Notes under the pieces: generated by a model
Told to the model about the DNA's origin: nothing
Database searches by the model: none
Seen by the model: only the letters and a program-made list of their open reading frames with translations
In this document: positions 1-64,000 of the stretch, one piece after another
Numbering within the stretch: the first letter of the stretch is position 1
Layout: every line of letters begins with the position of its first letter
Program-made: the position numbers and the translations under genes
Assembly: GCA_009760885.1 (NCBI GenBank)
Contig: CM019693.1
Coordinates: forward strand, 1,678,300-1,742,299
DNA from: Achatina immaculata
Taxonomy: Eukaryota > Mollusca > Gastropoda > Stylommatophora > Achatinidae
Length of the DNA stretch: 64,000 nt
Direction: 5' to 3'

Positions 1-1
1 A

Positions 2-541
2 AACTCACAAAACTCACGTCTGTGGTCGTCGAGCAATCCTAATGTTCTGCAAGAAACACCTCTACATGATCAGAAAGTTGGAGTGTGGGTGGCAATATCC
101 CGTCAGTGTATTGTTGGCCCCATATTCTTTGTAGAAGCGGTGGATAGTAAACGATGTGGTTCAATACTCCACGATTTTATTAGCCTTTTGGAGGAGGACG
201 AAATAATGTATTCATGGTTTCAGCAAGACAGTGCTACCCCTCATACTGCCACCAGCTCTATGAAACTTTTGGAGGAATTTTTCTGTCAATGTATCATTTC
301 TAAAAATTTATGGCCACCCAGATCACTGGATCTGACTCCGCTAGACTTTTATTTGTGGGATGCAATAAAAGGAAAAGTGTATCGTGATTGCCCTCACACA
401 ACTGATGAACTAAAGTAGACAATAAGTAGAAACATAAGTGACATCTCACAAGAAACTTTACAAAGAGTTTTTGATAACAAAATTAAACATGTGCAAGCCA
501 GTGTTGACGCACAAGGATTTCATTTCGAACATCGCCTTTAA
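2..541 (+). pseudogene. Tc1/mariner-superfamily transposase, C-terminal part, degraded
   Basis: One frame runs from the left edge to a TAA at 539-541, broken only by a TAG at 416-418. It shows the DDE-transposase signatures GVWVAIS, WFQQDSATPH and PPRSLDLTPLDFYLW, with 38 residues between the second and third catalytic Asp. The end resembles the usual C-terminus of this family (LQRVF, then GFHFEHRL). The N-terminal DNA-binding domain and first Asp lie outside the window. The spacing and the DLTPLDF motif point to a Tc1/mariner-related family different from the DD34D mariner at the right edge. A dead transposon copy is certain; the exact family is not. Confidence 0.85.
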
Positions 542-1404
542 GATAAGACAAATTTACGTGTACTAATTCTTTTCAATATTAAAATATTAATATACAATTG
601 TAATTTTCAAAGGCTAATGACATAATTTTATATTTTAATTATTTTTTAAAGTAAATTCTCACAGCTACTCATTGCAATAAACCCGTATAATGTAAAATGG
701 CTTTCCATACTTTGATTTGAAACTTAACACTAACGATGCAATCAGAACGGCCTAGATAACTATCTACGTCCAGTCATTGCCTACCTGAATTTTTACTCAC
801 TACCAAGTGACTTTCGAAACATCCTGCACTACAGCCATTCAGGGGAGAATCAAAGTAGCTATTTTTTAGTTCTATGTTGACTAGATTCAGCGAACAGGAT
901 ATATCAACATACCAGTACAATGGCATCAGTGCCTATGGTGATCAGTAACATTTCTTATCAATAGAATCATCAACAATGAAGGAAATGGACCCATTAAGAA
1001 AGTGTGTTGTGTGTGCAAAAAGTAAAAGACAAGAAGAAAAAAAAAAATATGCATGACACACTGTGATGTCACATTGTGTTATTTTAGAACATTTCATACA
1101 AAGAACATTTTTTAAAAAAAGAAAATAATTTGTTCTCCTTTTTTAACTTTTATGTTAAAAAAAAAAAAAAACTTCCATGAAGAAGCTTTAGTGATGATGA
1201 AGAGAAATAGTAACACGTGACAAGAATGGGAGACAATGACCAAGAGTTGCTCAGCACCAGGGTAAATCTCACAAGCAGAAGTATGTAGCACAGCGGGTCA
1301 TGACATGGAAGGTGAACGTAGCAATGAAAAGGTTAGTAAAAACTCTCAAACACCCCCCCCCCGTAACTTTCCCTTGCAAACACACACACACAAACAGAAT
1401 AATC
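542..1404. other. AT-rich spacer downstream of RPL23A
   Basis: A/T-rich sequence with short poly-A and poly-T runs and a small (CA)n stretch near 1380. I see no gene or recognisable repeat. The left part may include the 3' flank and terminal inverted repeat of the mariner-like relic, but no terminus could be recognised. Confidence 0.5.
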
Positions 1405-1427
1405 TTACGATGTTGTGGGAATAATAA

Positions 1428-1433
1428 TTTATT
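1428..1433 (-). terminator. RPL23A: Polyadenylation signal of RPL23A
   Basis: On the minus strand AATAAA lies seven bases after the TAA stop. A very short 3' UTR is usual for ribosomal protein genes. Confidence 0.7.
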
Positions 1434-1439
1434 TCTGAC

Positions 1440-1454
1440 TTAGATAATACCAAT
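1440..1454 (-). CDS. RPL23A: RPL23A exon 5 (last four codons and stop)
   Basis: Minus-strand acceptor (tccacag) followed by ATT GGT ATT ATC TAA = I-G-I-I-stop, the conserved end of L23a across animals. Phase 0 matches exon 4, which ends in AAC AAG before gtgagt. Too short to be found as an ORF; identified by phase and by the family's invariant C-terminus. Confidence 0.88.
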   Translation of the reverse strand: MGII

Positions 1455-4400
1455 CTGTGGACCAGAGAGAACAAAAAAATTACTTTCTTACATGTTATAT
1501 CAAAAAGGGTTAAAAAAAATAATTAAAAAATAAAATAATTTTCCACATAACAAGCAATTTAAAAAATCACTGATCTTAATATGATTCAATTTATAAAATA
1601 CAAGTAAAAATGATGTGACAAACTCGCATGGCCTATAAAATAACTACTAAAAAAATGATGTGACAGACTCACACTGCCTATAAAATAACTACTAGAAAAA
1701 TGTGGAAAGATCAGAAACACAGTGCACACACTGTCTGTTGATATAAAAAAGAGCTGGGGAAGACAAATACCAGAAGAAAGAGCTGATGACAGGAAGAAGA
1801 AGAAGATAGACATGGGGCAATTAGCTCTGAACTGGGTGGCTGCTTAATGATCTTGTATACATTTTCTTTGCATTCATGTGGCCCATCCTTCAGTGAAGAT
1901 CTTTAGTAATAAAAGTGGTAACAAAAGAAACCTGACATACAGATCCAGGAAGCAGGCTACTAGTCGGCTTCACCAAGCTTGGAATTTTGTTGATCCCTAC
2001 TTGCTGGCTAAGCTGAAATAACACACCAGCCTATCTGCACAAGCACTGCAGCCAGTTCAGGTTTGCTGGAACTGGTTATAAAACTGTTCTGACCCTCAAG
2101 CGGTCATCTGTGCTCCTGAACAGCATGGAGGTTTGTGGGCTTCTGCTCCACACAGGTGGTCCTGCAGGCTCTAGAGGATTATTATACATATGTAAATGAC
2201 CAAATAAAGCACATTATGTCTAGGCAAACAGGAGAACAATACTCACCTTGTTTGCTATATCTAATGCATCATAATCAGAGGCTATTCGTACATATGCCTT
2301 CTTTTCACAGTCGGGTCTGAAAAGAAAAGGTGGCAATGACAGCTATATATTCTGCCAAATATACTGCTACGAGATTGTATGATTTCACTATAACAACAAA
2401 TTTCTTTGGTTATAGCTAATTTAAGATCTCACAGTACAGGGAAAGCGTTGGATGGGATGTGTTATTAATATGTTAAAGCACTATTTAATGGCCATCATGA
2501 ATGTATTAAAACCTTACAACAGCATGCTAAAGAAATACCACAATGAGCTGTGATCGGGTCTTGACCATCTATGGTTAGCTGGATCTGATAAAAGATCTCC
2601 AACCAGATAACCTTAACTCCCATGTCAGAAAGGTAACCAGAAAGCAAAGTCACATCCAAGAAACTGACTCATATTCATGTTTTTAAATTGATGATGTTTT
2701 TAAATTGATGAATGAATGAATCTTTCTTAACAGAATAAGACAAAAGCAATTTTTTTGCCATGGTTAAATGTTCATTTTGATGATAACCTTACATCCTTCC
2801 CGTGCTGTTAAATGTCACATAGGGCTCGCATGGTAGTTTGCCAAGTCTTCCTGTCCTTTGAGAGCTTATCAACTTCATCAAGGGATTTTATGCCTACAAA
2901 TTTGGCCTCTCTTAACAATGTCCTCTTTAGAGTTTCACATGATTGACTTCTTTTTCTTCGGCCTGTAGTGTTCCACTTGAGAGCTTGTTTTCGGATTCTC
3001 TGACTGTTTCTACTCATCACGTAACCAACATACGTCCATTTCTTTTTTTGTAATCACCCATGAGACATGTTCACTCATCTGCCTTATCTCTGCGCTGTTC
3101 TTGAATTCATTCCACTTTATACTGAGTAATTTCCTTACGCATTTGTTTTCAAAAGAGTCTAATCTGTTATCTATTTCTTTAAATGTTTTCCAGCTTTCAC
3201 ATGCATAAATGAGGGTGGATATTAGATTTGAACTGAATAATCTTAGCTTGGTTTTTGTGCTTCTGAGTGCCATGTGTTCTAAAGATTCTTGATGGTCAAT
3301 GCTGCTTTTGCAATTTCTAATTCTAACTTCCTTTCTGGTGTCACCATCCTGGTCTATGTAGCTGCCATGGTATGCAAACTGGTGTACACTGCAGAATACA
3401 CTGTATCTTTAATTCTGTTCAGAATTAATTTGAAAAATTCCCTTGGCACAACTGATGGTAAGCTCCAATTATTGCAGTTACTAAGGTTGCCTTTTGGTAC
3501 TTTAACAATGCTTTTTTTCCATTTAGATTGGACTTTTTCTTCTTTCCAAACTTTATTAAACATTCTTTGTAGTTGGCTCTTGCTGCCACTGTTAATAGCT
3601 TTTAACATTCCAGCTGTTATTTCATATTCACCTGCAGCTTTATTGTTAGCCATTAGATTCTCTGCTTTTTCAATTTCATTCAATGTAATTTCATCTAGGT
3701 TGACATTTAGTTGTAGTATTGGTAAGCTGGTTTCAAGGTTTATCAATTTTTTTTAGGTGTGGTTTATTAAGTATCTTTTGACAATAATACTGGTTATAAA
3801 TATCCGTGTACCAAACTAAACCATGACTGCTGCTTCTCTTGCATTTAATTTCATATGCTCAGCTATCAAGACAAATACGGGAGCTGCCTCCATGAATCTC
3901 ATCATCAGTAGTGGTCCTTCTTGCATGTCCATGCTCTTTTCATGGGACCAGGTTTGGTAAAACTCTATAACAAATGCAGGTTTGTAGGACGTGTTCTTTG
4001 AGTCTGGGAACTATTTAAGCCAGTGATTCTTAACATAGGACGCATGGACAATTACCCCCCCTCCCCTCCCCTCCCCACAGGGTTCATCAACAAAAAAATG
4101 GTCTGACTAAAAAGAATTTTAGCATCACCTAGGTTATATTTAATGCTTTAATTTTAATCAGCAGTCTACAGTTGTTCTTAGGCCACAAAGAGGGTCCACA
4201 GCCCCCTCCCCACCCCCCCAAAAATTAAGAACAACTGGTTTAAGCAAATGCAGAGTGGGCTGTGGGCAGCATTCAGTATATATAGAAGGTAAAAATCCTC
4301 CATTTCCATGCCATTAAGGGCATATTGGGAGTACAGTGCTAGGCCTGTATTTCCAAGATCATCAGCATAAGAGAGTTTCGAACTTACAATCTTTGACACG

Positions 4401-7400
4401 CTGCTGAAGCATGAAATTTGTAACTTGCCATGCCCTTTCTTACATCTTACATCCTTCCCATGCCGCTAAATGTCACATGGGGCACACATGGTAGTTCACC
4501 AAGATTTCCTGTCCTCTGCGAGTTTTTCAATCTCATCGAGGGATGTTATGCCCACTGAACTGGCTTCTCTTAACAATGTCCTTTTTTAGAGTTTCACGTG
4601 GTTCTGCTTAGCTTTATATTAGGACCTTGGGGTATCTGCTACCTGTTTTTATGTCTCAATGGAATCCGGGCTAGTCTTACATACCTGATGAGCGTATTCA
4701 CTTTTGCAACCTCTATATCATATAGCTTCTTTACTGCTATCTTGATCATTGGTTTGTTGGCTCTCTTGTCAACAATGAACACCAGGGTGTTATTGTCTTC
4801 AATTTTCTTCATGGCAGATTCTGTTGTCAGAGGGTACTTGATCACACAATACTGGTCAAGCCTGCGGATTACATTACCCAGGGATCATGTTTAACTATCT
4901 TCTATTACAAGGATATCCTAAAAGTAACATAAGTGAAGGATATATTAATAGTTGGATCAACTTCTAAAGGAAAGTAAAGCAGGCAGTAAATCAACTGTAC
5001 AATTCTGTGTGATATATAAAAATCAGGAACAGAACAGGCCAAGTAAAGACTGCATTTCAAAGAACGAGAAACATACAACACATCAACGAATCTTAGAACA
5101 CTAATATGCTGTACTGAGCCTATTTTATTATATGAAAGTGAATCGTGGACAACAGGCAGCTCTGCACAAAGATCACTGGAAGCAACAGGAATGTGATTTA
5201 TCAGAAGAAGAATGTTGTGAATTCACTGGATGCCAAATATTACTAACAAAGAATGTATAAGAAAAGGAGGGACAAAAAAAATATCAAAAGAATACAGGAC
5301 AGACAACATACTGTCACATGACATGCAATGAAAGGAGGGGGTGTTGAAAATATTGTAAAAGGAAAAATAGAGGGAAGAAGAGCCAGGAGAGAAATGATAC
5401 TGGTTAGTTTGACAAAATGGTGTGAGATCAGCACACCAAATGAACTGATGACCTGCATGAAGGATCAGGTACTATGGAGAAGGATAACAGCCAATGCCAG
5501 TCAGCATGGCACTTGATGATGATGATATAAAGCACTCTGGACTCTGTAAAAAAAAAGAACAGCGTATTGTTTCTGATTAAATAAAAAAATACAGACAGAG
5601 TCAATCATGAGAAAAACCACTAAAAAAAAATTATGCACTACTACTCCCATCAAAAGCCATTATACACTAATGGATCTCTCTGCCATTTCTTTTCTGTTTT
5701 CAGATGTGGCCCATTTCCTCTTCATATATGGAGACAGTCTCATCTGCTTGTTATTCACAATTCCCCCACTGCCAGTGCAAAGTTTTGTTCTACCCAGTGG
5801 AAACCTTCCTTCTGCACTAGAGGAGAAGCCTGTTTTTCTTATTTCTTTGGTTCACTTTCTGAATGAATTCACTTGCTATTAAGGAATATAAAGTAATTCC
5901 TGCATAATTTTCTCTTACCACTTAAATGTGTGTGAATTTGTTTACACACTATGACTTTGAGTCACATGCTCACGGACTTGAAAGTCATGTGATATCCTAT
6001 TTTCATCCATTTCCTGCTGTAGTACTGGATAAAAGCAGATAACCTTTGGAGGGGTGGGGAATCCTTCCTTCCAAAACCTTATTAACCCCTTTCTGAAGCA
6101 TAGGACTTCAACAAGGGCTTTCCGTTTATTTTTGTCCTGTGCTGTTTCTTCTACCTTGTCTCCAGGTGTAATCAATCTTTTTGTTCTCTGCTTTAAGACT
6201 CCCTGGCCAGGTGTTTCTAGGTCTTCCCTGTTTCCTCCAACCTTGGGGATTCCAGGCGAGAGCCTGTCTGGTTATGTTTATAGTAGTTTTTCAAAGTGTA
6301 TATCCTATCCATCTCCAACATCTTTTCATTATCATTTCTTTCAGTGTGGTTTGGTTCAAATCCTGCCACAGCTCTTCACTACTGATGCTATCTGGCCGTC
6401 TAATCTGAAGGATCTTCCTTAGTGTCCTGAATACAGCAGCATCTACTCAATCCAAGCTGTCCAGTCATGCTTACCATTACTGTTGCATAATATTTGTTAA
6501 TCCGGCAGTCTGAAAAGGTGAAAGTTCAGTATACATAAACATAAAAAAAGTATACGTATAATCAAGTAAGGTACAAAGTGCAGCAATTACTTATTTGTCC
6601 TGTTCACACTCCTGCGGGGATACTTGGGGGATCTTGGGAGTTTCAGGGTTTTTGGCCGTCGAAAGTGAACAGATGTTCTAATCTTGCGATTCTTCTTGTC
6701 ATGGTTTCCACGCAGAACCTTCTTCTTTGCCCTCAGCGCCTTCTCCTTTGCTTTGACTACACCTGAGTCAGCCTTGACTGGAGGGCTGGTCTTCTTGCTT
6801 TCAGGTTTTCTCTGTTCCTTTGGTGCACTTTCTTTTGGTGGCTTTGATGCACTTTCTTTTGGTGCACTCTCCTTCTGTGCACTCTCTGAGAAATTTAAAA
6901 AAAAAAAATGTTAAGAAATACAATAGTTTTAAGTCAAATTGTTAAGATACAAAGAAAACAGAAATTTTATGAATTAAATGATGTAGTCATATTAACACTT
7001 CAGGACAAATATATCTATATGGAAGCTAATGGTGTGAGTGCTTATTTACTTTATTTATTTACCTTTACCATTTGTTTTTTTTTTAACTGAGAAAAAAAAT
7101 TTTTTTTTTAGTCAAATTGGATACATTCCCCATATTAAACCCTCTGAGAACAGCTCTCACAATTTCAGAGCTTTATACTTGACTTTAAAAAAAAACATGT
7201 CACTTTGTGTTTACTACTAACAAAATTCCCATGACACACTGTTTAAACACCTGCTCTGTGCATCTAAAGCCTTCCTATAAGCCTACATCCAAGGGATGAA
7301 GTGAACAAATCTATATGCATAAATACACCAACCTTATATACTGCTCTCACATTGTATCCAGGACAAAACGACTTCTGAGCAGCCCAATAAAGGGTGGTTA

Positions 7401-10400
7401 TGTTATGTGAAGAACTGTACATTCCTTAAAGCACAGACTAGCTTATTTACAGTGTACTGTGACTGCTACTTTGTTACACCTGCCTAAGGAAGATCCTTCA
7501 GATAAGATGCCCAGACAGCATCAGTAACGAAGAGCTATAGCAGAAAATGAACCAACCCACAGTGAAATAAATAATAATGAAAAGACACTGGAGACGGATA
7601 AGGCATACACTTTGAAAGCCTACCACTAACATAACCTGACAGGCTCTCACCTTGAATAACCAGGGCAGGAGGAAACAGAGAAGACCCAAAAACGCCTGGT
7701 GAAAGAGTCTTGAAGCAGAGATAAAAAAGATGGACTACATGTGGAGATGGACAGAAGAAGCAGCTCAGGACAGAAATAAACTGAAAGCCTTTGTTGAAGG
7801 CCTATGCCCCAGATATGGGTAAAGAAACTGTGGATGGATGGACGAATGGTGACTGCTACTGAAAAAGTAAACTTAAAATTTTTACTACTCTGATGACAGA
7901 TGCATGATGACCATGATGGTCTCAATTCCACTGTCTCATATAAAAAGCTAGTTCACTATGGGTGTGCCAATTCCTAAGCTTAAGTCTTAAATACTTTTCT
8001 CAAGTGAATATACTTGTGAAATGAGTTAAGGTATGAGCTTACAGTAAGGACCTCATATGTGTTTTTTTGTGTTTTTATTCAGTTAAATTATACATCCACC
8101 CGTGTGGTACCCGGGATCTGCAAAGAATAAGACCACTGTACCCTACCACGCATGATCGTAAAAGCCAACTAAGGAGGGTTTGGCATAGGGCCAGCAACCC
8201 TATCTGGTAAAAAAACTATCAGACTGCTACAGAAACGGAAGCAAGGGAAAAAACAAATGCAGGTGGAAGGAGAAATGCTTATCAGGAAACTGAGCCCATG
8301 AAGGTTGTGGATGAAAGCCAGCCACTGGAAGTCCCCAGCCCGACTGCAGACCTCCTGGAACCTAAACACAAGATGCAAATAGGCAGCTGGAATGTAAGAA
8401 CACTTAACCAGACTGGAAAACTAGCACAAACCATCAAGGAAATGCACAGATACAAACTAGACATACTAGGAATACAAGAAGCAAGATGGACAGGACAAGG
8501 CAGAAGGAAATTAACAACACAGCACACAGAAGATACAATAATATGGTCAGGTAAAGATCTTCATGAAGGAGAAGTAGCATTGATTATAACAAAAGAAGCA
8601 TCAAGAGCATTGCTGAAATGGACCCCAATAAATGAGAGATTATTATATGCAGGGTCCAACTCAAGATTCACGAAGCTGTCTATTATAGTTTGTTATGCAC
8701 CAACAGAAGCAGCCGAAGAGGAATTAAAAGAAGATTTTTACAACAGCCTCCAAGCCACAGTAGAAACAATACCCAAGCATGATATGCTACTCATCTTGGG
8801 CGATTTCAATGCAAAAGTAGGTGAGGGAAATGAAGATAGAAGAAGAATCATGGGAAAAGAAGGAATCTGAGAAATAAATGAAAATGGAGAAAAACTGTGC
8901 AGTTTCTGTGAAGAAAACATGATGACCATCGGAGGGACAATTTTCCAACATAAAAACATCCATAAAGTGACTTGGAGGTCCCCAGATAAAACCACAGAAA
9001 ACCAAATCGATCATATACTAATAAATAACAAGTGGAAACAGTCACTACAAGATGTGCGAGCAAGGAAAGGAGCAGATGTAGGAAGTGATCACAACCTTCT
9101 GGTAGCAAAAATAAAACTAAAATTAAGGAAAGCCAAAATTGGAGAACACAGAAAAATACATTTTGATACATGAAAACTGAAAGACCAGCAAACAAGGAAC
9201 GAATTCTCAATAGTACTTAAGAACCGCTTCAGTGTCTTACAAGATGAAGCAGAAATGTCCATACTAGAGTTCAATAAAACGCTACAGGAAACAGCAAAAG
9301 AGGTGCTGGGATATCGGAAACAGAGAAAAGAGGAATGGATAAGCAAGACCACATGGGAAAAGATAGAACAAAGAAAAGAAATCAAGAAAAAATTACTGAA
9401 CACCAAATCACAAAGGCTAAAAGAACAAGTTTTAAGTAATTATGCACAAAAAGACAAAGAAGTGAAGGAATCATGCCGTCAAGACAAATGTCAATACTAT
9501 GACAACTTAGCAGAAGCAGCAGAGAAAGCAGCATATGCAAATGACATGAAAACCATATACAAAATCACAAAGCAGATGACAGGTAACTTCAGCACAAGAT
9601 GTGACAGTGAAGTAAGGACACTAAAGGGACAATTGGTCAGTGGAGAAAGAGAAAAAACTGAAAGATGGAGGGAACACTTTAACACATTACTAAACAGAGC
9701 ACAAGCAGCACAAACAATAGACATACCTGAAGCAAAAATGGAACTAAACATCAATACAGGACCAATAACAATAAGTGAAGTAAAGGAGGCAATAAAGAAG
9801 CTAAAATTAGACAAGGCACCAGGTGAAGATGAAGTGACTGCTGAGATGTTGAAAGCAGATGAAACAGAAACACCAAAACAACTTTGCCGGATATTACAAC
9901 AAATTTGGGATCTAGAAAAAGCTCCAGAGGAGTGGAAAACTGGTCTTATAGTAAAACTACCAAAGAAGGGTGACCTCAGAGATTGCGGGAACTGGAGAGG
10001 CATTACCCTACTGCCACTCACCAGTAAAGTATTTTGCAGAATAGTCATCACCAGAATTGTATCAGCACTTGAAGGAAAACTTTGAAAAGAGCAGGCAGGA
10101 TTTAGGAAAGGAAGATCATGCATAGACCACATATTTGTACTTAGACAAATATTAGAACAGGCAAATGAGTGGCATAGCACAACATATGCATTGTTTATAG
10201 ATTTTGAGAAAGCCTTTGACAGTGTCAACAGAGATGCACTATGGATAATCCTAAGATGGCATGGCCTCCCCCATAAGATAGTGAATGTAATCAAAGCCCT
10301 ATACGAGGGTTTTCAGTGCAAAGTGATCTGTGGAGAACATACCTCCACCAGCTTTAGGGTATAAACAGGAGTGAAGCAGGGATGTGTACTATCACCAACA

Positions 10401-11771
10401 TTATTTATCTTGGCAATAGACTGGTTAATGAAGGAGGCAACATCAGACAAACGCAGAGGATTACAATGGACCCTCAACACAGTGCTGGAGGACCTTGACT
10501 TTGCGGACGACATTTGTCTACTGTCAAGCAGCCACAAAGAAATGCAAGATAAAATAAACAAGCTAACTCAGAATGCAAACAACATAGGACTAAAGATCAA
10601 TGTAGGAAAGACAAAGTTAATGAAACAAAATGTGAACAACAAAAATGTACTCAGAGTAGATAGCAAGTTAGTGGAGGAGGTCACTGAATTTGTATACCTT
10701 GGCAGTAGAGTAGTAGAAAATGGAGACAGCACAGAGGATATCAACAGCAGACTTACTAAAGCAAACCAGGCTTTTGCTATGCTACAGTTTTTTTTATTTC
10801 CATATGGAAATAAAAAAAACTAAGCGTAAAGACGAAAATCAGGATATTTAAGAGTAATGTTCTAAGTGTACTACTCTATGGAAGTGAATGCTGGAAAATC
10901 ACCAAAACAATAGAAAACAAGTTGAATTCTTTCCAGACTAAATGTTTACGAAGAATTAGAAAAATATTTTGGCCAAACACCATAAGAAATAACATCTTGT
11001 TGGCAGAGATGCAGATGAAGCCACTGACTGTAATTATTGAGGAAAGACGCTGGCGATGGTTGGGACATGTGCTCCGAATGACTGATAACTCACTACCAAA
11101 AACAGCACTAAGATGGACACCACAGGGGAACAGAAGTAAGGGTAGACCAAAAGAGACATGGAGAAGAACAGAGAGGATGTTGAGCAATAGAGGGCTCACC
11201 TGGGCAAGAGCAGAAAAAAAGGCAAAGGACAGGCATTTGTGGAAAACCCTTGCGGAAGCCCCATATACCCTGGGCACTTAAGGTTCAGAGAGAGAAATTA
11301 TACATAAGAGAGAAATGCACACAGTAGGAACAAAATTATATATATATAACACATACAGCGCTTAGTGTATATTAGAACAGAGGCACTCAAGTAGGAAAAA
11401 CCAGACAAAATACACTGACAACTACATGGAGTGGGGGAGCGGAACGGAGCAGGACATCCAAGTGGGAAAAAAACAAATTCCAATGTGGTTGGTGAATTTT
11501 TTTCCCCCATTTTCTGATACGCAAATGATGAGGTTAGGCATGGGACAACATATCGATGTAGGGTAAACACACCACGTTATCAACTCGCTGCCTGAAGAAA
11601 AACTTTATGTTAAGAACAGCTAGTCGTCATTAAAATAGCCTAAATGCACGACAATAGACTGTATTCAAAAAGACGATGTGGTAATAAAAACAGTATTCCA
11701 GTTAACTTGGAAATTAAAATATAAAATATATACGAACTGGAAAGCGCAGGTTTTCTTGCTTTTGGGGCCAT
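1440..11771 (-). CDS. RPL23A: 60S ribosomal protein L23a (uL23), five-exon gene
   Basis: Structural protein of the large ribosomal subunit; uL23 sits at the peptide exit tunnel and contacts SRP and nascent-chain factors. Exons at 11771-11738, 6885-6591, 4861-4685, 2316-2247 and 1454-1440 join in phase to about 196 residues. The C-terminal globular part is almost textbook: [74 protein letters not shown]-stop. Human L23a is 156 residues; the extra length is a Lys/Pro/Ala/Ser-rich, histone-H1-like N-terminal extension, also known from insect L23a. Introns of 4852, 1729, 2368 and 792 bp hold LINE, MITE and SINE insertions. Exons 2-5 are near certain; exon 1 rests on the MAPKA start, phase and a TOP-like 5' end. 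Confidence 0.93.
1607..1699. repeat. Two-copy ~46-bp tandem repeat in RPL23A intron 4
   Basis: Two adjacent, slightly diverged units each containing aaaatgatgtgac and cctataaaataactacta. The rest of intron 4 (1455-2246) shows nothing recognisable. Confidence 0.75.
2247..2316 (-). CDS. RPL23A: RPL23A exon 4
   Basis: Minus-strand acceptor ttttcttttcag, then A completing the split Arg codon, then [20 protein letters not shown] and ANK, then donor gtgagt. Length 70 = 1 + 23 codons, phase 0 at the 3' end. The segment corresponds to [20 protein letters not shown] in vertebrate L23a. Confidence 0.95.
2317..2789. other. RPL23A intron 3, proximal part
   Basis: Unremarkable intronic sequence between exon 4 and a LINE-B fragment. 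No repeat or gene recognised. The intron continues to 4684 through LINE, MITE and SINE insertions. Confidence 0.5.
2790..3750 (-). mobile_element. LINE-B fragment with internal deletion (antisense)
   Basis: Read on the minus strand: N-terminal RT region ([20 protein letters not shown], then [32 protein letters not shown]), then a jump from [12 protein letters not shown] to a segment carrying the complement of the [12 protein letters not shown] coding region near 3330-3375, then [20 protein letters not shown] and the 3' terminal region to TMRALCDI. The palm with motifs A-C is missing. It ends at 2790 at the same 3' terminus (tttaacagcacgggaagga, complemented) as the other B copies. Frameshifts and stops make it dead. 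It lies in RPL23A intron 3, same strand as the gene. Confidence 0.85.
3751..4012. other. Intronic stretch with a short minus-strand open frame, unrecognised
   Basis: On the minus strand 3780-3960 can be read as an open segment ([18 protein letters not shown], then [16 protein letters not shown]). I do not recognise it. It could be an old transposase fragment; nothing ties it to RPL23A. Confidence 0.3.
4013..4245. mobile_element. hAT-type MITE with 8-bp target duplication
   Basis: Element 4021-4237 begins cagtgattcttaa and ends ttaagaacaactg, imperfect inverted termini of the CAGTG...CACTG-like hAT class. It is flanked by atttaagc (4013-4020) and gtttaagc (4238-4245), an 8-bp duplication with one mismatch, the hAT signature length. 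It contains C-rich runs and no coding capacity. It sits in RPL23A intron 3. Confidence 0.7.
4246..4395 (-). mobile_element. SINE-2 tail fragment
   Basis: Contains tttccatgccattaag, gtgctaggcctgtatttc and aagatcatcagcata, which match the 3' half of the SINE-2 copies at 39970-40375, 51555-51690 and 55345-55790. Head and core are absent. Confidence 0.6.
4440..4605 (-). mobile_element. LINE-B 3' end fragment
   Basis: About 165 bp matching the 3' terminal region of LINE-B (cttacatccttcccatgccg... gagtttcacgtgg), ending at the same terminus as the copy at 2790. Short 5'-truncated insertion. Confidence 0.75.
4685..4861 (-). CDS. RPL23A: RPL23A exon 3
   Basis: Minus-strand acceptor ccgcag, then G completing Lys, 58 codons from [20 protein letters not shown] to [13 protein letters not shown], then AG and donor gtatgtaag. 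This is the core of the uL23 fold, with the NNTLVFIVD and [14 protein letters not shown] motifs nearly identical to animal orthologues. Length 177 = 1 + 174 + 2, matching the phases of both neighbours. Confidence 0.97.
4905..5535 (+). mobile_element. LINE-C 3' fragment with (GAT)n tail
   Basis: Degraded C-terminal LINE sequence: after position 5320 it reads [20 protein letters not shown], then [33 protein letters not shown] and a terminal HGT, followed by gatgatgatgat. This matches the minus-strand C copies at 18768 and 28666. The portion upstream of 5200 is noisier. It lies in RPL23A intron 2, opposite strand to the gene. Confidence 0.75.
5536..6174. other. RPL23A intron 2 remainder
   Basis: A-rich stretch (5545-5640), then mixed sequence. 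Short open frames on both strands look random. Nothing recognised. Confidence 0.5.
6175..6495 (-). mobile_element. LINE-E C-terminal fragment (inverted partner of 7490-7835)
   Basis: The minus strand carries a C-terminal LINE region: a decayed [15 protein letters not shown] segment, then a HWRWIG-like region, [14 protein letters not shown] and GRPR-like motifs. The copy at 7490-7835 is the same sequence on the other strand, with matching blocks for kedILQIR, SISNEEL and NNQGRRKQ. Confidence 0.7.
6591..6885 (-). CDS. RPL23A: RPL23A exon 2 (H1-like extension and start of uL23 core)
   Basis: Minus-strand acceptor tttctcag, 2 bases, 97 codons, then AA before donor gtaatt. It begins [20 protein letters not shown], a KESAP/KPP repetitive basic stretch of about 40 residues, then [38 protein letters not shown] and [12 protein letters not shown]. 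The second half is typical L23a ([19 protein letters not shown]); the first half resembles histone H1 tails and the extended N-terminus of insect L23a. It joins exon 3 by a split Lys codon (AA|G). Confidence 0.95.
6886..7489. other. RPL23A intron 1, part next to exon 2
   Basis: AT-rich sequence with poly-A and poly-T runs. No coding or repeat identity recognised. Confidence 0.5.
7490..7835 (+). mobile_element. LINE-E C-terminal fragment
   Basis: The plus strand reads [46 protein letters not shown] and [12 protein letters not shown], the usual LINE C-terminal [18 protein letters not shown] arrangement. It has in-frame stops and ends near gatggatggacg. It is the inverted counterpart of 6175-6495. 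Confidence 0.75.
8298..9173 (+). pseudogene. LINE-A endonuclease domain
   Basis: AP-endonuclease-like domain of LINE-A. The frame has a TGA at 8868 within KEGI-stop-EINENG and another at 9171 after HFDT. The catalytic signatures NVRTL (Asn), QEARWTG (Glu), GDFNAKVG (Asp, Asn), QIDHIL (Asp) and SDHN (Asp, His) are all intact. It is similar to the endonuclease captured in ruminant CFDP2, which derives from BovB. Confidence 0.85.
9255..11281 (+). pseudogene. LINE-A reverse transcriptase and C-terminal domain
   Basis: Same frame as the endonuclease as far as the insertion near 10790, then it shifts. Stops lie at about 10083 (GKL-stop-KEQAGF) and 10363 (FRV-stop-TGVKQG). The active-site box reads FADD, as is common in this clade. 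The C-terminal part ([15 protein letters not shown], then [15 protein letters not shown]) is the segment found again in the truncated copies at 13.5, 43.7 and 57.9 kb. Confidence 0.85.
11738..11771 (-). CDS. RPL23A: RPL23A exon 1 (coding part)
   Basis: Minus strand: ATG GCC CCA AAA GCA AGA AAA = M-A-P-K-A-R-K, the canonical start of animal L23a (MAPKAKK). The only donor in the right phase is A|gttcgt at 11738, a weak site; A+AG then makes Lys and leads into exon 2. A small extra exon could exist in the 4.85-kb intron. The start itself is well supported by the TOP-like leader just upstream. Confidence 0.7.
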
Positions 11772-11793
11772 GTTGCTTTAAAGAGACCGGAAG
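11772..11793 (-). promoter_or_regulatory. RPL23A: 5' TOP-like leader / probable start site of RPL23A
   Basis: Immediately 5' of the ATG the minus strand reads CTTCCGGTCTCTTT then AAAGCAAC. A C followed by a pyrimidine-rich tract is the terminal oligopyrimidine signature that puts ribosomal protein mRNAs under mTOR/LARP1 control. The transcription start is probably the C at 11793, giving a ~22-nt leader. The exact start is inferred. Confidence 0.6.
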
Positions 11794-12290
11794 TCTGCCG
11801 TGAACCTAAAACTATTGAATCAATGCTCATGCGTAACGAAACAAATTACATTTTTCGTGAATTTCACCAATTAATTTTTGGACATTTGCTAAATTATGAC
11901 ATTATAGTTTGGTAGTGTCAGGAGCTAAAATGGAGTTTATTATTGCTATTGCTGTAGATCTCACAAATGCCACATTTTTGGCTCTTTTTGAAACCTTAAA
12001 AATTGTAGAGCATAACTTGGTAGTGCAATTCAATGCATTAAAGACATGATTTTGTAAAAAGTGTCTCATACTCAATGATTGGTCTGTCAAGACCTTGCAC
12101 TGTGCAACTTTGAAAAACTCATCAGAATGATTTTTGTCGCAGTTATCATGTGACACTTGTGTGTGTTTGTGTGTTTTTCTTTTAAATTGTTAAAATCGTT
12201 ATTTGTTCATCCAAATCAAGGATTTGTGTGGTAACAGTTTGGTATTTTTTGTGTTCTATCTCCCTAGTAGTACTCTATCTCTTGCAGCAC
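11794..12290. other. Region upstream of RPL23A with an unrecognised minus-strand ORF
   Basis: This must hold the RPL23A promoter; I see no TATA box at the expected distance. A minus-strand frame at 11902-12156 (starts MSHDNCDKNHSDEFFKVA, ends AIAIINSILAPDTTKL) has protein-like composition. It may be a fragment of a transposase or zinc-finger-type protein; I do not recognise it. Confidence 0.35.
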
Positions 12291-12291
12291 T

Positions 12292-12379
<88 letters not shown>

Positions 12380-12380
12380 A
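12290..12380. repeat. (CT)n(TATC)n microsatellite
   Basis: CT dinucleotides, then about 18 tatc units from 12309, then a C-run. Confidence 0.98.
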
Positions 12381-12504
12381 TCTCCCCCCCCCTTACTTCC
12401 TCTCACTCTGGAGATGTACATGAATTTGTTTTGGCATTGTCTTCTCTTTCTCTCTTGTGATGTACATGAAGACTTGTTATTTTCTTTTAATTCTCTCTTC
12501 CTTC

Positions 12505-12511
12505 TCTCTCA

Positions 12512-12563
<52 letters not shown>
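12505..12563. repeat. (CT)n(AC)n microsatellite
   Basis: A CT array passing into about 15 AC units. It abuts the 3' end of LINE-G and may be its tail (reading GT/GA on the minus strand). Confidence 0.97.
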
Positions 12564-12565
<2 letters not shown>

Positions 12566-12567
<2 letters not shown>

Positions 12568-13240
12568 GTCCACGATTTTACTTATTCTCTGCTGAAACAG
12601 ACCTAAGAAGGTGGCAGGACTAAACGTGCAGAAATGAAAACGAGCTCTGTTTCTGCACGTCCAAACCAAGAACTCGAACTTTGCGAGCAGGGCCGGTAAC
12701 TTGGTGTGTGTGTCCGCCTGAGTTTTAGGGATTGTATTTAACAGTATGGCTCTGTAGATGTCTGCTTGTTGTGCCGTGTGTGTTTCTATTGTGTTCTGTA
12801 GTGTTCTTACGGTGGTTGCTACTGTTTTGCATTCGTAGAAAATGTGTTCTTCTGTTTTTAGTGTGTTTCTCCTGCATAGGTAACATCGTCCAATGTTTCT
12901 GTGTGTTTGTGTATCGTGGAGTTACATTGTATATGAGTCTGAAAGTGATTTCTCTGGCTTTTGGTGTGATGTTCCTGAGATAGAGATTTTTGAACGAGTC
13001 GGTGTAGTCTAGTATGGGGTATCTGCGTCTCCTCTTAATCCTAAGATGTAATGGCGGTGCTTAATATCTGACCAAACGTTTGTATATGTGATTTGTTTTG
13101 CATTGAATGAGTGTTTCGTGTCCTTGAATTGCTTTTATGCAGTTCACATATGATGTTTCATTGTGTAATAGCATATTGTCAGTTCCGCCTATTGTACTGA
13201 TTTTTCATGTTCAGAAGATTTGGCCGGAAAATAACTCTCC
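12566..13240 (-). mobile_element. LINE-G C-terminus with zf-RVT-like zinc finger
   Basis: On the minus strand a C-terminal LINE segment with one frameshift: FKNLYLRNITPKAREITFRL, then RNIGRCYLCRRNTLKTEEH, IFYECKTVATTVRTLQ and FLVWTCRNRARFHFC. The C-x2-C-x10-H-x4-C spacing matches the zinc finger found after the RT of several LINE clades. The RT itself is absent, so the copy is 5' truncated. Its 3' end points to the CT/AC microsatellite. Confidence 0.7.
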
Positions 13241-13468
13241 AGTCTTTTTTAAAGTGTTTGCAGAACACATGTTTGATTTATGCTTTTCGTTTGTTGTGTG
13301 ATCTTTTATATCTACTCTTCCACCATGCGCAATGGCAATGTAAGACTTACACATATTACATTATGCCTCATGATCATTTCTCCCTCATTTTATAAAAGAC
13401 CATTCCTGATATTTTTCCTGAAAGTAATATTTGCTCCTAGGCATTTTGACAACACTTCACGCAATTGC

Positions 13469-13472
<4 letters not shown>

Positions 13473-13520
<48 letters not shown>
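13473..13520. repeat. (TA)n microsatellite at the 3' end of a LINE-A copy
   Basis: About 24 uninterrupted TA units directly abutting the conserved LINE-A 3' end. A second (TA)n tract lies at the other end of the same copy (14373-14393). Confidence 0.98.
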
Positions 13521-13523
<3 letters not shown>

Positions 13524-14372
13524 GAACCTTAAGTGCCCAGGGCACATGGGGCTTCCGCAAGGGTTTTCCACAAATGCCTGTCCTTTGCCTTTTTTTTCTG
13601 CTCTTGCCCAGGTGAGCCCTCTATTGCTCAACATCCTTTCTGTTGTTCTTCTCCATGTCTATTTTGGTCTACCCTTACTTCTGCTCCCCTGTGGTGTCCA
13701 TCTTAGTTCTATTTTTGGTAGTGAGTTGTCAGTCATTCGGAGCACATGTCCCAATCATCGCCAGCGTCTTTCCTCAATAATTGTTGTCAGTGGTTTCATC
13801 TGCATTTCTGCTAATAAGATGTTATTTCTTATGGTGTTTGGCCAAAATATTTTTCTAATTCTTCGTAAACATTTAGTCTGGAAAGAATTCAACTTGTTTT
13901 CTATTGATTTGGTGATTTTCCAGCATTCACTTCCATAGAGTAGTACACTTAGAACATTACTCTTAAATATCCTGATTTTCATATTTATGCTTAGTTTTTT
14001 GGATTTCCATATAGTCTGCAGCATAGCAAAAGCCTGGTTTGCTCTAGTAAGTCTGCTGTTGATGTCCTCTGTGCTGTCTCCATTTTCTACTACTCTGCTG
14101 CCAAGGTATACAAATTCGTTGACCTCCTCCACTAACTTGTTATCTACTCTGAGTACATTTCTGTTGTTCACATTTTGTTTCATTAACTTTGTCTTTCCTA
14201 CGTTGATCTTTAGTCCTATGTTGTTTGCATTCTGAGTTAGCTTGTTTATTTTATCTTGCATATCTTTGTGACTGCTTGATAACAGACAAATGTCGTCCCC
14301 AAAGTCAAGGTCCTCCAGCACTGTGTCAAGGGTCCATTATAATCCTCTGCGTTTGTCTGATGTTGCCTCCTT
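13521..14372 (-). mobile_element. LINE-A copy, 5'-truncated (antisense)
   Basis: Minus strand from [11 protein letters not shown] to the C-terminal ALGT-stop and the ggcacttaaggttcag terminus. It includes [14 protein letters not shown] (active box FADD changed to FGDD), [16 protein letters not shown] and IEERRWR. It is largely open and clearly the same family as 8100-11312. It lacks EN and most of RT. Both ends touch (TA)n. Confidence 0.92.
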
Positions 14373-14393
14373 ATATATATATATATATATATA
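14373..14393. repeat. (TA)n tract at the 5' end of the LINE-A copy
   Basis: About 10 TA units between the truncated LINE-A 5' end and LINE-D sequence. Confidence 0.95.
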
Positions 14394-15464
14394 AGTTCTT
14401 GTAGTATAGATATATTTGTTCTTTTTTTGTGTCCATGATATTTGAAGAACTCTTCTGTAGCATTTACATTCAAAGGCATTTATGCGTTTCTCAGCTGTTT
14501 TGTTACGTGTCCAGGTCTCACAGGCATATGTTGTGATGGGAAAGATGCATATCCTTAAAAATCTTATTTTTGTGGTTCTTTCTGCTCCTCTCCATAGATT
14601 CTTTAGTTGTTTTAATTTCTGAAGAGCGATAGATGTCCTCCTTTTAATTTCCCTCATTGTATCTCCATTACCAGTTAGTAGTGATCAAAGATATTCAAAA
14701 CTCTCAACTTCTTCCAGTTTTTCCTCATTGATATATATTTAAGCTGCCTTGTTTGTTTTGTCAGTTGTCATCAATTTAGTTTTCTTCGCATTAAGATAGA
14801 GGTTTTGTTCTTCGCTGTTCTTTCAGACTGACATAATTAGTTTTTGCATTCCTTTTTGTGTTGTGGACAGTAATACTATGTCATCAGCATATCTAATCTC
14901 TGGTATTTCATAACCTCCAATTCTTATGGCATCGTAATATTCTTTGTTAACATCTTCTCTAACATTTCTCATTATATTTTCAGTATACGAGTTAATTAAA
15001 TAAGTAAGGTGACAATATGCACCCCTAACGGACCCCTTGTTTTATGTCAAACCAAGTTGTTGTTTCACCATTTATTCTTACTGCTGCTTATTGGTCTAGA
15101 TACAGCAGTGATGTTAATTATATCAAATATGTTGGAAATCCTATTTTTTCCATTATTTCCCAAAGTTTCTGGTGTTGTACACAATCAAGTGCCTTTGAGT
15201 AGTCTATAAATGCTAAATATAGATTCACATTAAACTCTCTGCATTTCTCTATTATTAATCTTATATTGAATATATGATGGTTCTAAGGACTGCAAACGCG
15301 CAACAAACAGCCTCTAGCAGTCAAGTCCAGCTCCTGGCCTTCCCGTGGCAGAACTGTTTAAACTGACAGGAGAAGGGGCGAGGGCGAATATCTGGCGCCT
15401 GAAAACCAGTTACTTAGGGTAGGTGAGTGTCACGTTTGGTAGCTCATCTGCCGCTGTTGGCGAG

Positions 15465-16140
15465 ATCTTCAGCTGCCGTGCGTGGAGCGGTGCTCTTCCC
15501 GGCCAATGAAGAAATTTGCAAATGAGGTTGCCGCGCAGCATCACTGCGGAAAAGGCGGTTGAAAGGATAAAGCGAAGCAAACAGTCAAATCACGGCACCT
15601 CTGGTCTGGAGGTCGGCCACGTCCTGAGTGCAGTCATATCGGGTGAAATGCATGAACCGGCTTGTCCCAGAGGTTAAGTCACTGCTGGCTTGACTCTTCA
15701 AATGCCGCGCGTGGAGTGAAGCTCCTCCCGGTTAAGGAAGTAAATGCGGAAATAAAGGTTGCTGTGCGGCGCCGATGGGAAAAGGTGGTGGAAAGTGAAG
15801 TTTAACCTGGTATGTCCAGTAGTATCACTACGAGAGCTATACCACGGCGCCTCTGCTCTAGAGGCCACCTACGTCCGAAATACACCTACACTGGTGAAAT
15901 ATGCCTAAACCGGCACACACCAGGGTGGAACTCGATGGCTAGACATGTCATGCCACCTCCGCTCTAGAGGTCGGTAACGCCTGATAAACACCCATACTGG
16001 TGAATTTTGCCTAAACCGGCTCATACCAGGGGTGAATCTTGAAGGCTATGAATGTCACAGTACCTCTGCCCCAGAGGTCGGTCCCGTCCCAAACACGCCC
16101 ATACTGGGAAATGCCTAAACCGGCTCAACCCAGGGGTAGA
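15465..16140 (+). repeat. Element X tandem array 1
   Basis: Repeating blocks: ctgccg-cgtggag units at about 15470 and 15698, and cctctgctctagaggtcgg units at 15596, 15848, 15954 and 16063, each followed by a tactggtgaa/aaaccggct motif. The last three are spaced 106 and 109 bp. Units are diverged but aligned by eye over most of their length. Confidence 0.75.
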
Positions 16141-16261
16141 AGTCACTAGTGGCGAGGATTCATCCTCCTGGACAAAAGCTCCATCCTGGTCACAACTAGG
16201 AAGGGTAGCGGCCACGACCGCAAAATGCTGAAGTCGGAGACACTGGACCAGGGAAGTCTAG

Positions 16262-16525
16262 ATAGGCAACCACCTCTCACCCGGCGGGGATGTCTGCGTA
16301 TCCTAATCACGCTGAGGTTTTCCGGTGAGAAAGTCCAACCCTGGACTGGATGGCAACCACCTCTCACCCGGCGGTGATACACGGGTATCTCAAAACACGT
16401 CGAGGTTTTCCAGTGAGAAAGTCCAACTCTGGCCTGGGTGGGCTAACGCCTCTCACCCAGCGGGGATGCACTGATATTCCAAACACGTCGAGGTCTTCCG
16501 GTGAGAAAGTCCAACCCTAGACCAA
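16262..16525 (+). repeat. Element X tandem array 2 (three ~88-bp units)
   Basis: Three units starting cctctcaccc at 16273, 16360 and 16449, each with gcggggatg-like, acgtcgaggttttcc and ggtgagaaagtccaac segments. Confidence 0.85.
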
Positions 16526-17174
16526 ACTGGTGCAATGAAAACCACGGTGTCACGCAATCCCGCTTCCGAGACCCACCAAGAATACAGGCTAAAGCACTGT
16601 GATACTCTGAACCCCTTGTGGTCCTTTCGTGGAACTCGTGTGGTCTATTTTGGACCACACAGGAGACCACGGGACCTAACGAGGACCACATGCGTGAATT
16701 CAGTAGGTTCACAGTGCGGTTTTTGGTGGTAGAAGTGAACGAAGAAGAAGAAGAAGAATATATGATCTCTTGATTCTCTTCCTTGCCTGAAACCAGCATG
16801 GACCATATTGACTTCTTCTTCTATTTTCTTACGAAGTCTACCCATTATGATTTTTAACAGAATTTTACTGGCATGACTAATCAGGGCAACAGTTCCGTAG
16901 TTTGTGTATAATTTCAGGTTATCCTTTTTTGGCAGAGGTATGAGTACAGTTCTTTTCCATTCTTTTGGCCAAATACCAGAATGCCATATCTTTTTACATA
17001 GTGCATGATAGATTAGTGCACATTCCTTTCCTCCTGCTTTAATAAGTTCAGCTGTTATCTCATCACATCCTGGTGAGTTACCATTTTTCAGATTCTTTAT
17101 TGCCCATAAAACTTTTTCTATTGTCGGTTCGAGTTCTTTCTCCTCCAATAATAATTCACACTGTATATTGTTTG

Positions 17175-17690
17175 ATGGCTGTTACCAGAAAATCAGATTT
17201 GCCTCTGTGGTTGGGGGGCCATTGAAATGATTTGGGACTGGTTTCGAAGCATGCTGGGTGATATCGTACATATGTTTCTGCATGCGGTCCCATAATCTGA
17301 GACCAATCTCACCAGTATACGTTGTTCTGCATCTTTTGCATACGATGATATATATCACATTACGGAGCTCGCACGTGAATCCTTCATGAAGAGTGAGGAT
17401 AGTTTTCGGAAAGGTGATTGTTTTCATTTCGCAGACTACAGAGCAGATAACGCAGTGGGGGCAGTTACATTTTCTGATAATTATTGGCAGATGACGATAA
17501 AGAATTTTCGTGACCATCTGACCATGCGGGTGGAAAGGCAGTATAACTTAACTCTATCCGATGGAGTAACAGGCTTTTTTTTTTCTGAATGCTTCTTTGC
17601 GGCTCACTATGAAAGTATGAGAGTGAGATGAGAATGTATAAATGAAAAGCATACAGCATCCGATATTTCGGCGTGAGCCTTTTTCGATGA
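17175..17690 (-). mobile_element. Penelope-like element fragment with GIY-YIG endonuclease
   Basis: Minus-strand frame 17517-17182: CNCPHCVICSVVCEM, then ELRNVIYIIVCKRCRTTYTG, EIGLRLWDRMQKHMYDI, KPVPNHFNGPP. This is the layout of the C-terminal GIY-YIG domain of Penelope-like retroelements (Cys pairs, VIY in place of GIY, YTG for YIG, Arg, His, late HF). Upstream frames are broken, and a segment near 17660-17690 (complement of tatttcggcgtgagcc) resembles the terminal repeats seen beside such elements. RT domain absent. Confidence 0.75.
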
Positions 17691-18767
17691 TTACATACAC
17701 AAAAGAGACAACAATGTATAATTAAACGAAAAACTTATCTTAATTGTGGTATCCAACAGTAGGAAACACAGAAATCAGATTTTTTTTTTAATGCGCCGTT
17801 TCACTCGTTATAAAAATGATTAAATAATGAAAACTTCTTAGTTGAAGAAAACTTAATAACAGCATATATTATTGGCATATTAATGACAAAATTACGATCC
17901 AGAGCGCTAAGTAACACATTCTAAATGAGCTTATGCATGTCGTTTTTTTAATGTTATGATACCAATTTTTAAAAAATCTGTCAACAATGGCACATAAACA
18001 ATACAAAATGGAGGTCTACCTGAAATATAAGAGAATGTAGTAACTCGTTATTTCTTACCAGTATTTGAAGCGTGTTCAGTTCGCTGAGTGGGACTAATTG
18101 TGAAATTCTGAAGTGAAGTTTTGCATAAATAAGCGTCGCATGTGAGTGTGTAATTCTGGATTATGGAGCACAGCTGTGAGCGACCGTTGGTAACGTTTTT
18201 GCTGTCATCACTTTAAAAAAAATACAGATGCAACCCAAATAGTAAAAAGATATTTCTTTAACATTCTTTGAAGACTCCATTTCTTAGTTATACATTTATG
18301 GTGTAGTAATTCCGCATTGCTATGCTGCTGAAAATAAAATAAAACAAGTGGATACTTTCATTTTTACATAGTTAACAAAGTGCAGAAAAAATAAAGTATT
18401 TATCAGCATTCAACCTCAACAGCAGTTTGCAACAGGACTAGTTACTGCTACCACATTCTCAGATCCTGATAACATAAATAAGCTCTTAGTGGTTTTTCCC
18501 ACAAAGGGGATAAAACTTCAGTGTGTAATCGTTAACACTTAATACTGCATAATGATCTTATATAATTTGCACAGTCATGACGCCAGTTTAGCTGCAGATC
18601 TCCGTATAGTCAAATAACTACGCTAACAGTTTTCTATGTGCGCCAGGAGCTTTACTCTCTGATGATAGATTCGCATTCTTAACTTATCACATGGTGTTCT
18701 TTAAGTGATTTGATTTTTCTTCTTAAAACTCTTGCTACAAATTAAGTTTGTGAACTCATCATCATTA
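17691..18767. other. Unassigned AT-rich sequence
   Basis: About 1.1 kb of low-complexity-poor AT-rich DNA, no ORF of note, no repeat recognised. It could hold an untranslated first exon of the downstream PPIP5K gene, but nothing in the sequence shows one. Confidence 0.45.
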
Positions 18768-21700
18768 TCATCATCATCGCCATGCTGACTGGCGTTGGCT
18801 AATAAGCTTCTCAAGAGTACTCAATCCTTCATGCAGGCCATTAGCTCAGTTGGTGATCTCCTCTCACACCATCTCGTCAGACTGTCCAGTATAATTTCTC
18901 TCGATCTTCCCCTGGCTCCTCTTTCCTCTATTTTTCCCGTCGTTATAATATTTAATTATTATTTAATGTTTAATATTGAAGAGGGGGCATTGAAAATATT
19001 ATAACAACAGGAAAAATAGAAGGAAGAAGATCGAGAGGAAGACTAAGAGAAATGATACTGGACAGTCTGACGGGATGGTGTAGGAGGAGATCACCAACTG
19101 AGCTGATGGCCTGCATGAAGGATCGTGTACTCTGGAGAAGAATAATAGCCAACGCCAGTAGGCACGGCACCTGATGATGATGATGATAATATTTTTAATG
19201 CCCCCTCTTCTCATTGCATGTCCTATGAAAGTATATTGTCTCTCTCACTCTTATTTTTTTTACAAGATTTTTTTTTTGGTCTCTCCAGCTCTTCTCATAC
19301 ATTCTCCATTAGTTATTTTTGCTGTCCAGGGAATTTGCAACATTCTTCTAATAAACCACATTTCTACTGGTTCCAATGATTTTTGTGCAGACCTGCCTAT
19401 TGTCCATAATTCACTTCAGTATAATACAATAGGTTCAGTATAACATTTCAGGACTCATTTTCTAACATTAATTGATAGGGATGTATTGCATAATATGTGT
19501 CACATTCTCTGAAATGCAGTCTTTGCATCATCCTATTCTATTCCTAATTTCTGTTCTGCATTTCCCATCTGAAGTTATTACTGCTCCAAGATATTTGAAT
19601 TTCTGGACCTGCTTTAGAATAGTTTCATTTAATTTTATACTGCATTTTGGTGGATTCTGTTTCTTAGATATAACCATATTATCTGTCTTCTTGATGTTTA
19701 AAGTAAGGCCTTTCTGTTCACTTTCTTTGGCGACTTTATCCAAGAGATTTTGCAGGTCTTGTTGTTTCTCAGCTATCAGTACTGTGTCATCAGCATATCG
19801 AAGGTTGTATTGTATCCTCTGACTTTTATATCTGGTTCTGTAATGATCGTTCTTAGAATATTCTCACTGTACAGAGAAAAAAGGTCTGGAGATAGTACAC
19901 ATCCCTGTCGCACCCATTGTTTTATAGGTTTGATATTTTCCAGTTTTATTTTCAACTCGAATTGCTGCTTCCTGCCACCAGTATAGATGTTTTACAATCC
20001 TCAGGTCTTTGCTGTCTGTGTGGATGACTTCAAACATTTGAATAATCTCTTCATTTTCACCTTGTCGAATGTCTTAGTGTAATCAGTGAAGCATAAGTAG
20101 AGATCTTTCTGTACTCTTAAAGCTTTTTCTGTTAGTGTTCGTAAAGCATAAATGGCATGGTGTGTTCCCTTTCCCTTAACAAATCTGAACTGTTCATCTG
20201 GTATTTCTATTTTTATCTTTTTTTCCTTGTTCTTCTCATAATAATTCTCAAAAGTAGCTTTGTTATATGACATGAGAGGTTGATAATTCTATGGTTCTCA
20301 TATTCCTTTGCACCTGGTTTGTTTAGTAGTGCTATAAATGTGGATTTAAGCAAGTCACTGGGCATATAACCACTGTTACAAATGTCATTCAGTAACGTGG
20401 TTATTATTTTTATTCCTATCTCCTCTAGTGCCTCTATTTCTTCTATTGTTACATTATCAGGCCCAGTTGCTTTTCCTTTCTTCATGTCTTTGATGACATC
20501 TGTGATTTCATCTTCAAGTATTGGTGGTCCATCATAGTTTTCAGTATCAGGTGTTAATTCTGTTCTTCCTCCTCCATATAGCTCACTGATGTACTCTGTC
20601 TTCTTTTTCTATTAACATTTTACCTTCTTTTGATTTCAGGCATCCTGTGGTATATTTTGTCTTCCTGCCTGTAAGTTCACTAATTCATTTGTGCATGTTT
20701 TTGCTGTCTTTATTATGAGAGTCCTCTGTTTGTCTGCACTGTTCATTTAACCACATTTCCTTTGCTTCTCTGCATTTGCGTCACATTTCTTTATCTATCC
20801 TGCTATATTTTTCTTGGTTATTTTTACTCCTCCTCCTCTTGTCCATCAGTCCCAAGATGTCATCTGACATCTATTTATTCTTAGTGGCCTTTTTTTTTTC
20901 AGTGGTATTATCTCCTTTACAGTTTGGTGGATAGAATCTCTTAACATTGCTCATTGTTCATCTATACTATTTATCTTTGCTATTGCATTGTATCAATTTG
21001 TTTTAATAACTCTGTAGTGTTCTTGCAGTTCTTGGTCATTTTTAATGAGTTCTGTGTTCAGTTTGATGTTTCTCACTTTTCTGCCTGCTTTCTTTAGCTT
21101 TATTCTAATTTTTCCACACAGTGAGTCATGGTCACTACTGCACTCAGTTCCTGGCATGGTTTTTGTTGTCTGTAATGCATTCCGGAATCATTTGTTGATT
21201 AATACGTAGTCTGTCAGGTTAAAAGTCTTTTTGTCTGGGCTGCACCACATTGCCAGTATTCAGGGATGTTTAAACCAGGTGTTTCCTACAACCATGCTGT
21301 GTATTTTTGCCCATTCAGTTAATTTACTACCTCTGTCATTCCTCTCCCCCAGTCCATAATCGGCAACGATATCTGAAGTTCTTCCTTTACCAACTTTGGC
21401 ATTAAAATCTCCCATGACTATAGTAACTTCATGTGACTTTGTGTGTTTCAGAGCTGTCTCTATGTCATTATAAAATAGCTGTACATCTTCTTCAGAACTA
21501 TCAGCTATTGGAGCATACACTTGTATAATATTTATTGGTCGTCCTTTTAGTTGGGCTAACAGGACTGGGTCCGAGATGTTCAAATATCCAATGACTGTCC
21601 TTGCTGTTTGTTCGTCAAGTAATATTCCTATTCCTCGTTTATGTTTCTCACCTCCTGAATATATTATTGTATATTTATCAGAGTTTATCTTCCCTGCACC

Positions 21701-22150
21701 TGTCCATCTAACTTCACTCATTCCTAGTATGTTGATCTTCATCCTTTCCATTTCCCTTTTTACATTTTCTGATTTTCCAGGCTGGAATAGAGTTGTAACA
21801 TTCCATGTTGGTATTTTGAAACTGTTAGTTTTGCCACCAGTGGCGTGATGATGATCTGGCCTCACCTGCGGCTCGTGAGCTGCCCTACCGGACGAGGCTG
21901 TTCCAAAGGAACATCCATTAATGTTGTTCGTGATGAATCTGTTACTTTGTATAAGCATAACTATTCTTGGGAGCTACACCAGTAGTTTCTCATTGCCTTC
22001 TATCAGCTTGTGGATGGAGTCTCCACTAGCCTGTAGACTCCCCGTCCTGTACACATGTAAAGGCAGCGGGAGTGAAGGATTTTAAGGCACCTCTTACCCA
22101 CCTAGTGTTCCCTTCACTGACCACATGAGGCACTTTAGAGTAGTATTAGT
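18768..22150 (-). mobile_element. LINE-C, nearly full-length BovB/RTE-like element (antisense)
   Basis: Minus strand: 5' UTR-like part to about 21960; endonuclease 21958-21260 ([51 protein letters not shown]); RT around 20485-20000 (KGKATGPDNVTIEEIEALEE, STFIALLNKPGAKEYENHR, FRFVKGKGTHHAIYALRTL, FTDYTKTFDKV); thumb 19743-19528 (LTLNIKKTDNMVISKKQ, VQKFKYLGAVITSDGKC); a C-terminal HGT end and a gatgat tail at 18768. Numerous frameshifts. Split near its 3' end by an inverted partial copy of itself (18965-19185). Confidence 0.9.
18965..19185 (+). mobile_element. Sense LINE-C 3' fragment nested inside the antisense LINE-C
   Basis: Plus strand: [27 protein letters not shown], then [19 protein letters not shown] and [16 protein letters not shown], then gatgatgatgat. 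The surrounding antisense C element resumes just after. An ataatattt-like sequence on both sides suggests a short target duplication. Confidence 0.85.
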
Positions 22151-22254
22151 CAGGGTGATCTGAAGCCATGGGAGCAGGTGGTGGATGGAATGGGAGAGCA
22201 GCTGACAGATAATGTTGGTTATGTTCACCATTCTATGATGGTAGATAGATGATC

Positions 22255-22545
22255 CCAATGTAGGGACTTAATATTGAAGAAGGTTGAATAGTAAAAAGCA
22301 TTAAACAGAGAAATATTTTGGACACATTAAACGTCATGAGAATTTAGAAAAGACAGTTTCGGAAGGGTACATAATGGGAAAAAGAAAGCGTGGAAGACCA
22401 AGGCGAAGATGGCTGCACGACATCGTTGATAATCTGCAAATGGATGCATCAGCAGCAGGGCATCTTGCTTAAAACTGAGAGGCCTACAGGAGAGCTGTAA
22501 GGGAGGCAAAGTTCTGCAAGGGACATGCAAATGACTGACTGAGTG
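22255..22545 (+). mobile_element. LINE-D 3' fragment
   Basis: Plus strand: [53 protein letters not shown], then EAYRRAVREAKFCKGHAND and an aatgactgactga tail. It matches the D copy at 45485-46200. Confidence 0.88.
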
Positions 22546-23076
22546 CCACCTACTACCCCACCTCGCTATCTGAGACTGCCGCCAATTGGTCCAAACCTCT
22601 TATTTAGGTAAAAACCCTTATTCACAGAGATCCTCCATATCGGGAGGACTTTCACCATCCGCCACCTGTGTCATGCTGGGTTGGGGATGGTCACCCCAGC
22701 TTTACCCCAGTTTATGAGGTGTGAAAAAACACTTTGACTGCTGTGGTAAAGTATGTGGACAGTGAACTAAAGGTGGCAAGTTCAGTCCCAGATGAGAATG
22801 ATTTAAAAAAAGTCTTGTAGTCTGTAGTTTTAAGTAAAATATTTTCACCTCTAATTTTTGATGAGCTACTTCTAGCTAGAGTCATGCTTGACTTACATCT
22901 GACTGAGTTATGGCCATTTGGCACTTACAGCCAAGGCCTTATAGGAAAATGGTTAAACCTGGCATCAGCAGGCAGCTGAGTCTGTATGTATTACACTTAC
23001 CGATTGTCGTGCCATTGCCAGCCATACAGTGCTGCACTGGACATAGAGGTATAATACAGTACTGTACCACATGTAT
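22546..23076. other. Unassigned sequence, possible LINE 5' UTR
   Basis: 22560-22720 contains a GC-richer stretch with a short hairpin (tcctccatatcgggagga). No gene recognised. Confidence 0.35.
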
Positions 23077-23280
23077 TCATGTAGGTATTATGTGTGTAAG
23101 TACATTTTTATGTGTCACTGAAAAGATATTACAGTATGATTCCAGAGTCCCATATTCCTGAGTGTAAAGGTCTGTGCTAATAGATATTTTGATGTCCAAA
23201 AAGTTGACAGACTTGTCAGAAATTTCATAAGTAAAAATGAGAACCGCTACATTCAGGAATATGGGACTCTGGAACCACAT
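23077..23280 (-). mobile_element. Possible Penelope-like RT fragment containing a 23-bp inverted repeat
   Basis: Minus frame includes VNFLDIKISISTDLYT, which resembles the FLDL-x-I motif of Penelope-like RTs near their C-terminus. The sequences at 23139-23160 and 23254-23275 are near-perfect inverted repeats (caggaatatgggactctgga). A terminal-repeat-like sequence with aaggctcatgctgaaatgtc lies at about 23740, consistent with a remnant spanning 23.1-23.8 kb. Confidence 0.4.
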
Positions 23281-23965
23281 GGTTTGAACTCATTATTCAG
23301 CTACACCTAACATTCTCCTCTTCCACAATCATAATCCCTCCTCGCTAAGCTCCACTCCCTTCTCACATGTTACACTTAGCTCAGAACCTCTTCACGTCAT
23401 CACATTACAACCCCTCTACCCCAACTATAATCACATATTTCACCTTTTCCTGGCTTATCACTGTCTCTCCCCTCCATGGTTTCCCCTCCCACCACCCTCA
23501 GTTACAACCCACCCATCACACATCCAAAGTCTCCATTTAAATACTCTTTACACTCCACCATGCACATTTCTGACACACTGCATAGGACAAGCCACAGCTT
23601 CTTACAAGTTACAGCTAAGTGCTATATTCATTTTATTTTATTTAATTTTATTATTATTATTTTTAACGTAGCATTCATGTGAATTTATATTTTATCTCCT
23701 CCCTCTGTTTCTTCATCCTATATGTTTTGGTATGATTAAGGCTCATGCTGAAATGTCACAACTGTTGTCTCATTAAGTAATAAAGGTGTTCCTACTTTTT
23801 TTTCCCCTAGTTTATACATTTTGAACTTTGCTTAGTGTCTGACCTCCCCTCATAATAACCACCCCTTGAATGACCAGCACATGCCAGATTGACTTATAGA
23901 TGGTCCCAAACGTGGCCAAAGTCAGTACATGACTTATTCATATTGATTGTGAATTTTTATTTCAG

Positions 23966-24302
23966 ACAAACATGCCTGACTCACCAAGTATGTTCTTTGT
24001 ATGAAAAGAATTTAGGAACATAATTCAGAAGGACTGTTTACAGCCAGTGTTTTAGAATTTAGTTATTGATGAACACATACACAGAGGATGACTTTATGCT
24101 GTGTAGACACTGCACCCTTATCTCCATGTTAATACACCCAATGGCAAGCAAAGATAAGAGTCAGTCACATTCAGATACAGGCAGTCCAAAAAACAAGACT
24201 TCAAGAAAGAGGAGCAGTGTTCAGATTTTGTCGTTTGGAGCTAAGGAAGGCACTGAAAGGAAGCCCTGGTGTTCTTTTCCTGGTTTTCTACCAAAAATGC
24301 AG
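23966..24302 (+). CDS. PPIP5K: PPIP5K candidate first coding exon with 5' UTR
   Basis: Acceptor tttttatttcag at 23965 and an excellent donor cag|gtaaga at 24302. The frame is closed by TAG at 24060; the first ATG is 24069 ([11 protein letters not shown]) and a second in-frame ATG is 24141 ([20 protein letters not shown]). The polar, Ser/Lys-rich composition fits a disordered N-terminus. It ends in phase 0, as the next exon requires. It has no domain of its own, so its link to PPIP5K rests on strand, splice phase and position; the start codon is open. Confidence 0.5.
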
Positions 24303-27300
24303 GTAAGAAGCATGGACTGTTGTCATAGTTTGAATGATGTGTGAGATAGATATTGTCTCGAATGTTGTCATTGCCAGCTGTACCGGAGCTCACCGTCTTC
24401 AAAATCTGCATTTGTTTACCCACACCGCACATATCAGGAGATAACATAGATGTAGTTAAGGTTACCAGACATCCTGGCTTGACAGAGTTTGTCCCAGTTT
24501 GAGAGTCCATACCTGATGTCCCAGCCAGTCATGGTTTTGTCCATGTTTTGATTCAGATGGGTAGTCATACCTGTATGGACTAAATTTATTGGGTTAATTT
24601 TAACAGTTTCAGTGGGCTATATTTTATGCCTGTTCAAACACAAAAAAGAGAAAGAAAAGAAAAGAGAAACACACGCAAAATGCATGTTCACACCCAGAGA
24701 GAGAGGAGGAGGATTTGTTGCAAGTCCCAGTTTTCCAAAGAGGAAATCTGGTAAACCTAGAAATAGTAACTTTTTTTTTTTTTCTCTTGAGAAGTTTTTC
24801 TTGCATGTATGCATCTTTGACCCCAGACAATATATTTTACTCGATACATTTTATCTGAAAACTTTCTTTGTCATATATTAAAATGATCTGTGTTGCTGGC
24901 AGATTACATTTCTCTCTCCCCTCTCTCTCTCCCCTCTCTCTCTCTATCTCTTTCTCTCCCCCCCCCCCTCTCTCTCAAGTAATTCAGTAGAGTGATTGCA
25001 TGACCAAATGCTTCAAAAACTAATTTCTCACTTCTGTAATGACTGGGTTAGCGTTTGTTTTATTTTATTTACTGTAGCCATACTATTTCACGTTTGTGAT
25101 AACGCTTTCCTATTTTGTGTAATCCTTGGCATTTCTAGTTAGACAGGTTGTCTTTCTGTTTTCCCTCTATGCCACTTTGTAAGCTGTTCAAAGTATTTTA
25201 CCTTGGTCTTTTTTTTTTCTGTTTTACCTTTCTTCATTGTTTTCAGATTGTATTGTTGAAGTTTGTTTCAAAGCATGAATGATTTCACAATGAAAGCTTA
25301 GTTCATCTATGGGTTATGTTCTTGAATATCATGCACAGTTTAAAATCACGCATAATGTAAACAGTCACTTGAAATGTAATAAATGGCTTGTGAGAGTAGC
25401 TTGTTTTCTAACATTTACTGTCACTAGTATTTACATTTTGTGGTCATAGGTAGTTTCGGAGTAGTCTTGGTTCTGTATGTTCCTTCCAGTTTGGACAAGA
25501 TAGATGGTGTAAGAATGTTTTAGGCTAACATGGGAAATAGAGAGTTGGCTTGACCACTCCTGAATGCTTGAAAAAGGAGCAAAGAGTTTTTTGTTTTTTT
25601 TTTGCACTCTGTAGGTTCTCAGCCAACAGCTCATTTATAGCAAGCTCTTAATGGAAAAACCTGTGGATGTCGAGAGCATGGTCTTAGTCAGTTCATAGAT
25701 GTAGAACTTTGTCCAAAAGAATTTATGTTTTTTGTCCCTAGACTAAACTGGTGCAATGAAAACCACGGTGTCACGCAATCCCGCTTCCGAGACCCACCAA
25801 GAATACAGGCTAAAGCACTGTGACACTCTGAATCTCTTGTGGTCCTTTCGTGGATCTAGTGTGGTCTATTTTGGACCACACAGGGGACCACGGGACCTAA
25901 CGAGGACCACAGGCATGAATTCAGTAGGTTCACAGTGCGGTTTTTGGTGGTAGAAGTGAACGAAGAAGAAGAAGAAGATGTTTTTTGTGTTCCTGTGCTG
26001 CCAGGCACTTTTCTTCTTCTCAGTCTGGATGTCCCATAGTGCTGTCTCTTCCCCCCACAAGACTCAAAGTAAGAGTGATTTCCCATGCCCACTTGCCATC
26101 ACTTCCACCAGAATTATGAAACCCTCCACTAGTTATAAAGGTAAAGGTAATCCTGTCATGCCTTAGAGGTGCATAGGGATATGGTGTTAGTGCCCATATT
26201 TTTCTTGACCTGTCAGCACACTAAAGGGTGATATGGTCAGTATCACGCCTGGCCGCCTTTCCTTCTCCAACTCCAGAAGTCAAGTACCCATTTCTACAGC
26301 TGGGTGACTGGGGTGCCTCCGGCCGCCAGTGCACTAAACACTTCACCACTCAGACACTCACTAGTTATAAGGACAAAAATAATAAAGTACCTTCATTTAA
26401 TTTATTGAAGTTGTTTACCATCCATGTTTTATTTATTAATTAATTTTTTGAATTTTTTGTTTGTTTTTTTGTTTTTCAAATTTTTTCCTTCTTTATGTCC
26501 TGTGCCAGATGATGTTGGCCATCTTGCTTCTCCATCTTGTGCAGCCCTTGGTGTACCCGATCATTTCAGATGCTTTTCTTTTTCAGTGACACTTGGTCAG
26601 TCCGGCGAAAATATTTTTTTTATCCATCTCCTTTTTTTTTGTCTCGATATTTTCCAGTTGTTACCAAGTTGGCTGACTTCTGTCTTCTCGTGATATGTTC
26701 AAGAAATTTTCTTATGGAGTTCAAAGTCATTGTGCATTGTTCAGGTGTACATTGTGCAGGTGTTCAGAATTAAGGGAAATATATCCAGATCACATGTTTC
26801 AGTGAGATGGCAATCATTCCCAAGTTTTATTTCAACAGTTTCCATTTACATTGGACAACAGCTGCATCAGACTTATCGTGGAAGAATATACTTGTTCCAT
26901 CTTAACTGTTGTTAGATTTTTATAGCAAGGGGAAAAAAAGGCCATTTTTGGTGCGTGATTCTTCATTATTCTGCATCATATTTATGTTGATCTCCATTTT
27001 TTTTTCTTCATCATTTGGTTAGATATCGACACCAGTTTCTCACAGATGTGGCAGTCTTGTCTCTGGTTTTCCACAGCTCCACAGAGCTTCCTCTTTTGGG
27101 ACTGGGGGGGGGGGTGGTGGTCTGGTCAGGTTGGTCTGGGTTGTGTAGGTGGCATCTCGGTGGATATGCTGTGCTGGCATCTCGGTGGATATGCTGTGCT
27201 GGCATCTCGGTGGATATGCTGTGCTGGCATCTCGGTGGATGTGCTGTGCTGTCTGGCTGTCTGCCCTCCATTGAGATCTAAGCTGTATGTGTTGCTGTGG

Positions 27301-30300
27301 CGATCCTCAATTATTGTGATAGGTCACTCTCATTTGTCTGTCTCTAGAAGGTTGCAGATGATTCTTTTTTTTGTTTTGTTTTACCCGCATTATTAAAATG
27401 TAACCTGGTGGTTAAATAATACCTTCTTTAGTATTTAGGGAGTTCTGTCATTGCCTTTTTCTAGGTGCATTGCAGTTATACGTTTTACATTACGAGTATT
27501 GTTTTGACATTACTTGTCATAAATCGTTCTTATAATCAGCTTTTCTAACGGTCGCAGATCGATCCCAAACTGAGCCTCAGTCTTGCTAATACGCTGTTAT
27601 CGGAATTTTGTTTTGGTTTTTACGTGCCTTTCCTTGAAGGAAGCCAGCGCACGCTGACTAGCAGAGGTTTGAGCAGGCTCGGTGAAGACTGCAGAAAGAT
27701 TAATAGATTTCCTGTAATAATTAGGAATTTTTGCCAAAGAAAACTTTCAGAGACAGAGAAATATCCGCTTCTAATTGCCCACGATTTGTGCATGACCCAG
27801 CACTTTAGCAGAGCTTTCATTCAGTTATTGCCAAAGTGGGCGGCACCATCCCCTTAACTACTTAGGGGCGGTGGGAAGATCCAGTAGGGCGATGAGGGAA
27901 ATGGAATAAACGGGGGCGTGGAGGGGGCAGAGAATTAGAACCTAGCTGAGCAATAAAAGTTTTTGGGGGCGCTAGGCATGTGACCTGGGAGGTAAGGGGG
28001 CGGGAGCACGAAGTTTGGTAACCACTGATTTTAGATCTTGACGGTTTTATGTAAAGAGAAGCAACATTTTGTGATCGCTTCAGTGTTGTGTTTTCGCGTG
28101 GATTGTCTTCTCCTTTCACATCCTGTCTGACAGTTTTGTTAGGCTACTTCTAGGCATGTCGCTGCAAAATGAGCATGGATGATCATTGTAACTTTCAGTT
28201 AGTGGAAGTATTGTATGGTTTAGTGGTTCCCAACCCTTTTGTTTTTCTGCATTAAAGAACCACTTTTATAAGTGCATAAAAGCTGCGGACTACCGTATTG
28301 GGAGTAATATCGTAGTGATATAAAACTACTCATTTTTGCTATTCAATAGACGACGTGTAATCACAGATCGATGTCAGAGCCGTGGACTACCAAGGACCGC
28401 AGGGTGGGATCCACTGATGTAGCTAGTCGGATGTAATGGTCTGCTAGTAAATAATCCCAGTCAACGAATAATATTCTTGCGCGCATGCTTGTAATTATTT
28501 TCCCCGCATGTCCTAGATGTACTAATGTATTTGGAATGAGACAGCAATCAGTTTCGGGCTTGGCGAACCATAGCCGACCAAGACCCCTTTTTTCTGGCTT
28601 CCAGAGGAGCCCCTGGAAACAAACAGCAGACTGGCTGTATGAAAAGCTATGGCAGTGGGAGGGCCATCATCATCATCATCATCAGGTGCCGTGCCGACTG
28701 GCATTGGCTATTATGCTTCTCCAGAGTACACGATCCTTCATGCAGGCCATCAGCTCAGTTGGTGATCTCCTCTCACACCATCCCGTCAGGCTGTCCAGTA
28801 TCATTTCTCTTGGTCTTCCTCTTGATCTTCTTCCTTCTATTTTTCCTGTTGTTATAATATTTTCAATGCCCCCTCTTCTCATTGTATGTCCTATGAAAGT
28901 ACATTGTCTCTCTCTTATCTTTTTGACAAGGTTTTTTTTGTCTCTCCAGCTCTTCTCGTGCATTCTTCATTAGTTATTTTTGCTGTCCAGGGGATTCGCA
29001 ACATTCTTCTAATAAACCACATTTCTGCTCCTTCCAATGATTTTTGTGCAGACCTGCCTATTGTCCTTGATTCACTTCCATATAACAAGATATGTTCAAT
29101 AGGTTCAATTTTAGGACTCGTTTTCTGACATTCATTGATAAGGATGTGTTGGTTAATATGTTTCTCATTCTCTGAAATGCAGTCTTTGGAAGGCCAGCTT
29201 GGTCATAAAACCACGGCCAGCCAAAATCGAATGCACACAACCAACGCCCTTATTTGAAGACGAATCCTGTAGAAGACTCATTTATGTAGTACGCCCCATG
29301 AGTGGCAGTTTTTTTTTTCTCTCTGGTAGTTCTGGTATATAGGGGTGCAGATGTCAGTAGTGATCACAATTTGTGTATAGGGAAAATTAAAACTGAAAAA
29401 CCAACACAAGAAATCAGTACACAGAAAGATAGAGAGCCACAGCCTACAAGGAGAAAATACTAACAGTAATTTCAATCTGGAACTTGCCAATAATTCCACA
29501 ACACCCAGTGAAGTAGAAGAGATAGGTATAGATGAATTATGGAATTCTTACAGCACATCCATTATCACAGCAGCAAAAGCAAGCTCTGGACTTATAAAAA
29601 GCAAATAGAAACGCATGGATATCAGAAAACACATGGAAGTACATGTATGAAAGACGAGCAGCCAAATCAGCCATGTTGAATGTAAAGACAGATCTTGAAA
29701 AAGATCTGGCGAAAGCAACATGCAAAGAAGTAGACAAGAAAGTAAAAAGTTCAGCTAGAAGGGATAAAAGAGAAAACATAGACATTATGGTGAAAGAGGC
29801 AGAGAAAGCAGCAAAAACAGGAGACAGCAAAACTTTATATAACATACAGAAGATACTAACAAGTACTATTACATCTAAAGAAAGACTAATCTTTAGCAAA
29901 ACTGGAACTCTGTTAACATCAGGTAAAGACCAAAAACAAAGATGGGCTGAACACTTCCAAGAAATACTTAATTGACCACACCCAAAAGAGTTGTTAAACC
30001 TTGAAACCGATTTACCAATCCCACAACTAAATGTCAACCTAGATGAAATTACATTGCATGAAATTGAAACAGCAGTAAATCTAATGACTAACAACAAAGC
30101 TGCAGGTGAAGATGAAATAACATACAAAATGTTAAAAGCTATTAACAATGACAACATGAGCCAAGTACAAAGAATGTTTAATAAGATTTGGAAAGAAGAA
30201 AGGGTCCCTTCTAAATGGAAAAAAGCGATCATTGTTAAAATACAAAAAAAAAAAAAAAAGGCAGCCTTAGCGACTGTCGCAATTGGAGAGGAGTAACCGT

Positions 30301-33300
30301 AGTATCAGTTGTGTCAGAAGTATTTTGCAAGGTCATTTTGAATAGACTTAAAGATATAGTGGGTACCGCAATGAGAGAAGAACAAGCAGGATTTCAAAAA
30401 AGGGAGAAGCTGTCTCGACCAGATCTTTACTCTAAGAATAATACTTGAAGAACATATTGAAAAGCAGAAATCATTAATACTGAACTTCATAGACTTTAAA
30501 AAGGCATTTGATAGCATACACAGAGATTCATTGTGGAGAATTTTTTAAGCCTATCTGGAATATCATCTAAAACTGTCAACATCATTAAGGACCTCTACAA
30601 TGGATATGCTTGTGAAGTCAAAACAGAAGAAGGGATGACTGAATGGTTCCAGATTGAAACAGGCATGAAACAAAGATGTATACTGTCTCCTTTGCTTTTT
30701 GAAATTGCGGTAGACTTCATAATGAAAAAAATGCTGCACAAATAACATAGGTATTGATAGGATATTTGGGACCCAACTAGAAGATCTTGATTTTGCTGAT
30801 GACAAAACTCTTATCGGTAACATTGTGAATTCCATGCAAGAAAAAACAGATATCCTGTCTTCACTGGCTAGCAAAATAGGACTTGAAATTAACAAGGACA
30901 AAACAAAAATAATGAAACTTCCCGTTAATCAAAATGGAAAAATACACGTAGAAGGGACAGATGTTGAAGAAGTCAGTCAATTTGCATACCTTGGCAGCTA
31001 CATAGACTAGGATGGTGACACCAGAAAGGAAATTAGAATTGGAAAAGCAGCATCAATCTTCAAGAATCTTGAGAACATAATGACATTCAAAAGTTATAAG
31101 CACAAAAATCAAGTTGATGGTTATTCAGTTCAAATGGAATATTCACCCTCATTTATGCATTTGAAAGCTGGAAAACAACTAAAGAAATAGACAATACATT
31201 AGACTCTTCTGAAAATAAGTGCCTAAGGAAAATACTCGGCATTAAGTGGAACGAGTTCAAGAACAATGTAGAGACAAGACTTACTCTACGGGCTTACAGT
31301 GGGAAGAATGTGGTCATCTTGAGGTGTTACGATCAGTCGATATACTGAGTGACAGAAACTCCTTCTCGTCATCATCATCATCATCCAATGCCAGATATCT
31401 ACAGGCAGGGCTTAGTAGAAACATTGTGTAAATCTGTGCAAAACTCCCGTTCCATCTGTCGCCCAACGAACTACCCTCCCCCCCCCCGACCCTCTAGACC
31501 CACCCTTGGCACAAGGGAAAACCTCATGGGCCCGAAGAGATGCATCGGCTGGACCCTTCTCCCCACCTCCCCCTAAAAAGGCCTCCATACAGACCAATGT
31601 TTACCCATGTCTTCTTTCGTCATTACTCGACTGGCCATTTAAAGACATCAGTTAATGAAACTTTGGCTGTGGGGAGGGACTAGCTTATTGTGAATTATAC
31701 CTGATTATTATACAGCATGGTAAGGAATTTCGGTGGTGGGAAAGGGGGTTGTTAGTTCAGGGTTAGAAAAAAAATATGAAGATGTAACGCGTCAAAATGA
31801 TGGAAAAAGAAATGAAAATGCTGGCATGGCTATTTTAACCGAGTTAGTTACTTCTCAAAGGCTTGCACGGTGGTGGCGACTGCAAACTTAAGTACCCCAC
31901 TACACCCCTAAAACTTCCAGTGGAAACTTGGATTTACCTGTAAGTGACAGGGAATAATATAACTAAATTTGGCGATTTGAAAAAAAAAATGACGTTTAAT
32001 CCTTTCACTCTAGAACAATAGTACCAGGACTGGTGTCATAGAAGAAGGTGGAAAATATCATGGTGGGAAAATGGGCAGCAAACATCCTGGCAGATCACTA
32101 CAGAGATGAGAACATCACAAAATCCCCAAAAAGACACGTGCGGGAAGTAAAAGCAGAGCTTAAAGGAAGGATTAAACAGCAAAATCCAGACCCATGCATG
32201 AATGCAGCATTGACCATAGAAGAATTCAGTAAGGCTACACAAAAACTAAAAGACAAGAAATCACCTGGAAAAGACGGAATAACAAGTGAAATGATAAAGA
32301 ACCTGGGACCAGCAGCAGAAACAGCCCTCCTTCACATCTACAACCAGTCCTTCACATCTACCACCAGTCCTCCTTCACATTTACCACCAGTCCTCCTTCA
32401 CATCTACAACCAGTCCTTCACATCTACCACCAGTCCTCCTTCACATTTACCACCAGTCCTCCTTCACATCTACAACCAGCCCTCCTTCACATCTACAACC
32501 AGCCCTCCTTCACATCTACAACCAGTCCTCCTTCACATCTACCACCAGTCCTCCTTTACATCTACCACCAGTCCTCCTTCACATCTACCACCAGTCCTCC
32601 TTTACATCTACCACCAGTCATCCTTTACATCTACCACCAGTCATCCTTCACATCTACAACCAGTCCTCCTTCACATCTACAACCAGGCATCCTTCACATC
32701 TTCCACCAGCCCTTCTTCACATCTACAATCAGCCCTCCTTCACATCTACCACCAGCCCTCCTTCACATCTACAACCAGTCCTCCTTCACATCTACCACCA
32801 GTCCTCCTTTACATCTACCACCAGTCCTCCTTCACATCTACAACCAGTCATCCTTCACATATACCACCAGCCCTCCTTCGCATCTACAACCAGCCCTCCT
32901 TCGCATCTACCACCACTCCTCCTTCACATTTACAACCAGTCCTCCTTCGCATCTACAGTCAGCCCCCCTTCACATCTACAATCAGTCCTGGAGCTTCAGA
33001 AAATTTCCCGACAGATGGCGAGAGACAATCATCACTCCCATCAGAAAAAAAAAAGAAAAAACAAACACAACAAATCCAGCTACAGACCTATCAGCCTCTT
33101 AAGCTGCATGAGCAAAGTGATGGAAAGGATGGTCAACACCTAGAAAAAAGTCACCTGATAAATCACCTGTGACAGTGCGCAGTCAGCATACAAGAAACAT
33201 CACAGCACAGAATACCAGCTCACCTACCTAACCCAAAAAATAGAAAACTCTTTCCAGGAGAAGAAAAAAGTTCTGGCCACTTTTGTAGACCTAACACAAG

Positions 33301-36300
33301 CATTTGACAAAGTATGGAAAAAAGTCTCTTCTTGAAACAACAATCCACAGCCACGTGCTTCTCATTGTCCAACAAGGCAGAAAACTTTAAACTAGAAATA
33401 CAAGGAAGAGAGCTTACACAGACAGAACAGCCAACATACCTCAGAGTGAAACTGGACAAGATGCTAACCTGGAAGCCACACCTGCTGGACACAGAAAACA
33501 AAGCAATTAAAAAGCTAGCTGTGGTCAGAAAGCGGGCAAGCACAGCCTGGGGAGCCAACAGCAACATACTAAAAAAAGCATATGTGGGGACCTTAAGGCC
33601 AGCTTTCGAATATGGCATGACAGCCTGGGCCACAGCCTCCAACACAAACACTGCTCATCTAACAAAAAAGCAAAACACAGGCCTGCGGCTGATCACAGGA
33701 GGAACGAAGAGCGCTTCCATCACAGAAATGGAGAAATACACGTAAATTCAGCCTCTTGAGGTCAGGCGCAAAGAAAAACTAATGATCCATAAACAAAAGT
33801 TAATACGCCTGACATCCCACCCTGTAAACAAAAGAATTCAGGAGTCCACAGAAAACAGACTGAAAAGAACCGAGCCAGCTTCAACCATCTGACAACACAA
33901 CTGCAACAACACTATAAAGACCTCCTTCCCACCTCTCATGAGGAAATTGAACCACTCCAAATTTTGGAGGAGCACAGTCACTGTGAAAAGATAACAGTCC
34001 TCACAGAGGTACCAGGCATAAACAGAAAGGACTACCTAACAACACTACAGATGAAGACACTGACCCAGGAGCTGATTGACAGCAGGTACAATCCAGCTGA
34101 ATGGACACATCATACGCATATAGGTCTGCAGAAAAAGCAGTAAAAATAGGAGGTGGGGGCGTTTACATAAGATACACAGATGAGAGACAAACCAAAAAGC
34201 CCTTCGCCACGGGAAAGATTTCCTCCAACTACAGGGAAGAAACAACAGCCCTCCTCGAAGCCCTCAGAACACTTAAAACAGAAAACCAGCACCAACCACA
34301 GAAAATGGCCTTCTTCACAGACTACAGGGCACTTCTGGAATCTCTAAAAACAATAAACAGCTCACAGGCAAACATACAGGAAATCACAACAGAACTGAAA
34401 GCACCTTACACCGTCAACAACCGTGGCCCTACAGTGGGTACCACCCTACTGTGGAATAGCTTGCAATGAAATAGCTGACAGCCTATCCAAAGCTGGCAGC
34501 AATCAAGATAAACAAAAATCATCCAGTAAACTACCAAGAGGCGAAAACTATAATCCGTAACTAGTGCAGATCTGAGTGGGAAAAAGCAACTGAAATGCAA
34601 CAACGAACCATATTCAATACACTAACTACAAAGACATCAGCAGACCATCCTCTTTGGCCTAAGGACAGGCCACTGCAGACTACTGAGCCACCTGCATCGA
34701 CTCAAAATGTCTCACACAGACGAGTGTCCATGTGGCAGTGGAGTCCAGACTCCAGAACATATCCTTCAACAGTGCCCAAACCTTGCAGACATGAGACATG
34801 GCCAGAGGACACAAGCTTGGGGCAAAAGCTTTGGGGCTCCTATCAGGATCTGGAGAGGACTGCGGGGTTTGCCAGGGATCAGGATCTGATGTGACCAACA
34901 ACCTCGAACGCAGAAGCAGGAGAAGTGGGCAGTGTGTAAATAAAGTGAGAAATAGCACATTTCTAACCCGACCCATATTTTGGAAAATTTTAGAGTAACT
35001 TTCTTCCAGTTTATTTTTACCAGAACTTTCCACGTTGAAATTTATATTCTGGCTCTGGCAGAGCATGAAAATTAATCCAGGAGTTAAACGTCTCTTGTAT
35101 TCCCGTGCCGTTTCATTTATCACAGAACGACGTTTATGACATAGATCTGTCAGTATTAATCAGGCCCAGGTTTCGCTCATGTTCCCAAGATGTTTTAATG
35201 TATATACGCTGCTTATTACTTGCATTAGGCAGGTTGGCGTTACTATTTTGGGTCTGAGCATTCCGTCCGATTGTGGGATGTATCTGCAGGTAAGCGCGCT
35301 GGGTTCTTGGCCTTCATTCTTTAACCTTTCGCTCCCTTAATCATAAGGGGGTCGAAAATCAGAGCTTTCACAGGTTCGCAAGGTTTTAAGATAAAAACCC
35401 CACTGACGGTTTGGGATTTGTGAACTTGCATCCGTTGGGTATCTGGATAAGTGCAGGCAGAGAGCATGGACAGCGGTAGACAGGCCCGCAAGGGCCCCGC
35501 GCGCCGAGAGACGAGATAAAAACAGACGGAGAGGAACGCAGGCCTATTATGTGTTTATAAATCATCATTTATTCATCATCGCTAGCTCGGGACGTCAGCT
35601 CTAACCAGCTCCCACTGCCGGCTGATACCTCTCACTCGCAGCAGTTCTTATAAGCTGGCAGGATGTTCTTCTGCAATCCGTTCTCGTGCTGTTGTTACGT
35701 AGGTAGTAGGGCTTGTTTTAGTATACATATATACTATATATAGTAACGTATACTGATTTAATTGTGGAGTCGTGTGTTTTCTTTGGCCCAGGTGGTACAG
35801 AGTGCAGTATTATCGGCACTTCAGTGTTTCTAAAACTTTTTTTTCTGTGGCATTTAAAAAAATATTCATGGCTGTTGTTACTATTGTTATTGTTAGTATT
35901 AGATAAAGTAAAGATAACCATGTTGTGCCATTAGAAAACAAAATACTTTGGCCACATTAGAAGACATAATGACATACAGAAAAGACTAAACTAGGAGGAA
36001 AGGTGGAAGGAAAAGAGCGAGAGGAAGACAGAGATGTAGATGGGAAGATGACATACGAGGATGGACAGGACACAGCCTGGCCGAGTGCACCATCAAGGCG
36101 AGGGAGCGAGGAAGCTGGAGATTCATTACCGCCAACCTTCGTTCTGAAGATGGCACATGATGATGATAGTGATTGTGCCACGAAGATACACAGGGAAATG
36201 ATAGTGTCGATATTTTCCTTGACCTGTCGGGACACTAGAGGGTCATGTGATCAGCATTCACGCACCAGGCCACCTTTCCTTCCACAGCACCAGAAGAAGC

Positions 36301-38953
36301 CAGGCACCCATTCCTACAGCTGAGGTGACTGAGGTGCCTTTGGCTGGATTCGAACCACTTACATTCGCCATGAGAGACTAGTGCATTAACCACTTCACCA
36401 CCCAGACGCTCATTATTATTATTATTATTGCTGTTATTATTATTAAACATGAGAAGCAGAGCTGGCTAAGATCGTGTCTTATCTCTTCTCTTAGTGCAGT
36501 GCAGTGGTTCTCAGTCTTTGATTTGCTCCATGCACCCTTTCACCATGTCAGAGTGTCATTCGTCCTCCTCCCCCCCCCCCCCCCCAAGAAAAGAAATTGT
36601 CTGACTTCAAAAGGTAGAAAGGTCACAGTTCCCTCCTTGAAACGCCAGGACTCCCAACTGGTTGAGAGGCCTTACTTCAGGCGTTCATGGAAACAGGCTG
36701 TAGCGTTAACTCATCCTGGTGAGCGGGGTCGGGATGGGTGTGTTGTGATAGTGGATTCTACAAAGAAGCACGTTATTTGGGTTCGATAGTTTAACTGACA
36801 AAAGCGTCTTCGAGGCGGCAAACGACCCAGGGTACAGGAAACATCAGCAGCCTATCAGTGAGCCAGTCAAACTAAGCGTCAGGTATCAGCAGTAATATCT
36901 TGATATGATGAGAACATGGAAGCTGAGCGAAAGCAGAACGTTTGATGGACCCCGTTGTGGGTGTAGCTATAGAACACTTGGTCAGTGAATGAAGCCGCTG
37001 TGTGGGAAAAGGACAAGTTTGCAACTTGCAGTGAGGGTGAGGGAAGAGGGAAATTAAGACTGCGGAACTCTTCTACAAAAGTAGACTACAGTGTTTGTTT
37101 TGTCTCACGTGGAGAATAGGAATGCCCAAAGCACACATTCATGCCTGTTATCTAGGAATCTGTCCTAAAAAAAAAGAGATTTATAAAATGCTATATTTGT
37201 CCTATACCTCTGTATGGAGCAGAAACCTGGAAGTAAAAAGTTTGAGAGAATGACAAATTCAGCAACAAATGTGAATCTACAGGAAAGTAGGTCAGTCTCG
37301 CCTGTCTGCCTCTGATCTTTACTGTAATTTGCCTTTTAACTCCAGCCTCTCTTAAGACTTCTTCGTTGGTTTTCTTAGCTGTCCATAGCACATTCAACAT
37401 CCTTCTTATGATAATATTATCATAATTATTCTTATAATAATAATAATTATTATTATTCATTGGTTGACGTGCCGGATACAGTTGGCTATTATGCTTCTCT
37501 CCATCGTGACAATACTTGGTGTTTCTGATCAGTTCAAATGCTTTTTTTTTATGCCACATGGTCAGTCCGCTGGGATATTTTTCCCTTGACCTTCTCGTTT
37601 TCCCTTCAGTTTTTCAGTGGTTGGCAAGTTATCTAATGTCTGTCTTCTCATGACGTGTCCAAGAAATTTTGACTGCCTTTTTCGTAGAATCTAAACTAGT
37701 TTTTGTTGTTCTGTAACCATTTCGTTAGTTTTTGTTGTTCTGTAACCATTTCGTTAGTTTTTGTTGTTCTGTAACCATTTCGTTAGTTTTTGGCTGGCAG
37801 CGCAGTTTGTTACATTCCTATCCAAACGATGATGAAAGTAGTAGTAGTAGTAGTAGTAGTAGTAGCAGTAGTAGTAGTAGTATAGCAACATCAACAGCGG
37901 CAGTAGTAGTAGTAGTAGTAATTATTATTACTATAAGGCTACTATATGTAGTAGTAATATAAAGAATAGTATTAACAGTAGTAATAGTAGCAGTAATAGT
38001 AGAATTAGTAGTAGTAGTAGTAGTAGTGGTGGTAGTAATAATAGTAGTAACAGTAGTAGTAGTAGTAATAATAGCAGTAGTAATGGTAGAAGTAGTAATG
38101 GTGTGGTGGTGGTAGCAGCAGCAGTAGTAGTAGTAGTAGTATCATCTGTTTTCGTCAAGTATGACGGCGTCGAAGAAGGTGGCTAGCAGCTGTGTTATGA
38201 AAGCTGGCAAAATATGACCTTCTTGAAGCAGTTTTTGCACGCGGCTGATTCTGCCTACTAGTATTTGATTGGCTCAGTCCGGTACAGAAACAATATATGA
38301 TGTCCTCGATGTGCCATTCATTTTATGCGTGCCTGCGCCCCCCCCCTCCCTAGCGAGAAAGAAGAAGGAAAGCGTAAGCGAGCATACTACGAGTACTAGT
38401 AATAGTGCAATAGATATCAATGCCATAGAATGCCATCTTCAGTCTGTATAAACATTCATATTAGACGTACCTCATTCCGTGTGATGCCGCTGTCCTATCG
38501 TGTTTCTGATAAGGCGAGCGTGTCACATCTCGATTTTCAGTCTCTTAATTTAACAAGTTGTAGGTGAGGGGGGTTGTCCAAATGGCGGCGGGATGTTGTC
38601 ATCTCGAGCTGGTCCCTGCGGCCCGCGAGTCTTGTATGAAAATTTGATTTCATTTTTATTAAAATTAATATTGTTAGCAAAAATGTGTTGACAAATCATC
38701 ATTTATTCATTGCTGTCCCGGGCGACAGTTTAGCCAATACCCGCTGCCGGCTGATAAATCTTAAAAAAAAAAAAGATTAGTTTTATGCTGTGAGAGAAGG
38801 AAATCATCGTAGCTCTAAATGACAGTAGTTAATAGTAAAATTTCCTTAAGTAATTCGACAAAAACTGGTTGATTTATGTGCGGCCCGTCGTTCGACGTGT
38901 GAATGCAACCGTGACCCTTGGGCCCTTTGAAGTTTAGCACCACTGCGTTCTAC

Positions 38954-38989
<36 letters not shown>

Positions 38990-41900
38990 AGGCCTGTACG
39001 ATATCCTTCATCATTGTTCATTCCACACGCGGTGTCTTCTTCATTGTTCATTCCACACACGGTGCCTTCTTTGTTCATTCCACACACGGTGTCTTCTTCA
39101 TTGTTCATTCCACACGCGGTGCCTTCTTTGTTCATTCCACACGCGGTGTCTTCTTCATTGTTCATTCCACACACGGTGCCTTCTTCATTGTTCATTCCAC
39201 ACACGGTGTCTTCTTCATTGTTCATTCCACACACGGTGCCTTCTTCATTGTTCATTCCACACACGGTGTCTTCTTCATTGTTCATTCCACACGCGGTGTC
39301 TTCATTGTTCATTCCACACACGGTGTCTTCTTCGTTGTTCCTTCCACACACGGTGTCTTCTTCATTGTTCCTTCCACAAACGGTGTCTTCTTTGTTCATT
39401 CCACAAACGGTGTCTTCATTGTTCATTCCACACACGGTGTCTTCTTCATTGTTCATTCCACACACGGTGTCTTCTTCATTGTTCATTCCACACACGGTGT
39501 CTTCTTCATTGTTCATTCCACACACGGTGTCTTCTTCATTGTTCATTCCACACACGGTGTCTTCTTCATTGTTCATTCCACACACGGTGTCCTCTTCATT
39601 GTTCATTCCACACGCGGTGTCTTCTTCATTGTTCATGATTTAAATCCGACTGGTACTGTTATTTATTGCAGTTTTATTTGTTTTCAAGACGTGCTGTATC
39701 AAGTCTACCAGGTTAAAAAAAACAAACCTCCCCTGTTGTCCTAGTTCATGTTTGCTTTACATTGTTTTCCTCTTACCCCAATAAGCACTCTTCGAGAAAG
39801 AGTTCGGGATTAGTTTTGGAAGGAGATAAGGTTAGTTATAATTTGAGCGTAGCAAGCGGTATAAACAAAACATTCAGGGACATTGGGTTGGTAAGCCGAA
39901 GACTCCGCGAAAGATAACAGGGGGAAACAATAACAAATCCGGTGTTTAGGTTAGGTGTCTGTTTTTGTGAGGTGTCCCTGGTTAGGCGCTCGGTCTACTA
40001 ATTCAGCGGTACCGGGTTCAAATCCCAGCAAGTGGATGTTTTTTTTTTCTTTTCTGGTACCACTACACACCAGAAAGGCCCCCCCCCCCGGGGTCACACA
40101 GCCTCTAAAAATGGGTTCATTCATTCATTCCTTTGCATGTCCCTTGCGGAACTTTGCCTCCCAAACAGCACTCCTGTAGGCCTCTCGGTTGTGAGCAAGA
40201 TGGCCTGCTACCAGAGAAATATGGGAAGGTACATGCGGCCAGGCGTGATACCGACCATATCATACTTTCATGTGCCATAGGTTGTGGACATACGGGCCTG
40301 ACACCCCGTCCCCAGTATGCCTTAGTGGCATGGAAACGGGTATTTTATCCTTATCTTACCTATATTTTGTGGTAAAAAAAGGTAAGGTAAAGGTAATCCT
40401 GTCATGCCTTAGAGGCACATAGGGATATGGTGTTAGTTCCCATATTTTCCTTGACCTGTCAGCACACTAGAGGGTGATATGGTCAGTATCACGCCTGGCT
40501 GCCTTTCCTCCCCCAACTCCAGAAGAAGTCGGGTACCCATTTCTACAGCTGGGTGACTGGGGTGCCTCTGGCCGGATTCGAACCCCCGACCTTCGCCATG
40601 AGAGACCAATGCACTAACCACTTCGGGGGGGGGGGATATACAGTGGGGATGAGATTGGATTAGTCATTTGGCGGAAATCATGGAGGCCAGGCGTGTCATA
40701 TGGTGTATGTATTTATGTGTGTATATGTATGCTGATATTTATTGTGTGTATGTGTTATGCGGTATGTGTATATGTATACTGATATTATATATATATATAT
40801 ATATTGGTGTATGTGTTTATATTCACATATAAATAAAATGTCGGCATACGTGTATTTGTATGCTCGTATATGTTTTTTTTTAGATGAGTAGTAGGATGAG
40901 CGAAGATGCATGCTGTAGTGTGATGGCAGGCACCTTGCTCCGTCTCTGTTCGTTCTCATGCTCAGTCTGGCGAACAGGACAGGGCATGGCGTGGTTCACA
41001 TGGTAGTGGAGCCTGTTGAAAAGCTTGGTTTTTTTTTTGGGGGGGGGGGAGTGTGGTAAACATGCTACCGTAACCCAGTCCCAATTAGATACGATGCTCG
41101 GCGGTATATCTGTAAAGATAAAAGAGTGGTGGTTCTTTGTGTTGTCTCCCCTTTGCCTTACAGACCGCATTTCCAGCGTCCTCGAAACCGTTTTTCGCTC
41201 AGCTGGTTCTCTGGAATCTTCCCACTACCCCATGTTTGGAACCGCCGAAGTAGAACACCAACAATAACAACACGAATTAACAGAAAATGTCGTGATACTG
41301 TAAAAAGCCGAACAGCCTGCGTCTTTTTGGTTGACATGTAACAACTGAAGGCGATCAGCCTCTTGTGCATAAGAGATTTCAATACGGAGATAGTTTTGTT
41401 GGTCCTCACACGCAAGAACAGAACTTAGGAGAGGAACAGTAGCTGGAGGGTCAGTGCAGCAGGGAGATGAGAGGAGAACAAATATTGTAGGATTAAACCT
41501 CGAAAAAATCGTAGACAAAGCACTTTAGTGAGACGTGAGAGAAAGAAAAATCACAAGAGAATTACCTGGGATTCGAACACGGACTCCGGTAGGACGAGCA
41601 GCCGTCTAGCCACGAGAGAACAGCGTACTATCGACTTAGCCAACTAGCACCCCAATAAAAGGTGTTTTGTTGACATAGTCTTTAGTAACTGCTCAGCAGA
41701 CATGAGAGATCGTGACACCCGGAAAGAAACGAGGTCGTGACACACAGAAATTCCGTAGCTTAGATTCATTCTCTCTAGCAGGTACCAACTAGACAAACAT
41801 ACACACGGTCTCCTGCCATGTCTGGTGCAAACTTGAACAACAATAACAAACGAACGAATACTTATTACATGAAGTTAGTTTCAGGTATAGTTTTAAGGAA

Positions 41901-44900
41901 CAATTTTTTTATAAATAGGAAACTACGAGGTTTTGGTACAGTAAAGTAAGAGAACAAATATTGTAGGATTAAACCTCGAAAAAATCGTAGACAAAGCACT
42001 TTAGTGAGACGAAACTATACCTGAATGTAATAAGTATTCGTTCGTTTGTTATTGTTGTTCAAGTTTGCACCAGACATGGCAGGAGACCGTGTGTATGTTT
42101 GTCTAGTTGGTACCTGCTAGAGAGAATGAATCTAAGCTACGGAATTTCTGTGTATCACGACCTCGTTTCTTTCCGGGTGTCACGATCTCTCATGTCTACT
42201 GAGCAGTTACTAAAGACTATGTCAACAAAACACCTTTTATTGGGGTGCTAGTTGGCTAAGTCGATAGTACGCTGTTCTCTCGTGGCTAGACGGCTGCTCG
42301 TCCTACCGGAGTCCGTGTTCGAATCCCAGGTAATTCTCTTGTGATTTTTCTTTCTCTCACGTCTCACTAAAGATTTTTTCGAGGTTTAATCCTACAGTAT
42401 TTGTTCTCTTACTTTACCGTACCAAAACCTCGTAGTTTCCTATTTATAAAAAAAAGGAGATGAGAGGAGTGTTGTAGAGATGGCATATGTTGGAGATGAC
42501 TGATGATATTATTGCTTCAGTTCCTCCCCCGTTACTGGCGGTAACACAGGAAACGAGCAGATTTTAGAGAGTAAACAAGTGACAAAGTGTGAATGAAGGA
42601 CGCGCAGTGTAGGAAGTGGTTAGTGCCCAGGTAATAAGTGGTTAGTTGTCAGCGCTGGGCTCAACGTGGTGGAGGTATTGGTTTCGGTAGCTCGCAGGGC
42701 CCACCGAGAAGGGGGGTCCAGTTGGTGCATTGCGCCAGGCCCCGGAGAATTCCTCCCAGAGGCCCTGGTAGTAAGGCTCGGGTCTGGTTTGTTATGCATG
42801 CACAGTGTCGGTAGTAAAGAAGTGCGTGCATTACGGTAACTATCTATAAGATTTGCTCCATCCATCTGTCCGTCTGTTTACTCATTCGTTTATACGCCAG
42901 TTCATCCTGCATGTGTACATAGTTAAGGTTAGACAGCCCTCCAGTGTTTTCTGATATTTTTCGTTGGTTACAGGCCATGCATTGCGGTTACTTTTTTTCA
43001 CTCGTCCTCGTGGAAAGTAAATGCGTACTAAGAAAAAGTCAGTTTATCCACCCGCTCGTTCGTCCGCCCGTTTGTCTATCCATCCGTCCTTCTCTCCATC
43101 CACCCGTCCGTCCGTTTCTCCATCCATCCATCCATCCATCCATCCATCCATTCTTTGACCCTCCATCTACTTGATATCCTGTTTATCAAACATTCACTTC
43201 TCCGTTATCTTATCCTTGCTTTATCTCCGGGTATCTTCCACTTGTCACACAACTTCAGCCAAGCTCAGGAATATCCCTACTGTTTGCTCTGGTATATTTA
43301 CACTCTATGCATTTACTGATAAGGTCAGTTTGGGAAGTTTACTAGTAGCCTCCGATGTCACAGACTCTCATTATTCATACTTATGTACTTGAAAGGCTGT
43401 ATGCGATGTCTTGATGTTCTAGATATACGGTATAATAGAGATAAATAACGTGTGCTAGGGGAAGTAATTTATTTATCTTTTCAGTATATCTCTATAGGAG
43501 TGAAACTTTAAGTTATTTATCATTTGAACACATGTGTTGATCTTTGTTAAGCTGGGCAATCTTAATAATCTAATTATTATGTGCAGAGTGGTGTGGTGGT
43601 TATCATGGGTTACTCCAGTCGACCAGAAGGGCTGTTATCATTTGCCTGAGAAAATACATTCTTATTGCCTCTAGTGAATTTCCTGTGTCTTTGATTTGTG
43701 GTAGAGGAACTGTGGTTGGGACATGTGCTCCGAATGACTGACAACTCACTACCAAAAATAGCACTAAGATGAACACCACAGGGGAACAGAAGTAAGGGTA
43801 GACCAAAATAAACATGGAGAAGAACAACAGAGAGGATGTTGAGCAATAGAGGGCTCACCTGGGCAAAAGCAGAAAAAAAGGCAAAGTACAGGAATTTGTG
43901 GAAAACCCTTGTGGAAGCCTCATGTGCCCTGGGCACTTAAGGTTCAGAGAGAAAGAGAGAGAGAGGAACTGTCAGATTTCTTGTGCTAAGTTGAATATGC
44001 CCCATAAAACACTGTAACAGTGGCCAGTTATGCAGATCTAATACTGGTTGCATTAGCCATAAGAGAGGCAGCTCTGCAAAATGATGCTTGGCAAGTTCTA
44101 CAACAGTTAGCATCTATTTGCTTCAGAAATCTCTAAGAATAAAACAAACCATAGTGTGGACATAGTGGAGCTGACAGAGCAGTCAGCAAAGTTCACACAA
44201 ATACAGACATTAGAATATCATGGATAGAAAGAAAATCAAGTAAAGAGATATTGATGGGATTAGGTGTCATAGAAAACTGGCTTGTAAACACCATCAAAGT
44301 TAGAAAGATGAGAAACTGTACTTTGGCCACATCAAGAAATGTAGTGGTTTAGAGAGAGAGAGAGGTTGACAGAAGAAGGCAGAGTGGTGGGTAGAAAGGA
44401 AAAAGGGGCAACCTCCTTGCAGGTGTACTTGGGATATCACAGAAAGTCTGAATATTTCATTGCACAAGGGAGGCAATGAGAGGGACAGCATTCTGGAAAG
44501 GACATGTCACACGATGATGATGAGGGACATTCATATTAAGACATTGTGTAAAGCATATAAAGAAATTCATTCATTCGTTTGCATGTCCCTTGCGGAATTT
44601 TGCCTCCCTAACTGCACTCCTGTAGACCTCTCGGTTGAGAGCAAGATGGCCTGTTGCTGATGCGTCCATTTGCAGATCATCAATATACCTATTTTTACAG
44701 ATAAGAGAAGTTCAAGAATCAGCAACAGAAGAGAGTTTGGTAAATGACCATAAATAAGAAAAAAGAACTGAAAGTTTATTTTGGCAGTACAGCATAGTTG
44801 TGGTAGCCAAATGCATGTTAGAAGTGAAGACCTGTTAAAAAGATAGGCAGAACATTTCCATGTTATACTCAGAAGAGAGGATGAAGCAAAGGCTGGCTTT

Positions 44901-47900
44901 GTCCACAAAAATCACAAATTTTATCCAGAAGTGGAAAGAAAAAAAATATGTTAAGAAACAAAAAATGCCGTTTTGCAGACTACAATCACTGAAACAGCAG
45001 GTAAAGACCAAGCTGTAGTGGTCATCCTCCAGGTAAAAGCATAGATCTAAATCTTGTCACAGTTTTCTTGAAGAGAAGGGAGTTCCTTTGAGGAAGCATT
45101 AGTCATTTCAAGTAAACTGTTTTGCAGAGCCCTGCTCTGAATTTGGAGAGGAAGATAATATTGAAAGAACATTAAGGGGAAAGCAGATTTTATTGAGAAA
45201 ATAAAGTTGGAAGTATTTTAACTTTGAGAAAACAGTAGAGCCATTGCCAGAGGTCTGTTTGCCATCATATGTCGGCTTCATTGAATCTGAGTGAATGTAC
45301 ATGAACCAGTTCTTGAAGATCATTTTCATTGGGCATGGATTCCCATATGTAATAATAACTATTTCTAAAGATGTATTTTCACCAGCAATGAATGTTGCAT
45401 AATAGACAAAGAATAGTATAGAAACTGGTTTCATGTAAATTAGAAATTTTGCATGAGTGTATTATGTCTATCAATAATTATGTCAGTCCGTAAGAACAGC
45501 GAAGAGCAAAAGCTCTATCTTAATGCAAAGAAAACTAAATTGATGACAACTGACAAAACAAACAAAGCAGCTGAAATATGTATCAATGAGGAAAGATTGG
45601 AAGAAATGGAGTTTTGAATATCTTGAATCACTACTAACTAATAATGGAGATTAATGAGGGAAATTAAAAGGAGGACATCTATCACTCTTAAGAAAGTAAA
45701 ACAACTAAAGAATCTGTAGAGAGGAACAGACAGAACTACAAAAATAAGATTTTTAAGGGCATGCATCTTTCCCATTGCAACATATGCCTGTGAGACCTGG
45801 ACACTTAACAAAACAGCTGAGAAACACATAAATGCCTTTGAATGTAAATGCTACAGAAAAGTTCTTCAAATATCATGGACACAGAAAAGAACAAATATAT
45901 CCATACTAAAACTTTACTGAAGAAGGCTGGGTAGTAAAGGGGATTAAACAAAGAAAACTTAAATATTTTGGACACATTAAACGTCACGATAATCTAGAGA
46001 AGACCATCTTGGAAGGGTACATAATGGGAAAAAGAAAGAGAGGAAGACCAAGGTGAAGATTGACCAAGGTGAACATTGTTGATGATCTGCAAACGGATGC
46101 ATCAGCAGTAGGCCATCTTGCTCACAACTGATAGGCCTACAGGAGAGCTGTTATGGAGGCAAAGTTCCGCAAGGGACATGCAAATGAATGAATGAATGCA
46201 TTATGTCTTCTTTTGATTATTTTAGTAATTTAGAGATTTTGTGATGTGAGGGAAAACTGAAAATCTGAAAAAAAAGGATGCAAGAAAGATAGCAGGGGTT
46301 TTAAATTCAAATGTCCATTCATTACTCAATTGTCTTATGTCCTTCCTTATATATCTTTCAGTATTAAGGGAACAGATAGACATATTGATAGAGCTGAGCA
46401 ATTGTTCAGTACTCACATGACCTGGTAAAGTGATAGAGCACAATATTGTATAGTGAGTCTTAAAAATACAAAGCATTTAAAATACGGGAGATACAGAAAT
46501 AGAAAGAGAATGACCATGATATGAAAACCACACATCTTTTGGAGACACGAGATAGCTTAATGGATAATACAGTAGCATCTTGCATCCAGGCAGGTGTTTA
46601 TCTTGCTAGAATCTGTGGCTCGAGTCATGGTCATTTTCTTAACTGTTTTTTTTTTCTTCTTTTTTTCTTTCTGTCACAATGATTGTGCTAGGATTTTTTT
46701 TGGAACTGATACATTTGTGTCTCTCATACACCTTGCATGAAGTACTTTCTGAAAGATCAGTTTTCTCAATAAAATGTCCGATATTTTATATCTTTTTTTT
46801 TTTTTTCCTCAAGTGTTAAAAATAAACACACTTTACAAGCATCAGCGGAAAGTAAACGTTTGTGTTAAATTTTGCTTTTCTTCTGTTATTTTGTGACGAG
46901 ATTTAATCTGTACAAAATAGCTCACATGCTAAAGCAAAGTCAAAACTGGCTGAATCATCTCCATGCAAATTGAGCGTCATCATCATCATCCTGCTGGCCT
47001 GATTATCCTCACTCTAATTTTGCTGATTGCTTTTTTTCCTAGATTTGATACGAGCGTAATTAAAAACCAGTTACAGCAACCAACGACCTCCACAAGTTTT
47101 TTTTCCTCTCTTTTTTTAAATCATTAATTTACTGGTAATTGCTGGTTAACGTATCGCTGCTTTCACATTTTAAGTGCTTTTTTTTTTTTTTTTGAAAGGA
47201 CTAACCATACAACATGGTAGTCTTCTGTTTTCCATGTTACCGTTCATGGCTTTGAACAATTGAAAAAGCAGATGAAGAAAGTTATTTTTGTATAAAATTC
47301 TTTGAAAGATAACCCCCATGAACCCCCTTCTAAAATCCAATGAGAGAAGAGGGTTGTAGAACCCTTTCAAGAGATTATGAATTAATCTATCCATTTTGAA
47401 ATTAGGTAGGGGTGATCATAATGGGAGGTACGCAAATAATGTAAAAGGGAGAGAACTCTAGTGCTGTCTTGACCCTGTGCCAAAAGGGAGAAAGGAAGCT
47501 TCTGAAAATCTAAAGAACTGTGGGAAGGAAGTGTTGGGAGTGTGGGCGGGGTGTGTTTGTGTGTATGTATGAAAGTGAGGAAGCAAGACCAGGAGTGTTA
47601 GACCAGAGGAAGCTTGCAAATGTATGTTCCAGAAATGTGCTAAGGTTGAATGGAGTAATGCTAAACAAAACTGATATATCTTGTCTCCTGCATGTGCTAA
47701 GGTTGAATGGAGTAATGCTAAACAGAACTGATATATCTTGTCTCCTACTCAGTTAAACTATCAGATAATGAGATTTAAGTGTTCAGCGTCTTCTTTTAGT
47801 TGTTTAAAATGACTCCAGTATATCATATGTTCTTCCGAACTATGAGTTATTGTTGTATGAGGGGGTGCTGAATTGACCCAACTTACATCCCAAAATCTGA

Positions 47901-50900
47901 GCATAATTTTGTCAGTGAAAGAGTGGTTATTTTATAAAGTGCCAAGTTACAGGATCACAGCACTACATTTATTATTATTATTTTTTTTCATTAGATCAAT
48001 GATAGAACCCTGTCAGTGAAAGGTGTGATGTTTTCAGGTATGGAACTTCAGGGGAAATCCATGAGTGTATGCTGCAAACATTGAGTGGCAGGTGCCTATC
48101 ATACTTAACAGCGAAGAAGTGGTGTGCTAACTTTAAGCCTGGAGATTTCGAGACTGAAGATGCAGCAAGACCTGGGGAGGCCTTCATCAGTGTCAAGTCC
48201 AGAAATTGCTGATTATGTTCATGATCTTATTTTGGCAGATCGAATTTCAGCTAAAACAATTGCTGTGACGCTAGAGATGTCCAGGTACATGTGTTGGGTG
48301 TGTAATTCATGAGCATTGGGGTATGCAGAAACTGTTGGTCAAGTGGGTGCCAAAATGATGAGAAACGAAATTGAGGAGATCCATCCCTACAAGGTGATTT
48401 TGCAGCATTTTGAGTGATCAAGTGATAACTTTTTTGGAATGACTTGTCACTGTTGGTGGAACATTGTTAACCCAGTATGATTCTAACATTGTTAATCCAG
48501 TATGATTCTGAGACCATAGTCTTTGCAGTGGCAGCTCTTGAGTTTTCCACAGCCAAAGAAATTCAAGACCCAGAAGTCAGCAGGAAGGGTCATGGCCACT
48601 GTTTTTTGGGATAAGAAAGCATTTTGATGACTGACCGAACAATTAATGCAGAATACTTCTCTAACTTGCTGTGGCATTTAAAGAACAAATTTAAATTATA
48701 ACTAGGAGGGAAGCTGTGAAAAAGTGTTCTTTTTTGCAGGACTGTAGGCCTGCTCAGAAGACATTGGATGTTTTGGAGAATCTGGGACTTAAGTGGCATT
48801 GATCATCCACCCCACTTACCAGATATTGCTCATCTCACTGTTTCCTGTTTCCCAACTTTAAAAAGTGTTTAGAAGGGAGGAAATTTTGTAATGATTCAGA
48901 TGTGATAATAACAGAGCTGTATTTCACTGACTAGATATTAGACTGTTTTTTTTTTTTGGAAGGGTTAAAGAAACTTTAGAAGTGATGTGCCAAGTGTGTT
49001 AAATATGTAAGAATAACATGCAGCCTTCATGGCTTTAGGTCATTCCCTTCTTGGCTGGGCTGATAACCTTTTTTTTTTTTACACTCCCTTGTATGCTTTG
49101 TTTTCACTGATATATGCTGATATTACCTGATAACACTAATCACCCTTGTCCTGCTGATCTGTAAATATTGCATTTGTCCTTGACTTACTTAGAAATAACA
49201 TTTTCTTGCCAGTCACTCAAACAGTTTGGGAAGAACTTTTCTGCACTACAAGCACAGCACTTCAGTAAGGCATGTCTTTGGTCTTTTGATCAGTTTCTGA
49301 GCTTATGTCAGTGACAGCCTTATTCTCAGGCATATTCATTTTGATTCTCTCTCTCTCATTCTCTGAACATTTAGGTGCCCAAAGACAAATGGGGCTTCCA
49401 CAAAGGTCTTCCACAAATGTGTCTTTCACTTTTGCTTTTTGGAATAGACTTCATAATAAAAAAGTGCATAGGTAAAACCGGCGTTGATTGGGTACATGAG
49501 ATCCAACTGGAAGATTTTAATTTTGCAGATGACATAACTCTTATCAGTGACAATGTGAAATAGATGCAAGAAAAAACAAATATCCTGTCTTCACTGGCTA
49601 GTAAAATAGGACTTGAAATTAACAAAGAAGAGAAAAAAAAAAAAAGATGAAACTTCTTATTAATCATGAAGGAAAAATATACGTAGAAGGAACAGCTGTT
49701 GAAGAAGTAAACCATTTTGCATACCTCGGCAGCTACATAGACCAGGAAGGAAGTTGGAATTCGAATTGCAAAAACAGCATTGACCTTCAAGAATCTTGAG
49801 AACATATGGCATTCAAAAGTTATAAGCACAAAAAAACCAAGTTAAGATTATTCAGTTCAGATGTAATATCCACCCTCATTTATTCATGCGAAAGCTGGAA
49901 AACAACTAAAGAAATTAGACTCTTTTGAAAATAAATGCCTAAGAAAAATACTCAGTATAAAGTGGAACAAATTTAAGAACAACGCAGAGGTAAGACACAT
50001 GAGCAAACAACAACCTGTTTCATGAGTGATCAGAAAAAGAAGGACTATGTCGGAAACGTGATGAGAAGAAATAGTCAGAGAATCTCAAAACAAGATGTCA
50101 AGTGGAACATGATAGGCCAGTTTAGTGGGCATAACATCACTTGATGAGGTTGAAAAGCGTGCTGAAAACAGGACAATCTGGCAAACTACCATGTGAGCCC
50201 TATGTGACATTTAATGGCACAGGAAGGATGTGAGATATAAGATTTAACCATGGTATTTTATTGTACACTTAAAACTTATTTTCATTAAAGACAGCCCCCT
50301 GGGAACAACTGTGTTAAGAACACACTTCTCTTAACATAGTTTTTGTGAGACAGGTAACATAGATCTGTTTGCTTAAAAACTCTAACCTACTTCTGTAGCC
50401 CTGAAACCTGTAGCAATCAACACTAATTGTAATTGTTATTTTTTTAAAATGAAACTCTAATCAGGATGGTGGATGGATGGGAACATGGAAATCGCCATTG
50501 GGGATCAGAAAAGTGATGTGAAATCAATGAATCCAGGATGTGACAAGCATATGGGCCTCTACAGCAATGGCTGTCAGAATTAGTTAAACAAAACAGAGCC
50601 AGCAGTACTATAGGTGGCAGGAATGGATATCATTGAAGCACGCATCGGATTTCTCATCCCAAAGTCAGAGTGTCTCTGTGGAACTGTCTCAGAGCTGTTG
50701 GGGCTGACGTGGAGAAGGGGCTTAAGTAAGCTACCAGAGGCTGGAAAGCAAAGTTTCGGCCAGGCCAGCCTACACCACGTCTTCATGGCAGTCTGAGCAA
50801 GACCACAGTCTGCCCTAGCATGGAAAGTTGAAGGTACCCAGCCAAAAGCCACATTGCAAAAATCAGGGTACCACACATTATCAATGAAAATGTGTAAGAA

Positions 50901-53900
50901 GAAGATTAAAAACAGATTTATTTTAAAAAAGAGTTTTTATTTATTTTTTAAAAAATAGTTATGCTTTCTTTGACACATTCTTTGAATATGAGCTCTGTTC
51001 TCCCATTCTTGATACCAGGAGTTGTTTTTCCATATAGAAAAACTCAGTGCAGTGAAATGTTTCAGGTTGAGATTTTTATGTTATCTACATGTAAAATTAG
51101 ATGAAGTAATTTAAGATTTAGGAAATGATTTAGTTTTGTACGTACCATATTTTCAGTGAATTCACGTATTAAGGATCAGCAACATTTACTGTGAGTCCAC
51201 TTATTGTATAAAAGTGTGATTTTTTTTTTTTTGCCAGCTTTGAATTACATTACAGTTAACTGCATTTGTTTCAGAGCATTTCTTGATTTGTTTTTTGTTT
51301 TTTTTGCATTTGCTTTTTAATTCATGTATATAAACAATTCTTTCTGTTGTCCTGAATGTTGCTTTCATGCCATTTTACTGTTCAGTTCACTTCTTACAGG
51401 CTAGGTCCTAAACTGAGTTTTCATTTATTTTAAAGTATGCACAGCAAAGCTGTGAAGGTTAGTTTTTTTTTTTTTTCAGTTTATGATGGTGGAGTTTAAA
51501 TTTGGCTTAACCGCATAAAGAGATATCTGTTTTAATTTGTTAATAATTCCAGAAGCACATATGTAAAGGTAAAATCTGTTTCCATGCCAATAAAGTATAT
51601 TTGGTTTCTGTGTTAGACCTATATTTCTAAGACCATCGGTGCATGAAAGTATGATGCGGTCAGTATCATGCCTGATATAACTGTATAGGAGATGTGATTT
51701 CTTTGGTGTTAACAAATTTCAGCCTGACAGTTCTCCGCCCTGCTTCCTTGTTGTGAACCAGATGGAAGGCGGGTGTGATACTGAGCCCTAGACATTGTGA
51801 GAAAGATCGACATGATTGTCATAAAGCCATGCTGCTTAATAAAGTTAAACAAAAACAAAAAAAAAACACAAAATAAAGGCTTGCATCTGATATAATTGAT
51901 TATTGAAAGTTCCTCACCACAAATTTCCAGCAACTTTAGTTCATAGTTACAGGGGGATAATTTGGGGTTGGGGGGAATGGGGGAAGAGACAACTTCAGTG
52001 ATAGCAGCATGAAACTATGTTAAATAGGCAAATATGTAAGCAAGAATGTGCATGATAACTATAGCAAACAAAGAATAATTTAAAAAAAACAGTAGAATTA
52101 TACTTCGAAATAACACCCAAAGCAAAAACTCTTTTGTTCTTGTATGGCAAAAAACACAAAGGAAAAAGAAAGAGAGGTCCACCAAAAACAGTCTGGCAAA
52201 GAACTATTGAAGTTAAGATGGACATAACATGCAGTACAGCTAGGACAAAGCTTGGCCTGCAAATGAATAGAAGGGGAGAGCAGCCCCTTCCCACCACAGT
52301 ACTGAGACTGTACAAATTTAGTTTGAAGTTTAAAATTTCTTTCAGTTATTTTAATTTTTTTTTTTTAAATCCCAGCAGGCCCGCGGACGATTTCAGGTAT
52401 CATCTATTGACAAGCGAGTTCAGACACCATCTAAGCACTTGAACTGTCAGTTGCAGCAAAAGCTTTTGGCTATGGACTTAGAGGATGAAGATAGTGTGAG
52501 TTAGTTAACACCAAGAAGATTAATACAGACGTCTGCTTGATGAAGATAGTGTGAGTTAGTTAACACCAAGAAGATTAATACAGACGTCTGCTTCATGATT
52601 TCTGAAGCTGCTAGTGTCCAGACTTCTGAGCCTGTGATGATGAATTATGATTAGAGATTAGATGAGGACATTTGTGTCACTCATAAACCACATTCGAAAC
52701 AGATCAGTTCCGTAATAAACCAGAAACTGGTCCAAATAGCACCAGATAGCACATGTTAATATTTCTGCTGTAGTAAAGTGGGATCTGTTTGTGATGATGA
52801 TACAGTGTGTCTCCTGGTGTTTGACCTTGGGTTGTTCAAGTGTAAGACATGCTCCTCAATTTTCCACCAAAAATAAAAAAAGTTTGGTTTATTGTTCAGA
52901 GATGTCAAGTTTATTGTATCCTGTTATCAGCTGGGACTCTGCACCTTATCAGCAGCAGTAAATGCACCAACAATAGTGGGCAATCAAGACTCATGTATTG
53001 TCTGCTTTTCATTAGTGGGTTTCCAGTTAGAGAAGTACAGCAGGTAGCTTGTGCAGGTAACGGTCTTGGCAGGGATCTGACACAAATCCCACAGCCCTGC
53101 GGCTTTAAAAGAGACCATGATTGACCTCTGAACATGTGTGCATATATGGGAAGGCTTGTAATCAAACCTGGGTCCAACTCTGCTATATTGTATTTTGTGT
53201 GTGCCACCATATTGCTTTTGCTTGTTGTTTTCTTATTCTTCTTTTGCATGTTGTTTTCTTCTTCTTCTTTTACTTCTTCTTCTTCTTTTACTTCTTCTTC
53301 TTTAGCTTCTTTTTCTTTTACTTCTTCTTTTACTTCTTCTTCTTTAGCTTCTTTTTCTTTTACTTCTTCTTTTACTTCTTCTTTAGCTTCTTTTTCTTTT
53401 ACTTCTTCTTTTACTTCTTCTTCTTCTTTTACTTCTTCTTCTTTTACTTCTTCTTCTTCTTCTCTTACTTCTTCTTCTTTTACTACTTCTTCTTCTTCTT
53501 CTTCTTTTACTTCTTCTTCTTTTACTACTTCTTCTTCTTCTTCTTTTACTTCTTCTTCTTCTTTTTCTTTTACTTCTTCTTTTACTACTTCTTCTTCTTC
53601 TTTTACTACTTCTTCTTCTTCTTCTTTTACTTCTTCTTCTTCTTTTACTTCTTTTTTTACTACTTCTTCTTCTTTTACTTCTTATTTTTTTACTTTTTCT
53701 TCTTTTACTACTACTACTACTTCTTCTTTTACTTCTTTTTCTTCGTCTTTTACTTTTTCTTCTTCTTTTCTTCTTCTTTTACTTCTTTTTCTTCTTATTC
53801 TTCTCAAAAGGGCGGTGATTACACTGTGTTGAATTTAGGTGCCCATTGGTCTAACACATCCAGTTTTGGCTTGACACAATTTTAGGACTGGGTTCATTTT

Positions 53901-56900
53901 CCAACTGCAGTCCCTATTCACTTGACGAGGCTGCTGTCTGTTTCCAGGGTCACTACTGGGAGGTAAAATAGGGTCTTTACTGGCTATGGTTCATCAAGGC
54001 TGACACAAGCAATTGGCTATGGGCCAGCTGCAGTCTCATTCAGCTTGAGTGCGTCTTCAGCTCTGCTTCTAAACACTGGTAACAACTGCTTTATCTTTTG
54101 CCCAACACCTGCAGACCTTCTACAGTTCTGTGAATTTCAGGTGCTGACCTATTTGTTTTGTTCCTGTTGTTGTTGTTCACATCAGTTTCACTGTTGTCCA
54201 TTAGTCCTCTTCCTTATGACCTACCTTCATTTTGCTCCTTCTGGATTTTTCATAAATTTGTTATTTTCTGCATGTTCATCACATCCCAGAATATGGACTG
54301 ATCTTTTGGCATTTTAATCACTATATTTAATATATAACTTGCATGGTGTAGTTGACTCTGTTGTGTGCTATTTTTTGTATCAAAGTTTTTTCTTACACTC
54401 AGGATCGGAAAGTTATTCTTGGGATTTGTGCCATGGCTAAGAAATCCCATTCAAAACCAATGAATGAGATCATCCGCAGACTAGTGGATAACTTTGAAAG
54501 ACTGCAGGTGAAGTTTTTTTGGTTTTTTTTTCCTATTTTTATGAACAGATTTGTGTTCAGTGCATTTACAGTAAGTGTGTACATATTTTGATTTCGACTG
54601 AATTATCTCTAGCAAATGAAAGTGAACTGGATAAGTCAAACATTCCGTTCATTTCTGCCATATGCATGTGCCCATCCTTGCCAAGAGAGCATCACAGAGA
54701 ATGTTGATAGCTATAATGAAATGTGAGAGACTGCATTGAGTTTAATTTTTCTACAAGGACTTTGTGCCAACATTTGTTAAATGCAGAGAGACAGTAATTT
54801 GAAATGATCAGAAACAGTCTTTCTTTACAGCAAGGAGTCAGAAATGTTTGGGAAAATTAAAAAAAGACTTTATCGTAATCATTGTAGTAACGGTGTATGC
54901 TGGTTTATCATTTTCATCTCTGTAGCAAAGAATGCTGATGTTTGTGGAAACTAGTTGGGAAGTCAAGCTACATTTACTAGTACTAGCTGGATAGATGTTG
55001 GAACAACCAAATGTCATTGACAGCCTGAGAGAGGCCACTAGCGTATACTGGGACACAGTATTTCTTCTTAGGTTTGAAAGAGCTGGAAGAAAAAAAAATG
55101 ATATCACCAGTTAGTGAATACCATATTTAAGGCACAGGGGATGACTGTAAATCAAGAAAGAGCTGGTGTCATCATTTGCTTTCGACTAATGAATATTAAA
55201 CTGGAGATCAGAGCACCTGTGGACTTGTCTGGGCAGTTAATGTAAAAAGTATGATCCTGCCTAAATAAGCTAATTTTATTTTACTATATTAGGAAGGGGA
55301 GAAGACAAACAAGCTATGGTCCATATTGAGAATGAAAAAAAAGGAGGTAAAATTCCCGTTTCCATGCCATTAAGACATACTGGGGATATGATATGAGTGT
55401 GTTATGACATTTAAAGTGAGCGGAAGGGGGGGGGGGCTTAGGTTAATCAATAATGGCATCAGCTGCCAAGAACTTGCAGCCCGCAGCAACAGAGAGATCT
55501 ACCACCATTCCCTGTTTCCATGCCATTAAACCATGTTGGGGATACGGTGTTAGGCCCATATTTATAAGACCATTGACACATGAAAGTGTGATGTGGTCAG
55601 TATCACACTTGGCTGCGTTTACCTTCTCAGATTTCTTATGTACCCTTTTTTAGAGGCTGGGTGGACCCCGGGGCCTTTTTGTACCAGGAAAAAAAATCCC
55701 ATGGTTGGAATTTGTAGCCGGTACCACCTGATTAGTAGACCAAGCACCTAACCACTCAGCCAACCAGCCCATCACATTGAGAATGCATTAAAAAAAACCC
55801 AAACTACATCTTCATCAAACGGAACCATTTAGGTAAAAGTGGAGAAGGGAGATGCAAAGAGACATGGGGAAGAACTGTATAAAAGAAATGATGAAGATGA
55901 AGACAGCTGAACCAGAGTTCATAGAGGATAATGCAAGACATGGACAGACTGAGGAAAATTGACATTGTCATAGTTCTGAACGAAGAGCTGAGAGTGTAAG
56001 AGTGAAGTGCACTGCAAACTGTAACATAAACTTCTCTTTTAGTGTCAGATCTGGCTAAACAGCCAGTAGCAACCATTAAGTTCATGTAAGTAATATTGTA
56101 TAGGATTGTTTGCTTATCCTGGCTGACATATGTTTTAACAACAAAGTCTTTAGAAAGTCATATTTATGTTAGAGTTATCTTAGATCCTTCCTTACATCAC
56201 ATTGGGCTCACATTGTAGTTCGCCATGTTTTTCCGTTTTAAGTGAGTTTTTCAACCTTGTCTAGAGATCTTATGCCCACTAATATAGCCTCTCTCAACAG
56301 TGTTCTCTTTAGAGTTTCACATGGTCAGCCTTTTTTTCTTTGTCCTGTTGTATCCCATTTAATAGATGTTAAATTCTTTGTTGTTAGATGTTCGTATGAA
56401 CATACAGTTTCTTTTTTCTTCATATCCTTTCTTTAACTTGAACCAGCTTGATACATAGATGCATGAAGTATGGAAATTACCATTAAAAAATGCTTTTGTG
56501 TTTCAGCTAGTATATGTTATGCAGTACAGACTTTTGAATGTAATTTTTCTTTATAAACCCTGCACTGTAGCAAGAATCATTCCATTAGTAACTTTTGAGA
56601 TACATAATTTACTGCAAATAATTTCAGTATCTTGTACCCTAGGCTCTAGTTCTTGCTTTATATGTCATTTATTATGGTGTGTGCATTTTTCTGTATAGTT
56701 TGTTCTGTTAAAATTTTCCAGGTTGTAGTTTTTGATGAGGACACCATTCTGAACAAACCAGTGGAAGAGTGGCCAGAAGTGAATGGACTAGTGTCATTTT
56801 TCTCACATGGGTTCCCACTTGACAAAGCAATAGCCTACAAGAATTTACGTAACCCTTTCATTGTTAATGACCTTGAGATGCAGTATATCTTAATGCACAG

Positions 56901-59900
56901 GTAAAATACTATCGTGGAAGGCAGATATTTATGGTATTTTAGGTCAGTCTTACTTACCTGTAACAATTTTTTTTTGCTAGATCCAAGTGTACTCATAGCT
57001 GCATATAAAACATACACTGTATGAGTATATATAGCATTACTGGGGCAAAGACGCTGTCTGATTTGGCAGTCTGTGACTTAGTTGATGAGCCATAGCCGAA
57101 CAATACCCTGTCCCTCATCTCAATTCTCCCCTCCAGTAACACACCTAGTCTGGTTAACAGGGCAGGGATCACCAGAGTCCCTATAGTGGTGGAGTCTACT
57201 TAAGAACTATTGCACACCTTCTGTTGTTTAGCTCCGCTTATAGGCTGAAAAAATAGCAACTGTAACCTGCTCTCAATCCATCACCTTCACTGCATCAGCT
57301 GCAAAAAAAAAAACAAAACACCATGCTTTGTATTCCAGGGATAGAAAGAATAATGGAACTTCATAGAAGATCATTTCATAGCATTTCTGGGCACATCATT
57401 TTTAGCATCATTTGTTGCTGAACAGCTCTTTTTATGACTGATTCCACAAATACTGGATTTATATAGTCAGCCATCCTTACATCCTTCCCATGGCGTTAAA
57501 TGTCACAAAGGGCTTGCAAGGTAGTTCGCTAAGTTTTCCTGTCCTTGGTTCATTAAGGGATTTTATGCCTACTAATTTGGTCTCTCTTAGCAGTGTCTTC
57601 TTTCGAGTTTCACGTGATCGACCTCTTTTTATTCGGCCCGTTGTGTTCCACTTAATAGCTTGTTTTGGGACAGCAAAAAATGCTTGTTACAAAGTCCAGT
57701 TTCTTTGTGCATGTGTCTTTTGGTTTAAGTTTTGGCTATCATTTCCTCTTTAAATGACATCCCATCCTGCTGCAGAATTGCTACTGTTCATATGGTTCAG
57801 TTTTTCTTCCCAGTCCTTAGTGGAAGAATCTCTCACTAGTAATTTATTACAAATATTCCTGACCCTGATAGCAGTTATTGAGGAAAGATGCTGGCGATGG
57901 TTGGGACATGTGCTCCGAATGACTGACAACTCACTACCAAAAATAGCACTGAGATGGACACCACAGGGGAACAGAAGTAAGGGTAGACCAAAAGAGACGT
58001 GGAGAAGAACAACAGAGAGGATGTTGAGCAACAGAGGGCTCACCTGCGCAAGAGGAGAAAAAAAGGCAAAGGACAAGCATTTGTGGAAAACCCTTGTAGA
58101 AGCCCCATGTGCCCTGGGCACTTAAGGTTCAGAGAGAGAGAGAGAGATTCCTGTATAAACTGGAACACATTGCGATAACAGGAGAGTTAGAAGGGAAAAA
58201 GAGGCCAAGGTAGACCAAGAGAGAAAATCCTGGATAGATTGGCAAGATGGGATGAAAAGAGGACACCAGAACAGCTCATAGAGGCAACACAGAACAGGGA
58301 GTTGTGGAGAGTTATGACCATCGATGCCAGTAGGCATGGCACATGACAAATAGATCTTTGTATATCTACTCTGGTCTTTCTTTTAACCTACCTCCCACCA
58401 GAAGTTAACTGTGTAGTATTTTCTTAGGGTTAAGGCTGCAATTCATTCTTGTGGCATACCTTAATCATTTGCTGCTAAACATCCATGTAAGTATAATTTA
58501 ACTGAATATTAACTGCTAGGATTATATATCGTGCTGGGTAGGGTTGGTGATGTATTTTGTCTTTCATCAGTGTGGTGAAATATGCAGAGGGAAGAAGAGA
58601 CTTCTTTACTTGAGCATTTGATTTACTAGACATGAGATGACAGAAAGAGATTGGTAGGCCATATCTTCTTCTGAGTTATATTATAAAATCCCCGGGGAAC
58701 AACTGTGTTAAGAACACATTTATCTTAACATAGTCTTTGTGAGACAGGGAACATAGATCTGTTTGCTTAAAAAATCTGACCTACTTCTGTAGCCCAGAAA
58801 CCTGTAACAGTCAACACTAAGTGTAATTGTTATTTTTGTAAAATGTAATGTCAGGTTGGTGGACGGATGGGGACATGGAGATCGCTGGCAGGGAAAATGA
58901 GGAAAATCTGGTGTGAAACCAATGAATCCAGGACGTGACAAGCCTATGGGTCTTTACATCAGTGGCTGTCAGAGTGATGTAAACAAAAACAGCCAGCAGA
59001 CTATAGGTGGCAGGGAATGGATATCTTTGAGGCACTCTTCAGATTCCTCATCCCAAAGTCTCTTAGTGTCTCTTTGGAACTGTTTCAAAGCTGTCTGGCC
59101 AGCCAGCGTTGCATGCTGGATATAACATGGAGAAGGGGCTTAAATACAGCCACCAGAGGCTGGAAAACAAAGTTTTGGCCAGGCCAGCCTACACCACTGT
59201 CTTCATGGCAGTCTGAGCAAGACCACAGTCTGCCCTAGCAAGGAAAGGTGCTGAAGTTGGAGTTACCCAGCCAAAAGGCGCATCGCAAAAATCAGGGCAC
59301 CACGCATCATCGCCAGTGTGCGTACAAAGAGGAAGATATAAAATATGGTGGTGGTAATATTCATCGTAAAATTTCTGTAGTATCTTTCATATTTATATAG
59401 TGGTATATGTTTCTGTCAGATTGTTTTATTTCTACCTGTAGGCCAAAAGTTTATGCCTTAATGAAGGAGAATAACATTCCACATCCAAGATATGCGGTGC
59501 TGGACAGAGAGAATGATCCAGAATGTAAGGCATTCACTGTTTTTATACATTGAGAGTGTCAGATTTTGATGTTTATCACTTCTGTTTTTAATTTGTTGGC
59601 ATGGTTGTGATCAGATGTAAATTTATTAGTTACTTTGTGATAACAGCTGTGATTATTAGCAAAACTGCTGTTGGTGAGATTTGCTGTGTAAGGTGTTAGA
59701 GTACAGTATTTTATGATTAGCCTCAAAATATACTGCATTCTGTTACTTTACTGTGTGCTAATCTCATTTTCAGTTTGTTAAGTTTGTATCTAAGATTTTG
59801 CATAGGTAGGTCAAAGGTAAAGGTAGTCCAACTATGCCATGAAGGCACCTAGGCAATATGGAATTAGGTTCCATATTTTCATTGGCCTGTTGACACACTA

Positions 59901-62023
59901 GAAAGTGATGTGGTCAGCATCGTGCCTGGCCACATTTCCTTCTTCAACTCAGGAGAAGCTAGGTACCCATTTCTACAGCACAGTGACTGGGGCTCTCTCA
60001 TTTGATTTGAACCACTGACGCTTGCATGAAAGATTAATGTGCTAGCTATTTTGCCATACATGAATTTTACACAGAAGAGTTGTAATGGCACTATTTGCCT
60101 TAAAAGCCAGTTTTGAAGCAGGAAAACATTTGGCATTTTACTTGCTGAGCATCATTTTGCTGAATTGCCGATTCTACATGTATTTCCTTTACATAAATGG
60201 CCACAGACAGTGTTTGTGTTCCTAAGTCCAGTCCCCTTGAACTTCCTGCTTTTGTCTTCATTTGTGGCTCTTGTTTCCTCCGCATTCAATGCTGAATCTT
60301 TACGCTGAGTTGCTCTCTGCAAATAACCTTTTGTTCAAATATGAAATGGAAACTTTATGTGAGAGAAGTAATGATTACTTTTCAGCACATTCTGCCAGCA
60401 ACTGATGTCTCCCCACTTTGTCACAGTGTGAGCAAGATCCCATTTCATTTATGGATGTATCCATTTATGTGATGTTTGCCTTTAAGTGTTTCTATTTTCA
60501 GTGCCATTTATAAGTTTGCCATTTATAAACCCAGCATGGAGTTAATAGATCAGGTCATTGCTAACATTTATGCAATAACAGTTCATTTTAATTTGTATCT
60601 TTCATGTAATTATCTTTAAACTGTTACTAAATCATTATACCTGCCATATATGTATTAAACAAAATGTGAGTTTCAAATGATTTCTACAGGTAAAGTGGTG
60701 GAAACGGAGGACTCTATTGAAGTAAATGGCAATCTCTTCATGAAACCATTTGTAGAGAAGCCAGTTGATGCAGAAGATCACAACATCTACATATACTTCC
60801 CTGTACAGGCGGGAGGGGGAAGTACCAGACTTTTTAGGAAGGTGGGTCAGAAATAAAATATTAATTTTGGTAATTGTAAATCATAACAGTAACATATCTC
60901 TCACATCCTTCTGTTTCATTTTGGAGTTAAGCCCTTCTGCATATTATGTTTCCTTTTGTTGCTATTACTGTGCTTTTAAAAACTTACTTTTAGGTCTTTT
61001 TTCATCATAGTTTTATGATAAGATGCTAACCAGTGGTTTTTATAATTAGATCTTCTCATTTTATTTTATGTATTTTGTCCTGATATCTGCTTATAATTCT
61101 CATTATCCGTTTTTTTTTTCCTCAACTTGTTCATTTCTTTGTTCATTCCTTAATTTGGTAATGCATGGAGCAGAACCACCAGTTTCAACAGCCCTAGTTC
61201 ATCAGTGATTACAATGACAACAACACTTGCCCAGTTTTTTTACCCTTTATGAGTAAAGTTTATTTGTTCATACATTTGTGTTATCTTTTTTGCACTTCAA
61301 ACCATTATATAACTATATAACTTTAAAAAAAAATCGAACAGGTGAAAGATCGCAGCAGTGTGTATTCTCGATTTTGTCGTGTGCGCACAAAGGGTTCATT
61401 TCTCTATGAGGACTTTATGCCAACAGATGGCACTGATGTTAAGGTAACATTTTCATTTTTAATAGGGATTTTAAAAAAAATATTAAAATTTTCCTACTTT
61501 ACACACTTTGAGTGTTTCATTTACCACTTTGGACAGAGAGTAAATATGATTTAACCAGAGAAATGGCCCAGTAAAGCAGAAGCAGAAAAGAACCTGTTCA
61601 GTCTCTCATGTAGGCTTTTCATATTATATCAGCCTCGATGTAATGATATAACTGTACTGCTATCCTAGATCTTACCGCAAACTCCGTGCAGGCTACTCTG
61701 GGAATCACTGACACAGAATCAACAGCAAAATTTTGTTTTATAGGTGAGATATTCACAGTAAAAAAAAAATGTTTGTTTTATTCTGGATTGCTGTATGTTG
61801 CATCGCTAAAGTGATGATACCATCTTGGTACACAAAAAATTTTTGAATACACATTTGGCAGGTGTACACAGTAGGTCCTGACTACCAGCATGCTGAGGCA
61901 CGCAAATCCCCAGCCCTTGATGGGAAAGTGGAGAGGGACTCTGATGGCAAGGAGATTCGATATCCAGTGCTTTTGTCGAACAGAGAGAAGATGATTGCAC
62001 GAACTGTTTGTAAAGTATTTAAG
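24069..62023 (+). CDS. PPIP5K: Diphosphoinositol pentakisphosphate kinase (PPIP5K/VIP1), 5' part of gene
   Basis: Cytosolic inositol pyrophosphate kinase; the family makes 1,5-InsP8 from 5-InsP7 (and 1-InsP7 from InsP6) with an N-terminal ATP-grasp domain, followed in full-length proteins by a histidine-phosphatase-like domain. Eight exons, 24069-24302, 52379-52495, 54403-54507, 56722-56900, 59442-59524, 60690-60841, 61342-61443 and 61862-62023, join in phase to 378 residues. Family landmarks in order: acidic [133 protein letters not shown]. The kinase domain is incomplete; the next expected exon (QTVCGFD-type) and the phosphatase domain lie beyond the window. The first exon is the least certain. 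Confidence 0.93.
24303..25740. other. Start of the 28-kb PPIP5K intron
   Basis: Mixed AT-rich sequence with short open frames that look random and a CT-rich tract at 24903-24980. No gene recognised. The whole intron runs to 52378 and is full of mobile elements listed separately. Confidence 0.45.
24903..24980. repeat. CT-rich low-complexity tract
   Basis: Runs of ctctct and cccctctc with a C10 stretch. Confidence 0.95.
25741..25979 (+). mobile_element. Element X, second copy, 5'-truncated
   Basis: Matches the last ~240 bp of element X (16516-16755) with few differences, including the gtgtggtc/gaccacac hairpin (25860-25882) and the (GAA)n tail. Both tandem arrays are missing. Truncation at the 5' end with an intact 3' end and tail is typical of target-primed reverse transcription. 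Confidence 0.88.
26139..26358 (-). mobile_element. SINE-1 copy with 12-bp target duplication
   Basis: Minus strand: tRNA-like head remnant, conserved cacccagctgtagaaatggg, core ggccaggcgtgatactgacc, and a tail ending in attacctttacc. Flanked by cactagttataa at 26127-26138 and 26359-26370. A small internal deletion has removed the B-box region of the head. Confidence 0.88.
26490..26720 (-). mobile_element. LINE-F 3' fragment
   Basis: Minus strand carries [19 protein letters not shown], a LINE C-terminal motif of the GHVMRR-LxNLxTTGKIEGKRSRGR type, decayed. The same segment occurs at 37445-37680. It may be a branch of family C. Confidence 0.6.
26721..28220. other. PPIP5K intron sequence, mostly unassigned
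   Basis: Contains a G10 run at 27105, the 26-bp tandem repeat listed separately, and at 28005-28026 an aagtttggtaaccactg end that looks like a solitary hAT terminus. Open frames on both strands around 27.0-27.4 and 27.6-27.9 kb have no recognisable identity. Confidence 0.4.
27142..27250. repeat. 26-bp minisatellite, four units
   Basis: Unit ggcatctcggtggatatgct gtgct repeated about four times with one variant (gatgtg). It gives open frames on both strands by chance. Confidence 0.95.
28221..28416. mobile_element. hAT-like MITE
   Basis: Starts tagtggttcccaaccc and ends gggtgggatccactg, imperfect inverted termini of hAT type. No 8-bp duplication could be matched. Non-coding, ~196 bp. Confidence 0.55.
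28666..29215 (-). mobile_element. LINE-C 3' fragment
   Basis: Minus strand from about 29215: [30 protein letters not shown], then [59 protein letters not shown] and [10 protein letters not shown]; ends in a catcat tract (gatgat on the element strand). Better preserved than the copy at 18.8-22.1 kb. Confidence 0.9.
29345..31310 (+). mobile_element. LINE-B copy, RT region (5'-truncated)
   Basis: Begins in the endonuclease C-terminus ([13 protein letters not shown]), then linker ([24 protein letters not shown]), and [22 protein letters not shown], [34 protein letters not shown], a poly-A run at 30244-30259 that breaks the frame, [21 protein letters not shown], [34 protein letters not shown], and YLGSYID. 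Many frameshifts. It ends before the family's 3' terminus. Confidence 0.88.
31311..32047. other. Unassigned intron sequence with (CAT)n
   Basis: gtcatcatcatcatcatcca at 31366-31385 may be the tail of a lost minus-strand LINE-C-like insertion. A C-rich segment lies at 31470-31580. No gene recognised. Confidence 0.4.
32326..32985 (+). repeat. 23-bp minisatellite grown inside the LINE RT frame
   Basis: About 29 units of cctccttcacatctaccacc agt with variants (aac for acc, gcc for gtc). The unit matches the LINE's own codons for L-L-H-I-Y-N-Q, so the array arose in situ. 23 bp is not a multiple of 3, so three units make 23 codons and the array is open in all three forward frames. Confidence 0.95.
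34080..34560 (+). pseudogene. RNase H domain of the I-type LINE
   Basis: After a frameshift: an IYTDGS-like start overlapping [58 protein letters not shown], and in the next frame [20 protein letters not shown]. These fit the DGS, E, D and HxGIxGNExAD motifs of retroelement RNase H, with the third catalytic Asp apparently FFTD-Y. Confidence 0.7.
34926..35929. other. Unassigned intron sequence
   Basis: 35555-35640 (aatcatcatttattcatc... ctgccggctgata) is shared with 38690-38765, so an uncharacterised repeat, possibly hAT-related. Otherwise nothing recognised. Confidence 0.4.
35930..36180 (+). mobile_element. LINE C-terminal fragment with (GAT)n tail
   Basis: Plus strand: a [19 protein letters not shown] start, then [54 protein letters not shown], then gatgatgat. 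Same layout and tail type as family C but clearly diverged from it. Confidence 0.75.
36195..36412 (-). mobile_element. SINE-1 copy
   Basis: Minus strand: gcgtctgggtggtgaagtgg (A-box region), ggttcgaatccagcc (B box), then the ctgtaggaatgggtgcctgg segment and the core. Followed on its head side by an (att)n tract. Confidence 0.85.
36413..37444. other. Unassigned intron sequence
   Basis: (ATT)n at 36413-36445, a hAT-like terminus cagtggttctcagtcttt at 36503, and a C-run at 36569-36584. No gene recognised. Confidence 0.4.
37445..37680 (-). mobile_element. LINE-F 3' fragment with (AAT)n tail
   Basis: Minus strand: [12 protein letters not shown], LITTGKLKGKRARG-like, then [17 protein letters not shown] and a terminal ARQPMNNNN encoded by an aat run. 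Homologous to 26490-26720. Confidence 0.65.
37690..37795. repeat. 29-bp tandem repeat, 3.5 units
   Basis: gtttttgttgttctgtaacc atttcgtta repeated without change. Confidence 0.97.
37838..38142. repeat. Imperfect (TAG)n trinucleotide array
   Basis: Long agt/tag array with scattered substitutions (cag, aat, ggt). The minus-strand poly-Leu frame is an artefact of the repeat. Confidence 0.97.
38143..38954. other. Unassigned intron sequence, possible hAT relic
   Basis: 38610-38945 has cggcccgcgagtc near one end and ttgaagtttagcaccactg at the other, the look of a degraded hAT element; 38690-38765 is shared with 35555-35640. No coding capacity recognised. Confidence 0.4.
38955..38988. repeat. C10(CT)n tract
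   Basis: Ten C followed by about 11 CT units, abutting the 30-bp minisatellite. Confidence 0.97.
38999..39636. repeat. 30-bp minisatellite open in frame on both strands
   Basis: About 22 units of ttgttcattccacacacggt gtcttcttca. Units are 30, 27 or 24 bp, all multiples of 3, so the minus strand encodes [10 protein letters not shown] repeats (228-codon frame) and the plus strand [10 protein letters not shown] repeats (209 codons). No splice sites or start context support a gene. Confidence 0.95.
39637..39969. other. Unassigned sequence
   Basis: About 330 bp with no recognisable feature between the minisatellite and a SINE cluster. Confidence 0.5.
39970..40375 (+). mobile_element. SINE-2 copy, interrupted by a LINE-D tail
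   Basis: tRNA-like head: ggttaggcgctcggtctact (A-box side) and gggttcaaatcccagc (B box), then tttttctttt, gcctctaaaaatgggt, an inserted LINE-D end (40117-40214), the shared core gcggccaggcgtgataccga, and the 3' part ccagtatgccttagtggcat with a ttatcttacc end. Confidence 0.8.
40117..40214 (-). mobile_element. LINE-D 3' end nested in SINE-2
   Basis: ttcattcattcattcctttg then catgtcccttgcggaacttt, the complement of the D terminus and its (AATG)n tail, only ~98 bp long. Confidence 0.85.
40380..40623 (-). mobile_element. SINE-1 copy, the most complete in the window
   Basis: Minus strand from 40623: gtggttagtgcattggtctc (A-box side), gggttcgaatccggcc (B box), cccagtcacccagctgtaga, core gccaggcgtgatactgacc, then ctctaaggcatgacagg and (attacc)n tail. 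About 244 bp. Confidence 0.88.
40624..41471. other. Unassigned sequence with TG/TA-rich tract
   Basis: 40690-40870 is rich in tgtgta and tatata. 41150-41500 has open frames on both strands with no recognisable identity. Confidence 0.4.
41566..41654 (-). other. tRNA-like module, left arm
   Basis: Minus strand: ggggtgctagttggctaagt as A-box-like part and gtgttcgaatcccagg as B-box-like part, ~89 bp. Same as the right-arm module. Confidence 0.5.
42242..42330 (+). other. tRNA-like module, right arm
   Basis: ggggtgctagttggctaagt (A-box-like) and gtgttcgaatcccagg (B-box-like), ~89 bp, as in a tRNA with a long variable arm or a tRNA-derived SINE head. The T-stem does not pair well, so not a functional tRNA gene. 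Confidence 0.5.
42457..43702. other. Unassigned sequence with (ATCC)n
   Basis: (ccat)n-type tract at 43075-43160. No gene or mobile element recognised. Confidence 0.4.
43075..43160. repeat. (CATC)n/(CCGT)n imperfect tetranucleotide repeat
   Basis: Ends with about nine catc units after diverged ccgtc/ccatc units. Confidence 0.9.
43703..43967 (+). mobile_element. LINE-A 3' fragment
   Basis: Starts in [14 protein letters not shown] and runs to the LINE-A end ggcacttaaggttcagagag with a (GA)n tail (gagaaagagagagag). About 265 bp, 5'-truncated. Confidence 0.92.
44270..44535 (+). mobile_element. Degraded LINE C-terminal fragment
   Basis: YFGHIK-like start, GVLGISQKV, then [15 protein letters not shown] and WKGHVTR-like ends and gatgatgat. 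It resembles C-terminal LINE ends but is too decayed to place. Confidence 0.45.
44566..44690 (-). mobile_element. LINE-D 3' end fragment
   Basis: ttcattcattcgtttgcatg then tcccttgcggaattttgcct, complement of the D 3' end, ~125 bp. Confidence 0.85.
44691..45484. other. Unassigned sequence
   Basis: No coding or repeat identity seen. Confidence 0.4.
45485..46200 (+). mobile_element. LINE-D 3' fragment with (AATG)n tail
   Basis: Thumb-like segment ([20 protein letters not shown]), [22 protein letters not shown], [18 protein letters not shown], then [18 protein letters not shown] and [11 protein letters not shown], ending aaatgaatgaatgaatg. Frameshifted. Longest view of the D 3' end. Confidence 0.88.
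46201..47635. other. Unassigned AT-rich intron sequence
   Basis: Several T-runs (46800, 47180). No ORF of interest, no repeat recognised. Confidence 0.45.
47636..47747. repeat. 57-bp tandem duplication
   Basis: tgtgctaaggttgaatggag ... cttgtctcct present twice in direct succession with one or two substitutions. Confidence 0.95.
47858..49075 (+). pseudogene. mariner-type transposon relic
   Basis: Shifting frames give [37 protein letters not shown] and [17 protein letters not shown] (helix-turn-helix region), then [20 protein letters not shown] then DKKAF, and degraded DD(34)D parts ([15 protein letters not shown]). Many frameshifts and stops. gagggggtgctgaattg at 47858 may be the left terminus. 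Older and of another lineage than the copy at the right edge. Confidence 0.75.
49350..49430 (-). mobile_element. LINE-A terminal fragment
   Basis: ctctctctctcattctctga then the complement of the A end (aggtgcccaaagacaaatgg, gtcttccacaaatgtg). Only ~80 bp, and directly fused to a plus-strand LINE-B segment. Confidence 0.8.
49431..50240 (+). mobile_element. LINE-B 3' fragment
   Basis: From [20 protein letters not shown] and [18 protein letters not shown] through [20 protein letters not shown], [15 protein letters not shown] and [14 protein letters not shown] regions to the family terminus catttaatggcacaggaagg. Frameshifted. Confidence 0.88.
50294..50895. repeat. Interspersed repeat R1, copy 1
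   Basis: About 600 bp nearly identical to 58690-59340 (shared gggaacaactgtgttaagaa, ggtggatggatggg-like, gaccacagtctgccctagca, aaaatcagggtacc-like segments). No coding capacity or clear termini; ends in an aagaagaag-like stretch. Confidence 0.9.
50896..52378. other. End of the 28-kb PPIP5K intron
   Basis: Contains the SINE-2 fragment at 51555 and, at 52134-52320, a weak LINE-like C-terminal reading ([20 protein letters not shown]). A T-rich tract precedes the acceptor at 52378. Confidence 0.45.
51555..51690 (-). mobile_element. SINE-2 fragment
   Basis: tgtttccatgccaataaagt, tgttagacctatatttcta and gatgcggtcagtatcatgcc (complement of the shared core). Head missing. Confidence 0.75.
52379..52495 (+). 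CDS. PPIP5K: PPIP5K exon 2
   Basis: Acceptor cccagcag after a T-rich tract, 39 codons ([39 protein letters not shown]), donor gtgagt. Phase 0 at both ends. The acidic DLEDEDS just before DRKVILGIC corresponds to the EEEDDSPPERQIVVGIC stretch of vertebrate PPIP5K2. Its last 12 bp and the donor are duplicated in tandem. Confidence 0.75.
52484..52593. repeat. Exact 55-bp tandem duplication spanning a splice donor
   Basis: gatgaagatagtgtgagtta ... cagacgtctgctt occurs at 52484-52538 and again at 52539-52593 without a mismatch. It includes the end of PPIP5K exon 2 and its gtgagt. Confidence 0.97.
52594..53239. other. PPIP5K intron 2, proximal part
   Basis: No recognisable feature. Short ORFs on both strands at 52.85-53.25 kb look random. 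Confidence 0.45.
53240..53805. repeat. (TTC)n-derived array with TTTTAC punctuation
   Basis: About 565 bp of ttc runs broken at intervals of about 9-27 bp by ttttac, giving higher-order units. The 232- and 254-codon frames over it come from the composition alone. Confidence 0.97.
53806..54402. other. PPIP5K intron 2, distal part
   Basis: No repeat or gene recognised; ends at the tcttacactcag acceptor. Confidence 0.5.
54403..54507 (+). CDS. PPIP5K: PPIP5K exon 3
   Basis: 35 codons: [35 protein letters not shown]; acceptor cactcag, donor cag|gtgaag; phase 0 at both ends. GICxMAKKxxSKPMxEI is the signature start of the PPIP5K ATP-grasp domain, and the adjacent lysines contact the inositol phosphate in structures of the human enzyme (family knowledge). 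Confidence 0.96.
54508..55344. other. PPIP5K intron 3, first part
   Basis: Nothing recognised. Confidence 0.45.
55345..55790 (-). mobile_element. SINE-2 copies (one fragment plus one nearly full)
   Basis: 55345-55400 holds a tail fragment; 55505-55790 reads on the minus strand from gggctggttggctgagtggt and taggtgcttggtctactaat (tRNA-like head) through agcctctaaaaaagggtac and core gtgtgatactgaccacatca to aacagggaatgg. The B box is mutated (ggctacaaattcc). Confidence 0.8.
55791..56184. other. Unassigned sequence, weakly LINE-like
   Basis: 55800-56000 could be a decayed LINE C-terminus ([17 protein letters not shown]), too weak to call. Confidence 0.3.
56185..56380 (-). mobile_element. LINE-B 3' fragment
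   Basis: gatccttccttacatcacat ... gagtttcacatggtcagcct, matching the B 3' end. ~195 bp. Confidence 0.8.
56722..56900 (+). CDS. PPIP5K: PPIP5K exon 4
   Basis: Acceptor ttttccag, 59 codons plus 2 bases, donor gtaaaa. [59 protein letters not shown], with the final Arg split AG|G. Matches VVVFEEEVILNEPVENWP and SKGFPLDKAVAYAKLRNPF of human PPIP5K2. Confidence 0.97.
57473..57672 (-). mobile_element. LINE-B 3' fragment
   Basis: catccttacatccttcccat ... ccgttgtgttccacttaata, the B 3' end again, ~200 bp. Confidence 0.85.
57870..58150 (+). mobile_element. LINE-A 3' fragment with (GA)n tail
   Basis: [40 protein letters not shown], then ALGT-stop and ttaaggttcagagagagaga. Almost free of damage over its 95 codons, so a recent 5'-truncated insertion. 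Confidence 0.93.
58151..58350 (+). mobile_element. LINE C-terminal fragment, family C-like
   Basis: [16 protein letters not shown], then gatggattggcaagatggga, gaggacaccagaacagctca, and a terminal gccagtaggcatggcacatg. Parallels the family C end NASRHGT. Directly follows the LINE-A (GA)n tail. Confidence 0.65.
58690..59340. repeat. Interspersed repeat R1, copy 2
   Basis: Same unit as 50294-50895, same orientation, with a few short indels (extra ccagccagcgttgcatgctg near 59100). Confidence 0.9.
59442..59524 (+). CDS. PPIP5K: PPIP5K exon 5
   Basis: Acceptor tctacctgtag, 1 + 27 codons + 1, donor gtaagg. [27 protein letters not shown]. Matches [20 protein letters not shown] in vertebrates. Confidence 0.95.
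59811..60058 (-). mobile_element. SINE-1 copy, old
   Basis: Tail complement caaaggtaaaggtagtcca, then cctaggcaatatgg, core complement gtggtcagcatcgtgcctgg, and gtacccatttctacagcaca. B box mutated (gatttgaaccactgac). Confidence 0.8.
60059..60689. other. PPIP5K intron 5, distal part
   Basis: Nothing recognised apart from the acceptor tttctacag. Confidence 0.5.
60690..60841 (+). CDS. PPIP5K: PPIP5K exon 6
   Basis: 2 bases + 50 codons, donor gtgggt. [50 protein letters not shown]. [20 protein letters not shown] and GGGSxRLFRK form the nucleotide-binding heart of the ATP-grasp fold; the RK pair and the His are conserved substrate contacts in the family. Confidence 0.97.
60842..61341. other. PPIP5K intron 6
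   Basis: AT-rich, no feature recognised. Confidence 0.6.
61342..61443 (+). CDS. PPIP5K: PPIP5K exon 7
   Basis: 34 codons: [34 protein letters not shown]; donor gtaaca; phase 0. [19 protein letters not shown] across the junction is diagnostic. Confidence 0.97.
61444..61861. other. PPIP5K intron 7
   Basis: No feature recognised. Confidence 0.6.
61862..62023 (+). CDS. PPIP5K: PPIP5K exon 8 (last in window)
   Basis: 54 codons: [54 protein letters not shown]. The donor aag|gtcggt has an unusual C at +3, but the phase-0 position matches the family, where FK is followed by QTVCGFDLLR. Human has AWKVCLAFK at this point, so Trp is replaced by Arg/Thr here. The continuation is outside the window. 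Confidence 0.95.
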
Positions 62024-62922
62024 GTCGGTGAACTTTTGTCAGTCTTATTACTGAAGCTGAAAAGTATTAATATGTCAGTGGAAAGCAGTTAAAAAGTCAG
62101 TGATCGCATTAACCAGCAATAATCGGTACATTGCCGATTAGAAATGAGAAAAACCTAAACTTTTGGAGGTCATCAGTTACTGTAACCAGTTTATATTATC
62201 AAAAACCTAGTAAAAAGCAGCCAGCATAATCGGTTGAGGGATAATCAGGCCGGTAGGATGATGTCTCAATTTGCATCAAGGAGAATCAACCAGTTTAGAC
62301 TTCAGCATGTGAGCATTTTGTGAAGATTAAAATCTCACTGCTAATAAGATAATAAAAAAGTTTCACATGAAAATTGACTTTCTGCTGATGTTTGTAAAGT
62401 GTTTTTAATTTTACAATTAAAAAAGTATAACGTACCAAATGTAGTGTTGAGAAAACTGGTATTTAGGAAAGTACTTCATGCAAAATGAAAGACAGATACA
62501 GTTGTACCAGTTTTAAAAAATCCTAGCGCAATCACTGAAAAGTACTGAATGATTTAATAAAAAAAAAGGAGAGGTAAATGTATTCCCATCACAATGATGT
62601 TAGGGTCCTTATTTTGTCCTTGACTAGGCAGCATACTAGAAGGTGATATTGAGTGCTTCATGTATATTACTTAAATGGTCTGTATTTTGCATATGAAGAG
62701 GTGCATATGAGATGACAGATTGAAGAAACATTTTTCTGTGTTTTATTTTTCTAACCGATTGAAAATGTTTTTTTTTTGTTTTTTTTTTTTGTTGTTGAAA
62801 GACCTGTTTGATCAGGAGTTTTGTTAGCATTTTCGCCTTATTCAAGTAATGTTGAAATAAGGAGTGTTACTTTTTTTTTTTTTTTTTAGAAAGTTCTCAG
62901 GTTGGAGGAGTTAGTGTGACTT
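62024..62922. other. PPIP5K intron 8, first part
   Basis: AT-rich with T-runs near 62770 and 62870. A SINE-1 scrap is listed separately; nothing else recognised. Confidence 0.5.
62568..62650 (-). mobile_element. SINE-1 fragment
   Basis: ggagaggtaaatgtattccc, gttagggtccttattttgtc and ctagaaggtgatattg follow the tail half of SINE-1 with heavy divergence. Confidence 0.5.
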
Positions 62923-64000
62923 ATGAGGGTTGATTGATAAGTTCTTGGCATAAGGTACAAATACTTGAAACATAGTTGATATTAGGTTCATTTGCAGATC
63001 AGGTTAATGTAAAATTAAACACTCAAGTTTCAAGAAATTAACTGCAACCAATTTTTTTTACAGGCTGCTGAAGTGGTAAGGGGTGGCAGAAATTGAGAAA
63101 ATGGATAAAATTTCTCATTGAGCAGTCATTCGCTACCTCTGCATCAAGGGCTTATCATCGAAGGAGATCTGTGAGGATATGGTGGAGACTCTAGGGGAGA
63201 GTGCCCCGTCTTACAGCATAGTGAAGAAATGGGCAGCTCAATTCAAAAAATGGAAGAGAGAGTCTGAAGATGATCCCCGTCCAGGAAGACCAAGAACAGT
63301 AACCACCGATGAAACCACTGGCAGAATCTATGACATGATAATGGAGGATTGACGACTAACTGAGCAGTACATTGCTGCCAAGTTGGGCATCTTCCAGGAA
63401 CATGTTCATGCCATTATTCACAATGATCTTCAAATGACAAAGGTTTCTGCTTGATGGGTTCAGAATCTTCTTGGAGCTGATCACATACAACATTGTCTCA
63501 GCATGTCAAGAGACAATCTTGCCCATTTTTCTGCATATCCTGAAATGTTTCTTCAGCAATTTGTGACTATGGATGAGACTTGGGTTCATGATTTTCAACC
63601 AGAAAGCAAAGAGCAGCCAAAGTAGTGGAAACATGGATCCTCACCTCCAAAGAAAGCAAGGGTGGTTCTGTCTGCAGGCAAAGTGATGGCTTCTATCTTT
63701 TGGGATTAAGAAGGTGTGCTATTGGTAGACTGTCTTCAAAAGGGCAGAACAATCACCAGGGCCTATTATGCAACTGTGAGTCAAATTGAAGGGAATTTGA
63801 TGAGAGGAATCATCTTTCATCAAGACAATGCTCCAGTTCACAAGTCAGCGGTGGCAGTGGCTGCCATTCATGAATGCAGTTTCCAGCTTCTTGAACATCC
63901 TCCTTATTCCTCAGATTTGGCCCCTTCGGACTACTACCTGTTTACCAAACTCAAAAAAGAGTTCAATAGTCGCAAATTTGCTTCAGATGATAGCATCATT
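62923..64000 (+). mobile_element. mariner (DD34D) transposon, right end outside window
   Basis: The left terminus is probably near 62923 (atgagggttgattgataagt), followed by a ~175-bp leader and the transposase frame from 63101. The element lies in a PPIP5K intron, same strand, and must end beyond 64000. Confidence 0.8.
63101..64000 (+). pseudogene. mariner transposase, five in-frame stops
   Basis: Starts MDKISH-stop-AVIRYL. One frame from 63101 to the edge, no frameshift, stops near 63119, 63350, 63453, 63622 and 63707. Domains: two helix-turn-helix motifs (AVIRYLCIKGLSSKEICEDM; EDDPRPGRPRTVTTDE), then the catalytic Asp residues in TMDETWVH and IIFHQDNAPVH, and LAPSDYYLF with 34 residues between the second and third, the DD34D of mariner proper. 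Three of the stops are TGA where related proteins carry Arg. Confidence 0.92.

Follow-up and report, generated by a model that had tools for sequence, protein, structure and literature searches.

Element X, a sequence of 1.48 kb in the window analysed here (a stretch of 64,000 nucleotides from the Achatina immaculata assembly), represents a young non-autonomous LINE-type (target-primed) retrotransposon family without a protein of its own, and some of its 5′-truncated copies carry a piece of pre-rRNA in front of the element. Judging from the rRNA-element junctions, the source of these leaders was very probably the insertion of element copies into rDNA.

The copy in the window is a real insertion with exact 11-bp duplications (Table 1). 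The duplicated 11-mer, GAATATATGAT, occurs just twice in the 64 kb, at 15268-15278 and at 16756-16766 (0.03 occurrences expected), and when the element is excised with one duplication kept, the joined flanks read RQGRESRDHIF-NIRLIIEKC, restoring the LINE-D frame. The element has a GC content of 53.4%, as compared to 39.0% in the rest of the window (the highest of 597 other 1477-bp windows reaches 46.8%), and is also CpG-richer; its longest stop-free frame is 98-103 codons. A reading made earlier from the letters of the window (the sequence-only reading) had described the duplications, the restored frame, the GC-rich composition and the absence of a convincing ORF, and all four are borne out.

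Element X is built, in order, of a 5′ domain, the units A1, B1, A2 and B2-B4, a spacer, the units C1-C3, a 3′ hairpin, and a GAA tail (Table 1; element positions are given as el). Tandem Repeats Finder (TRF) and self-BLAST confirmed the arrays of ~107-bp and ~88-bp units noticed earlier, and in addition revealed two older ~110-bp repeats (A1 and A2) and a fourth, 5′-lying unit of the 107-bp type (B1). The hairpin before the tail also exists, but the 8-bp stem attributed to it is merely the tip of a long imperfect hairpin of ~177 nt, whose stability was equalled in none of 200 shuffles (z −6.0); 13 windows of 200 nt over the rest of the element gave z values from 1.4 to −2.9. Covariation in the 3′ hairpin is uninformative (among the 40 copies, 12 consistent one-sided changes, 31 broken pairs and no two-sided change), and comparison of the two copies in the window gave weak evidence, one pair being changed on both sides. 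The folds of the units showed one two-sided change for B and none for C.

Table 1. Features of the two element copies in the 64-kb window (window positions).
Feature	Position	Strand	Basis or remark
Left target-site duplication, GAATATATGAT	15268..15278	.	Sequence match
Element X, full-length copy, el 1-1477	15279..16755	+	Within minus-strand LINE-D; 19/40 genome copies begin at el 1-2
5′ domain, el 1-172	15279..15450	+	In 19/40 copies; intact in 0/30 leader-bearing copies
Hairpin, el 141-173	15419..15451	+	−13.8 kcal/mol (40-copy consensus); el 173/174 at its foot is the start of 20/40 copies
A-B-A stretch	15454..15810	+	A1 ~15454-15570, B1 ~15575-15690, A2 ~15680-15810; A units ~74% alike
107-bp array, units B2-B4	15836..16150	+	TRF, self-BLAST
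88-bp array, units C1-C3	16265..16528	+	TRF
Long 3′ hairpin	16561..16737	+	65 pairs, −80.8 kcal/mol, z −6.0; copy 2 z −6.9
(GAA)n tail	16741..16755	+	Sequence
Right target-site duplication of element X	16756..16766	.	Sequence match
Left target-site duplication of copy 2, ATGTTTTTTGT	25725..25735	.	
Copy 2, 5′-truncated to the last ~240 bp with tail	25736..25977	+	Member of another subfamily (~95% identity with that of element X)
Right target-site duplication of copy 2	25978..25988	.	

We searched the whole assembly (1.65 Gb, 145 contigs) with element X and scored the best 40 of 2,750 first-look candidates (41 matches listed); all family counts are lower bounds, and proportions hold among these best matches, not genome-wide. 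In keeping with a pulmonate gastropod as host, the best matches of the assembly's mitochondrial COX1, among the 120 of 7,675 hits listed, are named eupulmonate snails and slugs (84-88% in the first ten rows). Forty genome copies were compared (in two batches, of 30 and 10; 41 with copy 2, the second copy in the window). Alignment of the 40 copies, a check proposed by the sequence-only reading, placed the 5′ termini at el 1-2 or el 173-174 (el 134 in one copy), and showed GAA-type tails before the right duplication in 40 rows (a few with impure units) and target duplications of 10-18 bp in 40 of the 41 copies (12 or 13 bp in 25/40). The exception to the scripted search for duplications, L043, consists of a full and a partial copy (el 861-1479) head to tail inside one duplication, and may have arisen by a template jump or by nested insertion into the GAA tail. 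A nick motif, WTY/R (nick at the slash), is common to the copies: the third base before the nick is A/T in 36/40, the last before it T/C in 38/40, and the first after it A/G in 39/40 (the leader lengths of eight copies were entered by hand in this script). The 40 copies have 40 different flanking sequences, and so are not confined to the 28S R2/R1 site. They diverge from their class consensus by 0.2-1.9%, with CpG transitions making up 128 of 406 substitutions. The duplications, tails, 5′ truncation and common nick motif support the earlier proposal of a nonautonomous element moved by LINE-type copying, and target-primed retrotransposition is almost certainly how it moves. At L044, a further repeat end carries a tail of the (ATG)n type instead of GAA.

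The element might be an internally deleted, SIDE-like derivative of a LINE that shares both of its ends, arrays included. This reading, which is compatible with an origin of the leaders in rDNA, accords with the long structured 3′ domain, the discrete 5′ end and the lack of a long ORF. However, among the best ~40 matches listed for each of the searches with element X and copy 2 there were only element copies and no LINE with these ends, and we regard it as a tentative possibility. No partner LINE was found: when 273 kb were scanned for insertions with a GAA tail, no hit was recognised as a LINE end. Outside the A. immaculata genome we found no protein-level match and, in viral contigs, no 21-mer match; three exact 16-mer matches outside the genome are probably due to chance.

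The 5′ ends fall into two classes. Of the 40 best-scoring copies, 19 start at el 1-2 (full length); the truncated class (21/40) comprises 20 that start at el 173-174 and one that starts at el 134; an older copy, L046 (92.7%), likewise begins at el 175. The start cluster at el 173/174 is real, because any copy truncated within el 2-172 would outrank those cut at 174 in a list of best matches, from which copies cut further downstream than el 174 may be absent. Both classes belong to one family, since their consensuses differ at two sites only. The cluster lies at the foot of the el 141-173 hairpin, where we infer that reverse transcription is arrested; 13 of the 20 copies that start there have no leader, and their origin depends on this assumed stop.

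Pre-rRNA leaders, that is, pieces of 5′ETS that mostly run into 18S, stand between the left duplication and the element in eight of the 40 copies (L020, L022, L025, L029, L032, L036, L037 and L042). They are confined to truncated copies (8/21 vs 0/19 full-length copies; Fisher p 0.0036). Rfam recognised 18S in 3/5 and 6/8 of the leader loci scanned, and the remainder were identified by BLAST to L025; a ninth leader-bearing copy, L045, adjoins L007. In a search with the ETS only, the best 40 of 1,766 first-look candidates were scored and are spread over nine contigs; all 21 places retrieved from these 40 lead into element X, although they comprise top-listed and plus-strand places and are not a random draw. 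They were retrieved in two batches (8 and 13): in the first, 8/8 reach element X, and in the second, 12/13 do so within the 1.8 kb retrieved and L064 once a downstream piece was added. For example, L054 is interrupted at el 739, L061 reaches element X after further 18S, and L064 comprises ETS, then 18S as far as the last position of the model, followed by el 429-1479. The 18S leader of L064 is split by a U2 snRNA-like insertion (L064:995-1216, minus strand; 50.3 bits, Rfam RF00004), perhaps a U2-derived SINE.

The leader starts are also clustered: among 30 leader-bearing copies, 20 begin at pre-rRNA position (pre) 1/2 and eight at pre 65/66, with L042 at 460 and L065 at 30 (for L022 and L063, the piece beginning with the ETS start was counted). 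The two clusters look as RNA 5′ ends would, and suggest two pre-rRNA 5′ ends for A. immaculata, separated by 64 nt, of which one may be the Pol I start and the other a processing site or second start. L022 contains pre 2-547, then pre 2-130, and then the element, all inside one duplication, and looks like a leader-bearing copy that passed through rDNA again (two rounds). At L063/L071 (C2:8606400-8614140), an 18S stretch (pre 731-1208, 100% identical) stands directly before the leader; it may belong to an rDNA unit, be a dispersed piece of 18S, or form a single insertion with the copy. A greater conservation of leaders than of elements (273/300 pairs among 25 copies) was considered and rejected, since 17 of the 25 copies had been chosen by leader similarity; the eight element-side copies show no clear difference.

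The restriction of leaders to copies that lack an intact 5′ domain would also be expected if full-length copies lost their rRNA leader by self-cleavage, with the first 172 nt acting as an R2-like ribozyme. It fits, too, that nearly all of the 19 full-length copies begin with GG at el 1. However, an internal promoter accounts for the same pattern, Rfam gave no match above chance, none of el 1, 173 and 174 satisfies a strict HDV-like descriptor (which 17/200 shuffles pass), and the apparent covariation between the A units is not beyond chance (643/2000 shuffles). We consider a ribozyme unlikely, although these negative results may leave room for an unfamiliar type.

The junctions between rRNA and element bear on the origin of the leaders. 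If a leader-bearing copy derives from a former rDNA insertion, its junction marks where a target duplication ended, and the nick motif is expected one duplication length before it; random template jumps would yield rRNA ends that bear no relation to the nick site of the element. We built a weight matrix for the nick motif from 31 leaderless sites and applied it to 15 distinct junctions, set by hand from BLAST ends, with the rRNA-rRNA junction of L022 left out. The motif is found 10-14 nt before the junctions (mean score 3.34 vs −0.81 expected; 0/100,000 random sets as good), and this excess persists without the hot spot described below (again 0/100,000) and in other junction sets (12 junctions, 0/20,000; 16 junctions, 0/100,000). 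There is no excess at 15-19, 20-24, 25-29 or 30-34 nt upstream, and a weaker one nearer the junction (5-9 nt, 1,049/100,000 with 15 junctions; 0-4 nt, 4,812/100,000 with 16 junctions). L029 and L060 have no motif, so that two of the 15 junctions do not fit. Because of the motif at 10-14 nt, the junctions look like former rDNA insertions and the RNA like Pol I read-through. In addition, 14 of the 30 leaders end at a hot spot in 18S, TTTT/ATTAGTTCAAAAC (nt ~219-222), where they are joined to el 134, 173, 174, 175, 301 or 409; this reads as repeated independent insertions at one 18S site with different truncations.

Alternatively, reverse transcriptase could have jumped from the 5′ end of the element RNA onto pre-rRNA fragments during insertion (or the RNAs could have been ligated), with no copy ever in rDNA. 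Jumps of R2 to U12 snRNA and tRNA are described (PMC3414825), and both L022, with its two tandem pre-rRNA pieces, and L043, with its two element copies, combine two pieces in one insertion. However, such jumps would not lead one to expect the nick motif of the element at 10-14 nt before the junctions, or the joining of one rRNA position to six element starts, and we think it improbable that they produced the leaders.

Taking the leaders as derived from rDNA insertions, we propose an account that we hold, as a whole, to be probable, in which LINE-driven copying, rDNA insertion and Pol I transcription together would produce the spread of rRNA leaders. A LINE whose endonuclease prefers the nick site would use the GAA tail and 3′ hairpin as the place to start copying. 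Full-length copies would arise from RNA with a 5′ end of its own at el 1, and reverse transcription would often halt at the hairpin foot (el 173/174), which would yield copies that lack the 5′ domain. Some of these truncated copies would insert into ribosomal RNA genes, with the hot spot at 18S nt ~221; Pol I would transcribe rRNA-leader-element RNAs from them; and the LINE machinery would spread these RNAs genome-wide, leader included. Here, Pol I as the polymerase, the partner LINE, the 5′ end at el 1 and the stop at the hairpin are all elements that we infer. The rDNA may well act as a revival site, at which truncated, otherwise silent copies in the 5′ETS/18S come under Pol I transcription and are dispersed as chimeras with rRNA leaders, sometimes repeatedly, and as a main source locus for a family that is dispersed and not rDNA-specific; this is a reading that we favour with some reserve. 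If the leaders come from rDNA, copies of element X are predicted to follow TTTTATTAGTTCAAAAC in 18S or to lie at the other junctions; no rDNA unit that contains a copy was seen.

Truncated retrotransposon copies are usually counted dead on arrival, and here they seem to regain expression via rDNA. If true, this would provide an explicit source of rRNA-like pseudogenes that seeds the genome with pre-rRNA pieces, a readable record of rDNA insertion sites, perhaps homogenised since, and a tractable case for how non-autonomous elements gain promoters. We found no report of rRNA-leader chimeras of dispersed elements in the open-access literature searched.

Several known kinds of element share features with element X. 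SINEs mobilised by stringent LINEs are likewise non-coding, with a simple-repeat tail, a 3′ structure and target duplications; element X differs in being 1.48 kb long, with three kinds of tandem unit and neither a tRNA gene nor an above-chance Rfam head (ARAGORN, 0 tRNA genes; Rfam heads sub-threshold, E 0.57 and 1.8), and a SINE head of the Pol III type (tRNA, 5S or 7SL) was rejected. A DNA transposon (MULE, hAT or MITE) was also rejected: the element has no inverted pairs of ≥12 bp, and its ends, GGTTCTAAGG and (GAA)n, are not complementary. SVA-type composite retrotransposons are non-autonomous and GC-rich, with internal tandem arrays and 5′ transductions, as is element X, which, however, has no poly(A) tail, no recognised SINE or LTR part, and a constant number of units. 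All 40 copies contain four B-type and three C-type units, although variants in array number could have been missed among copies chosen as the best-scoring against the window copy. The earlier description of the arrays as variable is thus not supported, and it is very doubtful that they serve as promoter monomers of variable number, like those of certain LINE 5′ UTRs, despite their presence in a GC-rich, CpG-richer element.

Closest to element X in logic are the R2 SIDEs and R2/R1 hybrid SIDEs of Drosophila, which are protein-less non-LTR elements moved by the machinery of another element and co-transcribed with rRNA (PMC3414825). Element X resembles them in lacking a protein, in borrowing its machinery and, if Pol I transcribes it as proposed, in its co-transcription with rRNA. 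R2 SIDEs sit at the 28S R2 or R1 site, whereas element X is dispersed; and their 5′ ribozyme cuts off the rRNA, whereas element X, negative with Rfam and with the HDV-like descriptor, keeps its 5′ETS-18S leader. For R2, template jumps by which new 5′ sequence is gained are also described (PMC3414825).

Copy 2 is 96.3% identical to the last 241 bp of element X, and has an 11-bp duplication of its own and the same kind of tail. A genome search with copy 2 gave, as the best of 1,296 first-look candidates, 39 scored places besides itself, at 427/432 bits over 239 bp. Three of these places were retrieved: two are full length and share 95.3-95.6% identity with the first consensus, whereas the third is cut off at el 952.

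The window contains other repeats. We identified LINE pieces at 8211-11281 (plus strand), 13755-17181 (minus) and 21260-21973 (minus), with Pfam matches to endonuclease (8211-8870 and 21263-21973) and reverse transcriptase (10365-10823 and 13758-14336). The region 26135-26370 resembles a separate SINE. Large minisatellites, with units of 23, 30 and 15-42 bp, are located at 32322-32989, 39006-39636 and 53254-53804, respectively, and each is open in several frames.
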